A stretch of 64,000 bases of DNA from the NCBI RefSeq assembly GCF_005434975.1, contig NZ_SKCJ01000002.1, positions 248,001 through 312,000 of the forward strand, written 5' to 3'. Below, in pieces: positions 1 to 64,000 of the stretch; position 1 is the first letter of the stretch; each line of letters starts with the position of its first letter. The notes under the pieces were generated by a model. The model saw only the letters and a program-made list of their open reading frames with translations. It searched no databases and had not been told where the DNA came from. The position numbers were made by a program, and so were the translations under genes. Source of the DNA: Parerythrobacter lutipelagi (GTDB lineage: Bacteria > Pseudomonadota > Alphaproteobacteria > Sphingomonadales > Sphingomonadaceae).

Positions 1-1
1 C

Positions 2-1858
2 GCGCTTGCGGGCTGCAATGTGCCGGAATCGGGGGATCCGGGCGCGCCAAAGGTCGCGCCAGTGCTTGACCGTCCGGATGCTATCGACACGCAAACCTTC
101 GCCAAACCGCTGGAAGCCCGGGTCAATCATGTCGATCTGGACCTTGATCTCGATTTCGAGACGAAGACGGTCTCAGGCACCGCGATGATCGACATTATTG
201 CAGACAAGGGTGTCGACACAGTCATACTGGACGATGACGGGTTGGAGATTGAATCCGTTACTGATGCCGAGGGCAAGCCGCTCGAATACGAAGTCGGCGA
301 AGCGGTCGAAGGCAAGGGTGCGCCGCTCAGCATCACCATGGGCGACGCGCGCGAAATCACGATTGCCTATTCGGCCAGCGATGCCGATGCGCTGCAATGG
401 CTCAGCCCGGAGCAGACAGCCGGCGGCGACCATCCCTATCTGTTCAGCCAGGGTCAGGCGACGCTCAACCGCACATGGATCCCGACACAGGATAGCCCCG
501 GCATCCGCCAGACATGGTCGGCGCGCATTTCCGCTCCGGAGGAACTGACCGTGGTCATGTCCGGCCTTTCGCAGGGAGATCCCGAGCAGCTTGACGACGG
601 GCGGCGCGCATTCACCTTCGCAATGGACAAACCGGTCGCGCCCTATCTCATCGCGCTGGCCGCTGGCGATATCGTGTTCGAGGAGCTCGGCCCGCGCAGC
701 GGCGTGTGGTCCGAACCCGAAATGATCGAGGCCGCTGCGAAGGAGCTCGAAGACACCGAGGCGATGATCGAGGCCGCCGAAGAACTCTACGGTCCCTATC
801 GCTGGGGTCGCTATGACATGATCGTTCTGCCCCCGGCCTTCCCCTATGGCGGAATGGAAAACCCGGTGATGACCTTTCTCACTCCGACCTTCATCGCCGG
901 TGACAAGAGCCTGACCGGCCTGATTGCGCACGAACTGGCGCACAGCTGGTCGGGCAACCTCGTGACCAATGCGGTGTGGGGTGACGGCTGGCTGAATGAA
1001 GGGGTAACATCCTATTTCGAAAACCGGATTATCGAACAAGTCTACGGCAAGGAGCGGGCAGAACAGGAAGCCGCGCTGTCCTATGCCAATATCGTAAAGA
1101 CGCTGGCCGATGTCGGAATGGATGCGCCGGGTACAGCGCTCCACACCAAGAGCGACGGAGGCGAGCTGATCGGCAGCGCGATCGCTTATGACAAGGGCGC
1201 ATATTTTCTGCGCACTATCGAGCACGAGGTCGGCCGCGACCGGTTCGATGCGTGGCTCACCCAGTGGTTCGACAACCACGCCTTCCAGCCGGCGACCAGC
1301 CAGATGATCCTCGACGACATGATGGAAAACCTCGTCGAAAGCCCGGAAGAAGCCGAGAAACTCAAGCTGCGCGAATGGATCTTTGAGCCGGGCTTGCCCG
1401 ACAATGTCTACAAGCCTGATCCCAAAGCTTTTGCTGAAGTGGATGCCGCTGCCGCGGCCTTCGCGAACGATCGCAAGCTTGATGACAAGGCATGGGAGAG
1501 CTGGACCTCTGCCGAGCGCCAACGCTTTCTGGCCAATCTGCCGCGCACGCTGGAGAACGCCGAGTTGGCGGGCCTGGACGAGGCGCTCCGGCTGTCAGCC
1601 AGCACCAACAATGAAGAGCTGTTCCTGTGGCTCGATCTGGCTATGGCAAACCGGTACGAGGCTGCCGTGCCGCAGACCGAGCAGTTCCTGTCGCGGGTGG
1701 GGCGCGCCAAGTTCGTCCGCCCGCTGTTCACCACTTTGATGGACCAGGGTGCGTGGGGACAGGCGATTGCGCGGCGGGTCTATGCCAAGACCCGCAGCAG
1801 CTATCACTCGGTGACGCAGGGCGGGGTAGACAAGGTGTTGAATCCTGCCGGCGCCTAG
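2..1858 (+). CDS. M1 family metallopeptidase, lipoprotein (5' end outside window)
   Basis: This is a zinc aminopeptidase of the M1 / leukotriene-A4-hydrolase type, which trims N-terminal residues from peptides. The frame stays open to the window edge, and its first codons read A-L-A-G-C. That is a lipobox, with the lipidated Cys at bases 14-16, so the true start lies upstream and the GTG at 20 is not the start. The protein is therefore probably anchored in the outer membrane, facing the periplasm. Seen in the sequence: the GGMENP substrate-binding motif near base 849; the zinc motif HELAH with its first His at 929-931; and the third zinc ligand Glu in NEGVTSYFE at 998-1000. The C-terminal part resembles the helical LTA4H domain. 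It converges on the patatin gene with 6 bases between the two stops. The family call is firm; the physiological substrate is unknown. Confidence 0.92.
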   Translation, partial: ALAGCNVPESGDPGAPKVAPVLDRPDAIDTQTFAKPLEARVNHVDLDLDLDFETKTVSGTAMIDIIADKGVDTVILDDDGLEIESVTDAEGKPLEYEVGEAVEGKGAPLSITMGDAREITIAYSASDADALQWLSPEQTAGGDHPYLFSQGQATLNRTWIPTQDSPGIRQTWSARISAPEELTVVMSGLSQGDPEQLDDGRRAFTFAMDKPVAPYLIALAAGDIVFEELGPRSGVWSEPEMIEAAAKELEDTEAMIEAAEELYGPYRWGRYDMIVLPPAFPYGGMENPVMTFLTPTFIAGDKSLTGLIAHELAHSWSGNLVTNAVWGDGWLNEGVTSYFENRIIEQVYGKERAEQEAALSYANIVKTLADVGMDAPGTALHTKSDGGELIGSAIAYDKGAYFLRTIEHEVGRDRFDAWLTQWFDNHAFQPATSQMILDDMMENLVESPEEAEKLKLREWIFEPGLPDNVYKPDPKAFAEVDAAAAAFANDRKLDDKAWESWTSAERQRFLANLPRTLENAELAGLDEALRLSASTNNEELFLWLDLAMANRYEAAVPQTEQFLSRVGRAKFVRPLFTTLMDQGAWGQAIARRVYAKTRSSYHSVTQGGVDKVLNPAGA

Positions 1859-1864
1859 GCCCGG

Positions 1865-3241
1865 TCAGATCTTGTCGCCCCATCCCTCGCTTTGGACGCG
1901 GGCTTTTCCATAGGCGATCAGGCACCGCATGTAGCGTTTCTGAAACTGGATCGGGTCGTCGACGGCAATGTCGACCTCGGCCCACTCCGGGCAGGTCAGC
2001 TGGCCTGCGCGGCCGGCGTTGAGGGGGGCAGGCAGGCTGATGGCGAATTCCTTCACATCGTCGGTGATCCGCATGAAATTGAAACAACCCGGCTCATCGC
2101 AGGCTTCCTGCTCAACCGATGCGGCAGAGAACCGATACACCTGATCGACGAGCATTTCTTCGGATTGCAAAGCCAGTTCGATGATGTTCCAGTTGCGGTG
2201 CGGCGCATGGCGCGGACCCATCGGTTGTTCTTCCGTGCAGAGTGACCTGTCCTTTTTCGGGCATGGCCTCTCCGGCAAGGTCAGCGTCCCGTTGACGATT
2301 GCATAGACCACGGGGGCATCGACCGATTGCGCGTCGATGTTCACTCTTGCCTGGCGGGAGATAACTGCCCCGACTACGGCTTCTGCGAACATGCCGAAAC
2401 GCACCCCGCCATCGACATACATGGTGTTGTCGATGAAGACCGGGCGGGCCGCCATCGGCGCGGAGGATGACGCAATGATCGCTTCGATATAGCAATCCTT
2501 CCACTGCGCGGCGCGGCCGTTGAGATTGTTGACATGGCGCGTCGCCATTTCGCCCATGTCGAACGCTTCGGCCTGTCCGGTATCGACATTGGTCACGCCG
2601 ACATAAAGGCGCCGCCCCTGCGCATGGCGCTGCGCCACTGCGCGCATCACATCTTCGCTGAGATATCCGGCAAGTCTGCCGCGCAGAGGCGCAAGATCGG
2701 CAAACGCGCCCTTGCGCAGCAAGCTGGCGATATTGGCGGCACCGGGTTGCCCGTTCCTCGGCCTGGCATAGACATCGAGCAGCTGCGCTTCGCTGTCGAT
2801 CGTGTAACCGTCAACCGCTAGGTCGGCGCGATCGACAAAGGCGAAGGTGGACAGGATCGAACCGGTGCTGATGCCGGTTACGACATGAAAGTCCGGCATA
2901 TCGCCATCGCCGTTCCAGCCGCTGAATATGCCGGCGCCGAACGCGCCGAATTCACCGCCGCCTGAAATCGAAAGCAGCCGGGGCGGTCCGTCGGTGTCCG
3001 GCACGCCAGCCGGAGCGTCGGAGGATGAAAGGGCTTCTTCGATTGCGGCGGCAAAGGATGAAACCGGTGCGCCGGATGGCGGCTCGGGCAGGCCTTCGGA
3101 AGTTGGGACGGGAACTTCCAGATCATACGCCACAAATCCGCACATCTTGCTTTCGGGCGTAAACACCGCTTTCTGGCTGCAGCCCGGCAGGGCACAGCAA
3201 AGGGCCCCAAGAATCGCAGCATTTCCTACCCAGCGCGGCAT
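1865..3241 (-). CDS. Patatin-like phospholipase, lipoprotein
   Basis: This is a patatin-family serine lipid acyl hydrolase. I chose the ATG at 3241 over an ATG at 3298. It has a strong ribosome site (GAGGGGGG) about 7 bases upstream, and the protein then starts with a clean lipoprotein signal ending LPGC, with Cys21 lipidated. Seen motifs are the glycine-rich oxyanion loop SGGGEFGAFGAG near residue 93, the nucleophile elbow G-I-S-T-G with Ser125, and the catalytic D-G-G with Asp277. Both members of the Ser-Asp dyad are therefore present. At 458 aa it is somewhat longer than a minimal patatin domain, with a C-terminal tail rich in acidic and Cys residues. It is likely an envelope phospholipase or esterase; the substrate cannot be read from sequence. 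Confidence 0.88.
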   Translation of the reverse strand: MPRWVGNAAILGALCCALPGCSQKAVFTPESKMCGFVAYDLEVPVPTSEGLPEPPSGAPVSSFAAAIEEALSSSDAPAGVPDTDGPPRLLSISGGGEFGAFGAGIFSGWNGDGDMPDFHVVTGISTGSILSTFAFVDRADLAVDGYTIDSEAQLLDVYARPRNGQPGAANIASLLRKGAFADLAPLRGRLAGYLSEDVMRAVAQRHAQGRRLYVGVTNVDTGQAEAFDMGEMATRHVNNLNGRAAQWKDCYIEAIIASSSAPMAARPVFIDNTMYVDGGVRFGMFAEAVVGAVISRQARVNIDAQSVDAPVVYAIVNGTLTLPERPCPKKDRSLCTEEQPMGPRHAPHRNWNIIELALQSEEMLVDQVYRFSAASVEQEACDEPGCFNFMRITDDVKEFAISLPAPLNAGRAGQLTCPEWAEVDIAVDDPIQFQKRYMRCLIAYGKARVQSEGWGDKI

Positions 3242-3431
3242 ATGCCAATCCCCCCTCAATATTTGTAATTCGACACCGTCGTTTCTCGCGTCCCGCATGC
3301 AAGACTATGCGGCCAAATCGGAGCATTTGGCAAATCGAGATGGGGATGAGCTTGGCCGCGTCGCATTCAGTGCAATCGAAGTTGCTCTTTGCGCGCTGGT
3401 CGCAACGTGGTTGCATCGCTAACAGGAACAC

Positions 3432-4421
3432 ATGAAGAGCCTGTCCGTCAAAGCAACGGGTTTCGCGCCCATCATTCTTCCGATCGCGGCAATTCTTGCG
3501 GCTCGGTTTGCCACTCACACAGAGCTTGCGACGAACAATCCCGGACTCGCATCCATACTGTTTGCCTGGATTGCTGCGGATGCGCTGGCGCTGGCGGTCA
3601 TTGCCAAGGCGCCCAACCGGCGGCCAGGCCTGCGCGCGCTGCTTGGTGCGATTGCCGCAGGATTGGTCATCGCCTTCGTGGGTTCCGCCGCGCCTGTCCG
3701 GGACGCGATGATCGATATGCCGCCCTTGCTTGTGGCAATCGCCGGTACTCTGGCGATTTATCTCGGCTGGAGCGGCTGGCATGCGCTGTCGGCATGGAGA
3801 TCGACTCGCGAACTGGTGCCCGCTCTCACCGAAATACTCCCCGCCAGGCCGGTTCACTTCCTGCTCGCCGAACTGGACATGCTCCGTATCGGCTTGCTGA
3901 GTTGGGGTGCCAAGCCTGACATTCCCAGCGACGCTCGCGGCTTCGCCTACCACCGCTATCTGACCCCGATGCTCGCCACCTTCCTGGCGCTGCAACTGAT
4001 CGAGCTTGCAGTGGTCCATCTGATTGTAAGCCAGTTCAGCGAGACAGCAGCACTGATCCTGCTTGCGCTCAGCCTGTGGGGCACAATCTGGCTGGTCGCG
4101 CTGATGAAGAGCTTCCGCCTGTTTCCGGTCCTGCTTTCGGGCAGCGCGCTGCGCGTTCGCTCTGGCCGGATCGTCGATCTCGAAGTGCCCTATGCTTCGG
4201 TGTCGGAACTGGTCAGCAGCCTTTGCGCAGAGCGGCTTGCCGCTAGGACCACGCTCAATCTCGCACTCCTGTCATCCCCCAATTGCTGCATCGTGTTGAA
4301 GCAACCGGTCGAGTATCGCACCTTCTTCGGCAGCGTGCGCAAGATCGACGCCATCGCGCTGCGGCTCGATGAAAGCGGCGCATTTCACGCAGCGATGGAG
4401 GAATCGCTCGCGGCGCGGTAA
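3432..4421 (+). CDS. Hypothetical multi-pass membrane protein
   Basis: A 329-residue protein I do not recognise. The ATG at 3432 has an AGGA ribosome site 6 bases upstream. Hydrophobic stretches near residues 8-27, 38-58, 68-85 and 95-115, and a pair near 180-225, suggest about six membrane helices. They are followed by a soluble C-terminal domain of about 90 residues, beginning at FRLFPVLLSGSALRVRSGRI. That tail looks like a small beta-rich domain of the PH-like kind often found after membrane helices; this is inference. It precedes the Rel gene by 44 bases on the same strand and could be cotranscribed with it. Confidence 0.75.
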   Translation: MKSLSVKATGFAPIILPIAAILAARFATHTELATNNPGLASILFAWIAADALALAVIAKAPNRRPGLRALLGAIAAGLVIAFVGSAAPVRDAMIDMPPLLVAIAGTLAIYLGWSGWHALSAWRSTRELVPALTEILPARPVHFLLAELDMLRIGLLSWGAKPDIPSDARGFAYHRYLTPMLATFLALQLIELAVVHLIVSQFSETAALILLALSLWGTIWLVALMKSFRLFPVLLSGSALRVRSGRIVDLEVPYASVSELVSSLCAERLAARTTLNLALLSSPNCCIVLKQPVEYRTFFGSVRKIDAIALRLDESGAFHAAMEESLAAR

Positions 4422-4465
4422 TTCCCGCTTGCCCTATTGTGCGCTGCAACGCACATTCAAATCCG

Positions 4466-6556
4466 ATGCTGCGCCAATACGAACTTGTTGAACGGGTCAA
4501 GGACTACGACCCTGACGCCGATGAGGCGCTGCTCAACCGCGCCTATGTCTATACGGTGCAGAAGCACGGTACGCAGAAGCGTGCTTCGGGCGACCCGTAC
4601 TTCTCGCATCCGGTCGAAGTTGCGGGGTTGATGACCGACCTCAAGCTCGATCAGGAAACCATCATGACCGCGTTGCTGCACGACACGGTCGAAGATACGC
4701 TGGCCACGATCGAGGATATCGAACAGAATTTCGGCCCGGATGTCGCGCGGCTCGTCGACGGAGTGACCAAACTTTCCAAGATCGAAGCGATGCCGGAAAA
4801 CGAGCGCGCGGCGGAGAATCTGCGCAAGTTCCTGCTCGCGATGAGCGAGGATATCCGCGTGCTGCTGGTCAAGCTGGGTGACCGGCTGCATAATATGCGC
4901 ACGCTGCATTTCATCAAGAACGCGGAAAAGCGCCAGCGCATCGCGCGCGAGACGATGGATATCTATGCACCACTGGCTGAGCGGGTCGGCATGTACGAGT
5001 ACATGCGCGAGATGCAGTTGCTGGCAATGGAGCAGATCGAACCCGAAGCGTATCGCACCATCACCGGGCGGCTCGAACAGATCCGGCGGCAGGACGGCGG
5101 GCAGGTTGATGCAATTGCGCTGGCGATCAAGCAAGCGCTTGCCGAAGCCAAGGTTCAGGTCGAAGTTTCCGGACGCGAAAAGCATCCCTATTCGATCTGG
5201 AAGAAGATGGCCGAACGCCATTTGCCGTTCGAACAGGTGAGCGACATCATGGCCTTTCGCGTCATCTGCGAGGACGAGGCCGATTGCTACCGTGCGATGG
5301 GCGTGCTGCACACCACGTGGCAGTTCATTCCAGGCAAGTTCAAAGACTATATCTCGACCCCCAAGAACAATGGCTACCGTTCGCTCCACACATCGCTGAT
5401 GTACGAGAATTCGATGCGCGTGGAGGTCCAGATCCGCACGCGCGAGATGCATCAGACCAACGAATTCGGACTGGCTGCGCATTGGGCCTACAAGCAGCAT
5501 GACCGGCCCGACGGGCAGGTCAGCTGGCTGCGAGACCTGATAGAGATAGTCGATGCCAGCCACGATGCCGAGGAATTGCTCGAGCACACCCGCATGGCGA
5601 TCTACCAGGACCGGATATTTGCCTTCACGCCCAAGGGCGCTCTGCACCAGCTGCCGAAAGGCTCGACCCCGGTCGATTTCGCGTTTGCCGTGCACACCGA
5701 TCTCGGCGCGCAAACCGTGGGTGCAAAAATCAACGGCCGGCACATGCCGCTGCGCACGCCGCTGGGCAATGGCGACGTGGTGGAGATCATCAAGGGCAAA
5801 AATTCGGAGCCTCAGCTGAGCTGGCTCGGGTTTGTCGTGACCGGCAAGGCCCGCGCTGCGATCCGCCGCGCTGTCAGACTAAAAGAGCGCGCCGAAGTGG
5901 CTGAAATCGGCAAGAAAATGTTCGACGAGATCGCCGCGCGCGTCCCTGCGAAGATCGGCAAGAAAGCCACCAGAGAAGCGATCAAACGGCTCGGGCTCGA
6001 GGATGAAGAAGACCTGATGTACGCCATCGGCGCGGCCAAGATCGAGGACCGCGAAGTGATGGAAGCACTGGTCCCGGGGTGCACCGCTGAGATGGAGCAA
6101 CCCGAAGACTGGGGCAAACAGGACAAGGCGATATCGATCCGCGGCCTGACAGCGGGTGTCGGATTCCAGCTGGCGACCTGCTGCCACCCGGTCCCGGGCG
6201 ACCGCATCGTCGGCTTGCGCAAACCGGGCGAGGGGGTGGAAGTGCATGCGATCGACTGCTTCGAACTGGCCAGCGGGATCGATGCCGACTGGCTCGACCT
6301 GTCATGGGGCAAACGCTCTATCGGTGCGGTCGGAAGATTGCGCGCCACGCTCTATGACCGGCCGGGCGCACTGGCGGAAATGGCCGGTATCTTTGGACAG
6401 AATGCCGCCAATATCCGTGCGCTCGAATTGAGCCAGGCGGAACATCCCTTCGGCGTGTACGAGGTTGATCTGGAGGTGCAAGATCTCGCCCATCTCACCC
6501 GCATCCTCAGCGCCCTGCGCGCCAGTGACGCGGTGGCACAGGCGGAGCGAATCTAA
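4466..6556 (+). CDS. rel: Bifunctional (p)ppGpp synthetase/hydrolase, Rel/SpoT type
   Basis: Makes and degrades the alarmones ppGpp and pppGpp in the stringent response. I use the ATG at 4466 (MLRQYELVERVKDYDP), which matches the family start, rather than an upstream ATG at 4439. Domains in order: an N-terminal HD hydrolase with FSHP (His48) and LLHDTVEDT (His72, Asp73); a synthetase with FKDY...STPKNNGYRSLHT near residues 290-308 and the AAHWAYK segment; a TGS domain near 385-445; a Cys-rich/helical section with TCCHPVPGD; and a C-terminal ACT domain. The KFKD tetrad matches the basic RXKD type of bifunctional enzymes rather than the EXDD of RelA, and the HD residues are intact, so both activities are expected. 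It overlaps the convergent next gene by 4 bases. Confidence 0.95.
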   Translation: MLRQYELVERVKDYDPDADEALLNRAYVYTVQKHGTQKRASGDPYFSHPVEVAGLMTDLKLDQETIMTALLHDTVEDTLATIEDIEQNFGPDVARLVDGVTKLSKIEAMPENERAAENLRKFLLAMSEDIRVLLVKLGDRLHNMRTLHFIKNAEKRQRIARETMDIYAPLAERVGMYEYMREMQLLAMEQIEPEAYRTITGRLEQIRRQDGGQVDAIALAIKQALAEAKVQVEVSGREKHPYSIWKKMAERHLPFEQVSDIMAFRVICEDEADCYRAMGVLHTTWQFIPGKFKDYISTPKNNGYRSLHTSLMYENSMRVEVQIRTREMHQTNEFGLAAHWAYKQHDRPDGQVSWLRDLIEIVDASHDAEELLEHTRMAIYQDRIFAFTPKGALHQLPKGSTPVDFAFAVHTDLGAQTVGAKINGRHMPLRTPLGNGDVVEIIKGKNSEPQLSWLGFVVTGKARAAIRRAVRLKERAEVAEIGKKMFDEIAARVPAKIGKKATREAIKRLGLEDEEDLMYAIGAAKIEDREVMEALVPGCTAEMEQPEDWGKQDKAISIRGLTAGVGFQLATCCHPVPGDRIVGLRKPGEGVEVHAIDCFELASGIDADWLDLSWGKRSIGAVGRLRATLYDRPGALAEMAGIFGQNAANIRALELSQAEHPFGVYEVDLEVQDLAHLTRILSALRASDAVAQAERI

Positions 6557-6900
6557 AGCAGTTCCATCTCGACCGTCAGCGTGTCGCCATCAGCCAGGCC
6601 CTCCGCGCGCATCACTTTCTTGCTGACCAGCAGAATCCATTCGCGTTCCGGTCGTCCAGTTGCTTTGCTACTTGAGGAGGATTTCTGCGGGAACACCGAA
6701 GTCTTCCACAGCGTCTCACCGATACGGGCCATGACCTTGACCGATCCGAACCCTCGCCGCGCGCCGAATTCGAGCCAGCGCAGCCGCTCGTGCATGGCAA
6801 TGGCTTCGGCTGGTTCGCCTTCGATCGAAACGAGATGGTATGCCCCGCGATCGCCCTGCCAGCGGCGGAGCGCGAGAACAGCTTCAACCCGGTCAGTCAC
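6553..6900 (-). CDS. DUF1905 domain protein
   Basis: A small protein of about 115 residues matching the DUF1905 pattern: an N-terminal strand with a Trp-Gln-Gly turn, a Gly-Phe-Gly-Ser-Val-Lys-Val core, I-G-E-T-L-W-K-T-S-V-F-P, a V-S-K-K-V-M-R-A-E-G-L segment, and the closing G-D-T-L-T-V-E-M. No catalytic function is established for this domain. The open frame extends to an ATG at 6939, but those 13 extra codons lie inside a palindromic intergenic repeat. I prefer the GTG at 6900, without a convincing ribosome site. Its stop overlaps the rel stop by 4 bases, so the two are convergent. Confidence 0.7.
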   Translation of the reverse strand: MTDRVEAVLALRRWQGDRGAYHLVSIEGEPAEAIAMHERLRWLEFGARRGFGSVKVMARIGETLWKTSVFPQKSSSSSKATGRPEREWILLVSKKVMRAEGLADGDTLTVEMELL

Positions 6901-6909
6901 GCGTCTTTG

Positions 6910-6978
6910 CACGCGTAGCGAAGGGATCCAGGGCTGCAACCGGATTGCCGCTTAGACTTCGCCTCCTCGCAATGACGA
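6910..6978. repeat. Imperfect palindromic intergenic repeat
   Basis: The stretch has dispersed-repeat features: GCGAAG at 6918-6923 and GGATCC just after it are mirrored by GGATTG at 6942 and CTTCGC at 6957-6962, and it ends in CTCGCAATGACG. This arrangement resembles the short palindromic elements scattered between genes in several alphaproteobacteria. There is only one copy in the window, so its repeat nature is judged from its form. It sits between the DUF1905 gene and the isomerase gene and contaminates the 5' end of the DUF1905 open frame. Confidence 0.5.
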
Positions 6979-6984
6979 GAATCA

Positions 6985-8010
6985 TCAATCTTCGACCGCG
7001 CGCACCGGCACGGGGATATTGCAGATATCCGCCCCGCCAGCGGGCACGATAAAGAACGGATCGCGCCGATTGGCCCGCACATCGGCATAGCGGGCGAAGG
7101 TCTCGCTCTCGGTCGAGAGATACTCGAATGTCGGCTGCTCCGCCTTAGGAACGTCGCTCGCTACGCGTACGGTCAGGATCGGGGTGCGCTTGTCGAATTC
7201 GTCCTCGGCATAGAAGCCGAGATCTCCCTTGCCGCGCGGCAGGGAGGATAGGTGCTCCATCCCCTCGATTATCCGCCCGACCAGCGCAATATTCCGGTCG
7301 AGATGCCGCGGCGCGTGACCGATTACGGTGTAGAGTTCGGCGCCCGAACCGGTGTCCGGCGAATAGCTCCGCCCGACGCCAACCATGCCGTAGCAGTGGA
7401 CGGGCCATGCTGAGACCTCATTATGATCGAGCGCAATGGGCCATCCCTCAGCCAGCATGTTCTGTCGGGCGTATGGATCGTGCATCATTGATGATTCCAG
7501 GTCGTCGTAGTCGCTGGTGCCATTCAAACGGTTTTCGAGGTGTTTGTCGAATTGCTGAGCCAATTTTTCCTTTATGATCGGGTTGAATGGGCTGATATCG
7601 TACTCACTCTCCTCCATCACCCGTAGTCCCTCGGGCAACGGCTTCGTCTCTCCGCTTGCCTCCGGATTGTCGTAATTGGGATCGCCCCACTGGACGACGT
7701 AGTTGTCCTGCACCCGGTTGACGCTGATGGCGTCATACCATTTTGCGCGGGCGAGGGTGCGGATGTTCTCCACCCAGCCCTGGCTGAACGGCGCGGCCAT
7801 CAGCTGGATCACCACTTGGCGCGCATTGCCTTCGGCATCGGGGGCGAGCGTCATCACGAGCAAATCCTCCGCCGGGATGGCGACCCAGTCGCTCGCCGTG
7901 GCCTCGGCCACGATCTGGCCGGGCGATGGCTCGCCCTGCGGTTCTTCCTGAGCGAATGCCGATGTGGTGAGCGCGAGCGTGGCGGCGAGCGAAAGCAAAG
8001 GTTTGATCAT
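6985..8010 (-). CDS. Exported cyclophilin-type peptidyl-prolyl isomerase
   Basis: A 341-residue protein related to cyclophilins, which speed cis-trans isomerisation of proline bonds during folding. The ATG at 8010 gives a textbook signal peptide (MIKPLLSLAATLALTTSAFA, cleavage before Q), so it acts in the periplasm. The open frame runs far upstream through the tRNA region, but that extension is a translated tRNA artefact. Cyclophilin-like signatures include the early RAKWYDAISVNRVQDNYVVQWGD block and the late YTVIGHAPRHLDRNIALVGRI block. Between them lies an insertion of about 110 residues (near 115-225), larger than in minimal cyclophilins. It stands alone on its strand. Catalytic competence is not certain because the canonical core is interrupted. 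Confidence 0.82.
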   Translation of the reverse strand: MIKPLLSLAATLALTTSAFAQEEPQGEPSPGQIVAEATASDWVAIPAEDLLVMTLAPDAEGNARQVVIQLMAAPFSQGWVENIRTLARAKWYDAISVNRVQDNYVVQWGDPNYDNPEASGETKPLPEGLRVMEESEYDISPFNPIIKEKLAQQFDKHLENRLNGTSDYDDLESSMMHDPYARQNMLAEGWPIALDHNEVSAWPVHCYGMVGVGRSYSPDTGSGAELYTVIGHAPRHLDRNIALVGRIIEGMEHLSSLPRGKGDLGFYAEDEFDKRTPILTVRVASDVPKAEQPTFEYLSTESETFARYADVRANRRDPFFIVPAGGADICNIPVPVRAVED

Positions 8011-8113
8011 GCGGTAACAATGCCAGCAAAATGTTTGCTGCGCTACTGTTCTGCTGCCCCTGCGCGATGTGCTGGATATGGGCGGAGGTGCCTGAACCCG
8101 ATCGAGAATCAAA

Positions 8114-8151
8114 AGCCCCTTTCCGCGCAAATAGGGGGGCGAAAAGGGGCT
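8114..8151 (-). terminator. GC-rich hairpin with T-run on the minus strand
   Basis: AGCCCCTTT at 8114-8122 pairs with AAAGGGGCT at 8143-8151 around a 20-base loop. Read on the minus strand, the second arm is followed by TTTTG, as in an intrinsic terminator. The 300-base gap between the isomerase start (8010) and tRNA-Ser (8312) holds no gene I can support. The hairpin may stop minus-strand transcription leaving the island region before it reaches the isomerase gene, or it may be part of the isomerase leader. Confidence 0.4.
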
Positions 8152-8311
8152 CTGTCGGCGGCGTTCGCAGGGAATGCCTATCCGCGCAGCGCCGCCGTCA
8201 GCGGTGCGTCTACCATAGGCGGACGAGTCGCCGGAAATTCTTTGCTGCAAGCCACCTTGCGATACGCCCCTTTCGCCGCTAGACGCGCGCCTTCTGCCAA
8301 GACAGGCATGC

Positions 8312-8402
8312 GGAGCGGTGGCCGAGTGGTCGAAGGCGCACGCCTGGAAAGTGTGTATACGGTAACCCCGTATCGTGGGTTCGAATCCCACCCGCTCCGC
8401 CA
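8312..8402 (+). tRNA. tRNA-Ser (GGA), CCA encoded
   Basis: Folded by eye. The acceptor arm GGAGCGG (8312-8318) pairs with CCGCTCC (8392-8398). The D region reads TGGCCGAGTGGTCGAAGGC, the anticodon loop CTGGAAA gives anticodon GGA, and a long variable arm (TATACGGTAACCCCGTAT) typical of class II serine tRNAs follows. The T arm GTGGGTTCGAATCCCAC comes next, then discriminator G8399 and encoded CCA at 8400-8402. The 3' end appears to be the integration site for the elements that follow. Confidence 0.96.
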
Positions 8403-8515
8403 CCCCCCTGTTTCAAATTGTAGCATCGTGTCTCAATCGGACGTGACACCCCAATCAGTTGGGCAAATGGTTGTCTCATGGTGTGTCTTAATGAGCCACG
8501 CGAGGGCCGGAATCT

Positions 8516-8538
8516 GCGGGTAACATTGCGGGTAACAT
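8516..8538 (+). repeat. Direct repeat pair GCGGGTAACAT, left end of island (arm-site-like)
   Basis: GCGGGTAACAT occurs twice with a 12-base period at 8516-8526 and 8528-8538, about 115 bases inside the tRNA-side boundary. The same pair recurs at 15792-15814, just inside the right boundary. Paired short repeats flanking both attachment cores are what integrase arm-binding sites look like; that role is inferred. The rest of 8403-8699 holds no supportable gene. Confidence 0.5.
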
Positions 8539-8699
8539 CACCAGCCAAAGCCAAGTTACCCGCATCTGGAAATGACAGTCGCTCAAATGGCTGTAGGTGC
8601 GCAAAGCCATGCCTAGACCAAAGGACAATAAGCCGGCAGCTGCGGGCATGTCCGTTCTTCTTTTTCTCAGAATCACCCGACGCCTTCGGGCGGGTTCCC

Positions 8700-9293
8700 T
8701 CATAAATCACAACCAACGAAAACTGCACGTCCTAACACGGCCAGCGGTTCGGCCCCGATTTTTGCGTCAACCCGCCCAATCGTCAATGACTCAAGGATCA
8801 TTTCGTGCTGATCGAAGCGATAGCAAGCTGGGTACTCGTCCCCGCGCTCCCCGACGTCGGCCAGATAGGTCTTGCCGTCCTCGAGCTCGCGCTCTTGCGG
8901 GGCGACGATGATGGACCCGCCATCGCCAGCGATCGAGGGACAAAGCCCATGCTCGCAGCGCAGCGCAAACAGGTCGCCCTTTATATGATCGGGAACGGCA
9001 ACGCTGCCCTTGGTATCTGCGCGGCGCCATTCGCGCGCTTCTTTAATGTCGATGAAGCTCACGATGCGACCGCTTTGACCTCCGCCTAAAAAGATTTCGC
9101 CCGGCTCCACCCCGAGCGCCGATGCAATCTCAATAATATAATCCGCAGAGAGAGCCATGCGGCCCTTCTCCAACTTGCTGATCGTCGACGCGGTAAGCTC
9201 CGAAGGAATGGCGGCGCCAAGCGCCTCCAACGAAAGTCCCGCCGCTTTCCGCAACTCCTGAATGCGATTCCTCGCGTATGTTCTTTGGGTCAT
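8700..9293 (-). CDS. XRE-family, phage-repressor-like transcriptional regulator
   Basis: A 197-residue regulator with an N-terminal helix-turn-helix of the XRE/Cro-CI type: RIQELRKAAGLSLEALGAAI, then the recognition part TASTISKLEKGRMALSADYI. A C-terminal half of the S24/LexA-fold kind follows. In self-cleaving repressors that half carries a G-D-S-M-x-P nucleophile motif; here the corresponding segment reads H-G-L-C-P-S-I, so the usual serine seems absent and autocleavage is doubtful. I chose the ATG at 9293 over a TTG at 9305 because a GGAG site lies about 6 bases upstream. It probably controls island 1 genes. It lies 69 bases downstream of the alarmone-hydrolase-like gene on the same strand. 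Confidence 0.82.
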   Translation of the reverse strand: MTQRTYARNRIQELRKAAGLSLEALGAAIPSELTASTISKLEKGRMALSADYIIEIASALGVEPGEIFLGGGQSGRIVSFIDIKEAREWRRADTKGSVAVPDHIKGDLFALRCEHGLCPSIAGDGGSIIVAPQERELEDGKTYLADVGERGDEYPACYRFDQHEMILESLTIGRVDAKIGAEPLAVLGRAVFVGCDL

Positions 9294-9362
9294 TCGTTTC
9301 TCCAAGACAGTAGAGTTTTAGATTCTCGACACTGGGGTCTCAGCCGGTAAACCTCGGAATGA

Positions 9363-9935
9363 CTATCCCATCTCTGCGATGCTGGCGGCATCCGAGTGAT
9401 CAGCCCATTTTGTGACCTCCGAGGCGAAGGTCGCGTCCAGATTGGCATTCACCCCAGCGCAGCCACCGGCGACCATTTCGGCAAACTGGATGTATGCGCC
9501 CACGCGCGCATCGTCCCAGTCCGGAGGCGGTGCCTTCAGGTCGCGCAGGTTGGCGAGCTTGTCTGCGATCTTGATCAGCTTTGCATCGTCGGACTTGCTT
9601 GGCGCCTTGATCACCTGGAGCCTCTTGCGCTCAAGCTTGGCGAGGCTCTTGTCATCAGTCACCTCGAGCACGAGGTCGCACACCCGTTGGCCGAAGGCGT
9701 CGACCAGTTCATCAGGCGTGGTGTTCGTGTCTTCGATGGTGTCGTGAAGAATCGCCGCCATCAAGACTTCGGTGTCGTCGATCCCGGCCTCGCTGAGGAT
9801 GCGGGCAACCTCCAGCGGATGATTGATATATGGCGTGGCGTCCAGGTCCTTGCGACGCTGGTCGCGGTGCTTGTTTGCAGCAAAGCATGAGGCATCGACC
9901 AGACGCGCGGATTCAGCCATTTTCTCTTTGACCAC
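9363..9935 (-). CDS. Small alarmone hydrolase-like HD domain protein (MESH1-like)
   Basis: A stand-alone HD-domain protein of 190 residues resembling the hydrolase half of Rel/SpoT, with no synthetase, TGS or ACT parts. The expected metal and substrate residues are visible: KHRDQRRK near residue 22, YINHPLEVA, AAILHDTIEDT and KIADKLANLRDL. It should therefore be an active pyrophosphohydrolase acting on ppGpp-like nucleotides, perhaps also NADPH as reported for MESH1 enzymes. GTG at 9935 is preferred over ATG at 9920 because a GAAAGGA site sits about 6 bases upstream. The gene overlaps the preceding unknown gene by 23 bases, implying translational coupling. It lies on a tRNA-linked island, separate from the housekeeping rel at 4466-6556. 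Confidence 0.85.
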   Translation of the reverse strand: MVKEKMAESARLVDASCFAANKHRDQRRKDLDATPYINHPLEVARILSEAGIDDTEVLMAAILHDTIEDTNTTPDELVDAFGQRVCDLVLEVTDDKSLAKLERKRLQVIKAPSKSDDAKLIKIADKLANLRDLKAPPPDWDDARVGAYIQFAEMVAGGCAGVNANLDATFASEVTKWADHSDAASIAEMG

Positions 9936-10467
9936 AGTCGTTCCTTTCTTTCAGGTCCTCGATGATGTCATCGATCAGGTGAGCGAGATCGAGTTCTCGC
10001 TCGATCGGTCGGTCCTCGAGCAGGTTTGCTGTCTCGAGCACGCAACGGGTCCATTCGGGGTCTCGCTTGAAGCGCGCGAAGCATTTGCGGTCCACGAACT
10101 CGACCCACTTTTGAATCTCGCGGCCACGCTGCGCTTCGAACAGGTCGATCTGTTGGTCGAACGCTATCTCGCGATACCCGGCACAGAGCCGGGACCAGGC
10201 GAGGTGGAAGTTGGCGAGATCCAGCGCCGACCTGTCGAAGAGACTTTCAGGCGGCAATGCGTGGGGCTTGATCAGCGCAAGGACGTAGACATACCGGTCG
10301 CGGCACAACCAGATGAGCTCCTTGAGGTCTGCCTCGGCGGATCGCTTCTGGTGGAACGCGAACTCGTCATGGCTGATCGAGTGGTCTGAGACATGGAGCT
10401 GCTGTGCGGGCAGACCCACGAAAGTGCCGTGCACCGCCATGAACTGGTTCGAGGCAAGCAGGTTCAT
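9913..10467 (-). CDS. Hypothetical protein coupled to the alarmone hydrolase
   Basis: A 184-residue protein I do not recognise. The ATG at 10467 has a GGGAG site about 8 bases upstream. It is soluble, with no signal peptide or membrane helix. It is rich in aromatic and charged residues (LKELIWLCRDRYVYVLALIK) and ends in an acidic-basic helix (LAHLIDDIIEDLKERND). It is the first gene of a two-gene unit whose second gene, the HD hydrolase, starts 23 bases before this one ends. Such overlap usually means linked stoichiometry or function. It could be a toxin, effector or sensor paired with alarmone removal; nothing in the sequence decides this. Confidence 0.65.
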   Translation of the reverse strand: MNLLASNQFMAVHGTFVGLPAQQLHVSDHSISHDEFAFHQKRSAEADLKELIWLCRDRYVYVLALIKPHALPPESLFDRSALDLANFHLAWSRLCAGYREIAFDQQIDLFEAQRGREIQKWVEFVDRKCFARFKRDPEWTRCVLETANLLEDRPIERELDLAHLIDDIIEDLKERNDCGQRENG

Positions 10468-10653
10468 CGGCCGTCTCCCAACAAGACACCGAGCCTTCGC
10501 ACCGCAGGTCGGAACCCAGCAGAGCCATCGGCTCGGGTTCGTAACTGCATTTCATTTTCATGAAGCGTCGGGATCAAATCCCAACAATTGAAAAAGCTAT
10601 CATGCTTGGCAGCACGTGCAAGCATTTTTTTCGTCAGATGTTTATTAAGATTG

Positions 10654-10856
10654 TCAGCCTAGGCGGCTCGGCCGTGGCCTGGCGCACGAGCGAAGTGGCG
10701 AAATGGATGGAAGATCTCGAAGGATGGTCGGCCAACGAGTAACCAAGCACCATCATTTGCGAGCAACTTTGCGGGCAACTTCTCAGCAAGGGCGGCGGGA
10801 ATCGGCGGATTTCCGCCGTTTCTCTTTGGGGTTGTGATGGCCTCCTGCTCCGCCAC
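10654..10856 (+). repeat. Degenerate island-end copy (internal junction)
   Basis: The segment aligns by eye with 15684-15889. It shares GGCTCGG/GCGTGGC-type starts, a GAAGATC, a degenerate form of the GCGGGTAACAT pair (here GCGAGCAACTTTGCGGGCAAC), then GGCGGGA-TCGGC, TTTCCGCCGTTTCTCTTTGG and GGTTGTG, ending in GCTCCGCCAC. It is more diverged from the tRNA end than the right copy. I read it as the older right end of island 1, against which island 2 inserted. Confidence 0.55.
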
Positions 10857-11059
10857 TCCCTTGCTTCAAATCGCCGCACCTCGTCCCAGTGCGATATGGC
10901 GGTTACGATGATCGGGATTTTTGTGTGTCTCATGAAGTGAGGAGCAGCACCAATGCGGCCACAAGATTCTACGGCTCACAAGTCAATGAGTGTCGTTCAG
11001 CCCAGCCAAATGTCCCGCTTCCGATGGTGTGCTGGACCGCTGAGGGATTCGCGTGCGTA

Positions 11060-11085
11060 GATCGTTAAGCCGTGGCTCAACGATC
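11060..11085. other. Near-perfect inverted repeat
   Basis: GATCGTTAAGCC (11060-11071) faces GGCTCAACGATC (11074-11085) across a 2-base loop, with one mismatch in 12 pairs. It lies 63 bases beyond the LuxR-type gene's stop and has no adjoining T-run, so it is not an obvious intrinsic terminator. It might be a protein-binding palindrome or a processed RNA hairpin. Confidence 0.45.
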
Positions 11086-11148
11086 AAAAGCTGACCAAGC
11101 GGAATGGACTCGTGTCGCATATGCAAGCCAAAGGCTCAAGGATCCGCT

Positions 11149-11844
11149 TCAAAGCAATCCAAAGCGGTGTGCTTTCGCCACAGCTTCGGCGGGCGTTGCT
11201 GCGTCCAGCTTCCGGCGCAGGTTTCCGAGGTGGAGGTCGATCGTCGGCACTGCCAAATTGAAGCTATGCGCGATCTGTGCGCGCTGCATCCCCGAAGCCA
11301 ATGCGCGCAGCACTTCCCGCTCACGGCTGGTCAGATCGTATGAAAATCCGTCCATCTGGGCGAAAAGTCGGCACAACATGGTGTCGATGAAAGCTCTTGC
11401 GGCGATGGTCAGGTCGCGCATGATCCGGTCGGACCTGTGCACCCACTCGCGGATGTTCAAGAAAACCAAGCCGGTCAGTCGCCGAAACCGCTCGCCTCGC
11501 AACCGCAGGGTTCGGCCGATGAAAGCATTGGGTCCACTTCCCTCGCCAGATTGCGAAACTCGCGGGAGCGAATCAAGCGCCATTAGTTGCTCCTCGCTCG
11601 CGAGCGCCGCTTTGCGCATCGAGAAACGATCGGGCGGTGGGCCCTTGCCGAGCCATTGAATCTGCTGCTCGCCGGATGCCCCGTCCCCGATGCCCGCGAG
11701 TCCGGCCAGTTCGACCCCATGGTGGCACAGGTAGCGGCGAAAGGCGCGCAGGCAGAGCTTTGTGCGACGCACCGGGTTGGCCTCCGCCGCAGCAGCATAC
11801 AGCCTGTCCAAAAATTCGTGAATTTGAGGCCTTGCCTCTTCCAT
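11149..11844 (-). CDS. LuxR-family transcriptional regulator
   Basis: A 231-residue regulator with a C-terminal LuxR helix-turn-helix: LTSREREVLRALASGMQRAQIAHSFNL leads into the recognition helix and RRKLDAATPAEAVAKAHRFG closes it. The N-terminal 160 residues are unlike an obvious receiver or acyl-homoserine-lactone domain and may sense another signal. The ATG at 11844 has a GGGGGAG site about 7 bases upstream. It is divergent from the YadA-like adhesin gene across 206 bases containing a perfect palindrome, so it probably controls that adhesin and itself. Confidence 0.83.
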   Translation of the reverse strand: MEEARPQIHEFLDRLYAAAAEANPVRRTKLCLRAFRRYLCHHGVELAGLAGIGDGASGEQQIQWLGKGPPPDRFSMRKAALASEEQLMALDSLPRVSQSGEGSGPNAFIGRTLRLRGERFRRLTGLVFLNIREWVHRSDRIMRDLTIAARAFIDTMLCRLFAQMDGFSYDLTSREREVLRALASGMQRAQIAHSFNLAVPTIDLHLGNLRRKLDAATPAEAVAKAHRFGLL

Positions 11845-11894
11845 CGTAAACTCCCCCTAAGCTCACGACCCGTCATGGTTCTGTTCTCGTTATC

Positions 11895-11912
11895 TCTATA
11901 ACTTCTTATAGA
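11895..11912. promoter_or_regulatory. Candidate LuxR-type operator palindrome
   Basis: TCTATAA (11895-11901) and TTATAGA (11906-11912) form a perfect 7-base inverted repeat with a 4-base spacer. The 18-base length and central position between divergent regulator and adhesin genes fit a dimeric LuxR-type binding site. It lies 50 bases above the regulator start and about 140 bases above the adhesin start. Binding is inferred. Confidence 0.5.
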
Positions 11913-12050
11913 TTGGCAGCTTTTGTCAATCCCGTCAGCCTCTTCCGACGACGCGCATGTGCCGAATCGGGTCGAATCTAACCGTTTCGACAAAGGTCAA
12001 TGGCCTGACACATCGGCCTCGACGACGCCATAGATGGGGAGATCGATACA

Positions 12051-15000
12051 ATGAGAAAAGCAAACTGGCTCGCTGCCACCGCCGCAAGTGCGATGGCCAT
12101 CGCAATGGCCTCTGTGCCTCAGATGGCGCAGGCCGAAGAGTGCTTGTTGGATGATTTCGATGACGATCTTGTCGGGGAAACCGCGCGACCAATCGATACA
12201 GACGGCGGTGCCGACTCGGGAGGGGCGCCCAATACGCGCGACCCGAATAATAATGACTCGCTGGCTTGCGGGGTGCAGGCTCGGGCAAATGCCGATCGAG
12301 CGACTGCTGTCGGTTTCAATGCTCGCGCCACAGGTGCCATTTCGACTGCAATCGGGGCGAACTCGCTCGCAAGCGGTCTGCAGGCGCTTGCAATCGGCCA
12401 CAACACGACCGCCACCCAACGTGATGCGACCGCCGTCGGGACATCCGCGGACGCGACAGCTGAAAGTGCTACGGCACTTGGTGCAGCGGCTCTGGCAAGC
12501 GCGAACGGCTCAACCGCAGTAGGGCGATCAGCCAGGGCCGAGAACCGCGAAGCAATCGCGGTAGGTTTCTCAGGGAGAGCAACTGGTGATGGTGCGATCG
12601 CCATCGGTTTCCAATCTTTCGCCTCTGCTGCCTACGCAACGGCGATTGGCTATTGGGCACGGTCCGAATCAGCTGACGCGATTGGTATTGGCCAGTCGGC
12701 GGCTGCACGTGGGGAGGGTTCAGTAGTGATTGGGTCAGCGGCAAGTTCGAACCCAAATGCCAATTCTTCCGTTGTTGTCGGTCATCGTGCCCTGTCTACG
12801 GTAAGCGGCGGAACGGCACTAGGCGGCGCGTCATTGGTAAATGCAGCGACCGGAACAGCGGTCGGTTTCGACGCCAAGATACTGGCTGGGGGCGTCAATT
12901 CGGTGGCGCTAGGTAACGATTCACGCACGGACCAGGCATTCGTCGTCTCGCTAGGACGTGCAGAAAGTTCGCCAGGGGCCGGTGACGGCTTTACCCGTCG
13001 CATCGTAAATGTATCCGACGGAGTGGATGACACAGACGCGGTTACCCTAGGCCAGCTCAACACCGCGCTTGCCAGCGTTTCTGGTGGAGGCGCAGACCAG
13101 GGCGGCGATTATTTCGTCGCCAACAGCACCGGGCCTGCTGCCGCGGCTACAGGCGTTGATGCCATCGCAGCCGGGGAAGCCTCCGTGGCTAGCGGCGATG
13201 ATGCCGTGGCCGTTGGCGGCGCAGCGGTCGCATCTGGCCGCGCATCCACCGCGCTTGGCCTTTCGGCTGATGCGACAGGGGTATCTTCTACGGCGCTTGG
13301 CGTTAACGCGAATGCCAGCGATGACAACGGGCTCGCTGCCGGCTCGTCTGCTGAGGCAACTGGCGCAAACTCTACCGCGCTGGGTTCCTTGTCGGTGGCA
13401 AGCAACAATCTGGCCACGGCCGTAGGTCGTCAAGCGTCCGCGTCAGGTGTCGAGGCAACGGCATTGGGCGCAGGCACGACTGCCTCTGGCGAAGCCTCTA
13501 TCGCGGTCGGCCCAGGTGCAACTTCGTCTGGGTCTGGGTCGTTTGCCGGTGGCCGCGGGTCCTTCGCGACCGCAGATGCCGCGACATCGCTGGGCGTTTT
13601 CGCCAATGCCGGCGCCCAAGCGGCAACCGCCTTGGGCGGTGGCAGCAACGCTTCGGGAATTGCCTCAACTGCAGTCGGCAACAATGCGAATGCGTCGGGT
13701 GCCCAAACGATAGCGTTGGGCAACTCCGCCGCCGCGTCGACGGACAATTCGATTGCGCTGGGCAATTCTGCCAATAGCGCGCTGATCAACAGTGTGGCCA
13801 TTGGTTCGAACGCGAGCAACACCCAGTCGGGAACTGCGCCCTTCGGAAACAGTGTTGCGGTTGGCGCTTCTGCCCGCACGACCGATACGAACGCAACAGC
13901 AATCGGGGCTTCCGCAGTCGCGGGCACGCAGGGCACTGCGCTTGGCCAGCGCGCCAATGCCAGCGGGTTCAACTCTACGGCGGTGGGATTTCTGGCCAAC
14001 AACGGAGTGACGGCTGGATCGCAGAGCGTCGCTCTGGGCGTCAATTCGAGAAGCACGGGCACAAATGCAATAGCAATTGGCAATCAAGCCAATTCCAGTG
14101 GTGTGATCAACTCTATCGCCATCGGTGCCATTGCGAAGGCGTCGGCCGAGCAGGCCATGAGCATGGGCAATGCGGCTGATGCTTCTGGCTATGGTGCAAT
14201 CGCCATCGGCGGCGCGGGAAATGATGGCGATTTCATTGGAGCAGTCGCCAGCGGCGAAGCGACAATTAGCCTTGGCCTCGATGCGCTGGCTTCAGCGCGC
14301 AATGCATTTGCGGCGGGACGGCGAGCCACTGCAGCCGGAGCAAACTCCATTGCACTTGGCTTGCTCGCAAACGCCGGGGGTGACAATGCTGTAGCCGTCG
14401 GCGGGCTTGCTAGCGCGTCCGGGATTCGATCGACTGCGTATGGCTTCAATGCAAAGGCGACAGCGATTGACTCTGTCGCAGTAGGTTCACTGGCCAAGGC
14501 GACGGGCAGCAATGCCGTCGCCTTGGGCTTCCGTGCCGAAGGTGCAGGGCTCCAATCCATCGCGGTGGGTCCCCGTGCGAAGAGCTCCGGCAGCCGTTCT
14601 TCTGCCTTCGGCTACGATGCAGATGCAAGCGGCAATAACAGTGTTGCGATCGGTGCGTTCTCTACCTCGGGCTTCCTCAACAGCATGGCCCTTGGCTACC
14701 AAGCCACGGCGAGCCGAATGAACCAGATGATGTTCGGCACCTCGAGTTACACTTACACCATGCCGGGTCTGCCGACTGCCAATTCGAACAACCAGCAGAC
14801 CGGCTCGCTGTATTATGTGACCGTCGATAGCGCGGGGAACCTGGGCTACACAGCGATCCCAGCGGCGGCGCCCTCGATGTCGGGCGGCGAAAGTACGACT
14901 ATGAGCGCATCAAGCAGTTCGACAATGACCGCTCCTGCCAGCACCGCAATGTCGATGATTCCCAGTAGCGCGATCCCGTCGATCACTGCGACCAGCAGCG

Positions 15001-15545
15001 ATGCTGCGGTTGGCTTTGCCGCTGGCGAAGCAGTGATGGCGGCGCCGACGGCCGAAGGGCTGCAACAGAACCAGAAGAGGCCGGCGCAGGCGGCCATGCT
15101 GGACGAGAACCAAGTTATTGCCGAGCCGCCAAGCGAACGCAGCTTCGATGCGGGAACGCGGCAAGCGGTTCGCTCGAACACCGCAAGCCTTGCTGCACCC
15201 GGCGCGCCGCCAGTTGCGGCCGTAACTGATGCACAGTTCTCGGCCCTGTCGAGCCGTGTGCTGACGCTGGAGAACCGCGTTGACCAGCTGGACTTCCGGA
15301 TCCAGGAACTCGACCGCGCGATGAGCGGTGGCGTGGCTGCGGCTATGGCCTTCGGCGGAACGATGGTGGTGCCGGACAGCACCTTCTCGATCAGCCTTAA
15401 TGCCTCGACCTACCAGGGTGAGCAGGGCTTCTCCGGTGCTATCACAGCACGTGCCGGCGAGCGGATCTACATTTCTGCCGGGGTTGCCGGTTCGACGGTG
15501 AAAGACACCACCGGTGGCCGCGTAGGCGTCGCTTTCGGCTTCTGA
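12051..15545 (+). CDS. YadA-like trimeric autotransporter adhesin
   Basis: A 1164-residue surface adhesin. A signal peptide (residues 1-28, ending MAQA) is followed by a short acidic segment. A first head of 14-residue left-handed beta-roll repeats (A-x-G-x-x-A-x-A-x-G patterns) covers about residues 70-310. A head-to-stalk linker, DAVTLGQLNTAL, lies near residue 328, and a second, much longer head spans about 350-900. The expected long coiled-coil stalk is nearly missing: a Ser/Thr/Met/Ala-rich segment (about 940-1060) leads to a short coiled coil (LSSRVLTLENRVDQLDFRI) and a C-terminal beta-barrel anchor ending VGVAFGF. Trimers should display the head close to the outer membrane. A GGGGAG site precedes the ATG. 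It is the main cargo of island 2. Confidence 0.92.
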   Translation: MRKANWLAATAASAMAIAMASVPQMAQAEECLLDDFDDDLVGETARPIDTDGGADSGGAPNTRDPNNNDSLACGVQARANADRATAVGFNARATGAISTAIGANSLASGLQALAIGHNTTATQRDATAVGTSADATAESATALGAAALASANGSTAVGRSARAENREAIAVGFSGRATGDGAIAIGFQSFASAAYATAIGYWARSESADAIGIGQSAAARGEGSVVIGSAASSNPNANSSVVVGHRALSTVSGGTALGGASLVNAATGTAVGFDAKILAGGVNSVALGNDSRTDQAFVVSLGRAESSPGAGDGFTRRIVNVSDGVDDTDAVTLGQLNTALASVSGGGADQGGDYFVANSTGPAAAATGVDAIAAGEASVASGDDAVAVGGAAVASGRASTALGLSADATGVSSTALGVNANASDDNGLAAGSSAEATGANSTALGSLSVASNNLATAVGRQASASGVEATALGAGTTASGEASIAVGPGATSSGSGSFAGGRGSFATADAATSLGVFANAGAQAATALGGGSNASGIASTAVGNNANASGAQTIALGNSAAASTDNSIALGNSANSALINSVAIGSNASNTQSGTAPFGNSVAVGASARTTDTNATAIGASAVAGTQGTALGQRANASGFNSTAVGFLANNGVTAGSQSVALGVNSRSTGTNAIAIGNQANSSGVINSIAIGAIAKASAEQAMSMGNAADASGYGAIAIGGAGNDGDFIGAVASGEATISLGLDALASARNAFAAGRRATAAGANSIALGLLANAGGDNAVAVGGLASASGIRSTAYGFNAKATAIDSVAVGSLAKATGSNAVALGFRAEGAGLQSIAVGPRAKSSGSRSSAFGYDADASGNNSVAIGAFSTSGFLNSMALGYQATASRMNQMMFGTSSYTYTMPGLPTANSNNQQTGSLYYVTVDSAGNLGYTAIPAAAPSMSGGESTTMSASSSSTMTAPASTAMSMIPSSAIPSITATSSDAAVGFAAGEAVMAAPTAEGLQQNQKRPAQAAMLDENQVIAEPPSERSFDAGTRQAVRSNTASLAAPGAPPVAAVTDAQFSALSSRVLTLENRVDQLDFRIQELDRAMSGGVAAAMAFGGTMVVPDSTFSISLNASTYQGEQGFSGAITARAGERIYISAGVAGSTVKDTTGGRVGVAFGF

Positions 15546-15683
15546 CGTCAAGCAATGGGCTCAAGTTGGGCGTCTTGGTTTGCAGCCGATTCGCCCAGTT
15601 TGTCTTGCCAGAGCAGCTTCGGTTGCTTTGCCTGAAGCTGGCCAATCCGGGTGCTCCCGTCGATCTGTGCCTTCCCTGCGCAA

Positions 15684-15889
15684 GTCAGCTTGGGTGGCTC
15701 GGGCGTGGCTTGGTGCGCGAGCAAGGCGGGGAAATAAATCGAAGATCCCGAATAGTGGACGTTAAAAGAATAGTCCAAGCGCCGCACATCTGCGGGTAAC
15801 ATTGCGGGTAACATCGCAAAGCGGGCGGCGGGAGTCGGCAGATTTCCGCCGTTTCTCTTTGGGGTTGTGGCGGTCACCCGCTCCGCCAC
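15684..15889 (+). repeat. Right end of tandem island with tRNA-Ser 3' copy
   Basis: This contains the exact GCGGGTAACAT pair at 15792-15814, also found near the left end at 8516, and closes with the 15 bases identical to the tRNA-Ser end (15875-15889). It resembles the internal junction at 10654-10856 over its whole length. It marks the probable right boundary of the inserted region. The remaining DNA up to the CHAT gene at 16139 holds no gene I can support. Confidence 0.6.
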
Positions 15890-16138
15890 TTTTCACCAAT
15901 TCACCCGCAATTGTGCCACCGACGGCCTCGGCCGGTATCAGCGCGATCGCCGAGTGGGCTGCTGCTATGATCCTGAAACCAAGTTCAACACCAATGGGCT
16001 GCATGTCCAACCCTATGACTTAAGCTACGGACTTCGTCCCCTGACTTTAGGAAGTTAGTCTTTCGTTCTGGTCGGTGGACCTCAAGACTTGCGAGCGTTA
16101 GGCTGCAAGTTGGGCGGAATGATGTGGGGGCAGGCATA

Positions 16139-19100
16139 GTGAATAAATGGGCGCTAGCAGTCCTTGTGGCATTGATTGCGAACTTCGGGCTTTCATCCAT
16201 GGCCAATGCATCAGGCCCGATATCGCCCTATTCCTATGGCAGCGAAGTCGGGGATTTCGAAGAGGCGATCGCGATTTTTGCTGAAACGCTGGACGGGCTG
16301 AAGCGCAAGTCGATCGAAGAAAGCACTCGGAACCGTGCGGTGCCATCTGATGAGCCTTACGAAAGCTCATTCAAGAAGCGAGAGCGTTTCGAGGCGACCC
16401 GCGCCTTCGGCATACAATACCTTAAACTGCTCGCGCTTGCGGATTATGATGGAACCGACAAGCACACCCTGCTGTTTTCAGGCTCTGCCGATATCATCGT
16501 GGAGAAGCTCAAAGAATTCGCTGTGCCTCGCAAGGATGCGGAGGACACCGATACAATCTACAACCCGCTTGTGGCGGAACTGGTGCTGGAGATATCACGC
16601 CAGCGGCTGACGGCTGCGCAGCAGCCCGGAGAGGTGGAAACCGCCTTGCAGGATGCAGTGGCAGCCCTGGCATGGCTTGGGCGTAGCGAACAAATCGAGC
16701 CGATGCTGGCCGAGCATGGCCGATCGCTGGAAGAGCTGGCGAATTCTGACAGCGCAGCCGACCGCGCGATGGTCGAGTCTGCTCTGGAGGCATACGACGC
16801 ATCGGACGATGTCGATCAGGCCAACCGGCTGGCGATGATCCGGTTCGAGAAAATTCCGGCTTCTGACGAGGATGCGCGTTTCGAGCTGCTGGATGCCATC
16901 GAGAAGCGACTGCTCGGCGCGGACCGCAAAGCCGATGTCATCACGCTCTGGTCGCAAATGATCGAGCGCGGAGTCGTGCCAGCACCTATGGTCGAAGGGT
17001 ATCGCGCTTACATTGGTGTCCTGCTGATAGATATCGAACGTTTCAACGAGGCCGAGCCGGTCTTCCGGTCGCTGATTGATAATTACCCCGATAACCCGAA
17101 CGGTTACTATCAGCTGGCTCGTATTTTTAAGGCCCGCGGCGATCTCGCCGGTCTGAAGTCCGTGCAGGAGAAGTTCCCGCACATTCGCGAGCTTGCAGCG
17201 CTGAGAGCAGAAAAGCTCTTTGAATCCGGCGCGGCAGGCGAAGTCAGTGATGCGATTTCTGTCTACGAGACTGCACCGAGCGTTGTGAAGTCGGTCTATG
17301 ACGAGTTTTTCACCTTCGGTGGCAAAGCCGACTGGCTGTCACTTGGCGCGGTGATCGACCGTGCGCAGGAGGGAGCATCGAATGCGAGCGATGTTGAGAA
17401 TGCGATAATCCGCTTCAGCTCCGCCGGCGTGAATGAAGCGGTAGATCTTCTCCGCCCGATCTACCTTTCGCAGCCTGAAGCAAAGTCGGGGGAGGAGATT
17501 GACGCAGTCATCGCGGAATGGCTGGAATACGGGGAGCAGAACAGGAACCGTCCAGGCCAGACGCCGCGCGGTTTCGATGGGGACACCAGCAATCAGATTG
17601 GCGAGCTCGCATCAATTTCGCGCGACGGCTTACCACCTTCGATTCCCATGCGGGTGGTCTACGAGCGTCTCGACAACGCGCTCGCCAGGAATGCGCGTGC
17701 CCCCCATCCGATCTACTCGCGGACAATCTCTTTGGGCTGGATCGTTGCCCAAGTGCGCAGGGAATGGACCAAGGCACTCGAGCTGGAACGCCTCGCGGTG
17801 GATGCCCGTCCCGAAAATCCTTATGCGGTCAAGGAGCGGGTCGACTTCTTCGAGCGGTGCCCGACCACTGTCGCATCCTATCGCCGGTTTGAACCCGAAG
17901 GCACCTTGTTCGCGGACTTTGCCGAGTGCGATTACACCACTTACGACGCGGGGCTGCCGGCGGAAAGCATGGCGTTTCTGGCGCTACAGCACGGCGCTTC
18001 AATGGATGGCATCCTTGAAGCGCTGCAGCAGCAGGAAAATCGCCGCGAGAGCGAGCCCCTCGACGTGTTCGTCGCCTGGCGCGCGGGTGAGAAAACTGCT
18101 GATCCGGCACGGCAAGATTTCGTTTTCCGCGAACTACAGGAAGCGATGCTGGGGGAGGCCGGAAATGCGGTGATCCGAGGAGCTGCGGCGCGGATTGCCG
18201 CGCGGATCGACCCCGCACTCGTCGACGCCATCGACACATTTACTGCGCTCTCAGAAGATCACAATCGTATCGGCGACCCTGTTCCTCCTCCGACAGACAA
18301 CTCGGCCGAAGCGCTCGAGCGCCGCCGTCAGGAAAATCGAGCCGCCCGCGAGATTCGCGACAATCGCAAGGCCCGGATCGACCAGCTTGAAAGCGAAATC
18401 CGATCAGCCTTTCCGCGCTACTTTGACTTCATAAAGCCGCGTGCGCTCAGCATCGAAGAAGCGCGCGACAAACTCTCTGACGATGAGGCGATCGTTGTCA
18501 TCTACCCTGCGCAAACCGAAGTGCATGTGCTGGCGATAAGCAAGACCAATAGCCAGTGGCACGCGGTCCCCTATGCCACGATCGAGCTGTCCCGCGATGT
18601 CCGCAGATTGCTGTGGGATGTCGGTTCACCGGGAAATTATTCGCAGGAAGAAAAGGATCGCTGGGCGGCCGATGCCGGTCCGGGTTGGCCATTCGAGCGG
18701 TCGTTGGCTTTTAAACTCTACGACCGGATTCTCAAACCTGTCGAGGGGGTTTTCGAAGGCAAAACGCGCTTGTTCGTTTCCGCTTCCGGTTGGCTCGGTT
18801 CGATGCCTCTGGGGATGCTCGTGACCGAGGCGCCGAACGGGGCCGACAACGATCCCGATACCCTTCGCAACACCGCATGGTTGGCAGAGGAAATTGCCAT
18901 CATCAACCTGCCTTCGATCGCATCGCTGAGATTGCTCGATGAAGAGGATGCAGACCCGTCGCAGAGCGACTTCGCTCTTGCCGGCTTCGGAGATCCACTT
19001 TTGATCGGGGAGGCGGTTTCTCGGGGGGTGCTCAATAATTCGCGGAGCGGCGCGGGTGTGGTCCGCTCAGCCAAGGTCAACGACACCAACCTTCCCTTCG

Positions 19101-19729
19101 TCGAGCGCTTGCGCAACCTGAGCCGTTTGAAGGGAACCGAGCGCGAGCTCAATGCGATCAAGGAGGCGCTTGGCGCAAGTGAGGAGGACGTGAAGCTGCA
19201 GGAACGCGCGACTGAACCATCGGTGCGCGATGCAGACCTGAGCGATGTATCGATCCTCGTCTTCGCGACACACGGAGTCATGCCGCGCGAGATGGCAGGC
19301 CTTGATGAGCCGGGTTTGGTGATGACCCCGCCTCTAACCGCGAGCGAGGCCGATGACGGCTTTCTCAGCGCATCCGAAATAGCAGCGCTGAAACTGGACG
19401 CCGACTGGGTGCTCCTTTCAGCCTGCAACACCGCCGTGGGTGGGAGTGGAGCTACGTCGAACCTGACCGACGCATTCTTCTTTGCCGGAGCGCGCAGTGT
19501 GCTTGCAACCCACTGGTATGTCGATGATGATGCCGCCGAAGCGCTGACGGCTGCAACCTTCCGTACTCAGAAAGACAACCCTCGGCTCAGTCGTGCCGAG
19601 GCCCTTCAGGTCGCAATGCGAACCGTGCGCGACAACACGGATCTCGACGATAAAGCGGATTTCGGCGCGGCAAGTTGGGCGCATCCACGCTTCTGGGCCT
19701 CGCATAGCATCTATGGCGACGTCGACTGA
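16139..19729 (+). CDS. Exported TPR-CHAT (caspase-like) protein
   Basis: A large protein of about 1196 residues. GTG at 16139 gives a clean signal peptide (VNKWALAVLVALIANFGLSSMANA) with GGGGGCAGG upstream; GTG at 16124 is the alternative. The N-terminal two thirds is helical with TPR-like segments, such as AEPVFRSLIDNYPDNPNGYY near residue 310, and a charged helix near 725-755. The C-terminal CHAT domain has the caspase-like dyad His1045 (FATHG) and Cys1096 (LSACNTA), and the family closing block FFFAGARSVLATHWYVDDDAA. CHAT proteins are cysteine proteases of clan CD or inactive scaffolds; both catalytic residues are present here. Export to the periplasm is notable. It sits just outside the island end, with no cotranscribed partner. 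Confidence 0.88.
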   Translation: MNKWALAVLVALIANFGLSSMANASGPISPYSYGSEVGDFEEAIAIFAETLDGLKRKSIEESTRNRAVPSDEPYESSFKKRERFEATRAFGIQYLKLLALADYDGTDKHTLLFSGSADIIVEKLKEFAVPRKDAEDTDTIYNPLVAELVLEISRQRLTAAQQPGEVETALQDAVAALAWLGRSEQIEPMLAEHGRSLEELANSDSAADRAMVESALEAYDASDDVDQANRLAMIRFEKIPASDEDARFELLDAIEKRLLGADRKADVITLWSQMIERGVVPAPMVEGYRAYIGVLLIDIERFNEAEPVFRSLIDNYPDNPNGYYQLARIFKARGDLAGLKSVQEKFPHIRELAALRAEKLFESGAAGEVSDAISVYETAPSVVKSVYDEFFTFGGKADWLSLGAVIDRAQEGASNASDVENAIIRFSSAGVNEAVDLLRPIYLSQPEAKSGEEIDAVIAEWLEYGEQNRNRPGQTPRGFDGDTSNQIGELASISRDGLPPSIPMRVVYERLDNALARNARAPHPIYSRTISLGWIVAQVRREWTKALELERLAVDARPENPYAVKERVDFFERCPTTVASYRRFEPEGTLFADFAECDYTTYDAGLPAESMAFLALQHGASMDGILEALQQQENRRESEPLDVFVAWRAGEKTADPARQDFVFRELQEAMLGEAGNAVIRGAAARIAARIDPALVDAIDTFTALSEDHNRIGDPVPPPTDNSAEALERRRQENRAAREIRDNRKARIDQLESEIRSAFPRYFDFIKPRALSIEEARDKLSDDEAIVVIYPAQTEVHVLAISKTNSQWHAVPYATIELSRDVRRLLWDVGSPGNYSQEEKDRWAADAGPGWPFERSLAFKLYDRILKPVEGVFEGKTRLFVSASGWLGSMPLGMLVTEAPNGADNDPDTLRNTAWLAEEIAIINLPSIASLRLLDEEDADPSQSDFALAGFGDPLLIGEAVSRGVLNNSRSGAGVVRSAKVNDTNLPFVERLRNLSRLKGTERELNAIKEALGASEEDVKLQERATEPSVRDADLSDVSILVFATHGVMPREMAGLDEPGLVMTPPLTASEADDGFLSASEIAALKLDADWVLLSACNTAVGGSGATSNLTDAFFFAGARSVLATHWYVDDDAAEALTAATFRTQKDNPRLSRAEALQVAMRTVRDNTDLDDKADFGAASWAHPRFWASHSIYGDVD

Positions 19730-20216
19730 AAACGCGACCCACTCAGAGACAAGTTACGATTAGACTGACAGCCCCGCCACCTATCAGATGCACAGAACCA
19801 AGCGGCGTATTGCCCGGCCGTTATGCACCGATTGCCCTGGAGCCTGGATTTCCGCCCAATCGATTATTAGGCGGAGAAAATTCCAAAGGTCATGGCTTCC
19901 AATTCAGTTGTGTCCGTTCCGTCCCAAAGTCACTGACCAGCGCATCCATGCCTGGCCGTATCGAGGGCAAAGTCGGATGGCCGCACTATGGACCCATGTG
20001 CCGATACCCTCTGATTGGCGCTCAAACCGTCGTCTGCCTGAGCTGGTGATAGCGCCATGACCGGCGTTGCAGCCGAGCACACGCCGAATGTGCCAATTGA
20101 AAAAGCTCCGGCATTGGAGTGACGGCGAAAGATTGCATCATCCCGCCGTTAGCAAACGATTGCCAATTCCACGCGAAACAGGCAATCTTGCAGCGCTATC
20201 GTCAATGGGGGGACTG
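19730..20216. other. Intergenic stretch without recognised features
   Basis: These 487 bases between the CHAT gene and the peroxidase operon contain only short open frames without ribosome sites or recognisable products. I see no strong terminator, repeat or RNA gene. The promoter of the following three-gene operon presumably lies here. Confidence 0.5.
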
Positions 20217-20873
20217 ATGAGCAATATTGCGGGCAAAGCCTACGCGATCAATGCAATGACATCGATGTCGCCGCGCATGACCTGGTTCACCCGGGTGGCG
20301 CTGATGTCTGCGCGGACCTGGCCTGCGGTTCTGGCCGGGTTGTTCGGACTCGGGCTGATTCACTTTGCGCGATGGGTCATAATTCGCCGTGATGATTGGC
20401 CGCAATTGGGCCAGCCGAAGCAACATCTGATCAAAGATCACATGATCTTCGTGAGCAATTTCAACGGGACATGGGGGCAATATGCCGGGGCTTTCTCCGC
20501 CGGATTGCCGCTGAGGCTCGACCTCCTCTGGTATGGAACGGATCGTTATCCCGGGGCAGTGCCGGTGACACCCTTTGCGGGCTACATTCGCAACAACCAG
20601 ATTGCCACCAACTACTATTACAACGCGACACCCGGCAACGGGCAGCGCGACATAAAGATGGCGCTGAAACTGGCCGCAGCCCTGCGCGGCTCGGCCAGCC
20701 GGCTCACGGAGCTTAGCGATGAGGAACTGGCAGCGGCGTATGACCAGATCTTGCTGGACAACCAGAACGGGCTCGGTTCAGCCGGATACGCGCCGGTCGC
20801 CAGTCTTGCTTCGGCTGAGGCGGCCCGCAATCGCGCGCGAGCGATCCGCACTAACGCAGATGGCGCTGTCTGA
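20217..20873 (+). CDS. Hypothetical membrane-anchored protein, peroxidase operon gene 1
   Basis: A 218-residue protein. I use the ATG at 20217, which has a strong GGGGGGA site 5 bases upstream, rather than an open-frame start at 20067. One N-terminal membrane helix (ARTWPAVLAGLFGLGLIHFA, about residues 35-55) is followed by HFARWVIIRRDDWP and a soluble domain containing IFVSNFNGTWGQYAGAF and a Tyr/Asn-rich NYYYNATPGNGQRDIKMAL segment. From memory, a similar FxSNxxGxWxxYxxxF module occurs near bacterial haem peroxidases, but I cannot name a family. Its stop and the next start share one base (TGATG), so it is the first gene of a coupled operon ending in a DyP peroxidase. Confidence 0.7.
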   Translation: MSNIAGKAYAINAMTSMSPRMTWFTRVALMSARTWPAVLAGLFGLGLIHFARWVIIRRDDWPQLGQPKQHLIKDHMIFVSNFNGTWGQYAGAFSAGLPLRLDLLWYGTDRYPGAVPVTPFAGYIRNNQIATNYYYNATPGNGQRDIKMALKLAAALRGSASRLTELSDEELAAAYDQILLDNQNGLGSAGYAPVASLASAEAARNRARAIRTNADGAV

Positions 20874-21832
20874 TGCCGAACATCGATACCGACTGCTATT
20901 TCCTCACCGCTTTCGTGCCGGTGCGCAACGAGGGCATGGTCGAGCATCGCGGCATCCAGTGCTCCCCGATCGACGCTGTGCGCAGCTATCTTGAACTGAT
21001 GCCAACGGCGTTGCAGTCTCCGGAGACTGAAGAGATCGGTCTCAACAGCCCGTTTGCGCGCAATCTGCGGACGCATTTCGCGCGGGTCGTGGTGCTTGAG
21101 CAACCATATTACAATGGCCGGAATCCCAGCAACCCGGTTATCGATCAGATCCGCAATGTCGATCTGCTCAAGCCGGAGCCGTCAGGGCAGCTCAGCTGTC
21201 CCTACCTGATGGTATTCATCGATTACGATCTCCTTGACCCTTCGGGCGAAGGTGAGCCGCGGCGCTATCTCGAAGAACTGTGGGATGACATGGCGGACGA
21301 GCTACGCTCGATTTTCGGATATTGCTATGGCTTCGAAGACGTCATCGATGGGCAGAGCTTTGCGACCTATCTGATGCGCTGCCAGCTCGATTCCAACATG
21401 TCCGTTCACGACTATTGGTGGCAGCCGGAAAAATTGCCCTCGTTGCCGTTCATTCCGTTGCTGGCGCTTCCGGTCTTGGCCCTTTTGTTGCCCTTGGCGG
21501 CAGCCTTGTTGGGATGGATACAGTGGCCGTGGGCGATTGCAGGGGCTGTGTTGCTGCCGCTTGCTGCCTTCTTCGGAGTCTATCGGCTAATTCTGGCGGT
21601 CGGGCCAAGACCATGGCCGGCTTCACCCGATGCATCTTTGCGCAATGTGCTCAAGGGCCTTTACCTGCAGCAAGCATTCACTGAATTCGCCATCGAGCAA
21701 CAATCGCGCGATCCAGCCGAACGCGGCGCAGCCTTCAGGACGTTTCTCGAGCGCAACCGCCCGGCTGATCTCGAAAGCCCGACTCAGCCTGCCGGTGTGA
21801 TCCGAAGCGATCTTAAGGGAGGCGGGGCGTGA
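20873..21832 (+). CDS. Hypothetical membrane protein, peroxidase operon gene 2
   Basis: A 319-residue protein with an N-terminal soluble domain of about 185 residues (YFLTAFVPVR near the start; LMVFIDYDLLDPSGEGEPRR in the middle). Then come two close membrane helices (PFIPLLALPVLALLLPLAAALLG and WAIAGAVLLPLAAFFGVYRLIL) and a cytosolic tail. I do not recognise the family. It overlaps gene 1 by one base, and its stop overlaps the peroxidase start by four (GTGA). That arrangement suggests the three proteins work together, perhaps with the two membrane proteins docking the peroxidase. Confidence 0.7.
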   Translation: MPNIDTDCYFLTAFVPVRNEGMVEHRGIQCSPIDAVRSYLELMPTALQSPETEEIGLNSPFARNLRTHFARVVVLEQPYYNGRNPSNPVIDQIRNVDLLKPEPSGQLSCPYLMVFIDYDLLDPSGEGEPRRYLEELWDDMADELRSIFGYCYGFEDVIDGQSFATYLMRCQLDSNMSVHDYWWQPEKLPSLPFIPLLALPVLALLLPLAAALLGWIQWPWAIAGAVLLPLAAFFGVYRLILAVGPRPWPASPDASLRNVLKGLYLQQAFTEFAIEQQSRDPAERGAAFRTFLERNRPADLESPTQPAGVIRSDLKGGGA

Positions 21833-23529
21833 GCAAGACCACTCGAACGTGTGCCCCGACAGTGCTTGACCTGGCCGACATACAAGGCGGCATCCTGCGC
21901 AATTACGGCACAGGCTTTGCTAAGGGGCGCAGCTTCTTTCTCCATGTCAGTGACGGGGTGAAAGGGCGGGCTTTTGTCGAAGCACTGCGTCCATTGGTTA
22001 CGACCGCGACCCGCTGGGAAGACGCGGAAAAGCACAAGCCGCCGGCCCCGTCAAGACATCCCACGCCGCATGACGTTGCGCAGGCGGAAGGGCTGCAGAC
22101 CTACCCGGGGCCAGCCCTGCAACAGAGGCCTAAAGCAACGCTCAATATCGCTTTCAGCCATGCGGGTCTGAACGTGCTTGGTGTTCCGGCAGTAACCCTG
22201 CAATCCATGCCGGTCGAGTTTGCTGAAGGAATGGAAGCGCGCGCGCCGTTGCTGGGCGACGAACCCTTCATGGAGGGCCGTGATACGGTTTGGCGCAATT
22301 CACGCGGTGATCGCCGGGTGCATATCCTGATCAGTATGTTTGCGCAGATGAACGCCGATGGGACGCCGTGCGCAGAACTGGGCGAATTGACAGGCAAACT
22401 CGAGGCCCTGTGCAATCAGTCCGATGGCGGGGTCACTATGCTCGATGGCGTCGGCCCGGATAACGCCCGCTGGCAGGATATGTCCGCCGTCATGACGGAA
22501 TTCGACGGACACGAGGTCCCGACGAACAAGGAACACTTCGGCTTTTCCGACGGTTACGGCGATCCGGTGTTCTCTGGCCAGTATCCGCCGGAGATCGAGG
22601 CCATCAAGATACGGGGCGGGGGCAAGCTCCTCCCCGATCTTTCCTGGGCACCGCTGGCAACCGGCGAATTCCTGCTCGGCTATGCGGATGAATCGCAAGA
22701 CACGCCCGTGGCGGCAAGGCCGCATGATTTCAGCCGCAACGGGACGTTTCTTGCCTATCGGAAACTGCATGAGAATGTGGCGGATTTCGATGCCTACATA
22801 GCGCGGCAGGCCGATCGCTATGCTCAGGCCATGGGGGTCCCGGCCGATGAAGCGTCGGACACGATCCGGGCCAAGATGATCGGTCGATGGCCTGATGGCG
22901 TGCCCTTGATGACCGCGCCGACTTATCGCGAATGGCAGGCGTTCAACGCGGAATTGCGCCAAGCTCGGGCTGACGGCGATCGCAAGAAACTGGCCCAACT
23001 CACGCTGGAATTCACGAACTTTCACTATTCGCAGGATGTCTCCGGCATTTCCTGTCCGGTTACCTCGCATATGCGGCGGGCCAATCCGCGTGATCAGTTG
23101 GGGCCGACCTATGACAAAGCCGGCAATTCGACGGTCGGATCATCAATCGTGGATCGTAGGCGCATCCTGCGACGCGGCATGCCTTATGGGCCCTATGCCC
23201 CCGGTGCGGAGCGTGATGTTGGGGAACAAGGCATTGTCTTCATTGCCATGTGTGCGAGCCTGTTTCGCCAGTTCGAATTTCTGCAAGGCCAGTGGATGCA
23301 ATACGGCCTCGATTTCAACGCCGGGAGTGACACTTGTCCGGTAATCGGCAACCATCTGGAACCCGACAAGCGCAAGCAGGTCATCGCCGCTGATCCAGCG
23401 TTGGGCCGACCGCCGTTCATCCTCGACGAACTGCCGCAGCTGGTGATCCCAAAAGGCGGGGACTATTTCTTCATGCCGAGTATGACAGCATTGCGGATGA
23501 TCGGGCAGGGTGTGATCGACCCCACCTGA
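21829..23529 (+). CDS. DyP-type haem peroxidase
   Basis: A dye-decolorising-type peroxidase of 566 residues using haem and hydrogen peroxide. Seen: the N-terminal DIQGGIL motif near residue 17, the GXXDG-type signature in HFGFSDGYGDPVF with its Asp near residue 239, and the likely proximal haem ligand His414 in VTSHMRRANPRD. GTG start, overlapping the upstream stop by 4 bases. There is no Tat or Sec signal peptide, so it is probably cytoplasmic or held at the inner membrane by its two operon partners. At 566 residues it is longer than compact bacterial DyPs (about 300-450) and closer to the large class. The substrate is unknown. Confidence 0.9.
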   Translation: MSKTTRTCAPTVLDLADIQGGILRNYGTGFAKGRSFFLHVSDGVKGRAFVEALRPLVTTATRWEDAEKHKPPAPSRHPTPHDVAQAEGLQTYPGPALQQRPKATLNIAFSHAGLNVLGVPAVTLQSMPVEFAEGMEARAPLLGDEPFMEGRDTVWRNSRGDRRVHILISMFAQMNADGTPCAELGELTGKLEALCNQSDGGVTMLDGVGPDNARWQDMSAVMTEFDGHEVPTNKEHFGFSDGYGDPVFSGQYPPEIEAIKIRGGGKLLPDLSWAPLATGEFLLGYADESQDTPVAARPHDFSRNGTFLAYRKLHENVADFDAYIARQADRYAQAMGVPADEASDTIRAKMIGRWPDGVPLMTAPTYREWQAFNAELRQARADGDRKKLAQLTLEFTNFHYSQDVSGISCPVTSHMRRANPRDQLGPTYDKAGNSTVGSSIVDRRRILRRGMPYGPYAPGAERDVGEQGIVFIAMCASLFRQFEFLQGQWMQYGLDFNAGSDTCPVIGNHLEPDKRKQVIAADPALGRPPFILDELPQLVIPKGGDYFFMPSMTALRMIGQGVIDPT

Positions 23530-23547
23530 TCCCCGCAGCGCCTGCCA

Positions 23548-24558
23548 TCAGGCCTGAACGACTTCCTGCTCGATCGAGCCGAAAATCGAATGGCCTTCCT
23601 TGTCGCGCATTTCGATCTTCACCGTATCGCCCGGCGCCATGAACCGGGTCTTGGCTTCGCCGTCGCGGATGGTTTCGATCATGCGAATTTCGGCGATGCA
23701 GCTGTAACCGGCCCCGCCATCGCTGACCGGCTTGCCGGGGCCGCCATCTTCGCCCTGGTTCGAAATCGTGCCGGAGCCGATGATGCAGCCTGCGCCCAGG
23801 TTGCGGGTCTTGGCCGCATGAGCGACCAGATCGGCGAGGCTGAAGGTCGCATCCTGTCCCACCTCGGCGCGGCCGAATGGCTCGCCGTTGTAATCGACCA
23901 GCAGGGGCAGGTGGATCACACTGCCTTTCCACGCCTCGCCCAATTCGTCAGGTGTCACACAGACCGGCGAGAAAGCAGTGGCGGGTTTCGACTGGAAAAA
24001 ACCGAAGCCCTTGGCCAGTTCACCGGGGATCAGTCCGCGTAGCGAGACATCATTGACCAGCATCAGGAGCTTGATGTGACCCGCCGCGTCGGCTGACGAG
24101 ACACCCATCGGGACATCGTCGGTGATGCAGGCAATCTCGCCTTCCATATCGCAACCCCACGCAGTGTCCTTCAGCGGAATTTCTTCGCGCGGGGCGAGGA
24201 AATCATCGCTGCCGCCCTGATACATCAGCGGATCGTGATAGAAGCTTTCCGGCACTTCGGCACCGCGCGCTTTGCGCACCAGCTCGACGTGGTTGATATA
24301 GGCGGATCCGTCGGCCCACTGGTATGCACGCGGCAACGGAGAATGCGCTTCCCGCTCGTGAAAACGCTCGCACGGCACGGTCTGGTGTTCGACATCGCGG
24401 TAAAGTGCTTCGAGTTTCGGCGCGATATTGTCCCAGTCATCGAGCGCCGCCTGCATGGTCGCGGCAATGTTATCGGCGAGGCAGTAGCGGGTGATGTCTT
24501 TCGAGACGACGACCAGCTTGCCGTCGCGGGTTCCGTCATTGAGGGTGGCGAGCTTCAT
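23548..24558 (-). CDS. fahA: Fumarylacetoacetate hydrolase family protein
   Basis: Hydrolyses fumarylacetoacetate to fumarate and acetoacetate, the last step of tyrosine/homogentisate catabolism. At 336 residues it has the FAH fold markers: GCDMEGEIACITDD with the metal-binding acidic cluster, MLVNDVSLRGLIPGELAKGF, FSPVCVTPDELG, and a closing VKIEMRDKEGHSIFGSIEQ segment. The start at 24558 lies only 6 bases after the maleylacetoacetate isomerase stop, so the pair forms an operon for the two consecutive final steps. The pairing makes this role more likely than a generic FAH-superfamily hydrolase. No homogentisate dioxygenase is in the window. Confidence 0.88.
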   Translation of the reverse strand: MKLATLNDGTRDGKLVVVSKDITRYCLADNIAATMQAALDDWDNIAPKLEALYRDVEHQTVPCERFHEREAHSPLPRAYQWADGSAYINHVELVRKARGAEVPESFYHDPLMYQGGSDDFLAPREEIPLKDTAWGCDMEGEIACITDDVPMGVSSADAAGHIKLLMLVNDVSLRGLIPGELAKGFGFFQSKPATAFSPVCVTPDELGEAWKGSVIHLPLLVDYNGEPFGRAEVGQDATFSLADLVAHAAKTRNLGAGCIIGSGTISNQGEDGGPGKPVSDGGAGYSCIAEIRMIETIRDGEAKTRFMAPGDTVKIEMRDKEGHSIFGSIEQEVVQA

Positions 24559-24564
24559 GGGCGG

Positions 24565-25218
24565 TTAGCCTTTCTCAGGATTATCTGGTTGATTGTCAGG
24601 ATGGGCGCGCTGGAAAGCCGGAAGAGCGAGGCAGGCAGCCTCGATCCGCTCCATCCGCGGCTTGTCGGAAAAGTCGAAATCGAACCGGCGGGCATTGTAC
24701 ATCTGCGGCAGCAGGCAAACTTCGAAGAAGCCGGGCGTGGCGAACAGGAAATCGCCGGTTTCCAACTGATCCAGCCGTTGCTCCAGCGGTTCAAGCGTCC
24801 GGGCGAGCCAGTGGCGATACCAGATGCCGATCTCTTCCGGCGATTTGCCGTATTCGTTGGCGAGATATTTGAGCACCGGCAGGTTGAGCGGTGCGTGCAA
24901 TTCAGTGGCGATGGCATAGGCCAGCTCACGCGCGATGTAGCGCTGTTCCGTGTCGGCAGGCAGAAGCGGCTTCTCGGGATAAGCCTCGTCGAGCCATTCG
25001 ATGATCGCCATCGATTGCGCACGATCGACTTTGCCCCCGTCAGTCTCGGTCTCCAGCATCGGGACGCTGCCAAAGGCGTTGCGCGAGGTAAACGCGTCGC
25101 TTTTCTGCTCCGTCTTGAGCAGGTTCACCGGCACGTTTTCAAAGGCGATGCCTTTCAATTCCAGCGCGATGCGCAGCCGATAGCTGGTCGAGCTGCGGTA
25201 ATACCCAAAGAGCTTCAC
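24565..25218 (-). CDS. maiA: Maleylacetoacetate isomerase (zeta-class GST)
   Basis: Isomerises maleylacetoacetate to fumarylacetoacetate using glutathione. I take the GTG at 25218, giving VKLFGYYRSSTSYRLRIALE, the usual zeta-GST start with the SSxSYR active-site motif. The open frame continues further upstream without family similarity. The thioredoxin-like N-domain ends near PMLETETDGG and QSMAIIEWLDE, and the helical C-domain carries ATELHAPLNLPVLKYLA. About 217 residues, the normal size. It is transcribed first in a two-gene operon with fahA. The ribosome site before the GTG is weak. Confidence 0.9.
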   Translation of the reverse strand: MKLFGYYRSSTSYRLRIALELKGIAFENVPVNLLKTEQKSDAFTSRNAFGSVPMLETETDGGKVDRAQSMAIIEWLDEAYPEKPLLPADTEQRYIARELAYAIATELHAPLNLPVLKYLANEYGKSPEEIGIWYRHWLARTLEPLEQRLDQLETGDFLFATPGFFEVCLLPQMYNARRFDFDFSDKPRMERIEAACLALPAFQRAHPDNQPDNPEKG

Positions 25219-25383
25219 GAGTGAATTCGGCCTTTCCCTGTCACCAAGTGGAACAACTGGAACACTGTCCTGATCCGAGATTTCCACTGCCCGATCGCAT
25301 TTAATGTGAACGGCAAGAACGGGCAGGGCAGGACGCTCATCACCACATCCTGCCATACAATTCGGGAGTAGGACAGCGCGCGC

Positions 25384-26568
25384 TCAGAATGCCGAAATGC
25401 CCGTTACCGCGCGGCCCAGGATCAGCGCGTGGACATCATGCGTGCCTTCGTAGGTGTTGACCGTTTCCAGATTCACCATGTGACGGATTACCTGATACTC
25501 GCCGCTGATCCCGTTGCCGCCATGCATATCGCGGGCATGGCGTGCGATATCGAGCGCTTTGCCAACATTGTTACGCTTGACGATGCTGATCATGTCGGGT
25601 GCGAACCTGCCTTCATCCATCAACCGACCGACACGCAGTGATGACTGCAGGCCCATGGCGATGTCTGTCATCATGTTGGCCAGCTTGAGCTGGTAAATCT
25701 GCTTGCTGGCGAGGGGCACTCCGAACTGGTGCCGGTCGAGCCCGTACTGGCGCGCTGCGTGCATGCAAAACTCCGCCGCGCCCAGTGCGCCCCAGCTGAT
25801 GCCGTATCGTGCCCGGTTAAGGCAGCCGAAGGGCCCTTTGAGGCCCTGCACATCGGGCAGCAAGGCGTCGCCGCCCACCTTGACCTCGTCCATCACGATC
25901 ATGCCGGTGGTCGATGCGCGCAAGCTCAGCTTGCCTTCGATTTTCGGGGCGGAGAGGCCTTGCATCCCCTTTTCGAGAATAAAGCCGCGAATGCCGCCGC
26001 CGTGTTCCTCGCTTTTCGCCCAGACGACAAATACGTCGGCAAATGGCGCGTTGGAAATCCAGGTTTTCGAACCGGAGATCACGTAACCGTCGCCGTTCTT
26101 CTTCGCGACGGTTTTCATGCCCGCCGGGTCAGATCCGGCGTCCGGCTCCGTCAGGCCGAAGCACCCGATCAGATCGCCCGAAGCAAGACCGGGCAGGTAT
26201 TTACGGCGCTGCTCTTCCGAGCCGTAGGCGTGGATCGGATACATCACGAGGCTCGACTGGACCGAGGCCATCGAGCGATAGCCGCTGTCCACCCGCTCGA
26301 TCTCGCGAGCGATCAGGCCGTAGGCGACATAGCCAGCGCCCGCGCCGCCATATTCCTCCGGCACGGTCGCGCCGAGCAATCCGGCCTGGCCCATCAAGGG
26401 GAACAGTTCGGGCGCATCAATCTCGTTGGCGAAGCCATCGATGACCCGCGGCTGAAGCTCGCTCTGCGCAAAGCCGTGTGCGGCGTCGCGGATCATCCGC
26501 TCTTCCTCTGTCAGCTGACTCTCGAGGTCGAACGGGTCTTCCCAGTTGAACGGCACCATTCCGGCCAT
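25384..26568 (-). CDS. gcdH: Glutaryl-CoA dehydrogenase (acyl-CoA dehydrogenase family)
   Basis: An FAD-dependent enzyme that oxidises and decarboxylates glutaryl-CoA to crotonyl-CoA in lysine/tryptophan breakdown. It is 394 residues, with AGGAG before the ATG. Family markers: [17 protein letters not shown], the flavin-contacting [43 protein letters not shown] and the catalytic base Glu374 in TYEGTHD. The [20 protein letters not shown] closing block is characteristic of glutaryl-CoA dehydrogenase within the superfamily. It is monocistronic as far as seen, with 73 bases separating it from the next gene. Confidence 0.9.
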
Positions 26569-26641
26569 TGGTTACTCCTGAAACTATTTTTTGCCGCAAT
26601 GCCGATTTGCATCGACCGGGGCAACCTTGGATTGGTCTGGA

Positions 26642-27085
26642 TTACGCTGTCTGGCGGGTAAAGGTCACGTATTCTTTTTCTTCGCAGTGACCAGTGACCC
26701 ATGTGCGCCCTGACTTGAGCCAGGCATGAAATTCGCGGGTTTCCTCAGCGGCTCGCCTGGTGCCGATGTAGAGTTGCGTCTCGACCCCCCGCCGCTTGAG
26801 CATCCAGCGCGCGGCGAGCGCCTGCGGCAGGCAAACCAGCTCTACCGGGGCGTTGCGTACCGCGCGTCCAACGGAGCGAGCCACCAGGCGCACCGCAGCG
26901 CGCTCCTTCTGCGTCAGGACCGGCAATTGACCCTTCGCCTCGACCCCGTCGGCAATTTGATCGCGCCAGTGCTTCACCGGCACCAGAAGGACCAGCAGGC
27001 GCGCCCATGCCAGACAGGCCGCAGCTTCGATCCAGCCCAGCCATTCGCTGGCGGGCATGCGGGCCATGGTCTGAAGTTTGGACAT
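26642..27085 (-). CDS. Lasso-peptide B2-type (transglutaminase-like) protease
   Basis: A 147-residue protein of the lasso peptide biosynthesis B2 family (transglutaminase-like cysteine protease), which cuts leader from core in lasso precursors. The nucleophile Cys85 lies in ELVCLPQALAARWMLKRRG, and the catalytic His120 in EFHAWL. The third residue, often Asp in VVND-like sequences, is here within TWVTGH, a variant I recall in other B2 proteins. It starts 12 bases after the acs stop, so it probably belongs to the acs transcript, and it has a weak ribosome site. There is no precursor or cyclase gene nearby, but a lasso cluster lacking its own B2 lies 17 kb away at 43.7-51.4 kb. That this protein serves it is a hypothesis. 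Confidence 0.82.
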   Translation of the reverse strand: MSKLQTMARMPASEWLGWIEAAACLAWARLLVLLVPVKHWRDQIADGVEAKGQLPVLTQKERAAVRLVARSVGRAVRNAPVELVCLPQALAARWMLKRRGVETQLYIGTRRAAEETREFHAWLKSGRTWVTGHCEEKEYVTFTRQTA

Positions 27086-27097
27086 GGGGTGACCGCT

Positions 27098-29050
27098 CTA
27101 CCCGGGACGGTTGGCGAGCAGGTCGTCAACCACTGCCGGATCGGCGAGCGTCGAGGTGTCACCCAGATTGCCGGTATCGTTTTCGGCAATCTTGCGCAGA
27201 ATGCGGCGCATGATCTTGCCGCTGCGGGTCTTGGGCAGGCCGGGCGCGAACTGGATTACGTCCGGAGTTGCGATCGGTCCGATTTCCTTGCGCACCCACC
27301 GCACCAGCTCGTTGCGCAATTCCTCATTGTCATCCGTGCCGGCGTTGGTTGTGACATACGCATAAATACCCTGCCCCTTGATGTCATGCGGCATCCCGAC
27401 AACTGCGGCTTCGGCGACGGAGGGATGTTCCACGAGTGCGCTTTCCACTTCGGCGGTTCCCATTCGGTGACCAGAGACATTGATTACGTCATCGATGCGG
27501 CCGGTGATCCAATAATATCCGTCCTCGTCGCGGCGGCATCCGTCGCCGGTGAAGTAATAGCCCTTGTATTGGCTGAAATAGGTTTCGAAGAAGCGCTGAT
27601 GGTCGCCATAGACGGTGCGCATCTGGCCCGGCCAGCTGTCCGTAATGACCAACGCGCCAGAGATCGCTCCGTCAAGCAACGTCCCCTTTTCCGGATCGAC
27701 CAGCGCCGGTTTGACGCCGAACATCGGCTTGGATGCGCTGCCGGGCTTGAGGTCGGTCGCGCCGGGCAGAGGAGTGATCATCGCCCCGCCGGTCTCGGTC
27801 TGCCACCACGTGTCGACGATCGGGCAACGCCGTTCCCCCACCACGCGGTGATACCAGTCCCACGCCTCGGGATTGATCGGTTCGCCAACCGAGCCAAGCA
27901 GCCTGAGGGACCGGCGGCTGGTCTTCGTGACCCACTCATCCCCTTCGCGCATCAATGCGCGCAGCGCAGTCGGGGCGGCATAGAAAATCTCGACGTCGTA
28001 TTTGTCGATCACCTGCCAGAAACGCGAGTGATCGGGATAGTTTGGCACGCCCTCGAACATGACCTGTGTCGCGCCATTGATCAGCGGCGCGTAGACGACA
28101 TAGCTGTGCCCGGTGACCCAGCCGACATCGGCGGCACACCAGTACACCGGGCCGTTGCCGTTCTCGTCGAGCCGGTAATCGAACACATATTCATGCGTCA
28201 TGCTGGTCCACACGGCGTAGCCGCCGGTGGTGTGCAGCACGCCCTTGGGCTTGCCGGTCGAGCCTGAGGTATAAAGGATGAACAGCGGGTCTTCCGCGTC
28301 CATTGCTTCGGGCTGACATTCGGCCGGTTGGCCAGACACTGCTGCAGCCCACCCTATGTCGCGGCCTTCGGCCATCGGTACGTCAGCGCCGGTATGGGCC
28401 AGCACAATAACGGTATCGACTGAGACTTTCTCCAGTGCGGCATCGACATTGGCTTTCAGCGGAACTTTCTTGCCCCCGCGCAGACCCTCGTCTGCGGTCA
28501 GCACGATGTTCGATTGGCAGTCCTCGATCCGTCCTGCGAGCGCATCCGGCGAGAAGCCTGCGAACACCACGGAATGCACCGCGCCGATGCGGGCGCAGGC
28601 GAGCATCGCCATGGCGGCTTCCGGGACCATCGGCAGATAGATGGTGACGCGGTCACCCTTGGCCACACCGCGTTCCTTCAGCGCATTGGCCAGTTTGCAG
28701 ACTTCGGCATGCAGTTCGCGGTAGGTCAGCTTGCGCGATGGGCTGGAGGGATCATCCGGCTCCCACAGGATCGCGACGCGCTCGCCGTGTTCGGCGAGAT
28801 GCCGGTCGAGAGCGTTGGCGCAGATGTTGAGTTTGCCGCCTTCGAACCACCGGATGTGGAAATCGTCCTTGTCGAAAGACGTGTCCTTGACTGAATGGAA
28901 AGGCTCTATCCAGTCGATCCGCTGCGACTGCTCTCGCCAGAAGGCGTCGACATCTTCTATGGAACGACGATAGAGATCCTCGTAGCTGCGCGCATCGACC
29001 AGCGCATTTTTCGCCCATTCGGACGGTACCGGAAAGAGCTCATCGCTCAT
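27098..29050 (-). CDS. acs: Acetyl-CoA synthetase
   Basis: Activates acetate to acetyl-CoA via acetyl-AMP. It has about 650 residues of an AMP-forming ligase with the P-loop [14 protein letters not shown], the core [13 protein letters not shown], and [20 protein letters not shown]. Near the C-terminus is [11 protein letters not shown], whose Lys is the conserved catalytic and acetylation site. Two adjacent ATG codons (29053 and 29050) are possible; GGGAG spacing slightly favours 29050. The B2-type protease gene follows 12 bases after the stop, an unusual operon partner for acs. Confidence 0.97.
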
Positions 29051-29125
29051 CATCTACTCCCAACAGAATGTCACATTCGGGAATAGAACACCGGACTTTG
29101 GAAGGCCAGAGCTTCGTCTGACTGG

Positions 29126-29482
29126 TCAGGCTGCGAGTGCTTCCTGGACCCGTTCTATCATCTGGCCCGGCGGGCAAGGCTTGGTGCACGCGGTCGCCTC
29201 GGGGAAACGATCCTGCATCTCGGCGACAGTGAAATGGCCCGAATGGAATATCACCGGGACATTTTCCGCCATCAGCTTTTCAGCCAGTGCGAAGGACTCG
29301 CCATCGCGCAGGTTCACATCGAGAATGGCAATGTCGGGCCTGTTCTTTTGCACCGCAAGCATAGCGGAAGAAAGATCCGCGTGGGGTCCTTCGATCTCGC
29401 AGCCCGCTTCGGCAATTGTATCGCACAGATCCATCGCGACGATAAACTCGTCTTCGGCTACCAATACCCTCGGCTTGTTCAC
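29126..29482 (-). CDS. Single-domain response regulator (receiver only)
   Basis: A 118-residue CheY-like receiver with no output domain. GTG at 29482 is chosen because GGAG lies 7 bases upstream and the receiver fold starts at once (NKPRVLVAEDEFIV). The acidic pocket is at Glu10-Asp11, the phosphoacceptor is Asp55 in AILDVNL, and the conserved Lys sits in CTKPCPPG. It is likely phosphorylated by a histidine kinase encoded elsewhere, many sphingomonad kinases of the HWE type having such partners. It is separated from acs by 75 bases. Confidence 0.85.
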   Translation of the reverse strand: MNKPRVLVAEDEFIVAMDLCDTIAEAGCEIEGPHADLSSAMLAVQKNRPDIAILDVNLRDGESFALAEKLMAENVPVIFHSGHFTVAEMQDRFPEATACTKPCPPGQMIERVQEALAA

Positions 29483-29552
29483 TTCGCTTCTCCAATCCGC
29501 ACCAACCCTATCATTTATCAATGTGGCGGTGGCGGTTCGGTTCCCGTAGGGG

Positions 29553-30203
29553 TCAGAGCTTGCCGAATTGCCCTTCGTAAGCGGCGGTATCACCAGCGGA
29601 AAGCAAGCGCGCCTGTTCGACCCAGCTATCGCGCATGATGCGGCCTTCGAACCGGCCAAGCTGCGCATCAATGCGAGTGATGTCTTCCGCGCTCCAGCCG
29701 GCAATCTGCTCGAAACTGGTTACCCCGAGCGAGTTCAACAAATCGCGCAACTTGGGCCCCACGCCCTTGATCCGGGTGAGATCGTCGGTTTCATCATCCA
29801 GTGCTGGATCGTCCTGCGCCGGCTTGGTCTCAGCCGCCGTGTCGTGCATTTCCTGCATCGCTTCGCGCGCGGAACCGGGCGCCCCGGCTTCTGCGTCGGC
29901 CTCGGCGCTGGCATGCGCTGCAACATCCAGATTGGCAGCGGCAGAAACCTTGCCGGGTGCAACTTCGGCGATTTGCTGTGCTCTGGGTTCCGGTTGCGGA
30001 TCGGTCGATCCCGCCGCAGCGGCGGGCGCGTCGATCAAGGCCTGATTGCGCGCTGCGGGACCTTTGCCCGCGTCAAGCACATCACTGGTGTCGATATCGA
30101 CCTTTGCCTTGCGGGTCGCGAAAAATACGAACCATGCGACAGCGATGCCGATAAACAGGGCAACAAGGATGATGGGCCAGTTGGCTGCAATAAGTTCATT
30201 CAT
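29553..30203 (-). CDS. Membrane-anchored helix-hairpin-helix protein
   Basis: A 216-residue protein. An N-terminal membrane helix (WPIILVALFIGIAVAWFVFF) is followed by a long Ala/Glu/Pro-rich disordered linker (about 35-140) and a C-terminal helix-hairpin-helix domain (LTRIKGVGPKLRDLLNSLGV through AQLGRFEGRIMRDSWVEQA). The domain resembles the DUF4332-like HhH modules that often end membrane proteins in alphaproteobacteria; it may bind nucleic acid or mediate assembly. An AGGAAG site precedes the ATG. It is downstream of a 33-codon membrane gene and an OmpA gene, probably in one operon. Confidence 0.78.
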   Translation of the reverse strand: MNELIAANWPIILVALFIGIAVAWFVFFATRKAKVDIDTSDVLDAGKGPAARNQALIDAPAAAAGSTDPQPEPRAQQIAEVAPGKVSAAANLDVAAHASAEADAEAGAPGSAREAMQEMHDTAAETKPAQDDPALDDETDDLTRIKGVGPKLRDLLNSLGVTSFEQIAGWSAEDITRIDAQLGRFEGRIMRDSWVEQARLLSAGDTAAYEGQFGKL

Positions 30204-30213
30204 ACAATTCTTC

Positions 30214-30315
30214 CTAGTCTGGTTCCGACGATCGGCCCCACAGGGCCCATCCCAGAGTCAGGCCGATGCCATAGGCAACCAGCGCGAGAACAGCGACTTC
30301 ATAGGCTATCGGCAT
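30214..30315 (-). CDS. Small membrane protein, 33 residues
   Basis: A very short gene between the OmpA-type gene and the HhH gene. Its ATG comes one base after the OmpA stop (TGACATG), and it ends 10 bases before the HhH start. The product is one hydrophobic helix (AYEVAVLALVAYGIGLTLGW) followed by a polar end, ALWGRSSEPD. Position, spacing and the clean membrane helix support a real coupled gene. Function unknown. Confidence 0.65.
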   Translation of the reverse strand: MPIAYEVAVLALVAYGIGLTLGWALWGRSSEPD

Positions 30316-30316
30316 G

Positions 30317-31060
30317 TCAGCGGGCCCCCGGCGTGTCGACCGGTGTCGGTTTGAGCGGCACGGTCGAAATGACTGAGAACTCGATCCGCCGGTTTGCCGG
30401 ATCGGACGGTGCGAGGCCTTCGACCGGCTCTTGCGAACCGATCCCTCGGGCTCGCAACCCGTCGCGCGGGATGCCGGCCCGGACCAGCGCTTCGCGCACC
30501 GCACGGGCGCGTTCGAGCGAAAGTTCCAGATTGCCCGGTTCAGGGCCGGATTTGTCGGTGTGCCCGGTTATGGCGATAATGCTCCCGAGGCACGGACGCA
30601 GAGCTGCCGCCACTTCGTCGATCAACTCGCGGCTGGCGGGTTCTATTTCGGAAGAGGATTCCTCGAAACGGATCGTACGCGCACGGAGCAGAGCTTCGAC
30701 ATCGTCCTGACAATGGGTTGGCGCGAACTCCAGCTCGTCGCTCTCCGCTTGCACGGTGCCGTCTATCCAGTTGACTCCGCCCACTCCGCTTATGGCGGCA
30801 ACTGCTCTGGCTGCTGCCGCGCGTTTGCCTTCGTCGAGATCTTCACCGTCGCTCAGAATCGCATGGCGCGTCGGCATGTCTGAAGAACCGAGGCCGAAAT
30901 CTGCAGAAACGGCTGGGGCGCCTGCTTGATCGAGTGCCGCACGGGCTTTGTTCGCAAGCAGTTCGGCCAGGACATCGTCGCGCGACTGCGCAAACAGCAG
31001 ACTACCGGATATGACGATCAAGGCGCCGGCGAGAATTCCGATCGATGGACGAAGCTGCAT
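30317..31060 (-). CDS. OmpA-family protein
   Basis: A 247-residue envelope protein. An N-terminal hydrophobic signal or anchor (ILAGALIVISGSLLFAQ) is followed by a BON-like region (residues about 60-110, with AISGVGGVNWIDGTV). The C-terminal OmpA peptidoglycan-binding domain carries the ITGHTDKSGPEPGN and LSLERARAVREALVRAGIP signatures and GSQEPVEG...NRRIEFSV. It probably links membrane and peptidoglycan. It is the first gene of a run with the 33-residue membrane protein and the HhH membrane protein. Confidence 0.85.
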   Translation of the reverse strand: MQLRPSIGILAGALIVISGSLLFAQSRDDVLAELLANKARAALDQAGAPAVSADFGLGSSDMPTRHAILSDGEDLDEGKRAAAARAVAAISGVGGVNWIDGTVQAESDELEFAPTHCQDDVEALLRARTIRFEESSSEIEPASRELIDEVAAALRPCLGSIIAITGHTDKSGPEPGNLELSLERARAVREALVRAGIPRDGLRARGIGSQEPVEGLAPSDPANRRIEFSVISTVPLKPTPVDTPGAR

Positions 31061-31115
31061 GACTGCTCCTTAGCCATGCAGTGTCCTGCCGCAAAGGGGG
31101 CGATTGCGGCTTTCG

Positions 31116-32888
31116 TCAGCCGCCGAGTTCGCGACCCTCAAGACCGTCCGCCACGCCGACCAGCTTGCGAAACTGCTGGCGGTAGAAGTCCCCCTGACCA
31201 CCCGACAGTGCTTCGATGTCGCGGAAACTGTATTCGCCGAGCAAATTGTCGGCCCGCAGCTTCTGACCGAAGGCGGCAACGGCAACCGCGAAAGCGAAAT
31301 CGCCGCGCGGCGATGATGCATTGGCCAGCCGCGAAGCCGGCACGATGGTGGTGATGAGTTTCGAGGTATCTTCGTCGGGCAGCTTGTAGCGCAGTTTGAC
31401 AAAGGCCGCTTCGCTCGATCTCTCGCGTGCGGTGCTGGAAACCGGGGTTTCGTAGCGACGCTGCTCGATCCAGCCGGTCATGCCGGCAGGGACGATTTCA
31501 TAGATTGCGGTCACCTGATGGCCTGCGCCGATATCGCCCGCATCGACCTTGTCATTGTTGAAGTCTTCTTCGCGCAGCGCGCGGTTTTCATAGCCGATCA
31601 GGCGGTACTGGCTGACCACTGCGGGGTTGAACTCGACCTGGATTTTCACATCCTTGGCAATGGTGAAGATGGTCGATCCCATTTCCTCGCCCAGCACTTT
31701 GCGGGCTTCCAGCGCGCTGTCGATATAGGCGTAATTGCCGTTACCCTTGTTCGCGAGTTGCTCCATCAGGGCTTCATTGTAATTCCCGGTACCGAAACCG
31801 AGCGTGGTCAAGGTGATCCCGCTAGCGCGCTTCTTCTCGATCATCTCGACCAGCATGTCGCGGTCGGACAGGCCGACATTGAAATCGCCGTCGGTAGCGA
31901 GGATCACACGGTTGACGCCGCCATCGATCTTGTTCGCTTCGGCAATGCGATAGGCCAGTTCGATACCCGCTCCGCCAGCGGTCGATCCGCCTGCGCTGAG
32001 ATCGTTGATTGCGTTGCGAATCTCGGACGGACTGCTGGTCGGCTCCAGCACCAGGCCTGCCGCGCCCGCGTAGACGACGATCGAGACCTTGTCCTTGCTT
32101 GTCAGCTGGTTGGCGAGGCCGAGCATTGCGGTCTTGACCAGCGGCAGCTTGTCCGGACTGTTCATCGAGCCCGAGACATCGAGCAGGAAGACGAGGTTTG
32201 CCGGCGGGCGGCTGTCCTGCGGGAGGTCATAGCCGCGCAGGCCAATCCGCATCAGCCGTGTGTCCGGGTTCCACGGCGTAACCGCAAGATCGGTCGAAAC
32301 GCTGAACGGTGTTTCGCGCGTGTCGGGCCGGTCGTAATCATATCGGAAATAATTGATCAGTTCCTCGGTCCGCACCGATGCCCGCGGTGGCATCTGACCT
32401 TGAGTGAGAAAACGCCGCGCGTTGGCGTAGGCGCCGGTGTCGACATCGACCGAGAAAGTCGAAACCGGTTCCGCCGCAGCGATCTTGACCGGCGAGATTT
32501 CCTCGCCGTCGTACTGCTCGCGCCCGGGGTCGGTTGCAACGACAACGGGCGGCACGAAATAGCGATAGCCCGGCTCGACCGGTTGTCCGGCCTGGTCAAC
32601 GGGCACGACCTGAGGCAGACCGTTGACGACGTTCTCGACATTGACCGTTCCGGACAGTGCGAACTCATCTGCCTCGACGACCGCTATCGGCGCCGCACTG
32701 GCAAACTGCCGGTCGCCGCCAACCCGCGATCCGGTGACGACAATTTTCGACGGTGGAGGAGAGCTGGGAGGATACGGCTTCGCCGCCTGTTCTCTTTCGG
32801 TAGATGCCACACCCGGCGTTTGGCTTGTGGCGCAACCGACAACCAATGCACCCATCGAAACAGCGAAAAAAAGGCGTCCCACCTGCAT
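31116..32888 (-). CDS. VWA-domain lipoprotein with TonB-plug-like N-terminal segment
   Basis: A 590-residue lipoprotein (signal ending VVGC, Cys19) with an AGGGAG site. After a Pro/Ser linker comes KIVVTGSRVGG...AAPIAVVEADEFALSGTVNVENVVNGLPQVV (about residues 48-95), which closely resembles the plug of TonB-dependent receptors although no beta-barrel follows. The middle matches the YfbK-type N-terminal region (FSVDVDTGAYANARRFL). The von Willebrand A domain has a complete MIDAS start, DVSGSMNSPDK, and ATDGDFNVG. A C-terminal domain of the DUF3520 type closes the protein. It probably mediates metal-dependent protein binding in the periplasm or at the surface. The plug-like segment is the odd feature. 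Confidence 0.87.
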   Translation of the reverse strand: MQVGRLFFAVSMGALVVGCATSQTPGVASTEREQAAKPYPPSSPPPSKIVVTGSRVGGDRQFASAAPIAVVEADEFALSGTVNVENVVNGLPQVVPVDQAGQPVEPGYRYFVPPVVVATDPGREQYDGEEISPVKIAAAEPVSTFSVDVDTGAYANARRFLTQGQMPPRASVRTEELINYFRYDYDRPDTRETPFSVSTDLAVTPWNPDTRLMRIGLRGYDLPQDSRPPANLVFLLDVSGSMNSPDKLPLVKTAMLGLANQLTSKDKVSIVVYAGAAGLVLEPTSSPSEIRNAINDLSAGGSTAGGAGIELAYRIAEANKIDGGVNRVILATDGDFNVGLSDRDMLVEMIEKKRASGITLTTLGFGTGNYNEALMEQLANKGNGNYAYIDSALEARKVLGEEMGSTIFTIAKDVKIQVEFNPAVVSQYRLIGYENRALREEDFNNDKVDAGDIGAGHQVTAIYEIVPAGMTGWIEQRRYETPVSSTARERSSEAAFVKLRYKLPDEDTSKLITTIVPASRLANASSPRGDFAFAVAVAAFGQKLRADNLLGEYSFRDIEALSGGQGDFYRQQFRKLVGVADGLEGRELGG

Positions 32889-32993
32889 AGTATCACTCCC
32901 TTGTCAGTCCCGGCATGTAACATCGTCTCATGCCGTGAATGCCGACTGAACGTTTTGTACAGACGACGGATTGCCAACATTGAGGAGTGGCTT

Positions 32994-34526
32994 TCAGGAG
33001 GGGGCTGATGCGCCAAGGTTCTTGCGGAAGAGCACGCGGTCATCGGGGCCGAATCCCTTGTGCCAGATGACATAGCCATAGACCGCGAGGATCGTCGGAA
33101 TGCCGATCAGCAGCTCGATCCACTCAGGCAGCAGGGTGAAGGCAAAGCCGACGACCACAGCAGGGCCGGTCGCCCAGACCAGCCCCCAGCGCAGATTGCT
33201 TACGGGGGCCTTGAGCAGTTTTTTCAGAAGCAGCGCCTTGATCAGACTCGACGCGCCGAGCGAGAGCAACAGGGCCGCTGCAGCACCCGCTGCGTTGAAT
33301 CCTTCATCGAAGCCGAAATGATCGACCAGCATGATCAGCACGATAGTGAGCGCACCCTGCAAGGTAATGATAGCGATGGAGATCGCGAGATTTCGTTTCT
33401 TCGCGATATAGACGAGCACGCCCTCGGAGACGACGGCCATCGAGGCGACAACTTCCGCCATCAGCAGCAGCGCGAGCGCGCCGGTCCCGCCAACAATTGC
33501 CGGTCCGCCCAGGCCCATCACTGCTTCGCCCGGTATGGCTAGGGCCAGCGCGATGCCGATTTGCAAGGCGATAATCCAGAACCCGACCTGCCGGACCTGA
33601 CTGGCGATGGCGCCGAGGTTTCCCGTCTTCAGGTTCTTGGTGATGACCGGTGCCAGAATCGGCTCGAAACTGCTTTTCAGTTTCTGTGGCAAGCTCGCCA
33701 CCTCCTTGGCGAAGAAGTAGATCGCGACCGCGGTTGGGGAGGTAAACTGACCGAGCAGGAACACATCGAGCAGCCGCGTCCCGCGTTCGATCACATCGGC
33801 CCCGACCAGTGGCAGCGCGCGCAAGGTCATCTTGCCAAGGTAACGGGGGCGCGGCCGCCAGCCGCTGGGGAGACCATAGGTGCGCAGGAATGGCCATGCG
33901 GCGGTCAGCAGCCCGGCGTAAATCGAAGCAAGAAAGGCGAGGGTCAGACCGCCGTCGCTGATCGCTGGAATGAAAAAGAACGCTCCTGCGGCTATCGAGC
34001 GGGTCCAAGGCTCGACCACCGCTCGGGTGCGGACAGTGGTGGCGATGTCATAGCGATACGCCTGCGCAGCAAGCAGGATCTCGGTCAGTGCAAACGCCGG
34101 AATCGCTGCCACGATCCAGATATCGTAATCGCTGCTTGTCCCGCTCGGGAACATGAGCACCGGAAAAGCCAGCAAGACGCCAATCGTCACCGATGAAAAA
34201 AGAAGCGAGGCCAGCATTCCGTCGAACACCAGATTGGCCGGTGAGCCTCCGTCCGCATCCGCGCCTTCGCTCAACCGCTGAGCCAGTCCGCGTTTCTCGC
34301 CCATGGCGCAGATCAGCGCCATGATCTCGATGATGACGATCGCAGGCACGAACCGGCCCATATCCTCGACGCCGTAGAGCCGGTATCCGATAAACAGGAA
34401 GGGCACATTGCCGAGCAAGCGAATGAAAAAGCCCATAGTGTTGTCACGCCCGCCCTTGGCGAGCGTGGCCATATCGTCGCCGCCCTTTGCGGGCTCGGGA
34501 CCGTCCGGCTGCGTGGGGATGCTCAA
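32994..34526 (-). CDS. Polysaccharide/lipid flippase (MOP superfamily)
   Basis: A 510-residue membrane protein with about 12-14 hydrophobic helices in the pattern of Wzx/MurJ-like oligosaccharide flippases (LLGNVPFLFIGYRLYGVEDMGRFV opening, ATAVAIYFFAKEVASLPQKL-like middle). It likely moves lipid-linked sugars across the inner membrane. The open frame begins with TTG at 34526, 9 bases after the gpsA stop; an in-frame ATG at 34472 is an alternative, and neither has a strong ribosome site. It is the last gene of the tsaD-gpsA-flippase series. The substrate is unknown. Confidence 0.8.
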   Translation of the reverse strand: MSIPTQPDGPEPAKGGDDMATLAKGGRDNTMGFFIRLLGNVPFLFIGYRLYGVEDMGRFVPAIVIIEIMALICAMGEKRGLAQRLSEGADADGGSPANLVFDGMLASLLFSSVTIGVLLAFPVLMFPSGTSSDYDIWIVAAIPAFALTEILLAAQAYRYDIATTVRTRAVVEPWTRSIAAGAFFFIPAISDGGLTLAFLASIYAGLLTAAWPFLRTYGLPSGWRPRPRYLGKMTLRALPLVGADVIERGTRLLDVFLLGQFTSPTAVAIYFFAKEVASLPQKLKSSFEPILAPVITKNLKTGNLGAIASQVRQVGFWIIALQIGIALALAIPGEAVMGLGGPAIVGGTGALALLLMAEVVASMAVVSEGVLVYIAKKRNLAISIAIITLQGALTIVLIMLVDHFGFDEGFNAAGAAAALLLSLGASSLIKALLLKKLLKAPVSNLRWGLVWATGPAVVVGFAFTLLPEWIELLIGIPTILAVYGYVIWHKGFGPDDRVLFRKNLGASAPS

Positions 34527-34535
34527 GCTGACAAC

Positions 34536-35513
34536 CTATTCAGCCTTGAGCGGGCGCGACAGCAAACCAGCCACGACCGACTTTGCATCTGCGCCTTCAA
34601 GCACCGCATTCACCGCTTCCACAATCGGCATACGGGCGTCATGTTTGGCGGCAAGTTCGCGCAAGACCGGCGCTGTGTGCGCGCCTTCAGCGACTGTACG
34701 CCGGTCGGCCATCAGATCACGCGCGGTCTGACCTTCGCCCAGCGACTTGCCGAGCGAAAAATTGCGGCTTGAGGTCGATGAGCAGGTCAGCACCAGATCG
34801 CCGAGGCCGGAGAGCCCCGCCAGCGTTTCGCGCTGTGCGCCCAGTGCATCGCCGAACCGCTGCATTTCCGCATAGCCGCGCGCAATCAGTGCGGCGCGGG
34901 CGTTTTGGCCAAGACCCAGGCCATCGACCACACCGCAGGCAATGGCGAGAACGTTCTTCACCGCGCCGCCAATTTCCGCTCCGATAACATCGTCGGAGTA
35001 ATAGGGCCGGAATTGCGGGCGGGCGATGACCGGTGAAAGCCGTTCCCACTGTGCTTCTCCGCCGCTGCAGGCGAGCGTGACCGCGGTCGGCATGCCGGCA
35101 GCGACTTCATGCGCGAAGGTCGGCCCGGACAGGATGGCGATTTCGCTTTCGCCCGCCACTTCAGCGGCGACTTCGTTCATCATCCGGCCGGTTCCGGCTT
35201 CGATGCCTTTGCTGCACAACACCAGGTCGCGCGGCGGAGCGGAGAGGTCGCCGATTGTGCGTGCCAGATGCTGAGCAGGCGTTACCGCCAGCAATGTGTC
35301 GCAGCGCGCCAGATCGGCCATGTTCCCGGTTGCACGGATAGACGGCGCGAGCTCGGCGGAAGGAAGGTATGGGGAATTGCGATGGTGGCGATTGATTTCT
35401 TCGACCACTTCGGGTTCGAGCGCCCACAACAGCACTTCTCGCCCGTCGCTTGCGAGCATTTGGGCGAGGGCAGTGCCCCAGGCACCCGCACCAATGACGC
35501 CGACACCGTTCAT
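34536..35513 (-). CDS. gpsA: Glycerol-3-phosphate dehydrogenase [NAD(P)+]
   Basis: Makes sn-glycerol 3-phosphate from dihydroxyacetone phosphate for phospholipid synthesis. The ATG at 35513, with GAGGAA upstream, starts the nucleotide-binding GVIGAGAWGTALAQML. Other signatures are LCSKGIEAGTG, ILSGPTFAHEVAAGMPT, the catalytic Lys in GGAVKNVLAIACGVVDGLG and GLSGLGDLVLTCSSTSSRN. At 325 residues it is of normal length. It starts 10 bases after the tsaD stop. Confidence 0.96.
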   Translation of the reverse strand: MNGVGVIGAGAWGTALAQMLASDGREVLLWALEPEVVEEINRHHRNSPYLPSAELAPSIRATGNMADLARCDTLLAVTPAQHLARTIGDLSAPPRDLVLCSKGIEAGTGRMMNEVAAEVAGESEIAILSGPTFAHEVAAGMPTAVTLACSGGEAQWERLSPVIARPQFRPYYSDDVIGAEIGGAVKNVLAIACGVVDGLGLGQNARAALIARGYAEMQRFGDALGAQRETLAGLSGLGDLVLTCSSTSSRNFSLGKSLGEGQTARDLMADRRTVAEGAHTAPVLRELAAKHDARMPIVEAVNAVLEGADAKSVVAGLLSRPLKAE

Positions 35514-35523
35514 GGCCAGTTCC

Positions 35524-36558
35524 TCATGCCTTATGTCCCGCGCCGCGTACGGGCTCGGCTGCTGGATCGAGCGGCCAGCGGGGCCGGGCGGCAATGTCGA
35601 GTGGGTCGGACTGGCCCGAGGCAAGCCTTTCCGCGCCCGCCCAGGCGATCATGGCAGCGTTGTCCGTACACAGTGCCAGCGGCGGGGCGACGAAACGCAT
35701 GTGGCGCTGAGCGGCGAAGTTTTCGAGTGCGGCGCGAACTGATTGGTTTGCCGCGACCCCTCCTGCCACCACAAGGGCCGGCGGAGCGGCGATTGCGCCG
35801 AGCGCGACCGCAAGCCGGTCGAGCAGACAATCGACCGCCGCTTGCTGGAAGCTTGCCGCGATATCGGCGTCTTTGTGTTTACCGCTTTCCTTGGCGCGCA
35901 GCACCGCGCTCTTGAGGCCGGCGAAGGAGAAATGCGGCTCACCGCTGCCGACCAGCGGACGCGGCAGAGGCACAGCGTCCGGATCACCGAGCTCCGACAG
36001 CCGCTCCACTGCAGGGCCGCCGGGGTAGCCGAGACCGAGGATCTTTGCTGTCTTGTCGAAGGCTTCGCCCAGCGCATCGTCGATCGTGGTTGCAAGCCGC
36101 CGGTACTCGCCAACGCCTTCGACCAGCAAAATCTGGCAATGGCCGCCTGACACGAGCAGCAGTGCATAAGGGAATGCAAGTTCAGGATCGGCAAGGCGCG
36201 GCGATAACGCATGGCCTTCCAGGTGGTTGATCGCGATCAGCGGGACATCGCTTGCCATTGCCAGGGCCTTTGCGCTGACCAGTCCGACCATTACCCCGCC
36301 GATCAGCCCGGGGCCGGCGGTCGCAGCGATCGCGTCGAGGTCTGCCAGTTGCATCCCTGCATCATCCATGACCTGAGTGATCATCGGGGCGAGTTTCTCG
36401 ACATGGGCGCGTGCCGCGATTTCAGGAACCACGCCGCCATAAGGCGCGTGCTCGGCATCCTGCGAAGCGATCCGCTGCGCCACGATACGCCGGTCTGTGG
36501 TGACGAGCGCGACGGCGGTTTCGTCACAACTCGATTCAATGCCGAGAACGATCCCCAT
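35524..36558 (-). CDS. tsaD: tRNA threonylcarbamoyladenosine transferase TsaD
   Basis: Transfers the threonylcarbamoyl group to A37 of ANN-decoding tRNAs with TsaB/TsaE. It is 344 residues with an ASKHA fold: GIESSCDETAVALV at the start, the metal-binding pair in INHLEGHALSP, TAGPGLIGGVMVG, LLVSGGHCQILLV and CTDNAAMIAWAG. A good AGGGAAAG site precedes the ATG. It is divergent from hemC across only 43 bases and leads the tsaD-gpsA-flippase run. Confidence 0.97.
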   Translation of the reverse strand: MGIVLGIESSCDETAVALVTTDRRIVAQRIASQDAEHAPYGGVVPEIAARAHVEKLAPMITQVMDDAGMQLADLDAIAATAGPGLIGGVMVGLVSAKALAMASDVPLIAINHLEGHALSPRLADPELAFPYALLLVSGGHCQILLVEGVGEYRRLATTIDDALGEAFDKTAKILGLGYPGGPAVERLSELGDPDAVPLPRPLVGSGEPHFSFAGLKSAVLRAKESGKHKDADIAASFQQAAVDCLLDRLAVALGAIAAPPALVVAGGVAANQSVRAALENFAAQRHMRFVAPPLALCTDNAAMIAWAGAERLASGQSDPLDIAARPRWPLDPAAEPVRGAGHKA

Positions 36559-36601
36559 GGCACTTTCCCTTAGCGAGATGCCCCGTTAGGGCAAGCGCCG
36601 C

Positions 36602-37531
36602 ATGAGTGACAAAATCAAACTTCGGCTCGGAACGCGCCAGTCGCCGCTTGCTTTGGCCCAGGCCGAGGAAGCGCGAGACCGGCTGTGCAATGCGCACGGC
36701 TGGTCGAAGGGCGAAGTCGAATTGGTCAAAGTGATCGCCAGCGGCGACAAGATACTCGACCGCCCGTTGGCGGAGATCGGCGGCAAGGCCCTGTGGACCC
36801 GCGAGCTGGACATCTGGCTGAGCGAAGGGCGCATCGATGCCGCTGTACACTCGATGAAAGACGTCGAGACCTTGCGCCCGGCGGGAATTACCATAGCGGC
36901 GATCCTCCCGCGCGCCGATGTGCGCGACGTGCTGATCGGTGCGCTATCGCTTGACGCAATCCCCAAGGGTGCGCGTGTCGGCACGAGCGCGCCGCGCCGG
37001 GCCGCGCAAATGTTGCACTACCGGCCCGACTGCCGGATCGTCGGATTTCGCGGTAATGTGGCGACCCGCCTCGGCAAGCTGGAGGCCGGAGAGGCCGATG
37101 TCACCCTGCTGGCCGCCGCTGGATTGCAGCGGCTGGGTGAGCAGAACATCGGCAACCCGCTCGATGCAGGTAGCTGGTTGCCAGCTCCGGCGCAGGGGGC
37201 GATCGGAATCGAATGCCGCAGCGAAGACAGCGAAACGCTGCGGCTGCTCTCAGCCATCGACCACAGCGAAAGCAGAGGTAGCGTCATGTCTGAACGCGCG
37301 TTGCTCGCAGCGCTCGGCGGCACATGTCACAGCCCGATTGCCGTTCTGACCACTGTCCGGGACGAGCAACTGACGATCCGTGCCAGTCTGTTCTGTTCGG
37401 ACGGCTCCGAGCGAGTCGACGGCACGATCACCTGCGCATCCGGCGATACGGAGGCAATCCGCGAACTGGCCCGTGACTTGCTCGAGCGATCCGGCCCGGC
37501 AGTGCGCGAATTGTTCACCGCACAGCCGTGA
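36602..37531 (+). CDS. hemC: Hydroxymethylbilane synthase
   Basis: Polymerises four porphobilinogen units in haem synthesis. It is 309 residues with LRLGTRQSPLALAQ at the start, HSMKDVETLRPAGI (catalytic Asp/Lys/Arg region), GTSAPRRAAQ and FRGNVATRLGKL. The dipyrromethane cofactor Cys is in LGGTCHSPIA. It overlaps hemD by four bases (GTGA), so the two consecutive enzymes are coupled. Confidence 0.97.
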   Translation: MSDKIKLRLGTRQSPLALAQAEEARDRLCNAHGWSKGEVELVKVIASGDKILDRPLAEIGGKALWTRELDIWLSEGRIDAAVHSMKDVETLRPAGITIAAILPRADVRDVLIGALSLDAIPKGARVGTSAPRRAAQMLHYRPDCRIVGFRGNVATRLGKLEAGEADVTLLAAAGLQRLGEQNIGNPLDAGSWLPAPAQGAIGIECRSEDSETLRLLSAIDHSESRGSVMSERALLAALGGTCHSPIAVLTTVRDEQLTIRASLFCSDGSERVDGTITCASGDTEAIRELARDLLERSGPAVRELFTAQP

Positions 37532-38229
37532 CCGGCCGCATTTACACCATCCGCCCGGAGCCGGGGTACTCGCAGACCATCGACAGCGGCCGTGAGCTGG
37601 GATTGGACATGGCGGGTGAGCCGCTGTTCGAGATCGAAACCGTTGCGTGGAACTTGCCGGAAGAGCTCGCCTTCGACGGCCTTCTGATCGGTAGCGGCAA
37701 CGTTTTCCGCCACGGCGGCGAGCAAATGGCAAAATTGGCCTTCATCCCTGTTCTTGCCGTTGGAAAGACCACTGCGGATGTGGCGAAGAACGCCGGTTTT
37801 TCAGTTGCACAGACCGGCTCGGGCGGATTGCAGGAATTGCTGAACTCGCTCACCGTTCGCTCGCTCAAACTGCTGCGGCTGGGCGGGCAGGACCGGGTCT
37901 CTCTTACTCCGCCGCGAGGCATCACGATTACGGACCGGGTCGTCTATCGCGCGGCAATGCGGGCGATGAGCACACAAATGAGCGAGGCGCTTGGACCGGG
38001 CGGGGTGGTCTTGCTGCATTCAGCACGAGCGGCAAGACATTTTGCCGAAGAATGTGACCGATGCGGCATTCAGCGCGCTAAGATTGCCATTGCCGCTATT
38101 GCTCCGCGGGTTGCCGAGAGCGCCGGCAAAGGCTGGAAGAGCGTTTCGGTTGCGCCAAGCGCGGACGACACGGCGCTTCTGGCCTTGGCGCGTGACATGT
38201 GTAACAACAATCAGGAATTACGCCGGTAA
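37528..38229 (+). CDS. hemD: Uroporphyrinogen-III synthase
   Basis: Closes hydroxymethylbilane to uroporphyrinogen III. The 233-residue two-lobed HemD fold is poorly conserved, as is normal for the family. Recognisable parts are the opening IRPEPGYSQTIDSGRELG, VGKTTADVAKNAGFSV, and late VLLHSARAARHFAEEC with IAPRVAESAG. The GTG start overlaps hemC. Position carries part of the evidence. Confidence 0.88.
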   Translation: MTGRIYTIRPEPGYSQTIDSGRELGLDMAGEPLFEIETVAWNLPEELAFDGLLIGSGNVFRHGGEQMAKLAFIPVLAVGKTTADVAKNAGFSVAQTGSGGLQELLNSLTVRSLKLLRLGGQDRVSLTPPRGITITDRVVYRAAMRAMSTQMSEALGPGGVVLLHSARAARHFAEECDRCGIQRAKIAIAAIAPRVAESAGKGWKSVSVAPSADDTALLALARDMCNNNQELRR

Positions 38230-38261
38230 GCTCGGCTTTTCGGGTCTCGGAAGAAAGAGTG

Positions 38262-39170
38262 ATGGACAAAACGATGGGAACACGCCGCTCAAGCGGTTCC
38301 ATGCAGGCGATCCTCGGGGTCGCGCTGAGTGCCTTTCTGCTCGGTGCGCTAGTGGTCTGGTATTTCTCCTGGCGCGGCTCTGATGCGCAGGATGGGGAAG
38401 CCGACGAGGCGGCGGAAGTGGCGACAGGGGCAGAAGCGCCAGCCACACTTGTCGATGCGTCACCGACGCCGACGGCAACTGCTTCGGCTCGAGTGGCGGA
38501 GGCGACAGAAGCGGTCGAGCGGGTGGCCGAGCAACAAGGCGGACTGGAATCGCGTCTTGCCGCTGCGGAACAGCGGCTGGCGAGGCTGGACCTGCAGGCT
38601 CAAGCCGCATCCGGCAATGCGGGAAGGGCTGAAGGCCTGTTGATTGCGTTTGCCGCGCGAAGGACGCTCGAGCGTGGGGAAAGCCTTGGCTATCTTGGCG
38701 ACCAGTTGCGGCTTCGCTTCGGCATGGCGCAGCCTGAGGCCGTGCGGACGGTTCTCAGCGCATCGGAAAACCCGATCCGGCTAGACCAGCTGATCGCCCG
38801 CCTCGAAGGGCTTGGCCCATCGCTGGTTACTTCCGACGAAGGCCCGTCCTTCGCCCGGTTGCGCAAGGAATTGGGCGAGCTGTTCATTGTGCGCCGTGAA
38901 ACGACCGCTTCCACCCGGCCTGACCGTGCATTGTACCGGGCACGTCTGTCGCTGGAGAGCGGACGGGTGGAGAAAGCGATCGAGGAAGTCCAGACGCTCC
39001 CCGGGGCGGACAATGCGGAAGCATGGATTGCCGATGCGAAACGCTATGCTGCGATACAAAATGCGCTCAACATTCTCGAAACATCGGCGATTGGCGAGTC
39101 GAGCGGGCTTCGGGACAGTGAAGGGCAGACGATTGAACAGCCGAGCCCGGTCGAACAGGAAGCGCGCTAG
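38262..39170 (+). CDS. Mitofilin-like membrane protein (hem operon)
   Basis: A 302-residue protein with one N-terminal membrane helix (AILGVALSAFLLGALVVWYF), an acidic Ala-rich linker, a coiled coil (about residues 80-120, SARVAEATEAVERVAEQQGG onward) and a helical C-terminal half. This architecture, and its place right after hemC-hemD, match the alphaproteobacterial relatives of mitochondrial mitofilin/Mic60 (COG4223), which shape intracytoplasmic or contact-site membranes. ATG at 38262 is preferred to an adjoining GTG at 38259. It converges on the next gene with a 4-base overlap. Confidence 0.75.
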   Translation: MDKTMGTRRSSGSMQAILGVALSAFLLGALVVWYFSWRGSDAQDGEADEAAEVATGAEAPATLVDASPTPTATASARVAEATEAVERVAEQQGGLESRLAAAEQRLARLDLQAQAASGNAGRAEGLLIAFAARRTLERGESLGYLGDQLRLRFGMAQPEAVRTVLSASENPIRLDQLIARLEGLGPSLVTSDEGPSFARLRKELGELFIVRRETTASTRPDRALYRARLSLESGRVEKAIEEVQTLPGADNAEAWIADAKRYAAIQNALNILETSAIGESSGLRDSEGQTIEQPSPVEQEAR

Positions 39171-40381
39171 GCCTTCAGGATTGCTGGCATATCGCCGGTT
39201 ACGCCGCGCGCTTCGTCCATGAACCAGGTTTTTAGGATCGGCACACGCTCGACACCGGCCATGCCGAGGCGGCGGATGGCCGATGCTGTTTTGCCCGGTA
39301 TCCCGAACAGGCGGGTCAGGCCATCGGTCGCCAGCGCCACGGTGAACGCATCGACCCCGCGCCAATTCTCGTATTTTTGCAGCAGTTGTGCGTCACCTGG
39401 ATCCAGCCCGAGGCGCATGCCATCGGCGAGCACTTCGACCAGTGCCCCGACATCGCGCAAGCCAAGATTGAGACCCTGGCCGGCAATCGGGTGGATGCCA
39501 TGCGCTGCATCGCCGATCAGTGCCAGCCGTTCAGCGGTGATACGCGCTGTGTGATGAAATCCGAGCGGGAAGGACGCGCGCCGCCCGACTGCTTCGATTG
39601 TGCCGAACAGTCCGTCCATCCGTTTTTGGACTTCAGCGAGAAATGCCCGATCGGATAGCTTCAGCGTACCCGCTGCGTCCTTCTCATCAACCGTCCACAC
39701 CAGTGCACTGCGATGCTTGCCGCCCGAATCATCGAGCATTGGCAGCAGGGCAAAGGGGCCGGCAGGATAAAATATCTCCCACGCGACATTGTTATGCGGT
39801 TTCTCGTGCACCAAACCGGCGATTATGGCGCGGTGGCTGTAATCCCACTTGGCGATAGCGAGGCCGGCTTCCTCACGGGTGGGCGAGCCCCGGCCTTCGG
39901 CTGCGATCATCAGGCTGCCATGCAATTCGGTGCCGTCAGAGAGGACCGCTGAGACGCCATGCGCGTCACGCTTGCGCTCGACGATTTCGCTCTTCGCGTG
40001 CCAGTCAATCCGTTCTTCTTCGCGTGCGGCTTCGAACAGCGCAAGCCGAAGCTCTCGGTTGGCGAACATCCGGCCGAGTGTTCCTTCATGTGGCGCAGGC
40101 GCGAAATCGATGCCGCCTGGTTTCAACTGGTCGGTAACGGCAATCGATGCGATCGGGCAGCCATGCGGCTCCAGCCGCTCGGCCAGACCGATGTTCGTGA
40201 AGAGATTCCAGCTCGCCGTCGAAATCGCCGACGCGCGCCCGTCGAAACCATCGGCAGTCAGTTCAGCGGGATCGGCGCGATCGATCACATGGCTGGTGAT
40301 TCCCTTGCGGGCTGCGGCGAGGGCCAGCGTCATGCCGACCAGGCCGCCGCCAAGGATTACGAGATCGCGTTTGTCTGTCAT
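39167..40381 (-). CDS. Ubiquinone-biosynthesis FAD hydroxylase (UbiH/UbiF/VisC family)
   Basis: A 404-residue flavoprotein monooxygenase. It has the dinucleotide-binding start DLVILGGGLVGMTLALAAA, the middle FANRELRLALFEAA, and the second FAD motif ALIGDAAHGIHPIAGQGLNLGLRD, typical of UbiH/UbiF/COQ6 enzymes that hydroxylate the ubiquinone ring. Which ring position is used cannot be told from sequence. It overlaps the mitofilin-like gene end by 4 bases, tail to tail. Confidence 0.88.
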   Translation of the reverse strand: MTDKRDLVILGGGLVGMTLALAAARKGITSHVIDRADPAELTADGFDGRASAISTASWNLFTNIGLAERLEPHGCPIASIAVTDQLKPGGIDFAPAPHEGTLGRMFANRELRLALFEAAREEERIDWHAKSEIVERKRDAHGVSAVLSDGTELHGSLMIAAEGRGSPTREEAGLAIAKWDYSHRAIIAGLVHEKPHNNVAWEIFYPAGPFALLPMLDDSGGKHRSALVWTVDEKDAAGTLKLSDRAFLAEVQKRMDGLFGTIEAVGRRASFPLGFHHTARITAERLALIGDAAHGIHPIAGQGLNLGLRDVGALVEVLADGMRLGLDPGDAQLLQKYENWRGVDAFTVALATDGLTRLFGIPGKTASAIRRLGMAGVERVPILKTWFMDEARGVTGDMPAILKA

Positions 40382-40532
40382 TGCATCGCCGTCCTAATGG
40401 CGGGCAGCCGGTAAACACAAGCCGCTTATGCGCAATAGTGGTTGCAGCCTGATAAACCGTAAAATAAGGCTCTGCAGAATTGGGACAAATAACCGGCGAA
40501 TTGCTTGAAGCGGTTTGCCCGGGGGGACAGCA

Positions 40533-43500
40533 ATGGCGACCGCCGCACCGGCTGAGGCCGGCACCAGTTTGACGAATATGCTGCGTGACAAGCGCATAGT
40601 CCTGTCCGTTCTGCTCACTGTCGGTGTGGCGCTCTTTTTCTGGACTCAGTCTCGCTATCCGGCGCTCAATGAGAAAGCCGCGATGGGCGGCGATACCAAT
40701 ATGAGCGGCATCGCTTTCGACGAAGTGCTCGAGTGGGTCCCGAACAGCGGTTTGATGTGGGACATCACTGTCAACACAGTGAACTGGATCTACACCAACT
40801 GGAAGGGCATGACCTTCGGCGTGCTGTTCGCGGCCTGCGCGCTGACACTGCTCGGCCTGATCGAGCGGCGGGGCTTCAACAATCGCTTTGCCAATGCGGC
40901 CTTGGGTGCAGCGATCGGCACGCCGCTGGGCGTGTGTGTCAATTGTGCGGCCCCGATCGCCCGCGGACTGCACAGCGCCGGAATGCGGCTTGAGACAACT
41001 TTGAGCGCGCTGGTCGCATCGCCCACGCTGAACGTCATCGTTGTCAGCATGTCCTTCGCGCTGCTGCCTCTGCATCTGGCGACGCTAAAAGTAGCCGGGG
41101 CTCTGGCGTTCGTGCTGATCGGTGTCCCCATCCTGACCCGTTTCCTGCACCCCAAGGGACTCGACGACGTCTCTTTGATGCAAATGCAAGGGGAAGTGGA
41201 CGACCGGCGCGGCTGGATTGCACGCAAGCTTGAGGCCCTCCGACCGTTGCCCGTACCGGCGTCGGATATCGACAGTTGGCCCAAGGCATTCGGCTGGCTG
41301 GCCAAGACATTTGGGCGCAATCTTCTGTTTATCGTCGCGGTGACGGTGCCGATGATGCTGTTGGCGGGCGCCTTGGGCGCGATCCTTATCACGTTCTTCG
41401 ATTTCGAGGATTTCCGGCGCGCTGTGGGTGTGCCAAGTTCGACCATCACGATCCTGCTGGCCATGACATTTATCGCGGCCGTGGCGATATTTCTGCCGGT
41501 GCCGATTGCATTCGACATCATTCTCGCGGTCATTCTGGTGAACGCCGGTTGGCCGGTGCGGTATGTCATGCCGCTGCTGTTCGCGCTCGGTTGCTATAGC
41601 GTCTATTCGATGATGATCGTGGGCCGGGCGATATCGTGGCGCATATCATTCGCGATGATGGGATCGCTGGCCGCTATGGCAGTCTTGCTAGGTGTCGCCG
41701 CCAACTGGATCGACAAGTCCATCCAGACCGAACGGCACGAAGCAAATATCGCCTATCTGGCTGGCGCGACCTCTCTTCGTGCCGCAGAAGTCGATGCGTC
41801 AGGAACGCTTGCCGCAATCGACGATTCATCCATCGCGCCCGTCAGCTATCTCCCTGTAGCCGCGACCGTTACCAATGATGGACCCGGATCGGTCCAGGCA
41901 TTCGCCATCCCTGCGATGAACGGTCCCAGTGCCGGGGCCGATACCGGATTTTCGCGCCTGATGGGACCTGAGGTTGGCCTTGATCTTCCGCCGTCGACCA
42001 CCGGTTTCGAAGTGCTGGAGCCGTTCAGTTTTTTCTGGGGCATTGCGTCAGGCGATACGACGGGTGACGGCTGGGTCGATCTGGTCATGGCCCGTAGTCC
42101 GGCAACCGGCGGGCTGGCCTATTTCCGCAATGTCGGCGGCAAATTCCAGCAATCGCCGCTGTCTCTGGGGCCGCTCGACCAGCAGTTCATCGGGAGCATC
42201 GTGCTCAGCGATCTCAATGGCGATGGCCGGCCAGACCTGTTCGTTTCGGCCTATCTGCAGGGCACGCATGTCTTCTGGAACCGCGACGGCGAATTTGCAT
42301 GGGACGACAGGGTTGATCTGGACAACGGCGATGCCGGTTTGTCAGGTGCGCCCGGCTTCGCCGATCTGGACAATGACGGCGATCTCGACATCCTGTCGGC
42401 CAATTGGACGATCGGGACCACCGCGAACAACGGCAATCCCTATCTGCTTTCCTCACAGGACCGCATCTTCTGGAATGAAGGCGACGGCACGTTCGACGTT
42501 CAGGTTCTGACCGGCGTGCCCGGAGAAAGCCTGGCTTCGCTTATCAAGGACATCGATGGCGATGGCCGGCCGGACATAATTATTGGTGACGACGTTTCCA
42601 CCGCAGACAAAATCTATCTCAATCAGGGTGATCGAAAGTTCCGCCTGGCCAAGAAGTCCGACGGGATCGTGCCTTATCTGACCCGCACTTCGATGAGTCT
42701 CGATATGGGTGATGTCGACAACGATTTGGTCGACGAAATGTACGTCGCGCAAATTGCGTGGGATCAATGGCGGATCGACTCAGTCAAACCGGAACTGAGT
42801 TATTGTGCTCGCGAAGAATTCGGGATCGAGAACAGCGAGGAATGTTTCCTGCAATTGCGCCGCCGCAGCCTTGCGGCCACATCGGCGCATTCGGTCTATT
42901 CCGATTGCGAGCAGATTGCAGACCCGACGTATCGCTGGGTGTGCGCCGCGCAAAGCCTCACCTGGCGGGCGAGCTTTTTTGGCGATTTGTCCGACTGCCC
43001 CTTGCTTGCGCGTCTGGGCGGCGAATGGGAAAAAATGTGCGAAGTAGCAGCGCGGCCCCGGTTCGAAAACGCCGAGCAGACGATGAAAGACGAAGATTAT
43101 GTCGGCGGCATCCGCAAACGGAACATCCTCTTCAAACGAGACAAATCCGGCGGTTTCGAAGATTTGACGAAAGCGTTCAACGTGGCGCAGCCGGGGTGGA
43201 GCTGGAACTCGCGCTTCGTCGATCTCGATCAGGATGGCTGGCAGGACCTGCTCGTCGCGACCGGTATGGTCTACCATCGCAACACTTTGCCCAATGCCTA
43301 TTACCGCAATCGTGGCGGCATTGGTTTCGTTCGCGCCGAAGAACGCTTTGGACTTGCCGACAATGTCCCGTCGACCACTTATGCGCTGATTGATTACGAC
43401 CGGGATGGTGATATGGATGTGATCCGCACATCGGCGGTCACTCAGCCAATTATCCACCGGAATGATGCGCCCCGAGGCGGTGCTATCTGGGTCCGGCTGG

Positions 43501-43751
43501 AAGACGAGATTGGCAACCGCGACGGTATCGGCGCGCGGATCGTCCTGACCACAGACGACGGCACCCAGCGGGTCCGGGATATCCGTCAGAGCGGCGGGTT
43601 CGCCAGTGGCATCTACCCGCAGGCACATTTCGGCATCGGTGACGCAAAGACGGCGAATCGCATTGAAATCACCTGGCGCGATGGCCGCAAATCTTCACTC
43701 ACCGGCTCATTCTCGCCGGGCTCTGAAGTGGTTGTGAAGCGTAGTCGCTAG
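40533..43751 (+). CDS. Permease fused to FG-GAP repeats and UnbV-like domain
   Basis: A 1072-residue fusion. ATG at 40533 has GGGGGGA 6 bases upstream (the open frame reaches a TTG at 40515). Residues 1-400 form about eight membrane helices, with GVCVNCAAPIARGLHSAGMR and VASPTLNVIVVSMSFALLPL resembling predicted permeases of the ArsP/DUF318 kind. From about residue 500 come FG-GAP/VCBS repeats with Ca-binding-like D-x-D/N-x-D-G loops (LNGDGRPDLFVS, DLDNDGDLDILSA, DIDGDGRPDIIIG, DLDQDGWQDLLVA, DYDRDGDMDVIR), with a Cys-rich insertion near 760-860. The end matches the ASPIC/UnbV module (IRQSGGFASGIYPQAHFGIG). The beta-propeller part should face the periplasm. I know no characterised protein with this architecture. 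Confidence 0.85.
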   Translation: MATAAPAEAGTSLTNMLRDKRIVLSVLLTVGVALFFWTQSRYPALNEKAAMGGDTNMSGIAFDEVLEWVPNSGLMWDITVNTVNWIYTNWKGMTFGVLFAACALTLLGLIERRGFNNRFANAALGAAIGTPLGVCVNCAAPIARGLHSAGMRLETTLSALVASPTLNVIVVSMSFALLPLHLATLKVAGALAFVLIGVPILTRFLHPKGLDDVSLMQMQGEVDDRRGWIARKLEALRPLPVPASDIDSWPKAFGWLAKTFGRNLLFIVAVTVPMMLLAGALGAILITFFDFEDFRRAVGVPSSTITILLAMTFIAAVAIFLPVPIAFDIILAVILVNAGWPVRYVMPLLFALGCYSVYSMMIVGRAISWRISFAMMGSLAAMAVLLGVAANWIDKSIQTERHEANIAYLAGATSLRAAEVDASGTLAAIDDSSIAPVSYLPVAATVTNDGPGSVQAFAIPAMNGPSAGADTGFSRLMGPEVGLDLPPSTTGFEVLEPFSFFWGIASGDTTGDGWVDLVMARSPATGGLAYFRNVGGKFQQSPLSLGPLDQQFIGSIVLSDLNGDGRPDLFVSAYLQGTHVFWNRDGEFAWDDRVDLDNGDAGLSGAPGFADLDNDGDLDILSANWTIGTTANNGNPYLLSSQDRIFWNEGDGTFDVQVLTGVPGESLASLIKDIDGDGRPDIIIGDDVSTADKIYLNQGDRKFRLAKKSDGIVPYLTRTSMSLDMGDVDNDLVDEMYVAQIAWDQWRIDSVKPELSYCAREEFGIENSEECFLQLRRRSLAATSAHSVYSDCEQIADPTYRWVCAAQSLTWRASFFGDLSDCPLLARLGGEWEKMCEVAARPRFENAEQTMKDEDYVGGIRKRNILFKRDKSGGFEDLTKAFNVAQPGWSWNSRFVDLDQDGWQDLLVATGMVYHRNTLPNAYYRNRGGIGFVRAEERFGLADNVPSTTYALIDYDRDGDMDVIRTSAVTQPIIHRNDAPRGGAIWVRLEDEIGNRDGIGARIVLTTDDGTQRVRDIRQSGGFASGIYPQAHFGIGDAKTANRIEITWRDGRKSSLTGSFSPGSEVVVKRSR

Positions 43752-44617
43752 GTAGATGGTGCGCGATCTAGCAGGCGCCGATAAGCTGCATGCCATAGTT
43801 TGAGAGCTGCCGCATAATCGGGATGCTGCGTCATTTTCCGAACATCGTCTGTCATGCGCCAGGGCTTGGCCTTGCCATTGAAGTGCAGCGCGCGGGCTGA
43901 AGCAACGCTTGGATATTCGATCCCACTCAGCCTCCCGCCATGGCCGACCATCCGATTGTATGCCGGACTGATCAATTCCACCAGATCGCCAAAGCAGCGA
44001 TTGAGCACCGCCTGATCCGTGTGATCGCTGACAACGTTATCCCAAGCCTTGGGGGCCAGCGATCCGAGCAAACATTGGCGCGTCTCTCGGGTGCGAAGCT
44101 CCGGCTTGATAAACATCAGTCCGGCGTTGAAGCTTTGAAACCCATCGGTACCGGCAGGCTGTGTCAGTTCTTCCAGCGTTTTTCGGTCGCGGGAATTTCC
44201 GACCAGCATCGCACGATCTGCGCACGCTGCTATCGGGGCGGAGACATTGGCGATCGGCTCGATCGATTTGCTGAACAACATATCGCTGTCTGCAAACAAG
44301 ACACCGCCGTTTCCATCGTCATCGAATATATCGAGCGAAAAGAAACGCCGATAGCGACTGGACAGTTTCGGGCGGTGTTCGATCAGATCCGCGATGCAAT
44401 GCCAAAGGTCCGGCGCAGGATTGCGGCATTCGGACTGGGGGAAGCGATGCCTCAGAACAGCCTGGTCTGCCGGTGAGAGATCATCATGGATGATCACTAT
44501 TCGGCCATCGAACCAGCGATTGTGACACAGGAAGGAATCAATCATGACCTGCGTGCCGATCAGGAAGTCGGCTGAGGTGACCGTGGCCAGTACCTGAGGC
44601 TTGAGTTTGTTCGTCAC
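43748..44617 (-). CDS. GT8-like glycosyltransferase (lasso cluster, last gene)
   Basis: A 289-residue putative sugar transferase. The N-terminal nucleotide-sugar fold opens with PQVLATVTSADFLIGTQVMI. A D-x-D metal/sugar motif lies in LFADSDMLFSK, and NAGLMFIKPE with TDQAVLNRCF matches retaining family-8-like enzymes. The GTG at 44617 follows the cyclase stop by 3 bases, so it is translationally coupled to lasso biosynthesis. A role in glycosylating the peptide is suggested by position only; action on another acceptor is possible. It overlaps the permease fusion gene by 4 bases, tail to tail. Confidence 0.75.
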   Translation of the reverse strand: MTNKLKPQVLATVTSADFLIGTQVMIDSFLCHNRWFDGRIVIIHDDLSPADQAVLRHRFPQSECRNPAPDLWHCIADLIEHRPKLSSRYRRFFSLDIFDDDGNGGVLFADSDMLFSKSIEPIANVSAPIAACADRAMLVGNSRDRKTLEELTQPAGTDGFQSFNAGLMFIKPELRTRETRQCLLGSLAPKAWDNVVSDHTDQAVLNRCFGDLVELISPAYNRMVGHGGRLSGIEYPSVASARALHFNGKAKPWRMTDDVRKMTQHPDYAAALKLWHAAYRRLLDRAPST

Positions 44618-44620
44618 CGG

Positions 44621-46285
44621 TCAAATGTCCAGAAACTGCAGCGCGCGGCGCAGGTGGCCCAGCTGCGGATTGCCTATCGCAGGCGGACGCCGCATCGCTT
44701 CGATCAACCGGTCCATGTCGAAAAACTCGGCGCGCTTCAGGGTACGGCGCCTGTCCTCCACCTCGTCGGCAATCGCTACAAAGGATTGCTGCAAGCGCGC
44801 AATCAAAGAACGCGTTCGCAAGTCTTCCAGCTTTGAAGTCTCGCTGCGTATCTCTTCCGGCAAAAGGCCGCGCATCATCTCGCGGAAGAACCAGCGTTTG
44901 GTCGTGCCTTGCCGGAAATGTTCGCTCGGTAATCGGTAAGCGAACTCCATCACCCGCCGATCGAGCAGGGGATAGCGATAGTCGATTCCATGCCGCCGCC
45001 CGGAGATCGCCCAATCCTCTATCCGGGCTGTCACCGATCCCAACTGGAGCAGCGATTGCATGGCATCGCGACAGGATCGGCTGTCGATCGCCGCTCTTTC
45101 CGGCAAGTCGACCGACGCGATGAACTCTCGCTTGAGGAAACTGCCGACAGGCGCTGAAGACTGCTTGTCCTTAGGGGGCAGAGCCTCTCGAAGACCGGCT
45201 TTGATCGCCGCCGCCATGCCGGCCGGTCCGCGCCGCGGGGAGAGGCTGGCAAGTTTTGAGAACTCCATTGCGCGCAGATATTCCGCGTGCAGGCCGCGGC
45301 CGTTGAAGCTTATGGCCTCGTCGCCGCCCCAGCCTGACAGCATCACGCCTATACCGTGACGCTCGGCATCTTGCTGCACCGCCAATTCGTGCAAGAGGTT
45401 CCACTGTGACGGGTGCCGTGTCCAGTCTTGCCGCCACAGGTCGAGCAACTGGACATCATCCAGTTGCGGTGCCCTAAAAATGTCTGGCGCAAGCGCGAGC
45501 GCTGCCTCGACACGCGGGCCCTCGTCAGTGGCGGCGGGCCCTTGCCAACCGAAGCCTATCGGCGGAGCTGCGGCACCGCGAAGCCGCGGCATGCCGAGCG
45601 CGAGAATGCTGGAGGAATCGAGGCCGCCCGTGACATGGATTCCAATTCTCTCATCTGTGCCCACCCGGTCGGCGACAGCTCGATCAAGCAAGTCGCGTCC
45701 TTCGTCCAGCAGTGCTTCGATCGAGGACGACGAAGCAGCCGGCGATGAGAATGGCTGCCACCAATGCGATAGTTTAGCTTCGCCGTTCCGTACTTCCAAA
45801 CGATGCCCCGCCGGCAAACGCCTGATTTGCTGGTAAAAGGTCCTGGTTGCATCGGTCCTGCGGCCCCCCACAATTTCTGATGCAAGCACTTCTTCGGACA
45901 GGGTCGAAATGCCGAGAGTGGTGACGAGCCCGGCGATATCGGAAGAAAAAAGGAATATTCCTCCGCTTACAGCGTAGAACAGCGGCCGCGCGCCGATATG
46001 GTCGCGGAATGCGTGAATCGAGCCGGACTTGCGATCGATAGCGATTAAGGCGTAGTCGCCCAGAAGTTCGGAGCAGAGTTCGCTGCCCCAGCGAAAAAAT
46101 GCCGCAGCAAGCAGTTCCGCATTATTCGCAGAATCTGGCAGGTTGAGCTTGTGGGCCAGAGCTGAACGTTCATCGAGCCGCGCATCAATGAAAAACTCGC
46201 TCTGGCCGCCAGGACCTTCGATTCGAATGAAAGGCGACTTGCCTTCAGAACAGTCTTTCGCCTGCAGCATGGTTAGCACACACAA
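44621..46285 (-). CDS. Lasso cyclase (asparagine synthetase B-like, C protein)
   Basis: Expected to adenylate the ring-acceptor carboxyl and form the isopeptide bond of the lasso ring. It is 554 residues. The N-terminal glutaminase-like part (ELLGDYALIAIDRKSGSIHAFRDHIGARPLFYA) lacks the Cys1 nucleophile and is short. The synthetase half has the PPi motif VTGGLDSSS near residues 218-226, SGWGGDEAIS, and YRYPLLDRRVMEFAYRLPSEHFRQG. A TTG at 46285 has GGAG 6 bases upstream; an ATG at 46270 lacks such a site. A stem-loop separates it from the precursor gene. The neighbours (precursor, PqqD-like protein, kinase) support lasso rather than asparagine synthesis. Confidence 0.88.
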   Translation of the reverse strand: MCVLTMLQAKDCSEGKSPFIRIEGPGGQSEFFIDARLDERSALAHKLNLPDSANNAELLAAAFFRWGSELCSELLGDYALIAIDRKSGSIHAFRDHIGARPLFYAVSGGIFLFSSDIAGLVTTLGISTLSEEVLASEIVGGRRTDATRTFYQQIRRLPAGHRLEVRNGEAKLSHWWQPFSSPAASSSSIEALLDEGRDLLDRAVADRVGTDERIGIHVTGGLDSSSILALGMPRLRGAAAPPIGFGWQGPAATDEGPRVEAALALAPDIFRAPQLDDVQLLDLWRQDWTRHPSQWNLLHELAVQQDAERHGIGVMLSGWGGDEAISFNGRGLHAEYLRAMEFSKLASLSPRRGPAGMAAAIKAGLREALPPKDKQSSAPVGSFLKREFIASVDLPERAAIDSRSCRDAMQSLLQLGSVTARIEDWAISGRRHGIDYRYPLLDRRVMEFAYRLPSEHFRQGTTKRWFFREMMRGLLPEEIRSETSKLEDLRTRSLIARLQQSFVAIADEVEDRRRTLKRAEFFDMDRLIEAMRRPPAIGNPQLGHLRRALQFLDI

Positions 46286-46334
46286 AAAGAGCTCCGCAGA
46301 TCAGTCTGCGAAGCCAACCGGATTCGAAAATGGT

Positions 46335-46361
46335 CAGGCCGCAAGACGCGCTTGCGGCCTG
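46335..46361 (-). terminator. Stem-loop between lasso precursor and cyclase genes
   Basis: CAGGCCGCAAG (46335-46345) and CTTGCGGCCTG (46351-46361) form a perfect 11-base-pair stem with a 5-base loop. On the minus strand it begins 7 bases after the precursor stop and is followed by ACCATTTTC, a weak T-run. Such hairpins after lasso precursor genes are known to raise precursor transcript over the processing genes by partial termination or 3' end protection. That role is inferred here. Confidence 0.7.
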
Positions 46362-46368
46362 CTACCGA

Positions 46369-46506
46369 TCACGATGGGTTGTAGAAGGGATCTTCGATTG
46401 TGCGGCGGACAGGGCCTGCCGCAGTGCGCTTTACCGGCGTGATCGAACGGACACTCGGTTTCTTCCAAGCGCTACGCGACGCATCAGAGCTCTTACGGTC
46501 AGTCAT
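46369..46506 (-). CDS. Lasso peptide precursor (A), 45 residues
   Basis: An unlisted short gene in the gap between the PqqD-like and cyclase genes. GGGGAAG lies 5 bases before its ATG. Predicted leader (residues 1-29): MTDRKSSDASRSAWKKPSVR then SITPVKRTA. It carries an aromatic-x-x-Pro recognition motif (Trp14, Pro17, Val19) with Thr28 exactly 14 residues after the aromatic, as in known leaders, where that Thr sits two before the cut. Predicted core (30-45): AGPVRRTIEDPFYNPS. Ala1 would join Glu9 to give a 9-residue ring and a tail DPFYNPS. The start AGP, acceptor at position 9 and C-terminal Ser recall paeninodin, whose last Ser is phosphorylated by an HprK-like kinase. If cleavage were one residue later, Gly1-Glu8 would ring instead. 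Confidence 0.85.
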   Translation of the reverse strand: MTDRKSSDASRSAWKKPSVRSITPVKRTAAGPVRRTIEDPFYNPS

Positions 46507-46538
46507 GTATCTTCCCCAAATCATTCAACTGTGTCTGT

Positions 46539-46568
46539 TTGATAGGCGCATCGCTGGCCAACATGCAA
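46539..46568 (-). promoter_or_regulatory. Possible promoter for the lasso precursor
   Basis: On the minus strand, TTGCAT (46568-46563) and TATCAA (46544-46539) are spaced by 18 bases, a fair match to sigma-70 -35 and -10 elements. They lie 32 bases above the precursor start, in the 79-base gap after the PqqD-like gene. The match is weak and could be chance. Confidence 0.3.
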
Positions 46569-46585
46569 GCAATTTGAAATATGCG

Positions 46586-46876
46586 TTAACTATCAACTTT
46601 GACGAGCCCCAAGCCATAGAGCTCCGTCACGAATTCGATTGTATCAATGCGACACTGCTCGGGCTCAACCTCGAATTCCTTTTCAAGGCTGCCGCACAAA
46701 TCGGCGATTGATTGGTCCGGCGCAAGCTTGAGCCAGATGCTGGATCCGGTTGGCTCGAAATGGAAGTATCTGCCGCTCTCGATATCCATCAATGACATTC
46801 CGTCGGCGACCTCGCTGTAAAGAACATCTTCGTTGCGAGTGACGACGGAATCGGGGGTAACCGTAAGTGTGCTCAT
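46586..46876 (-). CDS. PqqD-like leader-binding protein (lasso B1)
   Basis: A 96-residue RiPP recognition element of the PqqD family. It binds the precursor leader and presents it to the protease and cyclase. Typical features: VVTRNEDVLYSEVADGMSLMDIESGRYFHFEPTGSSIWLKL (beta strands of the winged fold), then helices SIADLCGSLEKEFEV and RIDTIEFVTELYGLGLVKV. It lies directly upstream of the precursor gene, an order less usual than precursor first. In many proteobacteria B1 is adjacent to or fused with B2, but here B1 stands without B2. Confidence 0.9.
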   Translation of the reverse strand: MSTLTVTPDSVVTRNEDVLYSEVADGMSLMDIESGRYFHFEPTGSSIWLKLAPDQSIADLCGSLEKEFEVEPEQCRIDTIEFVTELYGLGLVKVDS

Positions 46877-46925
46877 ATCCGCATGTTTCCAGCATATTGT
46901 CGCTGCCGCAAGTCTCGATTGCCGG

Positions 46926-47798
46926 TTAATCCTCTAAATAATCGAGACGGTCCATAGTGGCACGATGCTGCGAACGGACAGCGCGTTCCTGATCGGCAGT
47001 GAGTTCGCCCTTCGATCCGCCCACTTCGCCTGAACGAAAGAAACTGCGTCCGCCGGCAGGCCTTTCGCTGAACCCGGCTTTCGCCTCAGCGGCCGCAAGA
47101 CGTTCAAACCTGCATGCCTCGACGGCCGCAGACACGGCAGAGCGATCGGGCGCTATTCCGCAAAATTCCAGCGCCCGCGCGAAGGTTTCCTCGGTCTCCG
47201 CCGAGAGATTTTCATAGCGCACCAGGCACACCGGAATGTGATCCTGGTCGAGCCATGAGGATACGTTCGTCGACCAGCCTGCAAGGCGCTGTGGCACGGC
47301 CTTGCTGATCCGGTCGGCCCAGCAATCCTGCGCTGCCTGCTCGTCGGCCATGCGCGCGATGATCGCGTCCTTGGTCTTGCCTTCATGATGAGCGTAGGAA
47401 CTGACCACATCGCGCGGATCCCTGACGATGACGATCGCACCTGCGCTTGCTTCGGCCGGGAATAGACGGGTTCCATCCCGGTTTTCGGTAAAGGCGCTAT
47501 GGGTCTTCACAAGGTTGGGTTGCGGCCCACCGCCAGCGAACGCGCGATGCAGGCTGGCCTGATACGGTATCAATTCTTCCAATGTCATGGTCGCCGAATC
47601 GATTGCTGCATGATCATCGAGCAGCGCGCGATCGAAAACCGAAGGTGCGCCAAGTAGCGCGTTGAGATCGAGAGGTTCGTCAGGGCAAAGATATGCCGTG
47701 AACAGGGCGCGCAGCCAGGTGCTGCCGGACTTGGGATAGGAAGCAAGCCAGACAATGGTGCGGTCCGGTCCATACCGGGCAAAAGCGCCAGACGTCAT
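46926..47798 (-). CDS. Sulfotransferase 1 (lasso cluster)
   Basis: A PAPS-dependent sulfotransferase of 290 residues. The start at 47798 (GGAGCAG upstream) overlaps the kinase stop by 4 bases; the open frame further upstream is only a shadow of the kinase gene. The 5'-phosphosulfate loop WLASYPKSGSTWLRALFTAY and the 3'-phosphate motif IVIVRDPRDVVSSYAHHEG are both canonical, and the C-terminal GGRSFFRSGEVGGSKGELT matches the family's PAPS-contacting end. It probably sulfates the lasso peptide or a linked group; Tyr42 of the precursor is an obvious candidate acceptor. The target is inferred. Confidence 0.87.
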   Translation of the reverse strand: MTSGAFARYGPDRTIVWLASYPKSGSTWLRALFTAYLCPDEPLDLNALLGAPSVFDRALLDDHAAIDSATMTLEELIPYQASLHRAFAGGGPQPNLVKTHSAFTENRDGTRLFPAEASAGAIVIVRDPRDVVSSYAHHEGKTKDAIIARMADEQAAQDCWADRISKAVPQRLAGWSTNVSSWLDQDHIPVCLVRYENLSAETEETFARALEFCGIAPDRSAVSAAVEACRFERLAAAEAKAGFSERPAGGRSFFRSGEVGGSKGELTADQERAVRSQHRATMDRLDYLED

Positions 47799-48712
47799 AT
47801 CTGCTCCGTTGCCACGGTCTCGTTTTGATCGATACCGTGAAGGATCATCTGGGCAAGCTCTGAAGGTTCGACCCGGTGCGACGGGCGTAGCAGGTGGAAT
47901 ATTGGAACGTGCCGCACCGTTTTTGTCACGGTTTCGAATGCCCAGCGGCGCAGTTGCATGCCATCGATGAAGTTCTTGCGGTGGATAAACCGGGAAACAC
48001 ATTCGACCCGTTTCTCCGGCTCCAGCAATCCCATTTGCGGGTCAGGCCGATTGCTGGCCTGGAGATAGGTGATGGCGCGAATTGGCTCGGGCCGATCGTG
48101 GAATTGAGGCACTGAGCGGTAATATTTCGCCATGTCGCTCCTGACACGCGGGAGATCGGTGGAATCGTGACCGAGATAGTCGAGCGAGTCCTTCCACAGG
48201 CGCGTAGCGGGAAATGCAGGCACTGCGGTGGGAGCGCCCGTGCCGGCCAAAACAAGTCCGGTCACGTCATCCGCCATCATCGGCAAGCCAAGCGAAAGCA
48301 ATCCGCCGAGCATGGTTGATTTGCCCGCGCCAGACATCCCCATCACCAGCACTGCGCCCTTGTCTGTCAGGACGGAGCACGAATGAATCGGGACAATGCG
48401 TCGCTGCATTAGCAAGGCGGCCATGCAGGTGCCGAGCAAGACTGAAACCACTTGGCTGTCATCGGCGGTGTCAAACCGGTGATAGCGGATGGTGTTGCCG
48501 CCGGTGACCAGGAATCGGCCTGTCTCGTGAAAGATCGCAAAGAATCGGCCGGGTTCGGCTTCCCAATTGCGGAAGCTCGTTTGCAGCCCGGCAGTCTCCG
48601 GCACATCGCCAGCGCAGATTGTGACATCCGCGTCAGAGCGTTCCACCTGCGGGAGCGCCGGGAGAGCTATGTCGGAATCGAGAATGAACCCGTAAATTCT
48701 ATACGTCGGCAT
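47795..48712 (-). CDS. HPr kinase-like lasso peptide kinase
   Basis: A 305-residue protein resembling HprK/P-type serine kinases. An N-terminal domain of about 100 residues is followed by PIHSCSVLTDKGAVLVMGMSG with Walker A GMSGAGKST (125-133), and by Asp148-Asp149 in MMADDVTGLVL. A related kinase phosphorylates the C-terminal Ser of the paeninodin precursor, and the precursor here ends in Ser. It overlaps the hydroxylase gene by 14 bases and the sulfotransferase gene by 4, so it is embedded in the cluster operon. Whether it acts on precursor or finished peptide is unknown. Confidence 0.85.
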   Translation of the reverse strand: MPTYRIYGFILDSDIALPALPQVERSDADVTICAGDVPETAGLQTSFRNWEAEPGRFFAIFHETGRFLVTGGNTIRYHRFDTADDSQVVSVLLGTCMAALLMQRRIVPIHSCSVLTDKGAVLVMGMSGAGKSTMLGGLLSLGLPMMADDVTGLVLAGTGAPTAVPAFPATRLWKDSLDYLGHDSTDLPRVRSDMAKYYRSVPQFHDRPEPIRAITYLQASNRPDPQMGLLEPEKRVECVSRFIHRKNFIDGMQLRRWAFETVTKTVRHVPIFHLLRPSHRVEPSELAQMILHGIDQNETVATEQI

Positions 48713-49298
48713 GCGATCCCCGGGTGTCGGCCCACGCAGCCGGATCCGCCTCGTAGACTTCGAAGATCAGGTGGATCCGGTCCTCTGCGCCGGAGTTCTC
48801 TCCGCCATGGCTGACGATATTGTTCACCTCGTAGGCGATCCCTTGTTCAAGATGCACATGCTCGTCCCGAACGAGGAAATAGGCATTCTGATTGGTCACG
48901 AGCGGCACGTGGATCTTGTGCGTGCGCAAGTTGGAGCCCGCCCCGTCATAATGGGGATCGATCCGGTGCCCTGCTGCGAGCTTCGCAAGCATCGCCTTGG
49001 GGTATTGCGGTCGGGCGAAGCCATAGGGCTGGATCGCAGCATCCATCACCGGCAGAAGGATTGGCGCCCACACGTCCCACGCGGGATTGGCGTACCAGTT
49101 CTGCGGATCGAGATTGCTTTCAATGAAACGGAAAATGATGTGCTGCGTGTGATGGAAGACGGCAAAATCGTTCTCTTTCAACGCATCTTCCCCGGCCCAT
49201 GTGGCAGGTGAGATACGCTTTGCCATATTGATCAGCTGTTCGCACGGGACAGGCCCAAGACGCATTACAGTTGCAGGTTTGGTGACCTTGGGCACCAT
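48699..49298 (-). CDS. Aspartyl/asparaginyl beta-hydroxylase-like dioxygenase (lasso cluster)
   Basis: A 199-residue Fe(II)/2-oxoglutarate oxygenase of the Asp/Asn beta-hydroxylase type. The metal and cosubstrate residues appear in IDPHYDGAGSNLRTHKIHVP and in NNIVSHGGENSGAEDRIHLIFE, giving His residues and the late Arg. ATG at 49298 follows GGGGG by 8 bases; a TTG at 49304 is an alternative. The precursor core offers Asp10 and Asn14 as possible sites. Beta-hydroxylated Asp is known in at least one lasso peptide family. It heads the kinase/sulfotransferase run with overlapping genes. Confidence 0.82.
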   Translation of the reverse strand: MVPKVTKPATVMRLGPVPCEQLINMAKRISPATWAGEDALKENDFAVFHHTQHIIFRFIESNLDPQNWYANPAWDVWAPILLPVMDAAIQPYGFARPQYPKAMLAKLAAGHRIDPHYDGAGSNLRTHKIHVPLVTNQNAYFLVRDEHVHLEQGIAYEVNNIVSHGGENSGAEDRIHLIFEVYEADPAAWADTRGSHADV

Positions 49299-49353
49299 GC
49301 ACAAACCCCCTAATCAGCACTCCGCCGCAGGACTAGCAGGAGCGAGGCCTCGG

Positions 49354-50163
49354 TCAATCGACAAGGGCATATCCGAAATGAGCCAGAAGTTGTGCGTTTT
49401 CGCTGAATACCGCATTTGCGCGCTCGATCTCTTCCGAAGTCAGCCGTTCGATCTGTTCGGCGTTCATGTTCCGGAGCGGCTCGTCATAGCTGCCCTTGAT
49501 CGCAAGACGCTGTGAAAGATCGAGATCGTCGAGTTCCGGAACAAGACGCGCGATGCGGGCAGCCGTATCCTTTGGATCGTCACACAGTTCCTCATAGGTG
49601 AACGTGATCGACTGGCCGCCAAACCGTTCGATGTTGCGGCGTTGCTGCTTGAAGCAAGTCACAAGATGTCTCGCCCCGGTCTCTGCCAGATCTGGCGACC
49701 GCCGTTCCACATCCATCCGTTGCCAGCGCCGCAGGATCCCCTCGAGCGCGGCATACGGATTGCGCACCATGATAATGAACCGCGTGTTCTCGAATGCCTC
49801 AACCAACTGGTCTGCAATCAGCAGAAACGGAGGCGCTTTGGTATGGAACACCGGCGCGTCATTGCGTTTGGCGGTGGCCTGAACATACCAGGCTTTTCGA
49901 GTTCGCGCCCAATCATATTCAAGACTGTCCTGAAAGTACGCGACGCTTTCCTCGTTTGCGCCCCAGATCAGTGGCCATGGCGAATTGAGAGTTTGTGGTC
50001 CGGCGAAACCAACCACATGCTGACCCTCCCGTTCGAGGCTCCACACCTTGTTCGACTCGGCAATCGCCCGTGAAAGATAGGTCGAACCGCTGTTGTTCGG
50101 GCAAAGGATAAACAAATGCGCACGAACCGCTTGCGCAACGATCTCGAGATGCTGCCGGCTCAT
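49354..50163 (-). CDS. Sulfotransferase 2 (lasso cluster)
   Basis: A 269-residue sulfotransferase-fold protein. ATG at 50163 is chosen because the 5'-phosphosulfate loop follows quickly (LFILCPNNSGSTYLSRAIAE); the open frame extends to 50247 without support. A 3'-phosphate-type motif is seen in RFIIMVRNPYAALEGILRR, and a C-terminal family-like pattern follows. It is diverged from sulfotransferase 1 and may use a different acceptor. It is the first gene of the leftward lasso transcript, divergent from the nucleotidyltransferase across 100 bases that must hold both promoters. Confidence 0.8.
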   Translation of the reverse strand: MSRQHLEIVAQAVRAHLFILCPNNSGSTYLSRAIAESNKVWSLEREGQHVVGFAGPQTLNSPWPLIWGANEESVAYFQDSLEYDWARTRKAWYVQATAKRNDAPVFHTKAPPFLLIADQLVEAFENTRFIIMVRNPYAALEGILRRWQRMDVERRSPDLAETGARHLVTCFKQQRRNIERFGGQSITFTYEELCDDPKDTAARIARLVPELDDLDLSQRLAIKGSYDEPLRNMNAEQIERLTSEEIERANAVFSENAQLLAHFGYALVD

Positions 50164-50263
50164 GCGCGTTCGACTAAGGGAATGAATTCTTTGGCCATGG
50201 CGTGATCGTCCCTTGCCAGACGTCTGCAAAGCCAACAAGCAGCGCAATGGGGAAATGACACTG

Positions 50264-51436
50264 ATGAACGCCGACTTCGATCGAGAATTGCAGATATTGG
50301 TGTGCGCGATTGCGCCAAACCCCGCAGCGTCACCGTTTTGGGGCGTGCAGCACCGCGCGCCGGGACCAATCGATTGGACGCAATTCGAAGCGCTCGTTCA
50401 TCGCCACCGGGTTGGTGCACTGGTGTCTGCTGCATCAAGGGATCTTGGTTTGCCGCCAGAGTTGGCGACGCGTCTGGGTTCGGAAGAAGAGGCCAACGCA
50501 TCCGCCTATTTGCGCTCGATTGCTGTGCTGCGAGAGGTCGACCTGGCGTTTGGCAAAGTGTCGATCGACTGGCTGTTGCTCAAGGGCGTGTTGCTGGCCG
50601 AAGGGTTCTACGAACGGCCCGCTTTGCGAGAGATGATCGATATCGACTTGCTGGTAGATCAGGATCGCATCGAGGACGCGGAAACCGTGCTGCGGGGGCT
50701 TGGCTTCGAGCGCTATTATCCGCGCTACGACCTCAGCGCCGCACAGCGCACCAATTTCATGACCATCCAATCCGCCTTTGCATTCATCCGCAAGAGCGAT
50801 GGAGCACAACTCGATCTGCATTGGCGGACCATGCAGAATCCCCGTTTCCTGCCCGTGATCGACAACGAATGGAAGAAGATGACGGCCCGTGATGGTGCGG
50901 CGGGGTTCCCGGCACTGGCTGAGGACATCCACTTCACTTATGTTTTGGCGCATGGCGCAAAACATGGATGGTCGCGGCTCAAATGGCTGGCGGACGTTGC
51001 AAGAATGCTTTGTTCGACCGATGCTGCGGGCGCCGAGCTGTTGGCGGCGTCGCTCGAAAGGCATCGCATCGGGACAATTGCCGGGGCAGCATTCCGCCTG
51101 TGTAGATCGTTGTTCGGCACCGAACTGCCCACCGCATTGGTGCCTTTTGCTGAAACCGATGCGGCGACGCGGAACCAGCGCTGGGCCATGAAAATGATTG
51201 CGGCAGATATTCCGCACGGAGGAGCAGGGTTTGGCGATTTGCGCTACCTGGCCACGCGTGTGCGCAATTCCATGTCGCTGTCGGATCATCCCGGCTTCAA
51301 GCGGCAAGCCCTGTTGCGTGAACTCGCCAGACCTGCCGATCTGGAACAACTGCCGCTTCCCGCAGGTGCTAGCGGGCTGTTGGCGATAGCATCACCCATC
51401 CTGGCGCTTGGCCGCGCGATCCGCCCGGGTAAATAG
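50264..51436 (+). CDS. NTP_transf_5-type nucleotidyltransferase (lasso cluster)
   Basis: About 390 residues, with the uncharacterised nucleotidyltransferase family pattern: WLLLKGVLLAEGFYERPALREMIDIDLLV with the D-x-D metal pair, then LRGLGFERYYPRYDLS, an AQLDLHWRTMQNPRF block, and AHGAKHGWSRLKWLADVARML. Proteins of this family recur beside HprK-like kinases in lasso clusters, where they may add to the phosphorylated peptide; their chemistry is poorly known. ATG at 50264 suits the GGGGA site better than ATG at 50255. It is divergent from the rest of the cluster and followed by dsbD. Confidence 0.8.
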   Translation: MNADFDRELQILVCAIAPNPAASPFWGVQHRAPGPIDWTQFEALVHRHRVGALVSAASRDLGLPPELATRLGSEEEANASAYLRSIAVLREVDLAFGKVSIDWLLLKGVLLAEGFYERPALREMIDIDLLVDQDRIEDAETVLRGLGFERYYPRYDLSAAQRTNFMTIQSAFAFIRKSDGAQLDLHWRTMQNPRFLPVIDNEWKKMTARDGAAGFPALAEDIHFTYVLAHGAKHGWSRLKWLADVARMLCSTDAAGAELLAASLERHRIGTIAGAAFRLCRSLFGTELPTALVPFAETDAATRNQRWAMKMIAADIPHGGAGFGDLRYLATRVRNSMSLSDHPGFKRQALLRELARPADLEQLPLPAGASGLLAIASPILALGRAIRPGK

Positions 51437-51507
51437 GGGCAGGCGGCGCATTGCGATGCACAGTGAGACCGACTACATCCGTATCGCAATCTAGCGCAGG
51501 TCGATCC

Positions 51508-53622
51508 TTGCTCCGTTTCTTTTCCTTTCCGAACTGGCTGACGCGAATTCTTGCGCTTGCTGCGCTGGTGCTGGCACATGCGGCGCAGGCTCAGCCAATC
51601 GTGGAGGCTGGCAGCCAACCGAACATCCGCGCGCAACTTGTCGCGGCGACCCCGGCTACGCCGGGGGAAGTGATGCTGGTGGCGATCGCATTCGATCCCG
51701 CACCGGGTTGGCATGGATACTGGAAGAACCCGGGCGATGCCGGTTACGGGATGGAGCTGGAATGGGATTTGCCGGAAGGCTGGCAAGCGGGCGAGCCGCA
51801 ATACCCGGTCCCGCAAACCTTGCTGATCAGCGGTCTGATGAACCATGTCTACAAGGGGCGTTATGCGGTGCTGGTGCCGGTGACTGTTCCCGACAGTGCG
51901 TCCGCCACCGGTGTCGTTCGCATCGGCCTCGACGCTGAGTGGCTGGCTTGCACTGACGAGATTTGCGTGCCGGAGCAGGACAGGCTTGTGCTGGCGATCG
52001 CAATGGGCCGGTCAAACGCGGCGAATGAGCAGAGCACGGCATGGCAGGCAGCTTTGCCGCCACTGCTCGACAGCCGCGGCAGTTTCACGATTGCTGGCGA
52101 CAGATTGAGGATTGCGATCCCGCTCCCCGCATCGCTGGAAATCGGCGAGCCGCATGTGTTCATCGCCAATACGGATCTGGTCCGATACGCATCGCCGCAA
52201 GGTTTTGCGCGCGATGGCGACAGTCTGATCGCGGAGCTGGCGCTGGCGGACGACGCGTCGGTGCCGGAAACCATCGAGGCGATCCTTGCATTCGACAAGC
52301 AGAATGGTGTTCGCTTCCATGCCGATAGCGGACCTGTTCCTTCTGTCTCGGTTGAATATCCGGGCGCTGCCGGCGGCGGCACGGCTCTGTTGTGGCTCGT
52401 GCTGGCTGCTGTGGCGGGCGGCCTCGTGCTGAACATCATGCCGTGTGTGTTCCCGATCCTGAGCCTCAAAGCCATCAGCCTGGCGCGGGCGGGCGAAAGT
52501 CAGAAGCAGGCACGTCACGAGGCATTGGCCTATACCGCAGGTGTTGTCCTCGCCTGCATCGCCTTGGGCGGTCTGATGCTGGGGCTACGGGCGGCGGGCG
52601 AGCAGGTCGGGTGGGCATTTCAGCTTCAGGAGCCGGGAGTTGTTGTGGGGCTGCTGGTGCTGGCTACCGCGATAACTGCCAATCTTGCGGGCATTTTCGA
52701 GCTCCCAGGCCTATCCATGACCCGCGGAGGAGAACCAGCCAGCGCATTTGCCACCGGCCTTCTGGCCGCAGCGGTTGCGACCCCGTGTACCGGCCCTTTC
52801 ATGGCAGCTGCGCTGGGTGCGGCCTTGTTGCTGCCGACGGTGGAGGCGTTGGTGCTGTTTGCCGCACTCGGGTTCGGCCTCGCGCTGCCTTTCCTCGCGA
52901 TCGGGTTCCTCCCCGCGCTGCGCAACCGGCTACCCAAACCGGGCCCGTGGATGGAGCGATTTCGGCGTGCGATGGCCATACCGATGGGCCTCACCGCATT
53001 GGCTCTCGTCTGGCTGACCGCGCGGCTTGGTGGCCAGGGCTTTGCCCTGTTCACGCTTGTTCTCCTGATCGGCTTTATCATCGCGCTGATGGTGGTTGGC
53101 CGCCTGCAGCAACGTGGCAAGATGGCCTGGCCGGCCTTCGCACTGATTGTTGCGCCCTTCGCGCTATTCGCGGCGTTCGCGCTGCCGGCGAGTTATTCGC
53201 AGGACGCCGCGAGCGAAGCGGATTCGATGCTTGACCCCGCGCCCTACTCGGCCGCCGCTCTGGCCGAGGCGCGGGCGAGCGGTCGGCCCGTATTCATCTG
53301 GTTCACAGCCGACTGGTGCCTGACCTGCAAGGTCAACGAACGGGTGGCAATCGAACGCGAAGCGACGAAAGAAGCGTTCGGCAAAGCGGGAGTGATCGCG
53401 ATGCGCGGCGACTGGACGCGCCGTGATAGCGCGATCTCGGAATATCTCGCACAGCAAGGGGCAGCCGGTGTGCCGCTCTATGTGTGGTATCCGGCTGGCG
53501 GCGATGCAGAAATCCTGCCGCAGATCGTGACGTCCGATATGCTGGTTACTCTGGCGACCGATCGGTCACCGGGTCGCCCCGGCATTGCTCGACCAATCGA
53601 GCAGGCAACGGACTTGGATTGA
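51508..53622 (+). CDS. dsbD: DsbD-type thiol-disulfide reductase
   Basis: Carries electrons across the inner membrane to periplasmic thiols. About 704 residues: signal peptide, an N-terminal immunoglobulin-like domain (with the Cys pair region WLACTDEICVPEQ), eight or so membrane helices including NIMPCVFPILSLKAISLA and VATPCTGPFMAAALGAALL (the redox Cys pair of the membrane domain), and a C-terminal thioredoxin domain with WFTADWCLTCKVNE. It has the ScsB-like longer N-terminal form. The start is uncertain: TTG at 51508 begins the signal peptide directly, with TTG 51451 and GTG 51463 as alternatives. It overlaps the convergent lipoprotein gene by 77 bases. Confidence 0.9.
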   Translation: MLRFFSFPNWLTRILALAALVLAHAAQAQPIVEAGSQPNIRAQLVAATPATPGEVMLVAIAFDPAPGWHGYWKNPGDAGYGMELEWDLPEGWQAGEPQYPVPQTLLISGLMNHVYKGRYAVLVPVTVPDSASATGVVRIGLDAEWLACTDEICVPEQDRLVLAIAMGRSNAANEQSTAWQAALPPLLDSRGSFTIAGDRLRIAIPLPASLEIGEPHVFIANTDLVRYASPQGFARDGDSLIAELALADDASVPETIEAILAFDKQNGVRFHADSGPVPSVSVEYPGAAGGGTALLWLVLAAVAGGLVLNIMPCVFPILSLKAISLARAGESQKQARHEALAYTAGVVLACIALGGLMLGLRAAGEQVGWAFQLQEPGVVVGLLVLATAITANLAGIFELPGLSMTRGGEPASAFATGLLAAAVATPCTGPFMAAALGAALLLPTVEALVLFAALGFGLALPFLAIGFLPALRNRLPKPGPWMERFRRAMAIPMGLTALALVWLTARLGGQGFALFTLVLLIGFIIALMVVGRLQQRGKMAWPAFALIVAPFALFAAFALPASYSQDAASEADSMLDPAPYSAAALAEARASGRPVFIWFTADWCLTCKVNERVAIEREATKEAFGKAGVIAMRGDWTRRDSAISEYLAQQGAAGVPLYVWYPAGGDAEILPQIVTSDMLVTLATDRSPGRPGIARPIEQATDLD

Positions 53623-54097
53623 GCACAACCGTCCCGGCGCCGGGGATGGTCGCTTCGACCGCGCGAAGACCAGTGAAAACATCGAGATCGGGCAAGGATG
53701 CAGGAAAGTTCGATTCCCATAGCCACCCCTGACCATTCCACACCGCTTCGATCGGTAACCTTGCGCGATGACCATTGCCGATCAGTGCCATGATGGCGTC
53801 CGCTTCAGCATCGGTGGTAACGAAGCGTGTGATCCGGACTGTGCTTTCTCCGTCACCTTCCTCGCAGCTCAGCGAAAGGAGGGGGGTCTGGCCGGGCACG
53901 CCGTAGACGATTCTTTCGCCTTGCTTCGCCGCGCTCCAGATTGCGCGCTGCGTGTCAGGGGCATCAATCGGTGCCATCGGAGCGTCTCTTTGCTGCGGCT
54001 CCGGCGCGCGTTCCGCGTAGTTTTCCGTAGCAGGCGGCTGGCATGCTGCGAGAAGCAACGCGGGAATCGCGATCAGGGGGCGGAAACTCTTACGCAT
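53546..54097 (-). CDS. Hypothetical lipoprotein
   Basis: A 183-residue lipoprotein. GGGAGG precedes the ATG, and the signal peptide ends LLLAACQPP with Cys19 lipidated. The mature part, after a short disordered stretch, has strand-like segments (TPLLSLSCEEGDGESTVRITRF, LPIEAVWNGQGWLWESNF). I do not recognise a family. Its last 77 bases overlap the 3' end of dsbD on the other strand. Confidence 0.75.
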   Translation of the reverse strand: MRKSFRPLIAIPALLLAACQPPATENYAERAPEPQQRDAPMAPIDAPDTQRAIWSAAKQGERIVYGVPGQTPLLSLSCEEGDGESTVRITRFVTTDAEADAIMALIGNGHRARLPIEAVWNGQGWLWESNFPASLPDLDVFTGLRAVEATIPGAGTVVLNPSPLPARLVEQCRGDPVTDRSPE

Positions 54098-54164
54098 AGC
54101 CTCCCATATTCATGCCATGGCATCGCTGTCTATCCGCCCGCTATCGACAGTTGCGGAGGAAGCG

Positions 54165-54698
54165 ATGCAATCGGACGATCCAGACTATTTGGCTAACCGA
54201 TCACCGGCAAAGATGTTTGTCCTGATCGCCCTGCTGATAGTGATCGGCCTGTTACTCCTGACAGTCGATTTTGCAGGTCTGTTCCCTCGCGGAGCGGTAT
54301 CGGGCCGTGGTGCGAAGCTGGTCGGATTGCTGCCATGGATGGGCTGGTTCGCAATCGTGGCGGGGGCTCTCTTCATCCCGCTCGCGCTGAAGAGGGGAGT
54401 CGAGATCGAGATTTCGCGCGACGGCATCTTGTATCCCCCCGCGCTCAAAGAGATGCTGCCGTGGGACCGGGTGGAACGCGTCGCCATCCGCAAGATGAGC
54501 GTGTATCGCGTGCTGGCCGTGTGGATCCGGGATGCGGATGATTTTCCCATCAAACCGATGGCCCGCAAGGTCGGGCAGATGAACAAGATGTCGGGTGACC
54601 TGGGCGACATCAATCTCGATACAGGGCGCTCCGATGGCAATTTCGATGACTTGCTCGAGGCTGTCTCGAAACATGTGAGGGTCGAGCCCCTCCGTTGA
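54165..54698 (+). CDS. Hypothetical two-helix membrane protein
   Basis: A 177-residue protein. ATG at 54165 has an excellent GGAGGAAG site 3-6 bases upstream, so the ATG at 54117 is rejected. Two membrane helices (MFVLIALLIVIGLLLLTVDF; WMGWFAIVAGALFIPLAL) are followed by a soluble C-terminal domain with a PH-like strand pattern (VEIEISRDGILYPP...LPWDRVERVAIRKMS), like the STM3941-type family. Function unknown. It shares a 67-base divergent promoter region with the lipoprotein gene. Confidence 0.75.
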   Translation: MQSDDPDYLANRSPAKMFVLIALLIVIGLLLLTVDFAGLFPRGAVSGRGAKLVGLLPWMGWFAIVAGALFIPLALKRGVEIEISRDGILYPPALKEMLPWDRVERVAIRKMSVYRVLAVWIRDADDFPIKPMARKVGQMNKMSGDLGDINLDTGRSDGNFDDLLEAVSKHVRVEPLR

Positions 54699-54709
54699 TC
54701 GGTTGACGC

Positions 54710-56893
<2,184 letters not shown>

Positions 56894-56971
56894 GCAGGCA
56901 GATATGGGTTGAAGGGGCGGCAAATCAAAGGGCTTTCTATGCCGCGCAAGCGGCGATAGCGTGAGCATTCC

Positions 56972-57886
56972 ATGATCCCAATGCTCAACCCCAGTACCAC
57001 CGGACGGCTATTCGATGATCCGGCAGCTGGACCGACGTTGGAATTGCATGTTTATGCAGCGGGAAAGCCGGTCGCCTCGCTGTTACATGCAGAGCGGGAC
57101 AATCCGCCTCTGTTTGAATTCCTGCTCGACTGGTTTCGGTCGAAGATGCCGGTCTCTGCGCCACCATTCGATGCGGACACTTTCGCCGAATGGGCGGACA
57201 AGGGCCTGTTGTTGAGCCGGGCCAGCAAGCCGGCTTTCGATACAGGCCCTGCGCTCGATGGCGGTCTGGCGATTGCCCGGCAAATTCTTCCGGAAGCTGG
57301 CGACCTGATTGAAACCTGCATTTGTTTAAACAAAGTCGCGCCCGAACTCAGCAAGACATTGACGGCAAACCGGTATGCTGAATGGCCTGTCCTGTTCAGT
57401 GGGACTGCCCTGAGCACCATTCGATCTTGGTACAGACAAATGTTTGCGCAGGGTTGGGCGCGGCAAGAAAGCCCCGACTCCCCCCGGCGAGTCTTGCATA
57501 ATGATCCGATTGGCCGGCTGGTGATCGAAGCGATGGCGGCGCCGGTCGAAGCCGCGACCGGCTGCAGGCTCCTGCCGACCTATTCCTACGCGGTTCAGTA
57601 TGAAGGTGGGCAGGATCTTCCTCGGCACCGGGATCGCGCGCAGTGCGAATACACGGTCAGCATCGCCCTGGATTACGAGCCAAGCGGTGAGCTTAAGGCC
57701 TCACCGTGGCCGATCAAAATTCATACTGCACACGGCGACGTGGAACATCTGCACCCGTTCGGAGGTGGATCGATCTTCAAAGGACGCGAACTCGCGCACA
57801 GCCGGGACCCGCTTCCGCAAGGCCACACCGCGACGATGCTGTTCATTCACTACGTCCTGCACGATTTCGCCGGAAGCCTGTCCTGA
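56972..57886 (+). CDS. 2OG-Fe(II) oxygenase-like protein
   Basis: A 304-residue protein. The C-terminal third has a jelly-roll-like pattern with an iron-binding triad candidate: His219-x-Asp221 in [19 protein letters not shown] and His276 in [16 protein letters not shown]. The first two thirds are unfamiliar. It is divergent from uvrB across 78 bases. It may act in nucleic-acid or small-molecule oxidation; the substrate is unknown, and the family call is by motif only. The 214 bases after it hold no gene. Confidence 0.6.
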
Positions 57887-58100
57887 CATCGGCTTTGGAA
57901 AACGGACGGCTTCTGCTGGGCGCCATCAGATTTATCGGTCGACCTATGGTGCGCCGTCTTGCGCGCGCTAGTCTGGTTGGCGAAAAGCTCCAGTGACCGG
58001 ACTTTGCGGGAACTCGACGCCGCTTGAACCTTTCTGACTATGCGGTACCATTCGCACTCGCACAAATCTGTGCGCAAAATTCCAACGGCTCCGGGGGTTC

Positions 58101-59531
58101 ATGGCCGAGCGGCAAGCAAATTTCGACGAGATGCATGCCGAGGATGGTTCAATCCGCCCGGCTTACTCTGAATATTGCGAATGGCATGACGGCCAGGAAA
58201 CCGCGTGGCTGCGGCGCAAACATGCCGATTGCGAATCCAATTTCCGCAAGACCGGCATCACGTTCAACGTCTATGGCGAGGACGAGGCCGAGGAACGGTT
58301 GATCCCGTTCGACATGGTTCCGCGCGTTATCACCGCCGCTGAATGGCGCCGGCTCACCCGCGGGATTGAACAGCGTGTAAGCGCGCTAAACGCGTTTCTC
58401 TATGACCTCTATCACCGCCAGGAGATCATTCGTTCCGGCCGCCTGCCAGTGCGCCTGCTGCGCGACAACGCCGCATGGCTGCAGCAGATGGTTGGCTTTA
58501 CACCGCCGGGAGGGGTTTACACCCATATCGTAGGCATCGACCTCGTTCGCACGGGGCCAAATGACTGGTTTGTGCTGGAAGACAACGCCCGCACCCCGTC
58601 CGGTGTCAGCTACATGCTGGAAAACCGGGAAACCATGATGGCAATGTTTCCGGAGCTGTTTTCGAAAGTGCCGGTTGAGCCGGTTTCGAACTATCCACGC
58701 CGCTTGGCGAAGAGCCTGGCCGCATGCGCTCCGGCTGCGACAAAGGGGAAGCCGAATGTCGCGGTGCTGACGCCGGGCATCTATAACAGCGCCTATTTCG
58801 AACACGCCTTCCTTGCTGATCAGATGGGCGCGGAACTGGTCGAAGGCAGCGATCTGCGGGTCAAGGATGGCCGGGTCCAGATGCGTTGCACCCGCGGATA
58901 CCAACCGGTCGACGTGATCTATCGGCGCGTCGACGATGAATATCTAGATCCGCTATCGTTCCATCCGGACAGCATGCTGGGCGTGCCCGGCATCATGGAT
59001 GTTTATCGATCCGGCGGCGTGACGATTGCCAATGCACCCGGGACGGGAATCTGCGATGACAAGGCCATCTACAGCTTCATGCCTGAAATCGTCGAGTTTT
59101 ATACCGGCGAGAAACCATTGCTGCCAAATGTTGAAACCTGGCGTTGTTCGGATGAAGACAGCCTCGGCCACGTGCTCGACAATCTTGATGAGTTGGTGGT
59201 GAAGGAAGTCCACGGATCGGGCGGCTATGGGATGCTGATCGGGCCGACGTCTTCGAAGAAGGAATTGGCCGAGTTCCGCAAAAAGCTACAAGCCAACCCC
59301 CACAACTATATTGCGCAACCGACCTTGTCTCTTTCGACCTGCCCGATCTTCACCAAAAAGGGGCTCGTACCGCGGCATGTGGATCTTCGCCCGTATGTGC
59401 TCGTGTCGCCCGATGGCATCGACATCACGCCCGGAGGCCTGACCCGCGTGGCTTTGAAGGAGGGATCGCTTGTCGTGAATTCGAGCCAGGGCGGGGGGAC
59501 AAAAGACACATGGGTCCTCAAAGAAACATGA
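58101..59531 (+). CDS. Circularly permuted ATP-grasp protein (Anbu operon)
   Basis: A 476-residue protein of the circularly permuted type 2 ATP-grasp family (DUF404/DUF407). GGGGG lies before the ATG. Markers: ERLIPFDMVPRVITAAEW, EDNARTPSGVSYMLENRE, PNVAVLTPGIYNSAYFEH, VDVIYRRVDDEYLDP, ELVVKEVHGSGGYGML and a closing FSSQGGG-type segment (VVNSSQGGGTKDTWVL). ATP-grasp enzymes join carboxylates to amines; this family is thought to make a peptide-like bond linked to the proteasome-like Anbu protein encoded downstream. First of four close genes. Confidence 0.9.
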   Translation: MAERQANFDEMHAEDGSIRPAYSEYCEWHDGQETAWLRRKHADCESNFRKTGITFNVYGEDEAEERLIPFDMVPRVITAAEWRRLTRGIEQRVSALNAFLYDLYHRQEIIRSGRLPVRLLRDNAAWLQQMVGFTPPGGVYTHIVGIDLVRTGPNDWFVLEDNARTPSGVSYMLENRETMMAMFPELFSKVPVEPVSNYPRRLAKSLAACAPAATKGKPNVAVLTPGIYNSAYFEHAFLADQMGAELVEGSDLRVKDGRVQMRCTRGYQPVDVIYRRVDDEYLDPLSFHPDSMLGVPGIMDVYRSGGVTIANAPGTGICDDKAIYSFMPEIVEFYTGEKPLLPNVETWRCSDEDSLGHVLDNLDELVVKEVHGSGGYGMLIGPTSSKKELAEFRKKLQANPHNYIAQPTLSLSTCPIFTKKGLVPRHVDLRPYVLVSPDGIDITPGGLTRVALKEGSLVVNSSQGGGTKDTWVLKET

Positions 59532-59544
59532 GAAGGAAATCACC

Positions 59545-60489
59545 TTGTTAGGCCGGACCGCAAATGGCCTGTTCTGGATGTTTCGCAATCTCGAACGGGC
59601 CGAGAATACGGCGCGCCTGCTCGACGCCGGGCTGCGCATGGCCGTGACCCGCGACATTGCCACGGCGGAAGACGAGTGGCGCTCTGTTATCGCGGCTTCA
59701 GGCCTCAAATGGGCATACGAGGCTGAACACGATGGCTACACCGGCCATCAGGTGTGGAACTTCATCCTGCGCGAAAAAGCCAATCCTTCCAGTGTTCTGG
59801 CCATGATGGAGCACGTGAGAACGAATGCTCGCGGCGTACGCACAGCGATAACCGCAGAGCTGTGGGAAGTCGTCAATGAAAGCTGGATGCAGATCAAGGA
59901 TGCTCTGGCGCGCCCGGTCAGTCAGGGAAGCGTGGGAGAGATCGTCGCAATGGTGCGCCGTGCTGGCACGCTTGCACATGGTGCCATGGCCGGAACACTG
60001 CTGCGCAACGAAAGCTTTCATTTCGCCCGGGCCGGGACCTATGTCGAGCGTGCGGATAGCGTCGCACGCATTCTCGACCTTAAGTATTTCCTGCTTTTGC
60101 CATCACTGTCTTATGTCGGATCGAGCCTCGACAAGGGGCAATGGGATAATGTGTTGCGATCGGTTTCCGGTGACAGCGCCTATCGCTGGCTGCATGCGGG
60201 ACAAATCGACGCGCGCGGCATCGTTGAGTTCCTTGTTCTGGACGAGCGCTTCCCGCGCAGCTTGGCATTCTGCCATTCCGCCCTGCGCGATGAACTGGCT
60301 GCGTTGGCCCGGATCCATGGCCGTGAAGGTGAATGCAACGCGCTGATGCGTGAGGCCGATATGCGCATGGCGGACCTCACTACCGAGATGATTTTCGAGC
60401 AGGGGCTGCATGAATTCCTGCTTGGCTTCATGGCGGCGAATTCAGGGATCGCTGCCGCAATTGCCGAAGATTACCGGTTCGTGAGGTGA
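59545..60489 (+). CDS. Alpha-E domain protein (Anbu operon)
   Basis: A 314-residue all-helical protein of the alpha-E family (DUF403). It starts at a TTG with AAGGA about 7 bases upstream. Family features: LGRTANGLFWMFRNLERAENTARLLD at the start, HFARAGTYVERADSVARILDLKY in the middle and ALARIHGREGECNALMREAD near the end. It is always found with the ATP-grasp protein and is presumed to work with it. No catalytic residues are known. Confidence 0.9.
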   Translation: MLGRTANGLFWMFRNLERAENTARLLDAGLRMAVTRDIATAEDEWRSVIAASGLKWAYEAEHDGYTGHQVWNFILREKANPSSVLAMMEHVRTNARGVRTAITAELWEVVNESWMQIKDALARPVSQGSVGEIVAMVRRAGTLAHGAMAGTLLRNESFHFARAGTYVERADSVARILDLKYFLLLPSLSYVGSSLDKGQWDNVLRSVSGDSAYRWLHAGQIDARGIVEFLVLDERFPRSLAFCHSALRDELAALARIHGREGECNALMREADMRMADLTTEMIFEQGLHEFLLGFMAANSGIAAAIAEDYRFVR

Positions 60490-60493
60490 AGCC

Positions 60494-61306
60494 ATGAGAC
60501 TCTCTATCCGACACACGACGCGGTACAGCTTTTCAGAGCCGGTGGTGCACGCGTTACAGCGCTTGCGGCTGACGCCGAAGGAAACCCAGGGTCAGAAGAT
60601 TCTCGACTGGACCATGTCTTACGAGAACGCTCAGCCGGAATTCGAATACGAAGACCAGCACTTCAACACAGTGACCATGGTCAATGTTGAAAGCGGTGCA
60701 AGAGAAGTCGTTGTGCAGTGTGACGGCATCGTTCAGACGGAAGACAACGCCGGCGTTATCGGCAAGCATTCCGGACACATGCCGTTGTGGGCGTTCCTTG
60801 GCCAGACAGCTCTTACGAAGCCGGGTGCCAAGGTGAAGAGTCTGATTTCACAGCTCGACAATTCAGCGCAAGCCATCGACCGGCTACATGCCCTGTCGCG
60901 AATTATCGCACAACAGGTCGAATATCGTACCGGTGAGACAGGGGCCCGTACTACGGCCGAGGAAGCTGCGGCACTGGGTGCGGGTGTCTGTCAGGATCAC
61001 GCGCACATTTTCATCGGCGCGGCGCGGACGATGGATATACCCGCTCGCTACGTCAGCGGCTACCTGATGATGAATGATCGCATCGAACAAGAGGCCACGC
61101 ATGCATGGGCGGAAGCGCATGTTGACGGCGTTGGCTGGATCGGCTTCGATATTTCAAATGGGATCAGCCCGGACCCGCGTTATGTCCGTGTTGCGACCGG
61201 TATGGATTACCGCGATGCCGCGCCGCTGACCGGGATCAGTTTTGGCACCGCCAATGAAAATTTGCAGGTTGACGTGACCGTCGAGCAGCAACAGGTGGGG
61301 CAGTAA
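60494..61306 (+). CDS. Transglutaminase-like cysteine peptidase (Anbu operon)
   Basis: A 270-residue transglutaminase-fold protein with an N-terminal beta domain (MRLSIRHTTRYSFSEPVVHA) and a complete catalytic triad: Cys166 in GAGVCQDHAHIF, His203 in ATHAWAEAHV, Asp219 in GFDISNG. It starts 4 bases after the alpha-E stop. It probably cleaves or makes an amide bond in the product of the ATP-grasp enzyme. Confidence 0.92.
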   Translation: MRLSIRHTTRYSFSEPVVHALQRLRLTPKETQGQKILDWTMSYENAQPEFEYEDQHFNTVTMVNVESGAREVVVQCDGIVQTEDNAGVIGKHSGHMPLWAFLGQTALTKPGAKVKSLISQLDNSAQAIDRLHALSRIIAQQVEYRTGETGARTTAEEAAALGAGVCQDHAHIFIGAARTMDIPARYVSGYLMMNDRIEQEATHAWAEAHVDGVGWIGFDISNGISPDPRYVRVATGMDYRDAAPLTGISFGTANENLQVDVTVEQQQVGQ

Positions 61307-61360
61307 GACTGCCCGGCCCGGCGCTAGCGGCTTAGTCCGATCTTGGGATAAAGACCTTTT

Positions 61361-62131
61361 ATGACTTATTGTGTGGGAATGGTGCTCGACAAGGGCCTTG
61401 TGTTGATGAGCGACACGCGGACCAATTCGGGCGTCGACAACATTTCTGTGTTTCGCAAGATGTTCCACTGGCAAGTGCCGGGGAACAGGATGCTTGCAGT
61501 CATGACGGCCGGTAATCTCGCGACGACGCAGTCAGTGATCAGTCAATTGGAAGAGCGAACCAAGGCTCCTGATGAAAGGGAAAACTCGCTGCTGGAAGCG
61601 CCGACTATGTTTCAGGTCGCGACTGAGATCGGCAAGCTCCTGCGCAAGACGATCGAAGGCCAGCAATCAGCGAATGGATCGAGCGGAAAGGGCCGCTTTA
61701 CCGCTTCGATAATTTTGGCCGGTCAAATCTCCGGCATGGAACCGCGCCTGTTCATGATTTATCCGGAAGGCAATTTCATCGAAGCCAGCCTGGACACGCC
61801 CTTTTTCCAGATTGGCGAGACGAAATACGGTCGCCCTATCCTGATCCGCGGATACGATCGGGCAATGAGCTTCGAAGATGCCGTCAAGCTTCTCATGGTG
61901 TCGTTCGATTCCACCCTCAAAGCCAACCTGTCGGTCGGATTGCCGCTCGACATGATGGTCATTGAGCGTGACGCGTTTGCCGTCTCTCATTCGCAGCGGA
62001 TCTCGCATGAGGACGAATATTTTCAAGCCATATCGTCCAGTTGGGGCGATGCGCTTAGGTCGGCCTTTCATTCATTGCCAGACTTCAATTTCGATCAAGA
62101 TCTGATCGGGTCGGAGAATAAAACTAATTAA
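61361..62131 (+). CDS. Anbu proteasome-like peptidase
   Basis: A 256-residue Ntn-hydrolase of the ancestral beta-subunit type. The N-terminal Thr2 (Thr1 after Met removal) starts TYCVGMVLDKGL; Asp18 in MSDTRTNSG and Lys33 in FRKMFHW are the conserved proteasome active-site companions. Anbu assembles into open ring or helical forms rather than a closed barrel. It ends the ATP-grasp/alpha-E/transglutaminase/Anbu operon, a conserved set whose substrate is unsettled. Confidence 0.92.
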   Translation: MTYCVGMVLDKGLVLMSDTRTNSGVDNISVFRKMFHWQVPGNRMLAVMTAGNLATTQSVISQLEERTKAPDERENSLLEAPTMFQVATEIGKLLRKTIEGQQSANGSSGKGRFTASIILAGQISGMEPRLFMIYPEGNFIEASLDTPFFQIGETKYGRPILIRGYDRAMSFEDAVKLLMVSFDSTLKANLSVGLPLDMMVIERDAFAVSHSQRISHEDEYFQAISSSWGDALRSAFHSLPDFNFDQDLIGSENKTN

Positions 62132-62234
62132 GTCGATCTAAACGCTCCGATTTGGACTTCTGTTTATCGCAGATAACTGTTTGTAAGCCAATTATTGGTA
62201 ACACTATTCATCCCAAGTCGGTATTCTTGCGTAT

Positions 62235-62250
62235 TACGGATAGATCCGTA
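62235..62250. promoter_or_regulatory. Palindrome upstream of the LuxR-type regulator
   Basis: TACGGAT (62235-62241) and ATCCGTA (62244-62250) form a perfect 7-base inverted repeat around AG, ending 19 bases before the regulator's ATG. The position suits autorepression by the dimeric LuxR-type product. Binding is inferred. Confidence 0.45.
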
Positions 62251-62269
62251 TTGCTGCACAAAATGCGGC

Positions 62270-62890
62270 ATGGAACGCAAACTTGTCATTCATTTTATCG
62301 ATCCGTCCAGCAGGGTTAGAGCCGAATTGTCGCGTATCGCGCTTGGGCTTGGATACCACGCCGAGGTTTACTCCGATTTTCTCGAGATCACCGAACGTCC
62401 GCTCAGGGCTGGGTTGATCCTTGCGCGAGACAATTTCGCAGATGGCGGTATAACTGCCTTGATGCGCCGCCTGGAAGTGAACGAGATATGGCTGCCGGTA
62501 ATCGCGTTGGCGGAAAAGCCCACTGTCGAACGGACGGTTTCGGCGATACGCGCAGGGGCGATCGACTATTTCAAGCTGCCTCTCGACGTCGGATTGTTCG
62601 ACCGGGCGCTTGATCGGATCGAGCACGATGCGGCGGCTTTTGGCAGGACGCGGCGGCGGATGTTCGAAGCACGCAACCTGATTTCACATCTGTCCAATCG
62701 CGAGCGGGAGGTGCTCGATCTGCTCGCCACGGGGTTGAGCAACAAGGAAATCGCCCGGGCGCTCGACATCAGTCCGCGCACTGTTGAAATTCACCGGGCC
62801 AACATGATGCAGAAGCTCGGCGCGAAACATGCCGCCGAAGCGGTCCGGCTGTCGATCGAGGCGCAGCTGGAGACGCCGAAAGCCGCCTAG
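62270..62890 (+). CDS. LuxR/FixJ-type regulator with degenerate receiver
   Basis: A 206-residue regulator. ATG at 62270 starts directly in a receiver-like domain (KLVIHFIDPSSRVRAELSRI). The usual phosphoacceptor Asp position reads Ala52 (in GLILARDN), so classic phosphorylation is doubtful, although the late Lys (YFKLPLD) is kept. The C-terminal LuxR helix-turn-helix is intact: LSNREREVLDLLATGLSNKE, then IARALDISPRTVEIHRANMM. A palindrome lies just upstream. It follows the Anbu operon by 138 bases and overlaps the convergent extensin-like gene by 4. Confidence 0.85.
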   Translation: MERKLVIHFIDPSSRVRAELSRIALGLGYHAEVYSDFLEITERPLRAGLILARDNFADGGITALMRRLEVNEIWLPVIALAEKPTVERTVSAIRAGAIDYFKLPLDVGLFDRALDRIEHDAAAFGRTRRRMFEARNLISHLSNREREVLDLLATGLSNKEIARALDISPRTVEIHRANMMQKLGAKHAAEAVRLSIEAQLETPKAA

Positions 62891-63549
62891 CGACAGAACC
62901 CCCGGCCGCCCGCCTCCAGATGGAAATGGTCGGCGTGGGCCGCGTTGTATTCCGGCCCCAGCACAGTGCCGAACCGCTTGCAGGCGCTCTGCTGGACGGT
63001 GCGCAGGAACTCGCGTTCCTTGCTGTTGCCGCCGCGCCAATCGCCCGCCACGCTCACCCGTCGGCCATCGGTGAGCACGAAAGCGGCAACGTCAACCGCC
63101 TCTGCCGTCGCATGGGCCGAGCGGCGGCTTGACCCGGAGACATTGCGGCAGGCGTAACTGCCCATGGTCTCGATCCGTTCGAGCGGGCTGCCGAGGATCT
63201 GCCGCGCCGCGCGGTCGACCCCGTATCGCGCCCACCCGGCCAGCGCGCTGGCTGTCGGGCAGGTTACCGGCCCCATGTTCGACAGCGCGAACTCCGACCC
63301 GTCACCGCGCAACCGCTCCACCTTGACCGCGCCGAGCGTCGAGCATCCCGCGCCGTAATAGCGGTCCGGCTGGGCGGAGAACCGCGCCCCGGTGCCGCCC
63401 AGTGCGGAGAGGCACTGCCGTGCAGCGGGCGAGGGGGCCACCATCCGCTCCGCCGTGGCGCGCGGTGCGGGGGCCTCGCGCCCCTCGGGCAGCAGGTTGC
63501 ACCCGCCCAGCGCAAACAGCGCCAAAAGACTCGCCATTCTCCATGCCAT
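62887..63549 (-). CDS. Extensin-like lipoprotein
   Basis: A 220-residue protein with a lipoprotein signal ending ALGGC and the extensin C-terminal-like domain (PF06904 type). Seen: CLSALGGTGARFSA, GPVTCPTASALAGWARYGVD, SYACRNVSGSSRRSAHATAEAVDVAAF, and AHADHFHLEAGGRGFC. The HATAEAVD and DHFH blocks resemble the metal-binding layout of LAS-type peptidoglycan peptidases, so a cell-wall role is plausible. ATG at 63549 or 63537; neither has a good ribosome site. Confidence 0.85.
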   Translation of the reverse strand: MAWRMASLLALFALGGCNLLPEGREAPAPRATAERMVAPSPAARQCLSALGGTGARFSAQPDRYYGAGCSTLGAVKVERLRGDGSEFALSNMGPVTCPTASALAGWARYGVDRAARQILGSPLERIETMGSYACRNVSGSSRRSAHATAEAVDVAAFVLTDGRRVSVAGDWRGGNSKEREFLRTVQQSACKRFGTVLGPEYNAAHADHFHLEAGGRGFCR

Positions 63550-63600
63550 GGGACGAGCATGCCACGCGCACGGTTAAAATCGCTCTAACCGGTCAGCGCG

Positions 63601-63987
63601 CTACTCCGGCGCTTCCACTTGCTGCCACAGCTCGATCTTCACCCCGTCGGGATCGAGCAGCCAGGCGAACTTGCCGTACCCCTCGTCCACGCTGTCCAGC
63701 ACCTCGACACCCTTGCCCTTCAGCTGCGCGACGAAGCCGTCCAGATCGTCGACCCGCAGATTGATCATGAAACCGCCGGTTCCGGGCTTGAGATACTCGT
63801 CATCCTTGAAATGGCTGATCAGCGAATAGGGCTTGTCCCCCGTCTCCTCGGACCAGTTCAGTTGCGGCCCGTATTCCCCGTCGATGCCGAGCACATCGCG
63901 GTACCACGCCCGCGTCGCCTCCGGGTCTTTGACGACATAAAACACGCCGCCCAGTCCGGTAATTTTGGGCCCGGTGATTTTAGCCAT
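63601..63987 (-). CDS. VOC-family (glyoxalase-like) protein
   Basis: A 128-residue vicinal-oxygen-chelate protein with the paired beta-alpha-beta-beta-beta modules: GLGGVFYVVKDPEATRAWYRDVLG and GGFMINLRVDDLDGFVAQLKGKG, closing with FAWLLDPDGVKIELWQ, where the late Glu is a usual metal ligand. GGAGAA precedes the ATG. The substrate cannot be told; the family includes glyoxalases, dioxygenases and resistance proteins. Confidence 0.88.
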   Translation of the reverse strand: MAKITGPKITGLGGVFYVVKDPEATRAWYRDVLGIDGEYGPQLNWSEETGDKPYSLISHFKDDEYLKPGTGGFMINLRVDDLDGFVAQLKGKGVEVLDSVDEGYGKFAWLLDPDGVKIELWQQVEAPE

Positions 63988-64000
63988 GGTAATTCTCCGT

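Follow-up and report, generated by a model that had tools for sequence, protein, structure and literature searches.

The closest described relatives of the locus analysed here are the paeninodin (Paenibacillus dendritiformis) and syanodin-type clusters, which have split B1 and B2 proteins, a WxxP leader motif and HprK-like kinases (PadeK, SyanK). These kinases carry the H-K-D-D motif reported for lasso kinases and phosphorylate the C-terminal Ser on the precursor (PMC9266682). The WxxP motif is nearly invariant among paeninodin-like precursors, and the function of peptides of the paeninodin type is stated to be unknown (PMC13381572). The pseudomycoidin (psm) cluster combines a kinase with a nucleotidyltransferase, PsmN, that adds a hexose onto the phospho-Ser (PMC9266682). 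The bsf cluster of Bradymonas sediminis comprises A, B1, B2, C, D, K and N with an FG-GAP repeat protein at its border, and its peptide has Ile at −2, phosphorylation at Ser3 and a C-terminal Asp (PMC10368454). An Fe/2-oxoglutarate hydroxylase, CanE, acts on the precursor of canucin A and hydroxylates its C-terminal Asp.

We analysed a 64,000-nucleotide stretch of Parerythrobacter lutipelagi (the window). It probably holds a paeninodin-like lasso-peptide locus that matures a 45-residue precursor, and the precursor gene most likely specifies a lasso peptide bearing phosphate and probably also sulfate. The features are as follows, with positions counted from the first letter of the window.

26642–27085, minus strand: B2, a detached leader peptidase (NF033537 lasso_biosyn_B2, 58.2 bits, cut-off 33)
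40515–43751, plus strand: fusion of an ArsP_1-like permease with FG-GAP repeats and a UnbV/ASPIC domain (candidate lasso-product partner)
43748–44617, minus strand: GT8 glycosyltransferase (PF01501, 61.6 bits)
44621–46285, minus strand: C, asparagine-synthetase-like macrolactam cyclase (PF00733, 96.9 bits, over the cut-off)
46369–46506, minus strand: lasso precursor gene, 45 aa, ORF MTDRKSSDASRSAWKKPSVRSITPVKRTAAGPVRRTIEDPFYNPS (HMMs, homologues, codon differences)
46420–46506, minus strand: codons of the precursor leader
46372–46419, minus strand: codons of the precursor core AGPVRRTIEDPFYNPS, if Thr28 is position −2
46586–46876, minus strand: B1, PqqD-type leader-binding protein (RRE; PF05402, 56.5 bits, cut-off 23.4)
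46926–47798, minus strand: ST1, sulfotransferase (PF00685, 75.1 bits; PAPS motif PKSGSTW)
47795–48712, minus strand: HprK-like peptide kinase with conserved H, K and D-D positions; predicted target, the C-terminal Ser
48699–49304, minus strand: AspH-family Fe/2-oxoglutarate hydroxylase (PF05118, 41.9 bits; HxD...H conserved)
49354–50247, minus strand: ST2, second sulfotransferase, Sulfotransfer_3 type (PF13469, 49.6 bits; conserved motif)
50213–51436, plus strand: PF14907 nucleotidyltransferase (152.4 bits)

The split B1/B2, the WxxP leader, the kinase motif and the C-terminal Ser are shared with the paeninodin/syanodin-type clusters, whereas two sulfotransferases, an AspH-family hydroxylase and a GT8 enzyme are additional here, B2 is detached and no close D is found. 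The core of the window peptide is presumably unlike that of paeninodin. The kinase and nucleotidyltransferase pair is that of psm, for which the available part of the published account describes no sulfotransferase, hydroxylase or GT8. The FG-GAP neighbour recalls bsf, but Thr occupies −2 and the C-terminal residue is Ser.

The preliminary description had proposed a lasso-type cluster with a 45-codon gene, preceded by a good ribosome site, between the PqqD-like and asparagine-synthetase-like genes. The 300-base gap between the start of C (46285) and the end of B1 (46586) indeed houses this gene, with GGGGAAG immediately 5′ of its ATG. Trp14 and Pro17, which form the [Y/W]xxP leader motif, and Thr28 lie where that description had put them; with Thr28 at −2, Ala30 starts the core and Glu stands at core position 9. 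The precursor ranked top of the 1549 ORFs of the window with an HMM that omitted the window sequence (E 1.4e-19; runner-up 0.12), with one that omitted the genus (E 2.4e-13; runner-up 0.18) and with one made from four distant clusters alone (2.8e-9; runner-up 0.013). Its last 33 codons differ from those of Parerythrobacter lacustris by 16 synonymous and 4 non-synonymous changes, and these counts indicate that the precursor is under purifying selection. A chance ORF is thus ruled out by codon conservation and HMM ranking, and at the level of sequence the unlisted gene is confirmed as real.

Homologues occur in or beside 10 related clusters, including the copies next to cyclases that had been suggested as a check. 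M1, W14, P17, P24, T28, Y42 and S45 are invariant across all 11 cluster precursors, and both same-genus copies are intact rather than frameshifted. Together with the presence of B2 and the conserved kinase, sulfotransferase and peptidase motifs, these homologues support the proposed assignment as a lasso-type cluster. As a point against it, NCBIfam precursor models produced no meaningful match to any of the 29 family precursors. A search of the window's own genome returned one precursor (next best E 0.6). The class-wide search of 385 genomes returned the window and two weak matches, one of them (L120) within another kinase-containing lasso locus; as 17–18 first-look candidates were scored per genome, absence there is no proof. 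The originally described span of 43748–51436 corresponds to GT8 through nucleotidyltransferase, but it leaves out B2 and the permease-FG-GAP gene.

B1 and C score below the curated lasso thresholds of NCBIfam, which counts against the assignment. B1 scored 53.8 bits against the lasso PqqD model NF033536 (curated cut-off 80) and matched the solved lasso PqqD chaperone 9x90 (E 1.2e-5) and TfuB1 (2.2e-4). The best NCBIfam match of C was the lasso cyclase model NF033535 at 172 bits, under its curated cut-off of 525; the ATP motif TGGLDSSS and GWGGDE are conserved. B2 lies about 17 kb from the cluster and is the genome's sole PF13471 match over the cut-off. Its Cys and His are conserved in 13/13 sequences; the third triad residue is not conserved, another point against. 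An HPr-rel-A/XrtA-type polysaccharide system was rejected, the scores being 20.4 against a cut-off of 200 bits for the TIGR04352 kinase, 16 against 35 for the TIGR04353 PqqD and 87.6 against 816.9 for the TIGR03108 amidotransferase.

Among the tailoring enzymes, the kinase scored weakly against NCBIfam and Pfam HprK models, and its H and K are conserved in 25 of 25 sequences and DD in 24 of 25; a further comparison gave 14/14 for these positions. A longer ORF start for ST1, at 48002, would overlap the kinase gene, and the true start of ST2 is probably inside the listed ORF. With a kinase and two sulfotransferases predicted, the earlier suggestion to look for +80 mass shifts is apt; the calculated shifts are +79.9663 for phosphate and +79.9568 for sulfate, with +15.9949 for a hydroxyl. 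Like CanE, the AspH-family protein is a predicted Fe/2-oxoglutarate hydroxylase, but Asp and Asn are absent from 7 of the 29 family cores, so it cannot act on these residues family-wide, and a family-wide Asp/Asn β-hydroxylation step is ruled out. A plasmid search with this protein gave one record, from Asticcacaulis (39.5% identity).

The sequence itself shows the gene and how it is conserved, which enzymes are encoded, and their motifs; from these we infer an order of steps, the modification sites, ring, threading and export, and a role for the permease-FG-GAP protein. B1 would bind the precursor via its WxxPxV leader, and the kinase would phosphorylate core Ser16, the invariant residue at the C-terminus, probably while the precursor is linear. 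Tyr13, also invariant, is the probable sulfation target of ST1. The nucleotidyltransferase, by analogy PsmN/BsfN-like, and GT8 may attach a sugar, perhaps onto the phosphate. The detached B2 would cleave after Ala29 and C would close an Ala1–Glu9 ring, leaving a 7-residue tail with Phe12 and Tyr13 as putative plugs. The permease-FG-GAP-UnbV protein could take part in export, immunity or recognition.

The ring assignment deserves the most scrutiny. All 29 family precursors have a C-terminal Ser (as do 13/13 sister precursors), a Tyr and an acid 7–9 residues from the C-terminal end. The Ala1–Glu9 ring and 7-residue tail of the preliminary description follow the Thr(−2) rule and are favoured, but under this rule 16/29 precursors have an acid at core positions 7–9 and 13/29 do not. 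The rule and a 7–9 ring are incompatible in these 13, so a Gly31–Glu38 ring is an alternative. The cut would then fall one residue later in the same system (Thr at −3), giving the core GPVRRTIEDPFYNPS and a Gly1–Glu8 (or Asp9) ring. The calculated mass of the unmodified macrolactam is 1799.8954 Da for a core that begins with Ala30 and 1728.8583 Da for one that begins with Gly31. We consider this unlikely but a serious contender: it brings 27/29 precursors into the known range, every aligned precursor has Gly or Ala at T+3, and Trp would fall at −17, a position reported for leader motifs (PMC10368454). It nevertheless violates the Thr(−2) rule, −2 would often become Arg, and the usual rule places the acid at 8 or 9 in 13/13 sister precursors, whose −2 residue was picked by pattern rather than blind. 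In addition, paeninodin reportedly has T-x-A-G with cleavage before Ala. Rings of 10–11 residues, if real, could lack threading, which bears on a different reading: that the product is phosphorylated and cyclised but unthreaded, or linear like the LPP (linear polyphosphorylated) peptides of Bacillota. B1, kinase and nucleotidyltransferase are common to LPP and paeninodin clusters (PMC13381572). LPP clusters have no macrolactam cyclase, however, whereas C with conserved motifs is present here and was kept in each of the 11 genomes examined, which makes an unthreaded or linear product rather improbable.

Could the locus instead be decaying in this lineage, having lost its D exporter and had B2 displaced? 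This genome offers no close counterpart of the D found in relatives (best match 32% identity), and D is absent from the examined stretches of the window and of loci L045, L046 and L051. The mmv cluster likewise has no D (PMC10368454), so D is no constant feature. Loss of B2 is ruled out by the gene at 26642–27085; it is likewise detached in two same-genus genomes, and intact and kept in all three at 74–77% identity. As every cluster ORF is also open and the precursor's codon counts point to purifying selection, decay is very unlikely. A more substantial doubt is whether the permease-FG-GAP-UnbV gene is a mere syntenic neighbour that plays no part, which we judge possible but the weaker reading. 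The flank is common by descent to the window's genus and g37, L079 and L080 have the gene without a lasso enzyme in the stretch examined, and the FG-GAP gene at the bsf border was termed presumably not involved (PMC10368454). Against this, lasso genes lie nearby at 19/23 places, a count that includes shared descent and loci (L074–L084) sampled because they carry this gene. Position and orientation vary in L056, L057 and L074–L084, and at a twentieth place, L083, two precursor-like ORFs adjoin the gene. A single-sequence AlphaFold prediction of the 1078-aa protein had a mean pLDDT of 37.4 and was set aside.

Prochlorosins, which are lanthipeptides rather than macrolactam lasso peptides, are made by one enzyme set from many precursors whose genes lie away from it. 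The related genomes of the paeninodin-like locus can be likened to this arrangement: six of them hold 18 further precursors, none beside the enzymes, 15 of which lie 0.36–1.35 Mb away, and some have a predicted ring larger than characterised ones. Trans precursors with the acid at T+11, as in Pontixanthobacter aquaemixtae, or at T+12 would correspond to rings of 10 or 11 residues. This search scored 17–18 first-look candidates per genome (6 in another large run), so absences are no proof, and precursors that went into model A2 necessarily match it. The scan of array flanks for cluster genes covered L115–L119 only, and the trans loci of genomes G044 and G015 were seen as ~3-kb loci. We tentatively suggest, as a conjecture that may well prove wrong, a combinatorial pathway in which one enzyme set per genome matures adjacent precursors and arrays hundreds of kb away. 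The tail (acid, Tyr, phospho-Ser) would be constant, ring lengths of 8 to 11, including 10 and 11, would be tolerated, and a dedicated permease-FG-GAP-UnbV protein would handle the products with their phosphate and sulfate groups. The genome of the window would then represent the one-precursor form.

If true, this would define a phospho-/sulfo-lasso family whose enzymes naturally cope with several different ring sizes and with precursors encoded at other genomic sites. A one-residue change in ring size is reported to lower yields strongly in known systems (PMC13352647), so enzymes accepting multiple ring sizes would be useful for engineering and for testing what determines ring size. As for the missing partner, the permease-FG-GAP protein would be a candidate open to test.

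The cluster genes on the minus strand run in the order ST2 (a sulfotransferase), AspH-family hydroxylase, HprK-like kinase, ST1 (the other sulfotransferase), B1 (the PqqD-type leader-binding protein), the precursor gene of 45 codons, the cyclase C and finally a GT8 glycosyltransferase, and a PF14907 nucleotidyltransferase lies in divergent orientation at the upstream end. The most likely start of ST1 is 47798, where it overlaps the stop of the kinase gene. B1 and C are 300 bases apart, and the precursor lies between them, exactly where the preliminary description had placed it. The window genes discussed individually are as follows:

46369-46506 (-): lasso precursor
26642-27085 (-): leader peptidase B2
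40515-43751 (+): ArsP_1-like permease with FG-GAP repeats and an UnbV/ASPIC domain
12051-15545 (+): YadA-head trimeric-adhesin-like protein, 16 head repeats
16124-19729 (+): protein with a CHAT domain and a weak TPR match
21829-23529 (+): protein resembling DyP-type peroxidase

An HMM built without the genus of the window recovered the precursor at 2.4e-13 among 1549 ORFs (next match, 0.18). Over the last 33 codons it differs from the Parerythrobacter lacustris copy by 16 synonymous and 4 non-synonymous codons, and from that of the other same-genus genome by 11 and 7, respectively. A genome-wide scan that used B1 as the query turned up five relatives, namely P. lacustris, an Erythrobacter MAG and three Pontixanthobacter. 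Across 397 genomes of the family, the hydroxylase query matched 26 places in 25 genomes, and 15 of these places, in 14 genomes, also carry lasso genes (the window, L045-L054, L056, L057, L058 and L069; L045, L051, L049, L052 and L050 also go under the handles L010-L014, in that order). By tblastn, ten hydroxylase places (L055, L060-L068) lacked any cluster gene, and on the short contig L059 the sole cluster-type match was exporter-like. Looking for conserved precursor copies at related clusters, as the preliminary description had suggested, gave family members at 10 of the 14 other lasso places, either inside the cluster or next to it. The B1-C gap holds no precursor in L052 or, on a truncated contig, in L050, and the precursors of L058 and L069 are divergent. 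L069 carries two AspH-type hydroxylases and two kinases.

The reported cluster span (43748-51436) contains no B2. The single PF13471 match over cut-off in the whole genome lies at 26669-26977, and its ORF scored 58.2 bits against the NCBIfam lasso B2 model (cut-off 33). All 13 aligned B2 proteins keep the Cys and the His; the third triad residue is not conserved among them. B2 is also detached in two same-genus genomes, about 4 and 13 kb past the permease gene (74-77% identity), and adjoins the nucleotidyltransferase in L047-L052. The exporter D is present in L047, L048, L049, L050 and L052 and absent from the stretches of the window, L045, L046 and L051; the best exporter match in the window genome has 32% identity.

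Among 397 genomes, 21 carry the permease-FG-GAP gene, at 23 places in all. Nineteen of these places are near lasso genes (the window, ten cluster loci, L074-L078, L081, L082 and L084), a count that includes shared descent; L074-L084 were chosen for carrying this gene. L079 and L080 have no lasso genes nearby, and one place, a contig fragment, was outside the comparison. The 20-kb stretch L083 has no lasso enzymes, yet two lasso-like orphan precursor ORFs (7146-7313 and 7992-8231) lie by the gene. Since the kinase family is far broader (at least 106 of 382 genomes), the permease marks a subset. In a literature search for lasso peptides with FG-GAP, VCBS repeat or CRTAC1 proteins, only PMC10368454 was relevant; the text available places an FG-GAP gene, presumed uninvolved, at the edge of the bsf cluster. 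Among the sister loci, L075, L078, L084 and L076 have cyclases with altered GxGGDE-like motifs by precursors with I/V at −2.

If Thr28 is the second-last leader residue, the core starts at Ala30. Applied to all 29 family precursors, cis and trans, this rule puts the first acid at core position 8 in 3, 9 in 12, 10 in 11, 11 in 2 and 4 in 1, and leaves 13 without an acid at 7-9. Starting the core one residue later leaves two. Under the usual −2 rule the 13 sister precursors all have an acid at 8 or 9, their −2 residue having been chosen by pattern rather than blind. As known lasso structures in the accessible part of PMC13352647 have rings of 7, 8 and 9, the family has either an unusual cut or unusual rings; an engineered ten-residue ring appears in the portion of PMC8498205 available. 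The Ala1-Glu9 ring proposed earlier fits the window peptide without being unique to it, as Gly1-Glu8/Asp9, with the core starting at Gly31, fits as well.

A His-Lys-Asp-Asp set matters in lasso kinases that phosphorylate C-terminal Ser, according to the accessible text of PMC9266682. All 25 aligned kinase copies have the His and the Lys, and 24 of them have the Asp-Asp pair. A C-terminal Ser ends all 29 family and all 13 sister precursors, Tyr stands at −4 or −3 in 29 of 29, and ST1 has a canonical PAPS motif. The predicted modifications are a phosphate on Ser16 and a sulfate on Tyr13. The AspH-family hydroxylase cannot act on Asp or Asn family-wide because 7 of the 29 cores have neither, which ruled these residues out as its common target. 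Distant from the cluster, the window genome has a second, weaker HprK-like match (C1:236721-237437, 1e-45). Putative sulfotransferase genes were noted earlier in some Firmicutes lasso clusters (PMC8498205, text available), and no mention of "sulf" was found in the available text of the lasso review PMC9266682. The genes as such are already published: for Pontixanthobacter, the accessible part of PMC10040529 names ortholog groups that co-occur with halotolerance, and these include this B2, the nucleotidyltransferase, both sulfotransferases, the aspartyl hydroxylase, PqqD, the Asn synthase and the glycosyltransferase. The precursor family was not described in the literature searched on trans precursors, sulfated lasso peptides and ring size, which lay mostly outside subscription journals.

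Strong precursor matches occur in at least 13 of the 397 genomes, all carrying the lasso cluster; G011 and G272 gave weak, partial matches. A precursor-profile search of related genomes found 18 further precursors located apart from the cluster: seven in P. aquaemixtae (G321), four in P. luteolus (G221), three in G342, two in G044 and one each in G290 and G015, those of the draft G342 (570 contigs) being either cis or trans. The distance to the cluster is 0.36 and 1.35 Mb in P. aquaemixtae, about 1.19 Mb in P. luteolus and, by coordinates, about 0.5 Mb in G044, 1.3 Mb in G290 and 1.2 Mb in G015. In all 11 genomes checked there is a single cyclase of the cluster type; the remaining cyclase matches have 24-30% identity, G342 fragments excepted, and the extra 30% match in G258 is part of a second lasso locus there (L081). 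P. aquaemixtae has one B2 and, among the matches listed, one kinase. Because each genome checked has one cluster-type cyclase, no cluster enzyme turned up near the precursor arrays in L115-L119 (generic ABC matches excepted) and the B1-C gap of P. luteolus is without any precursor, the simplest reading is that the distant precursors would be processed in trans by the cluster enzymes.
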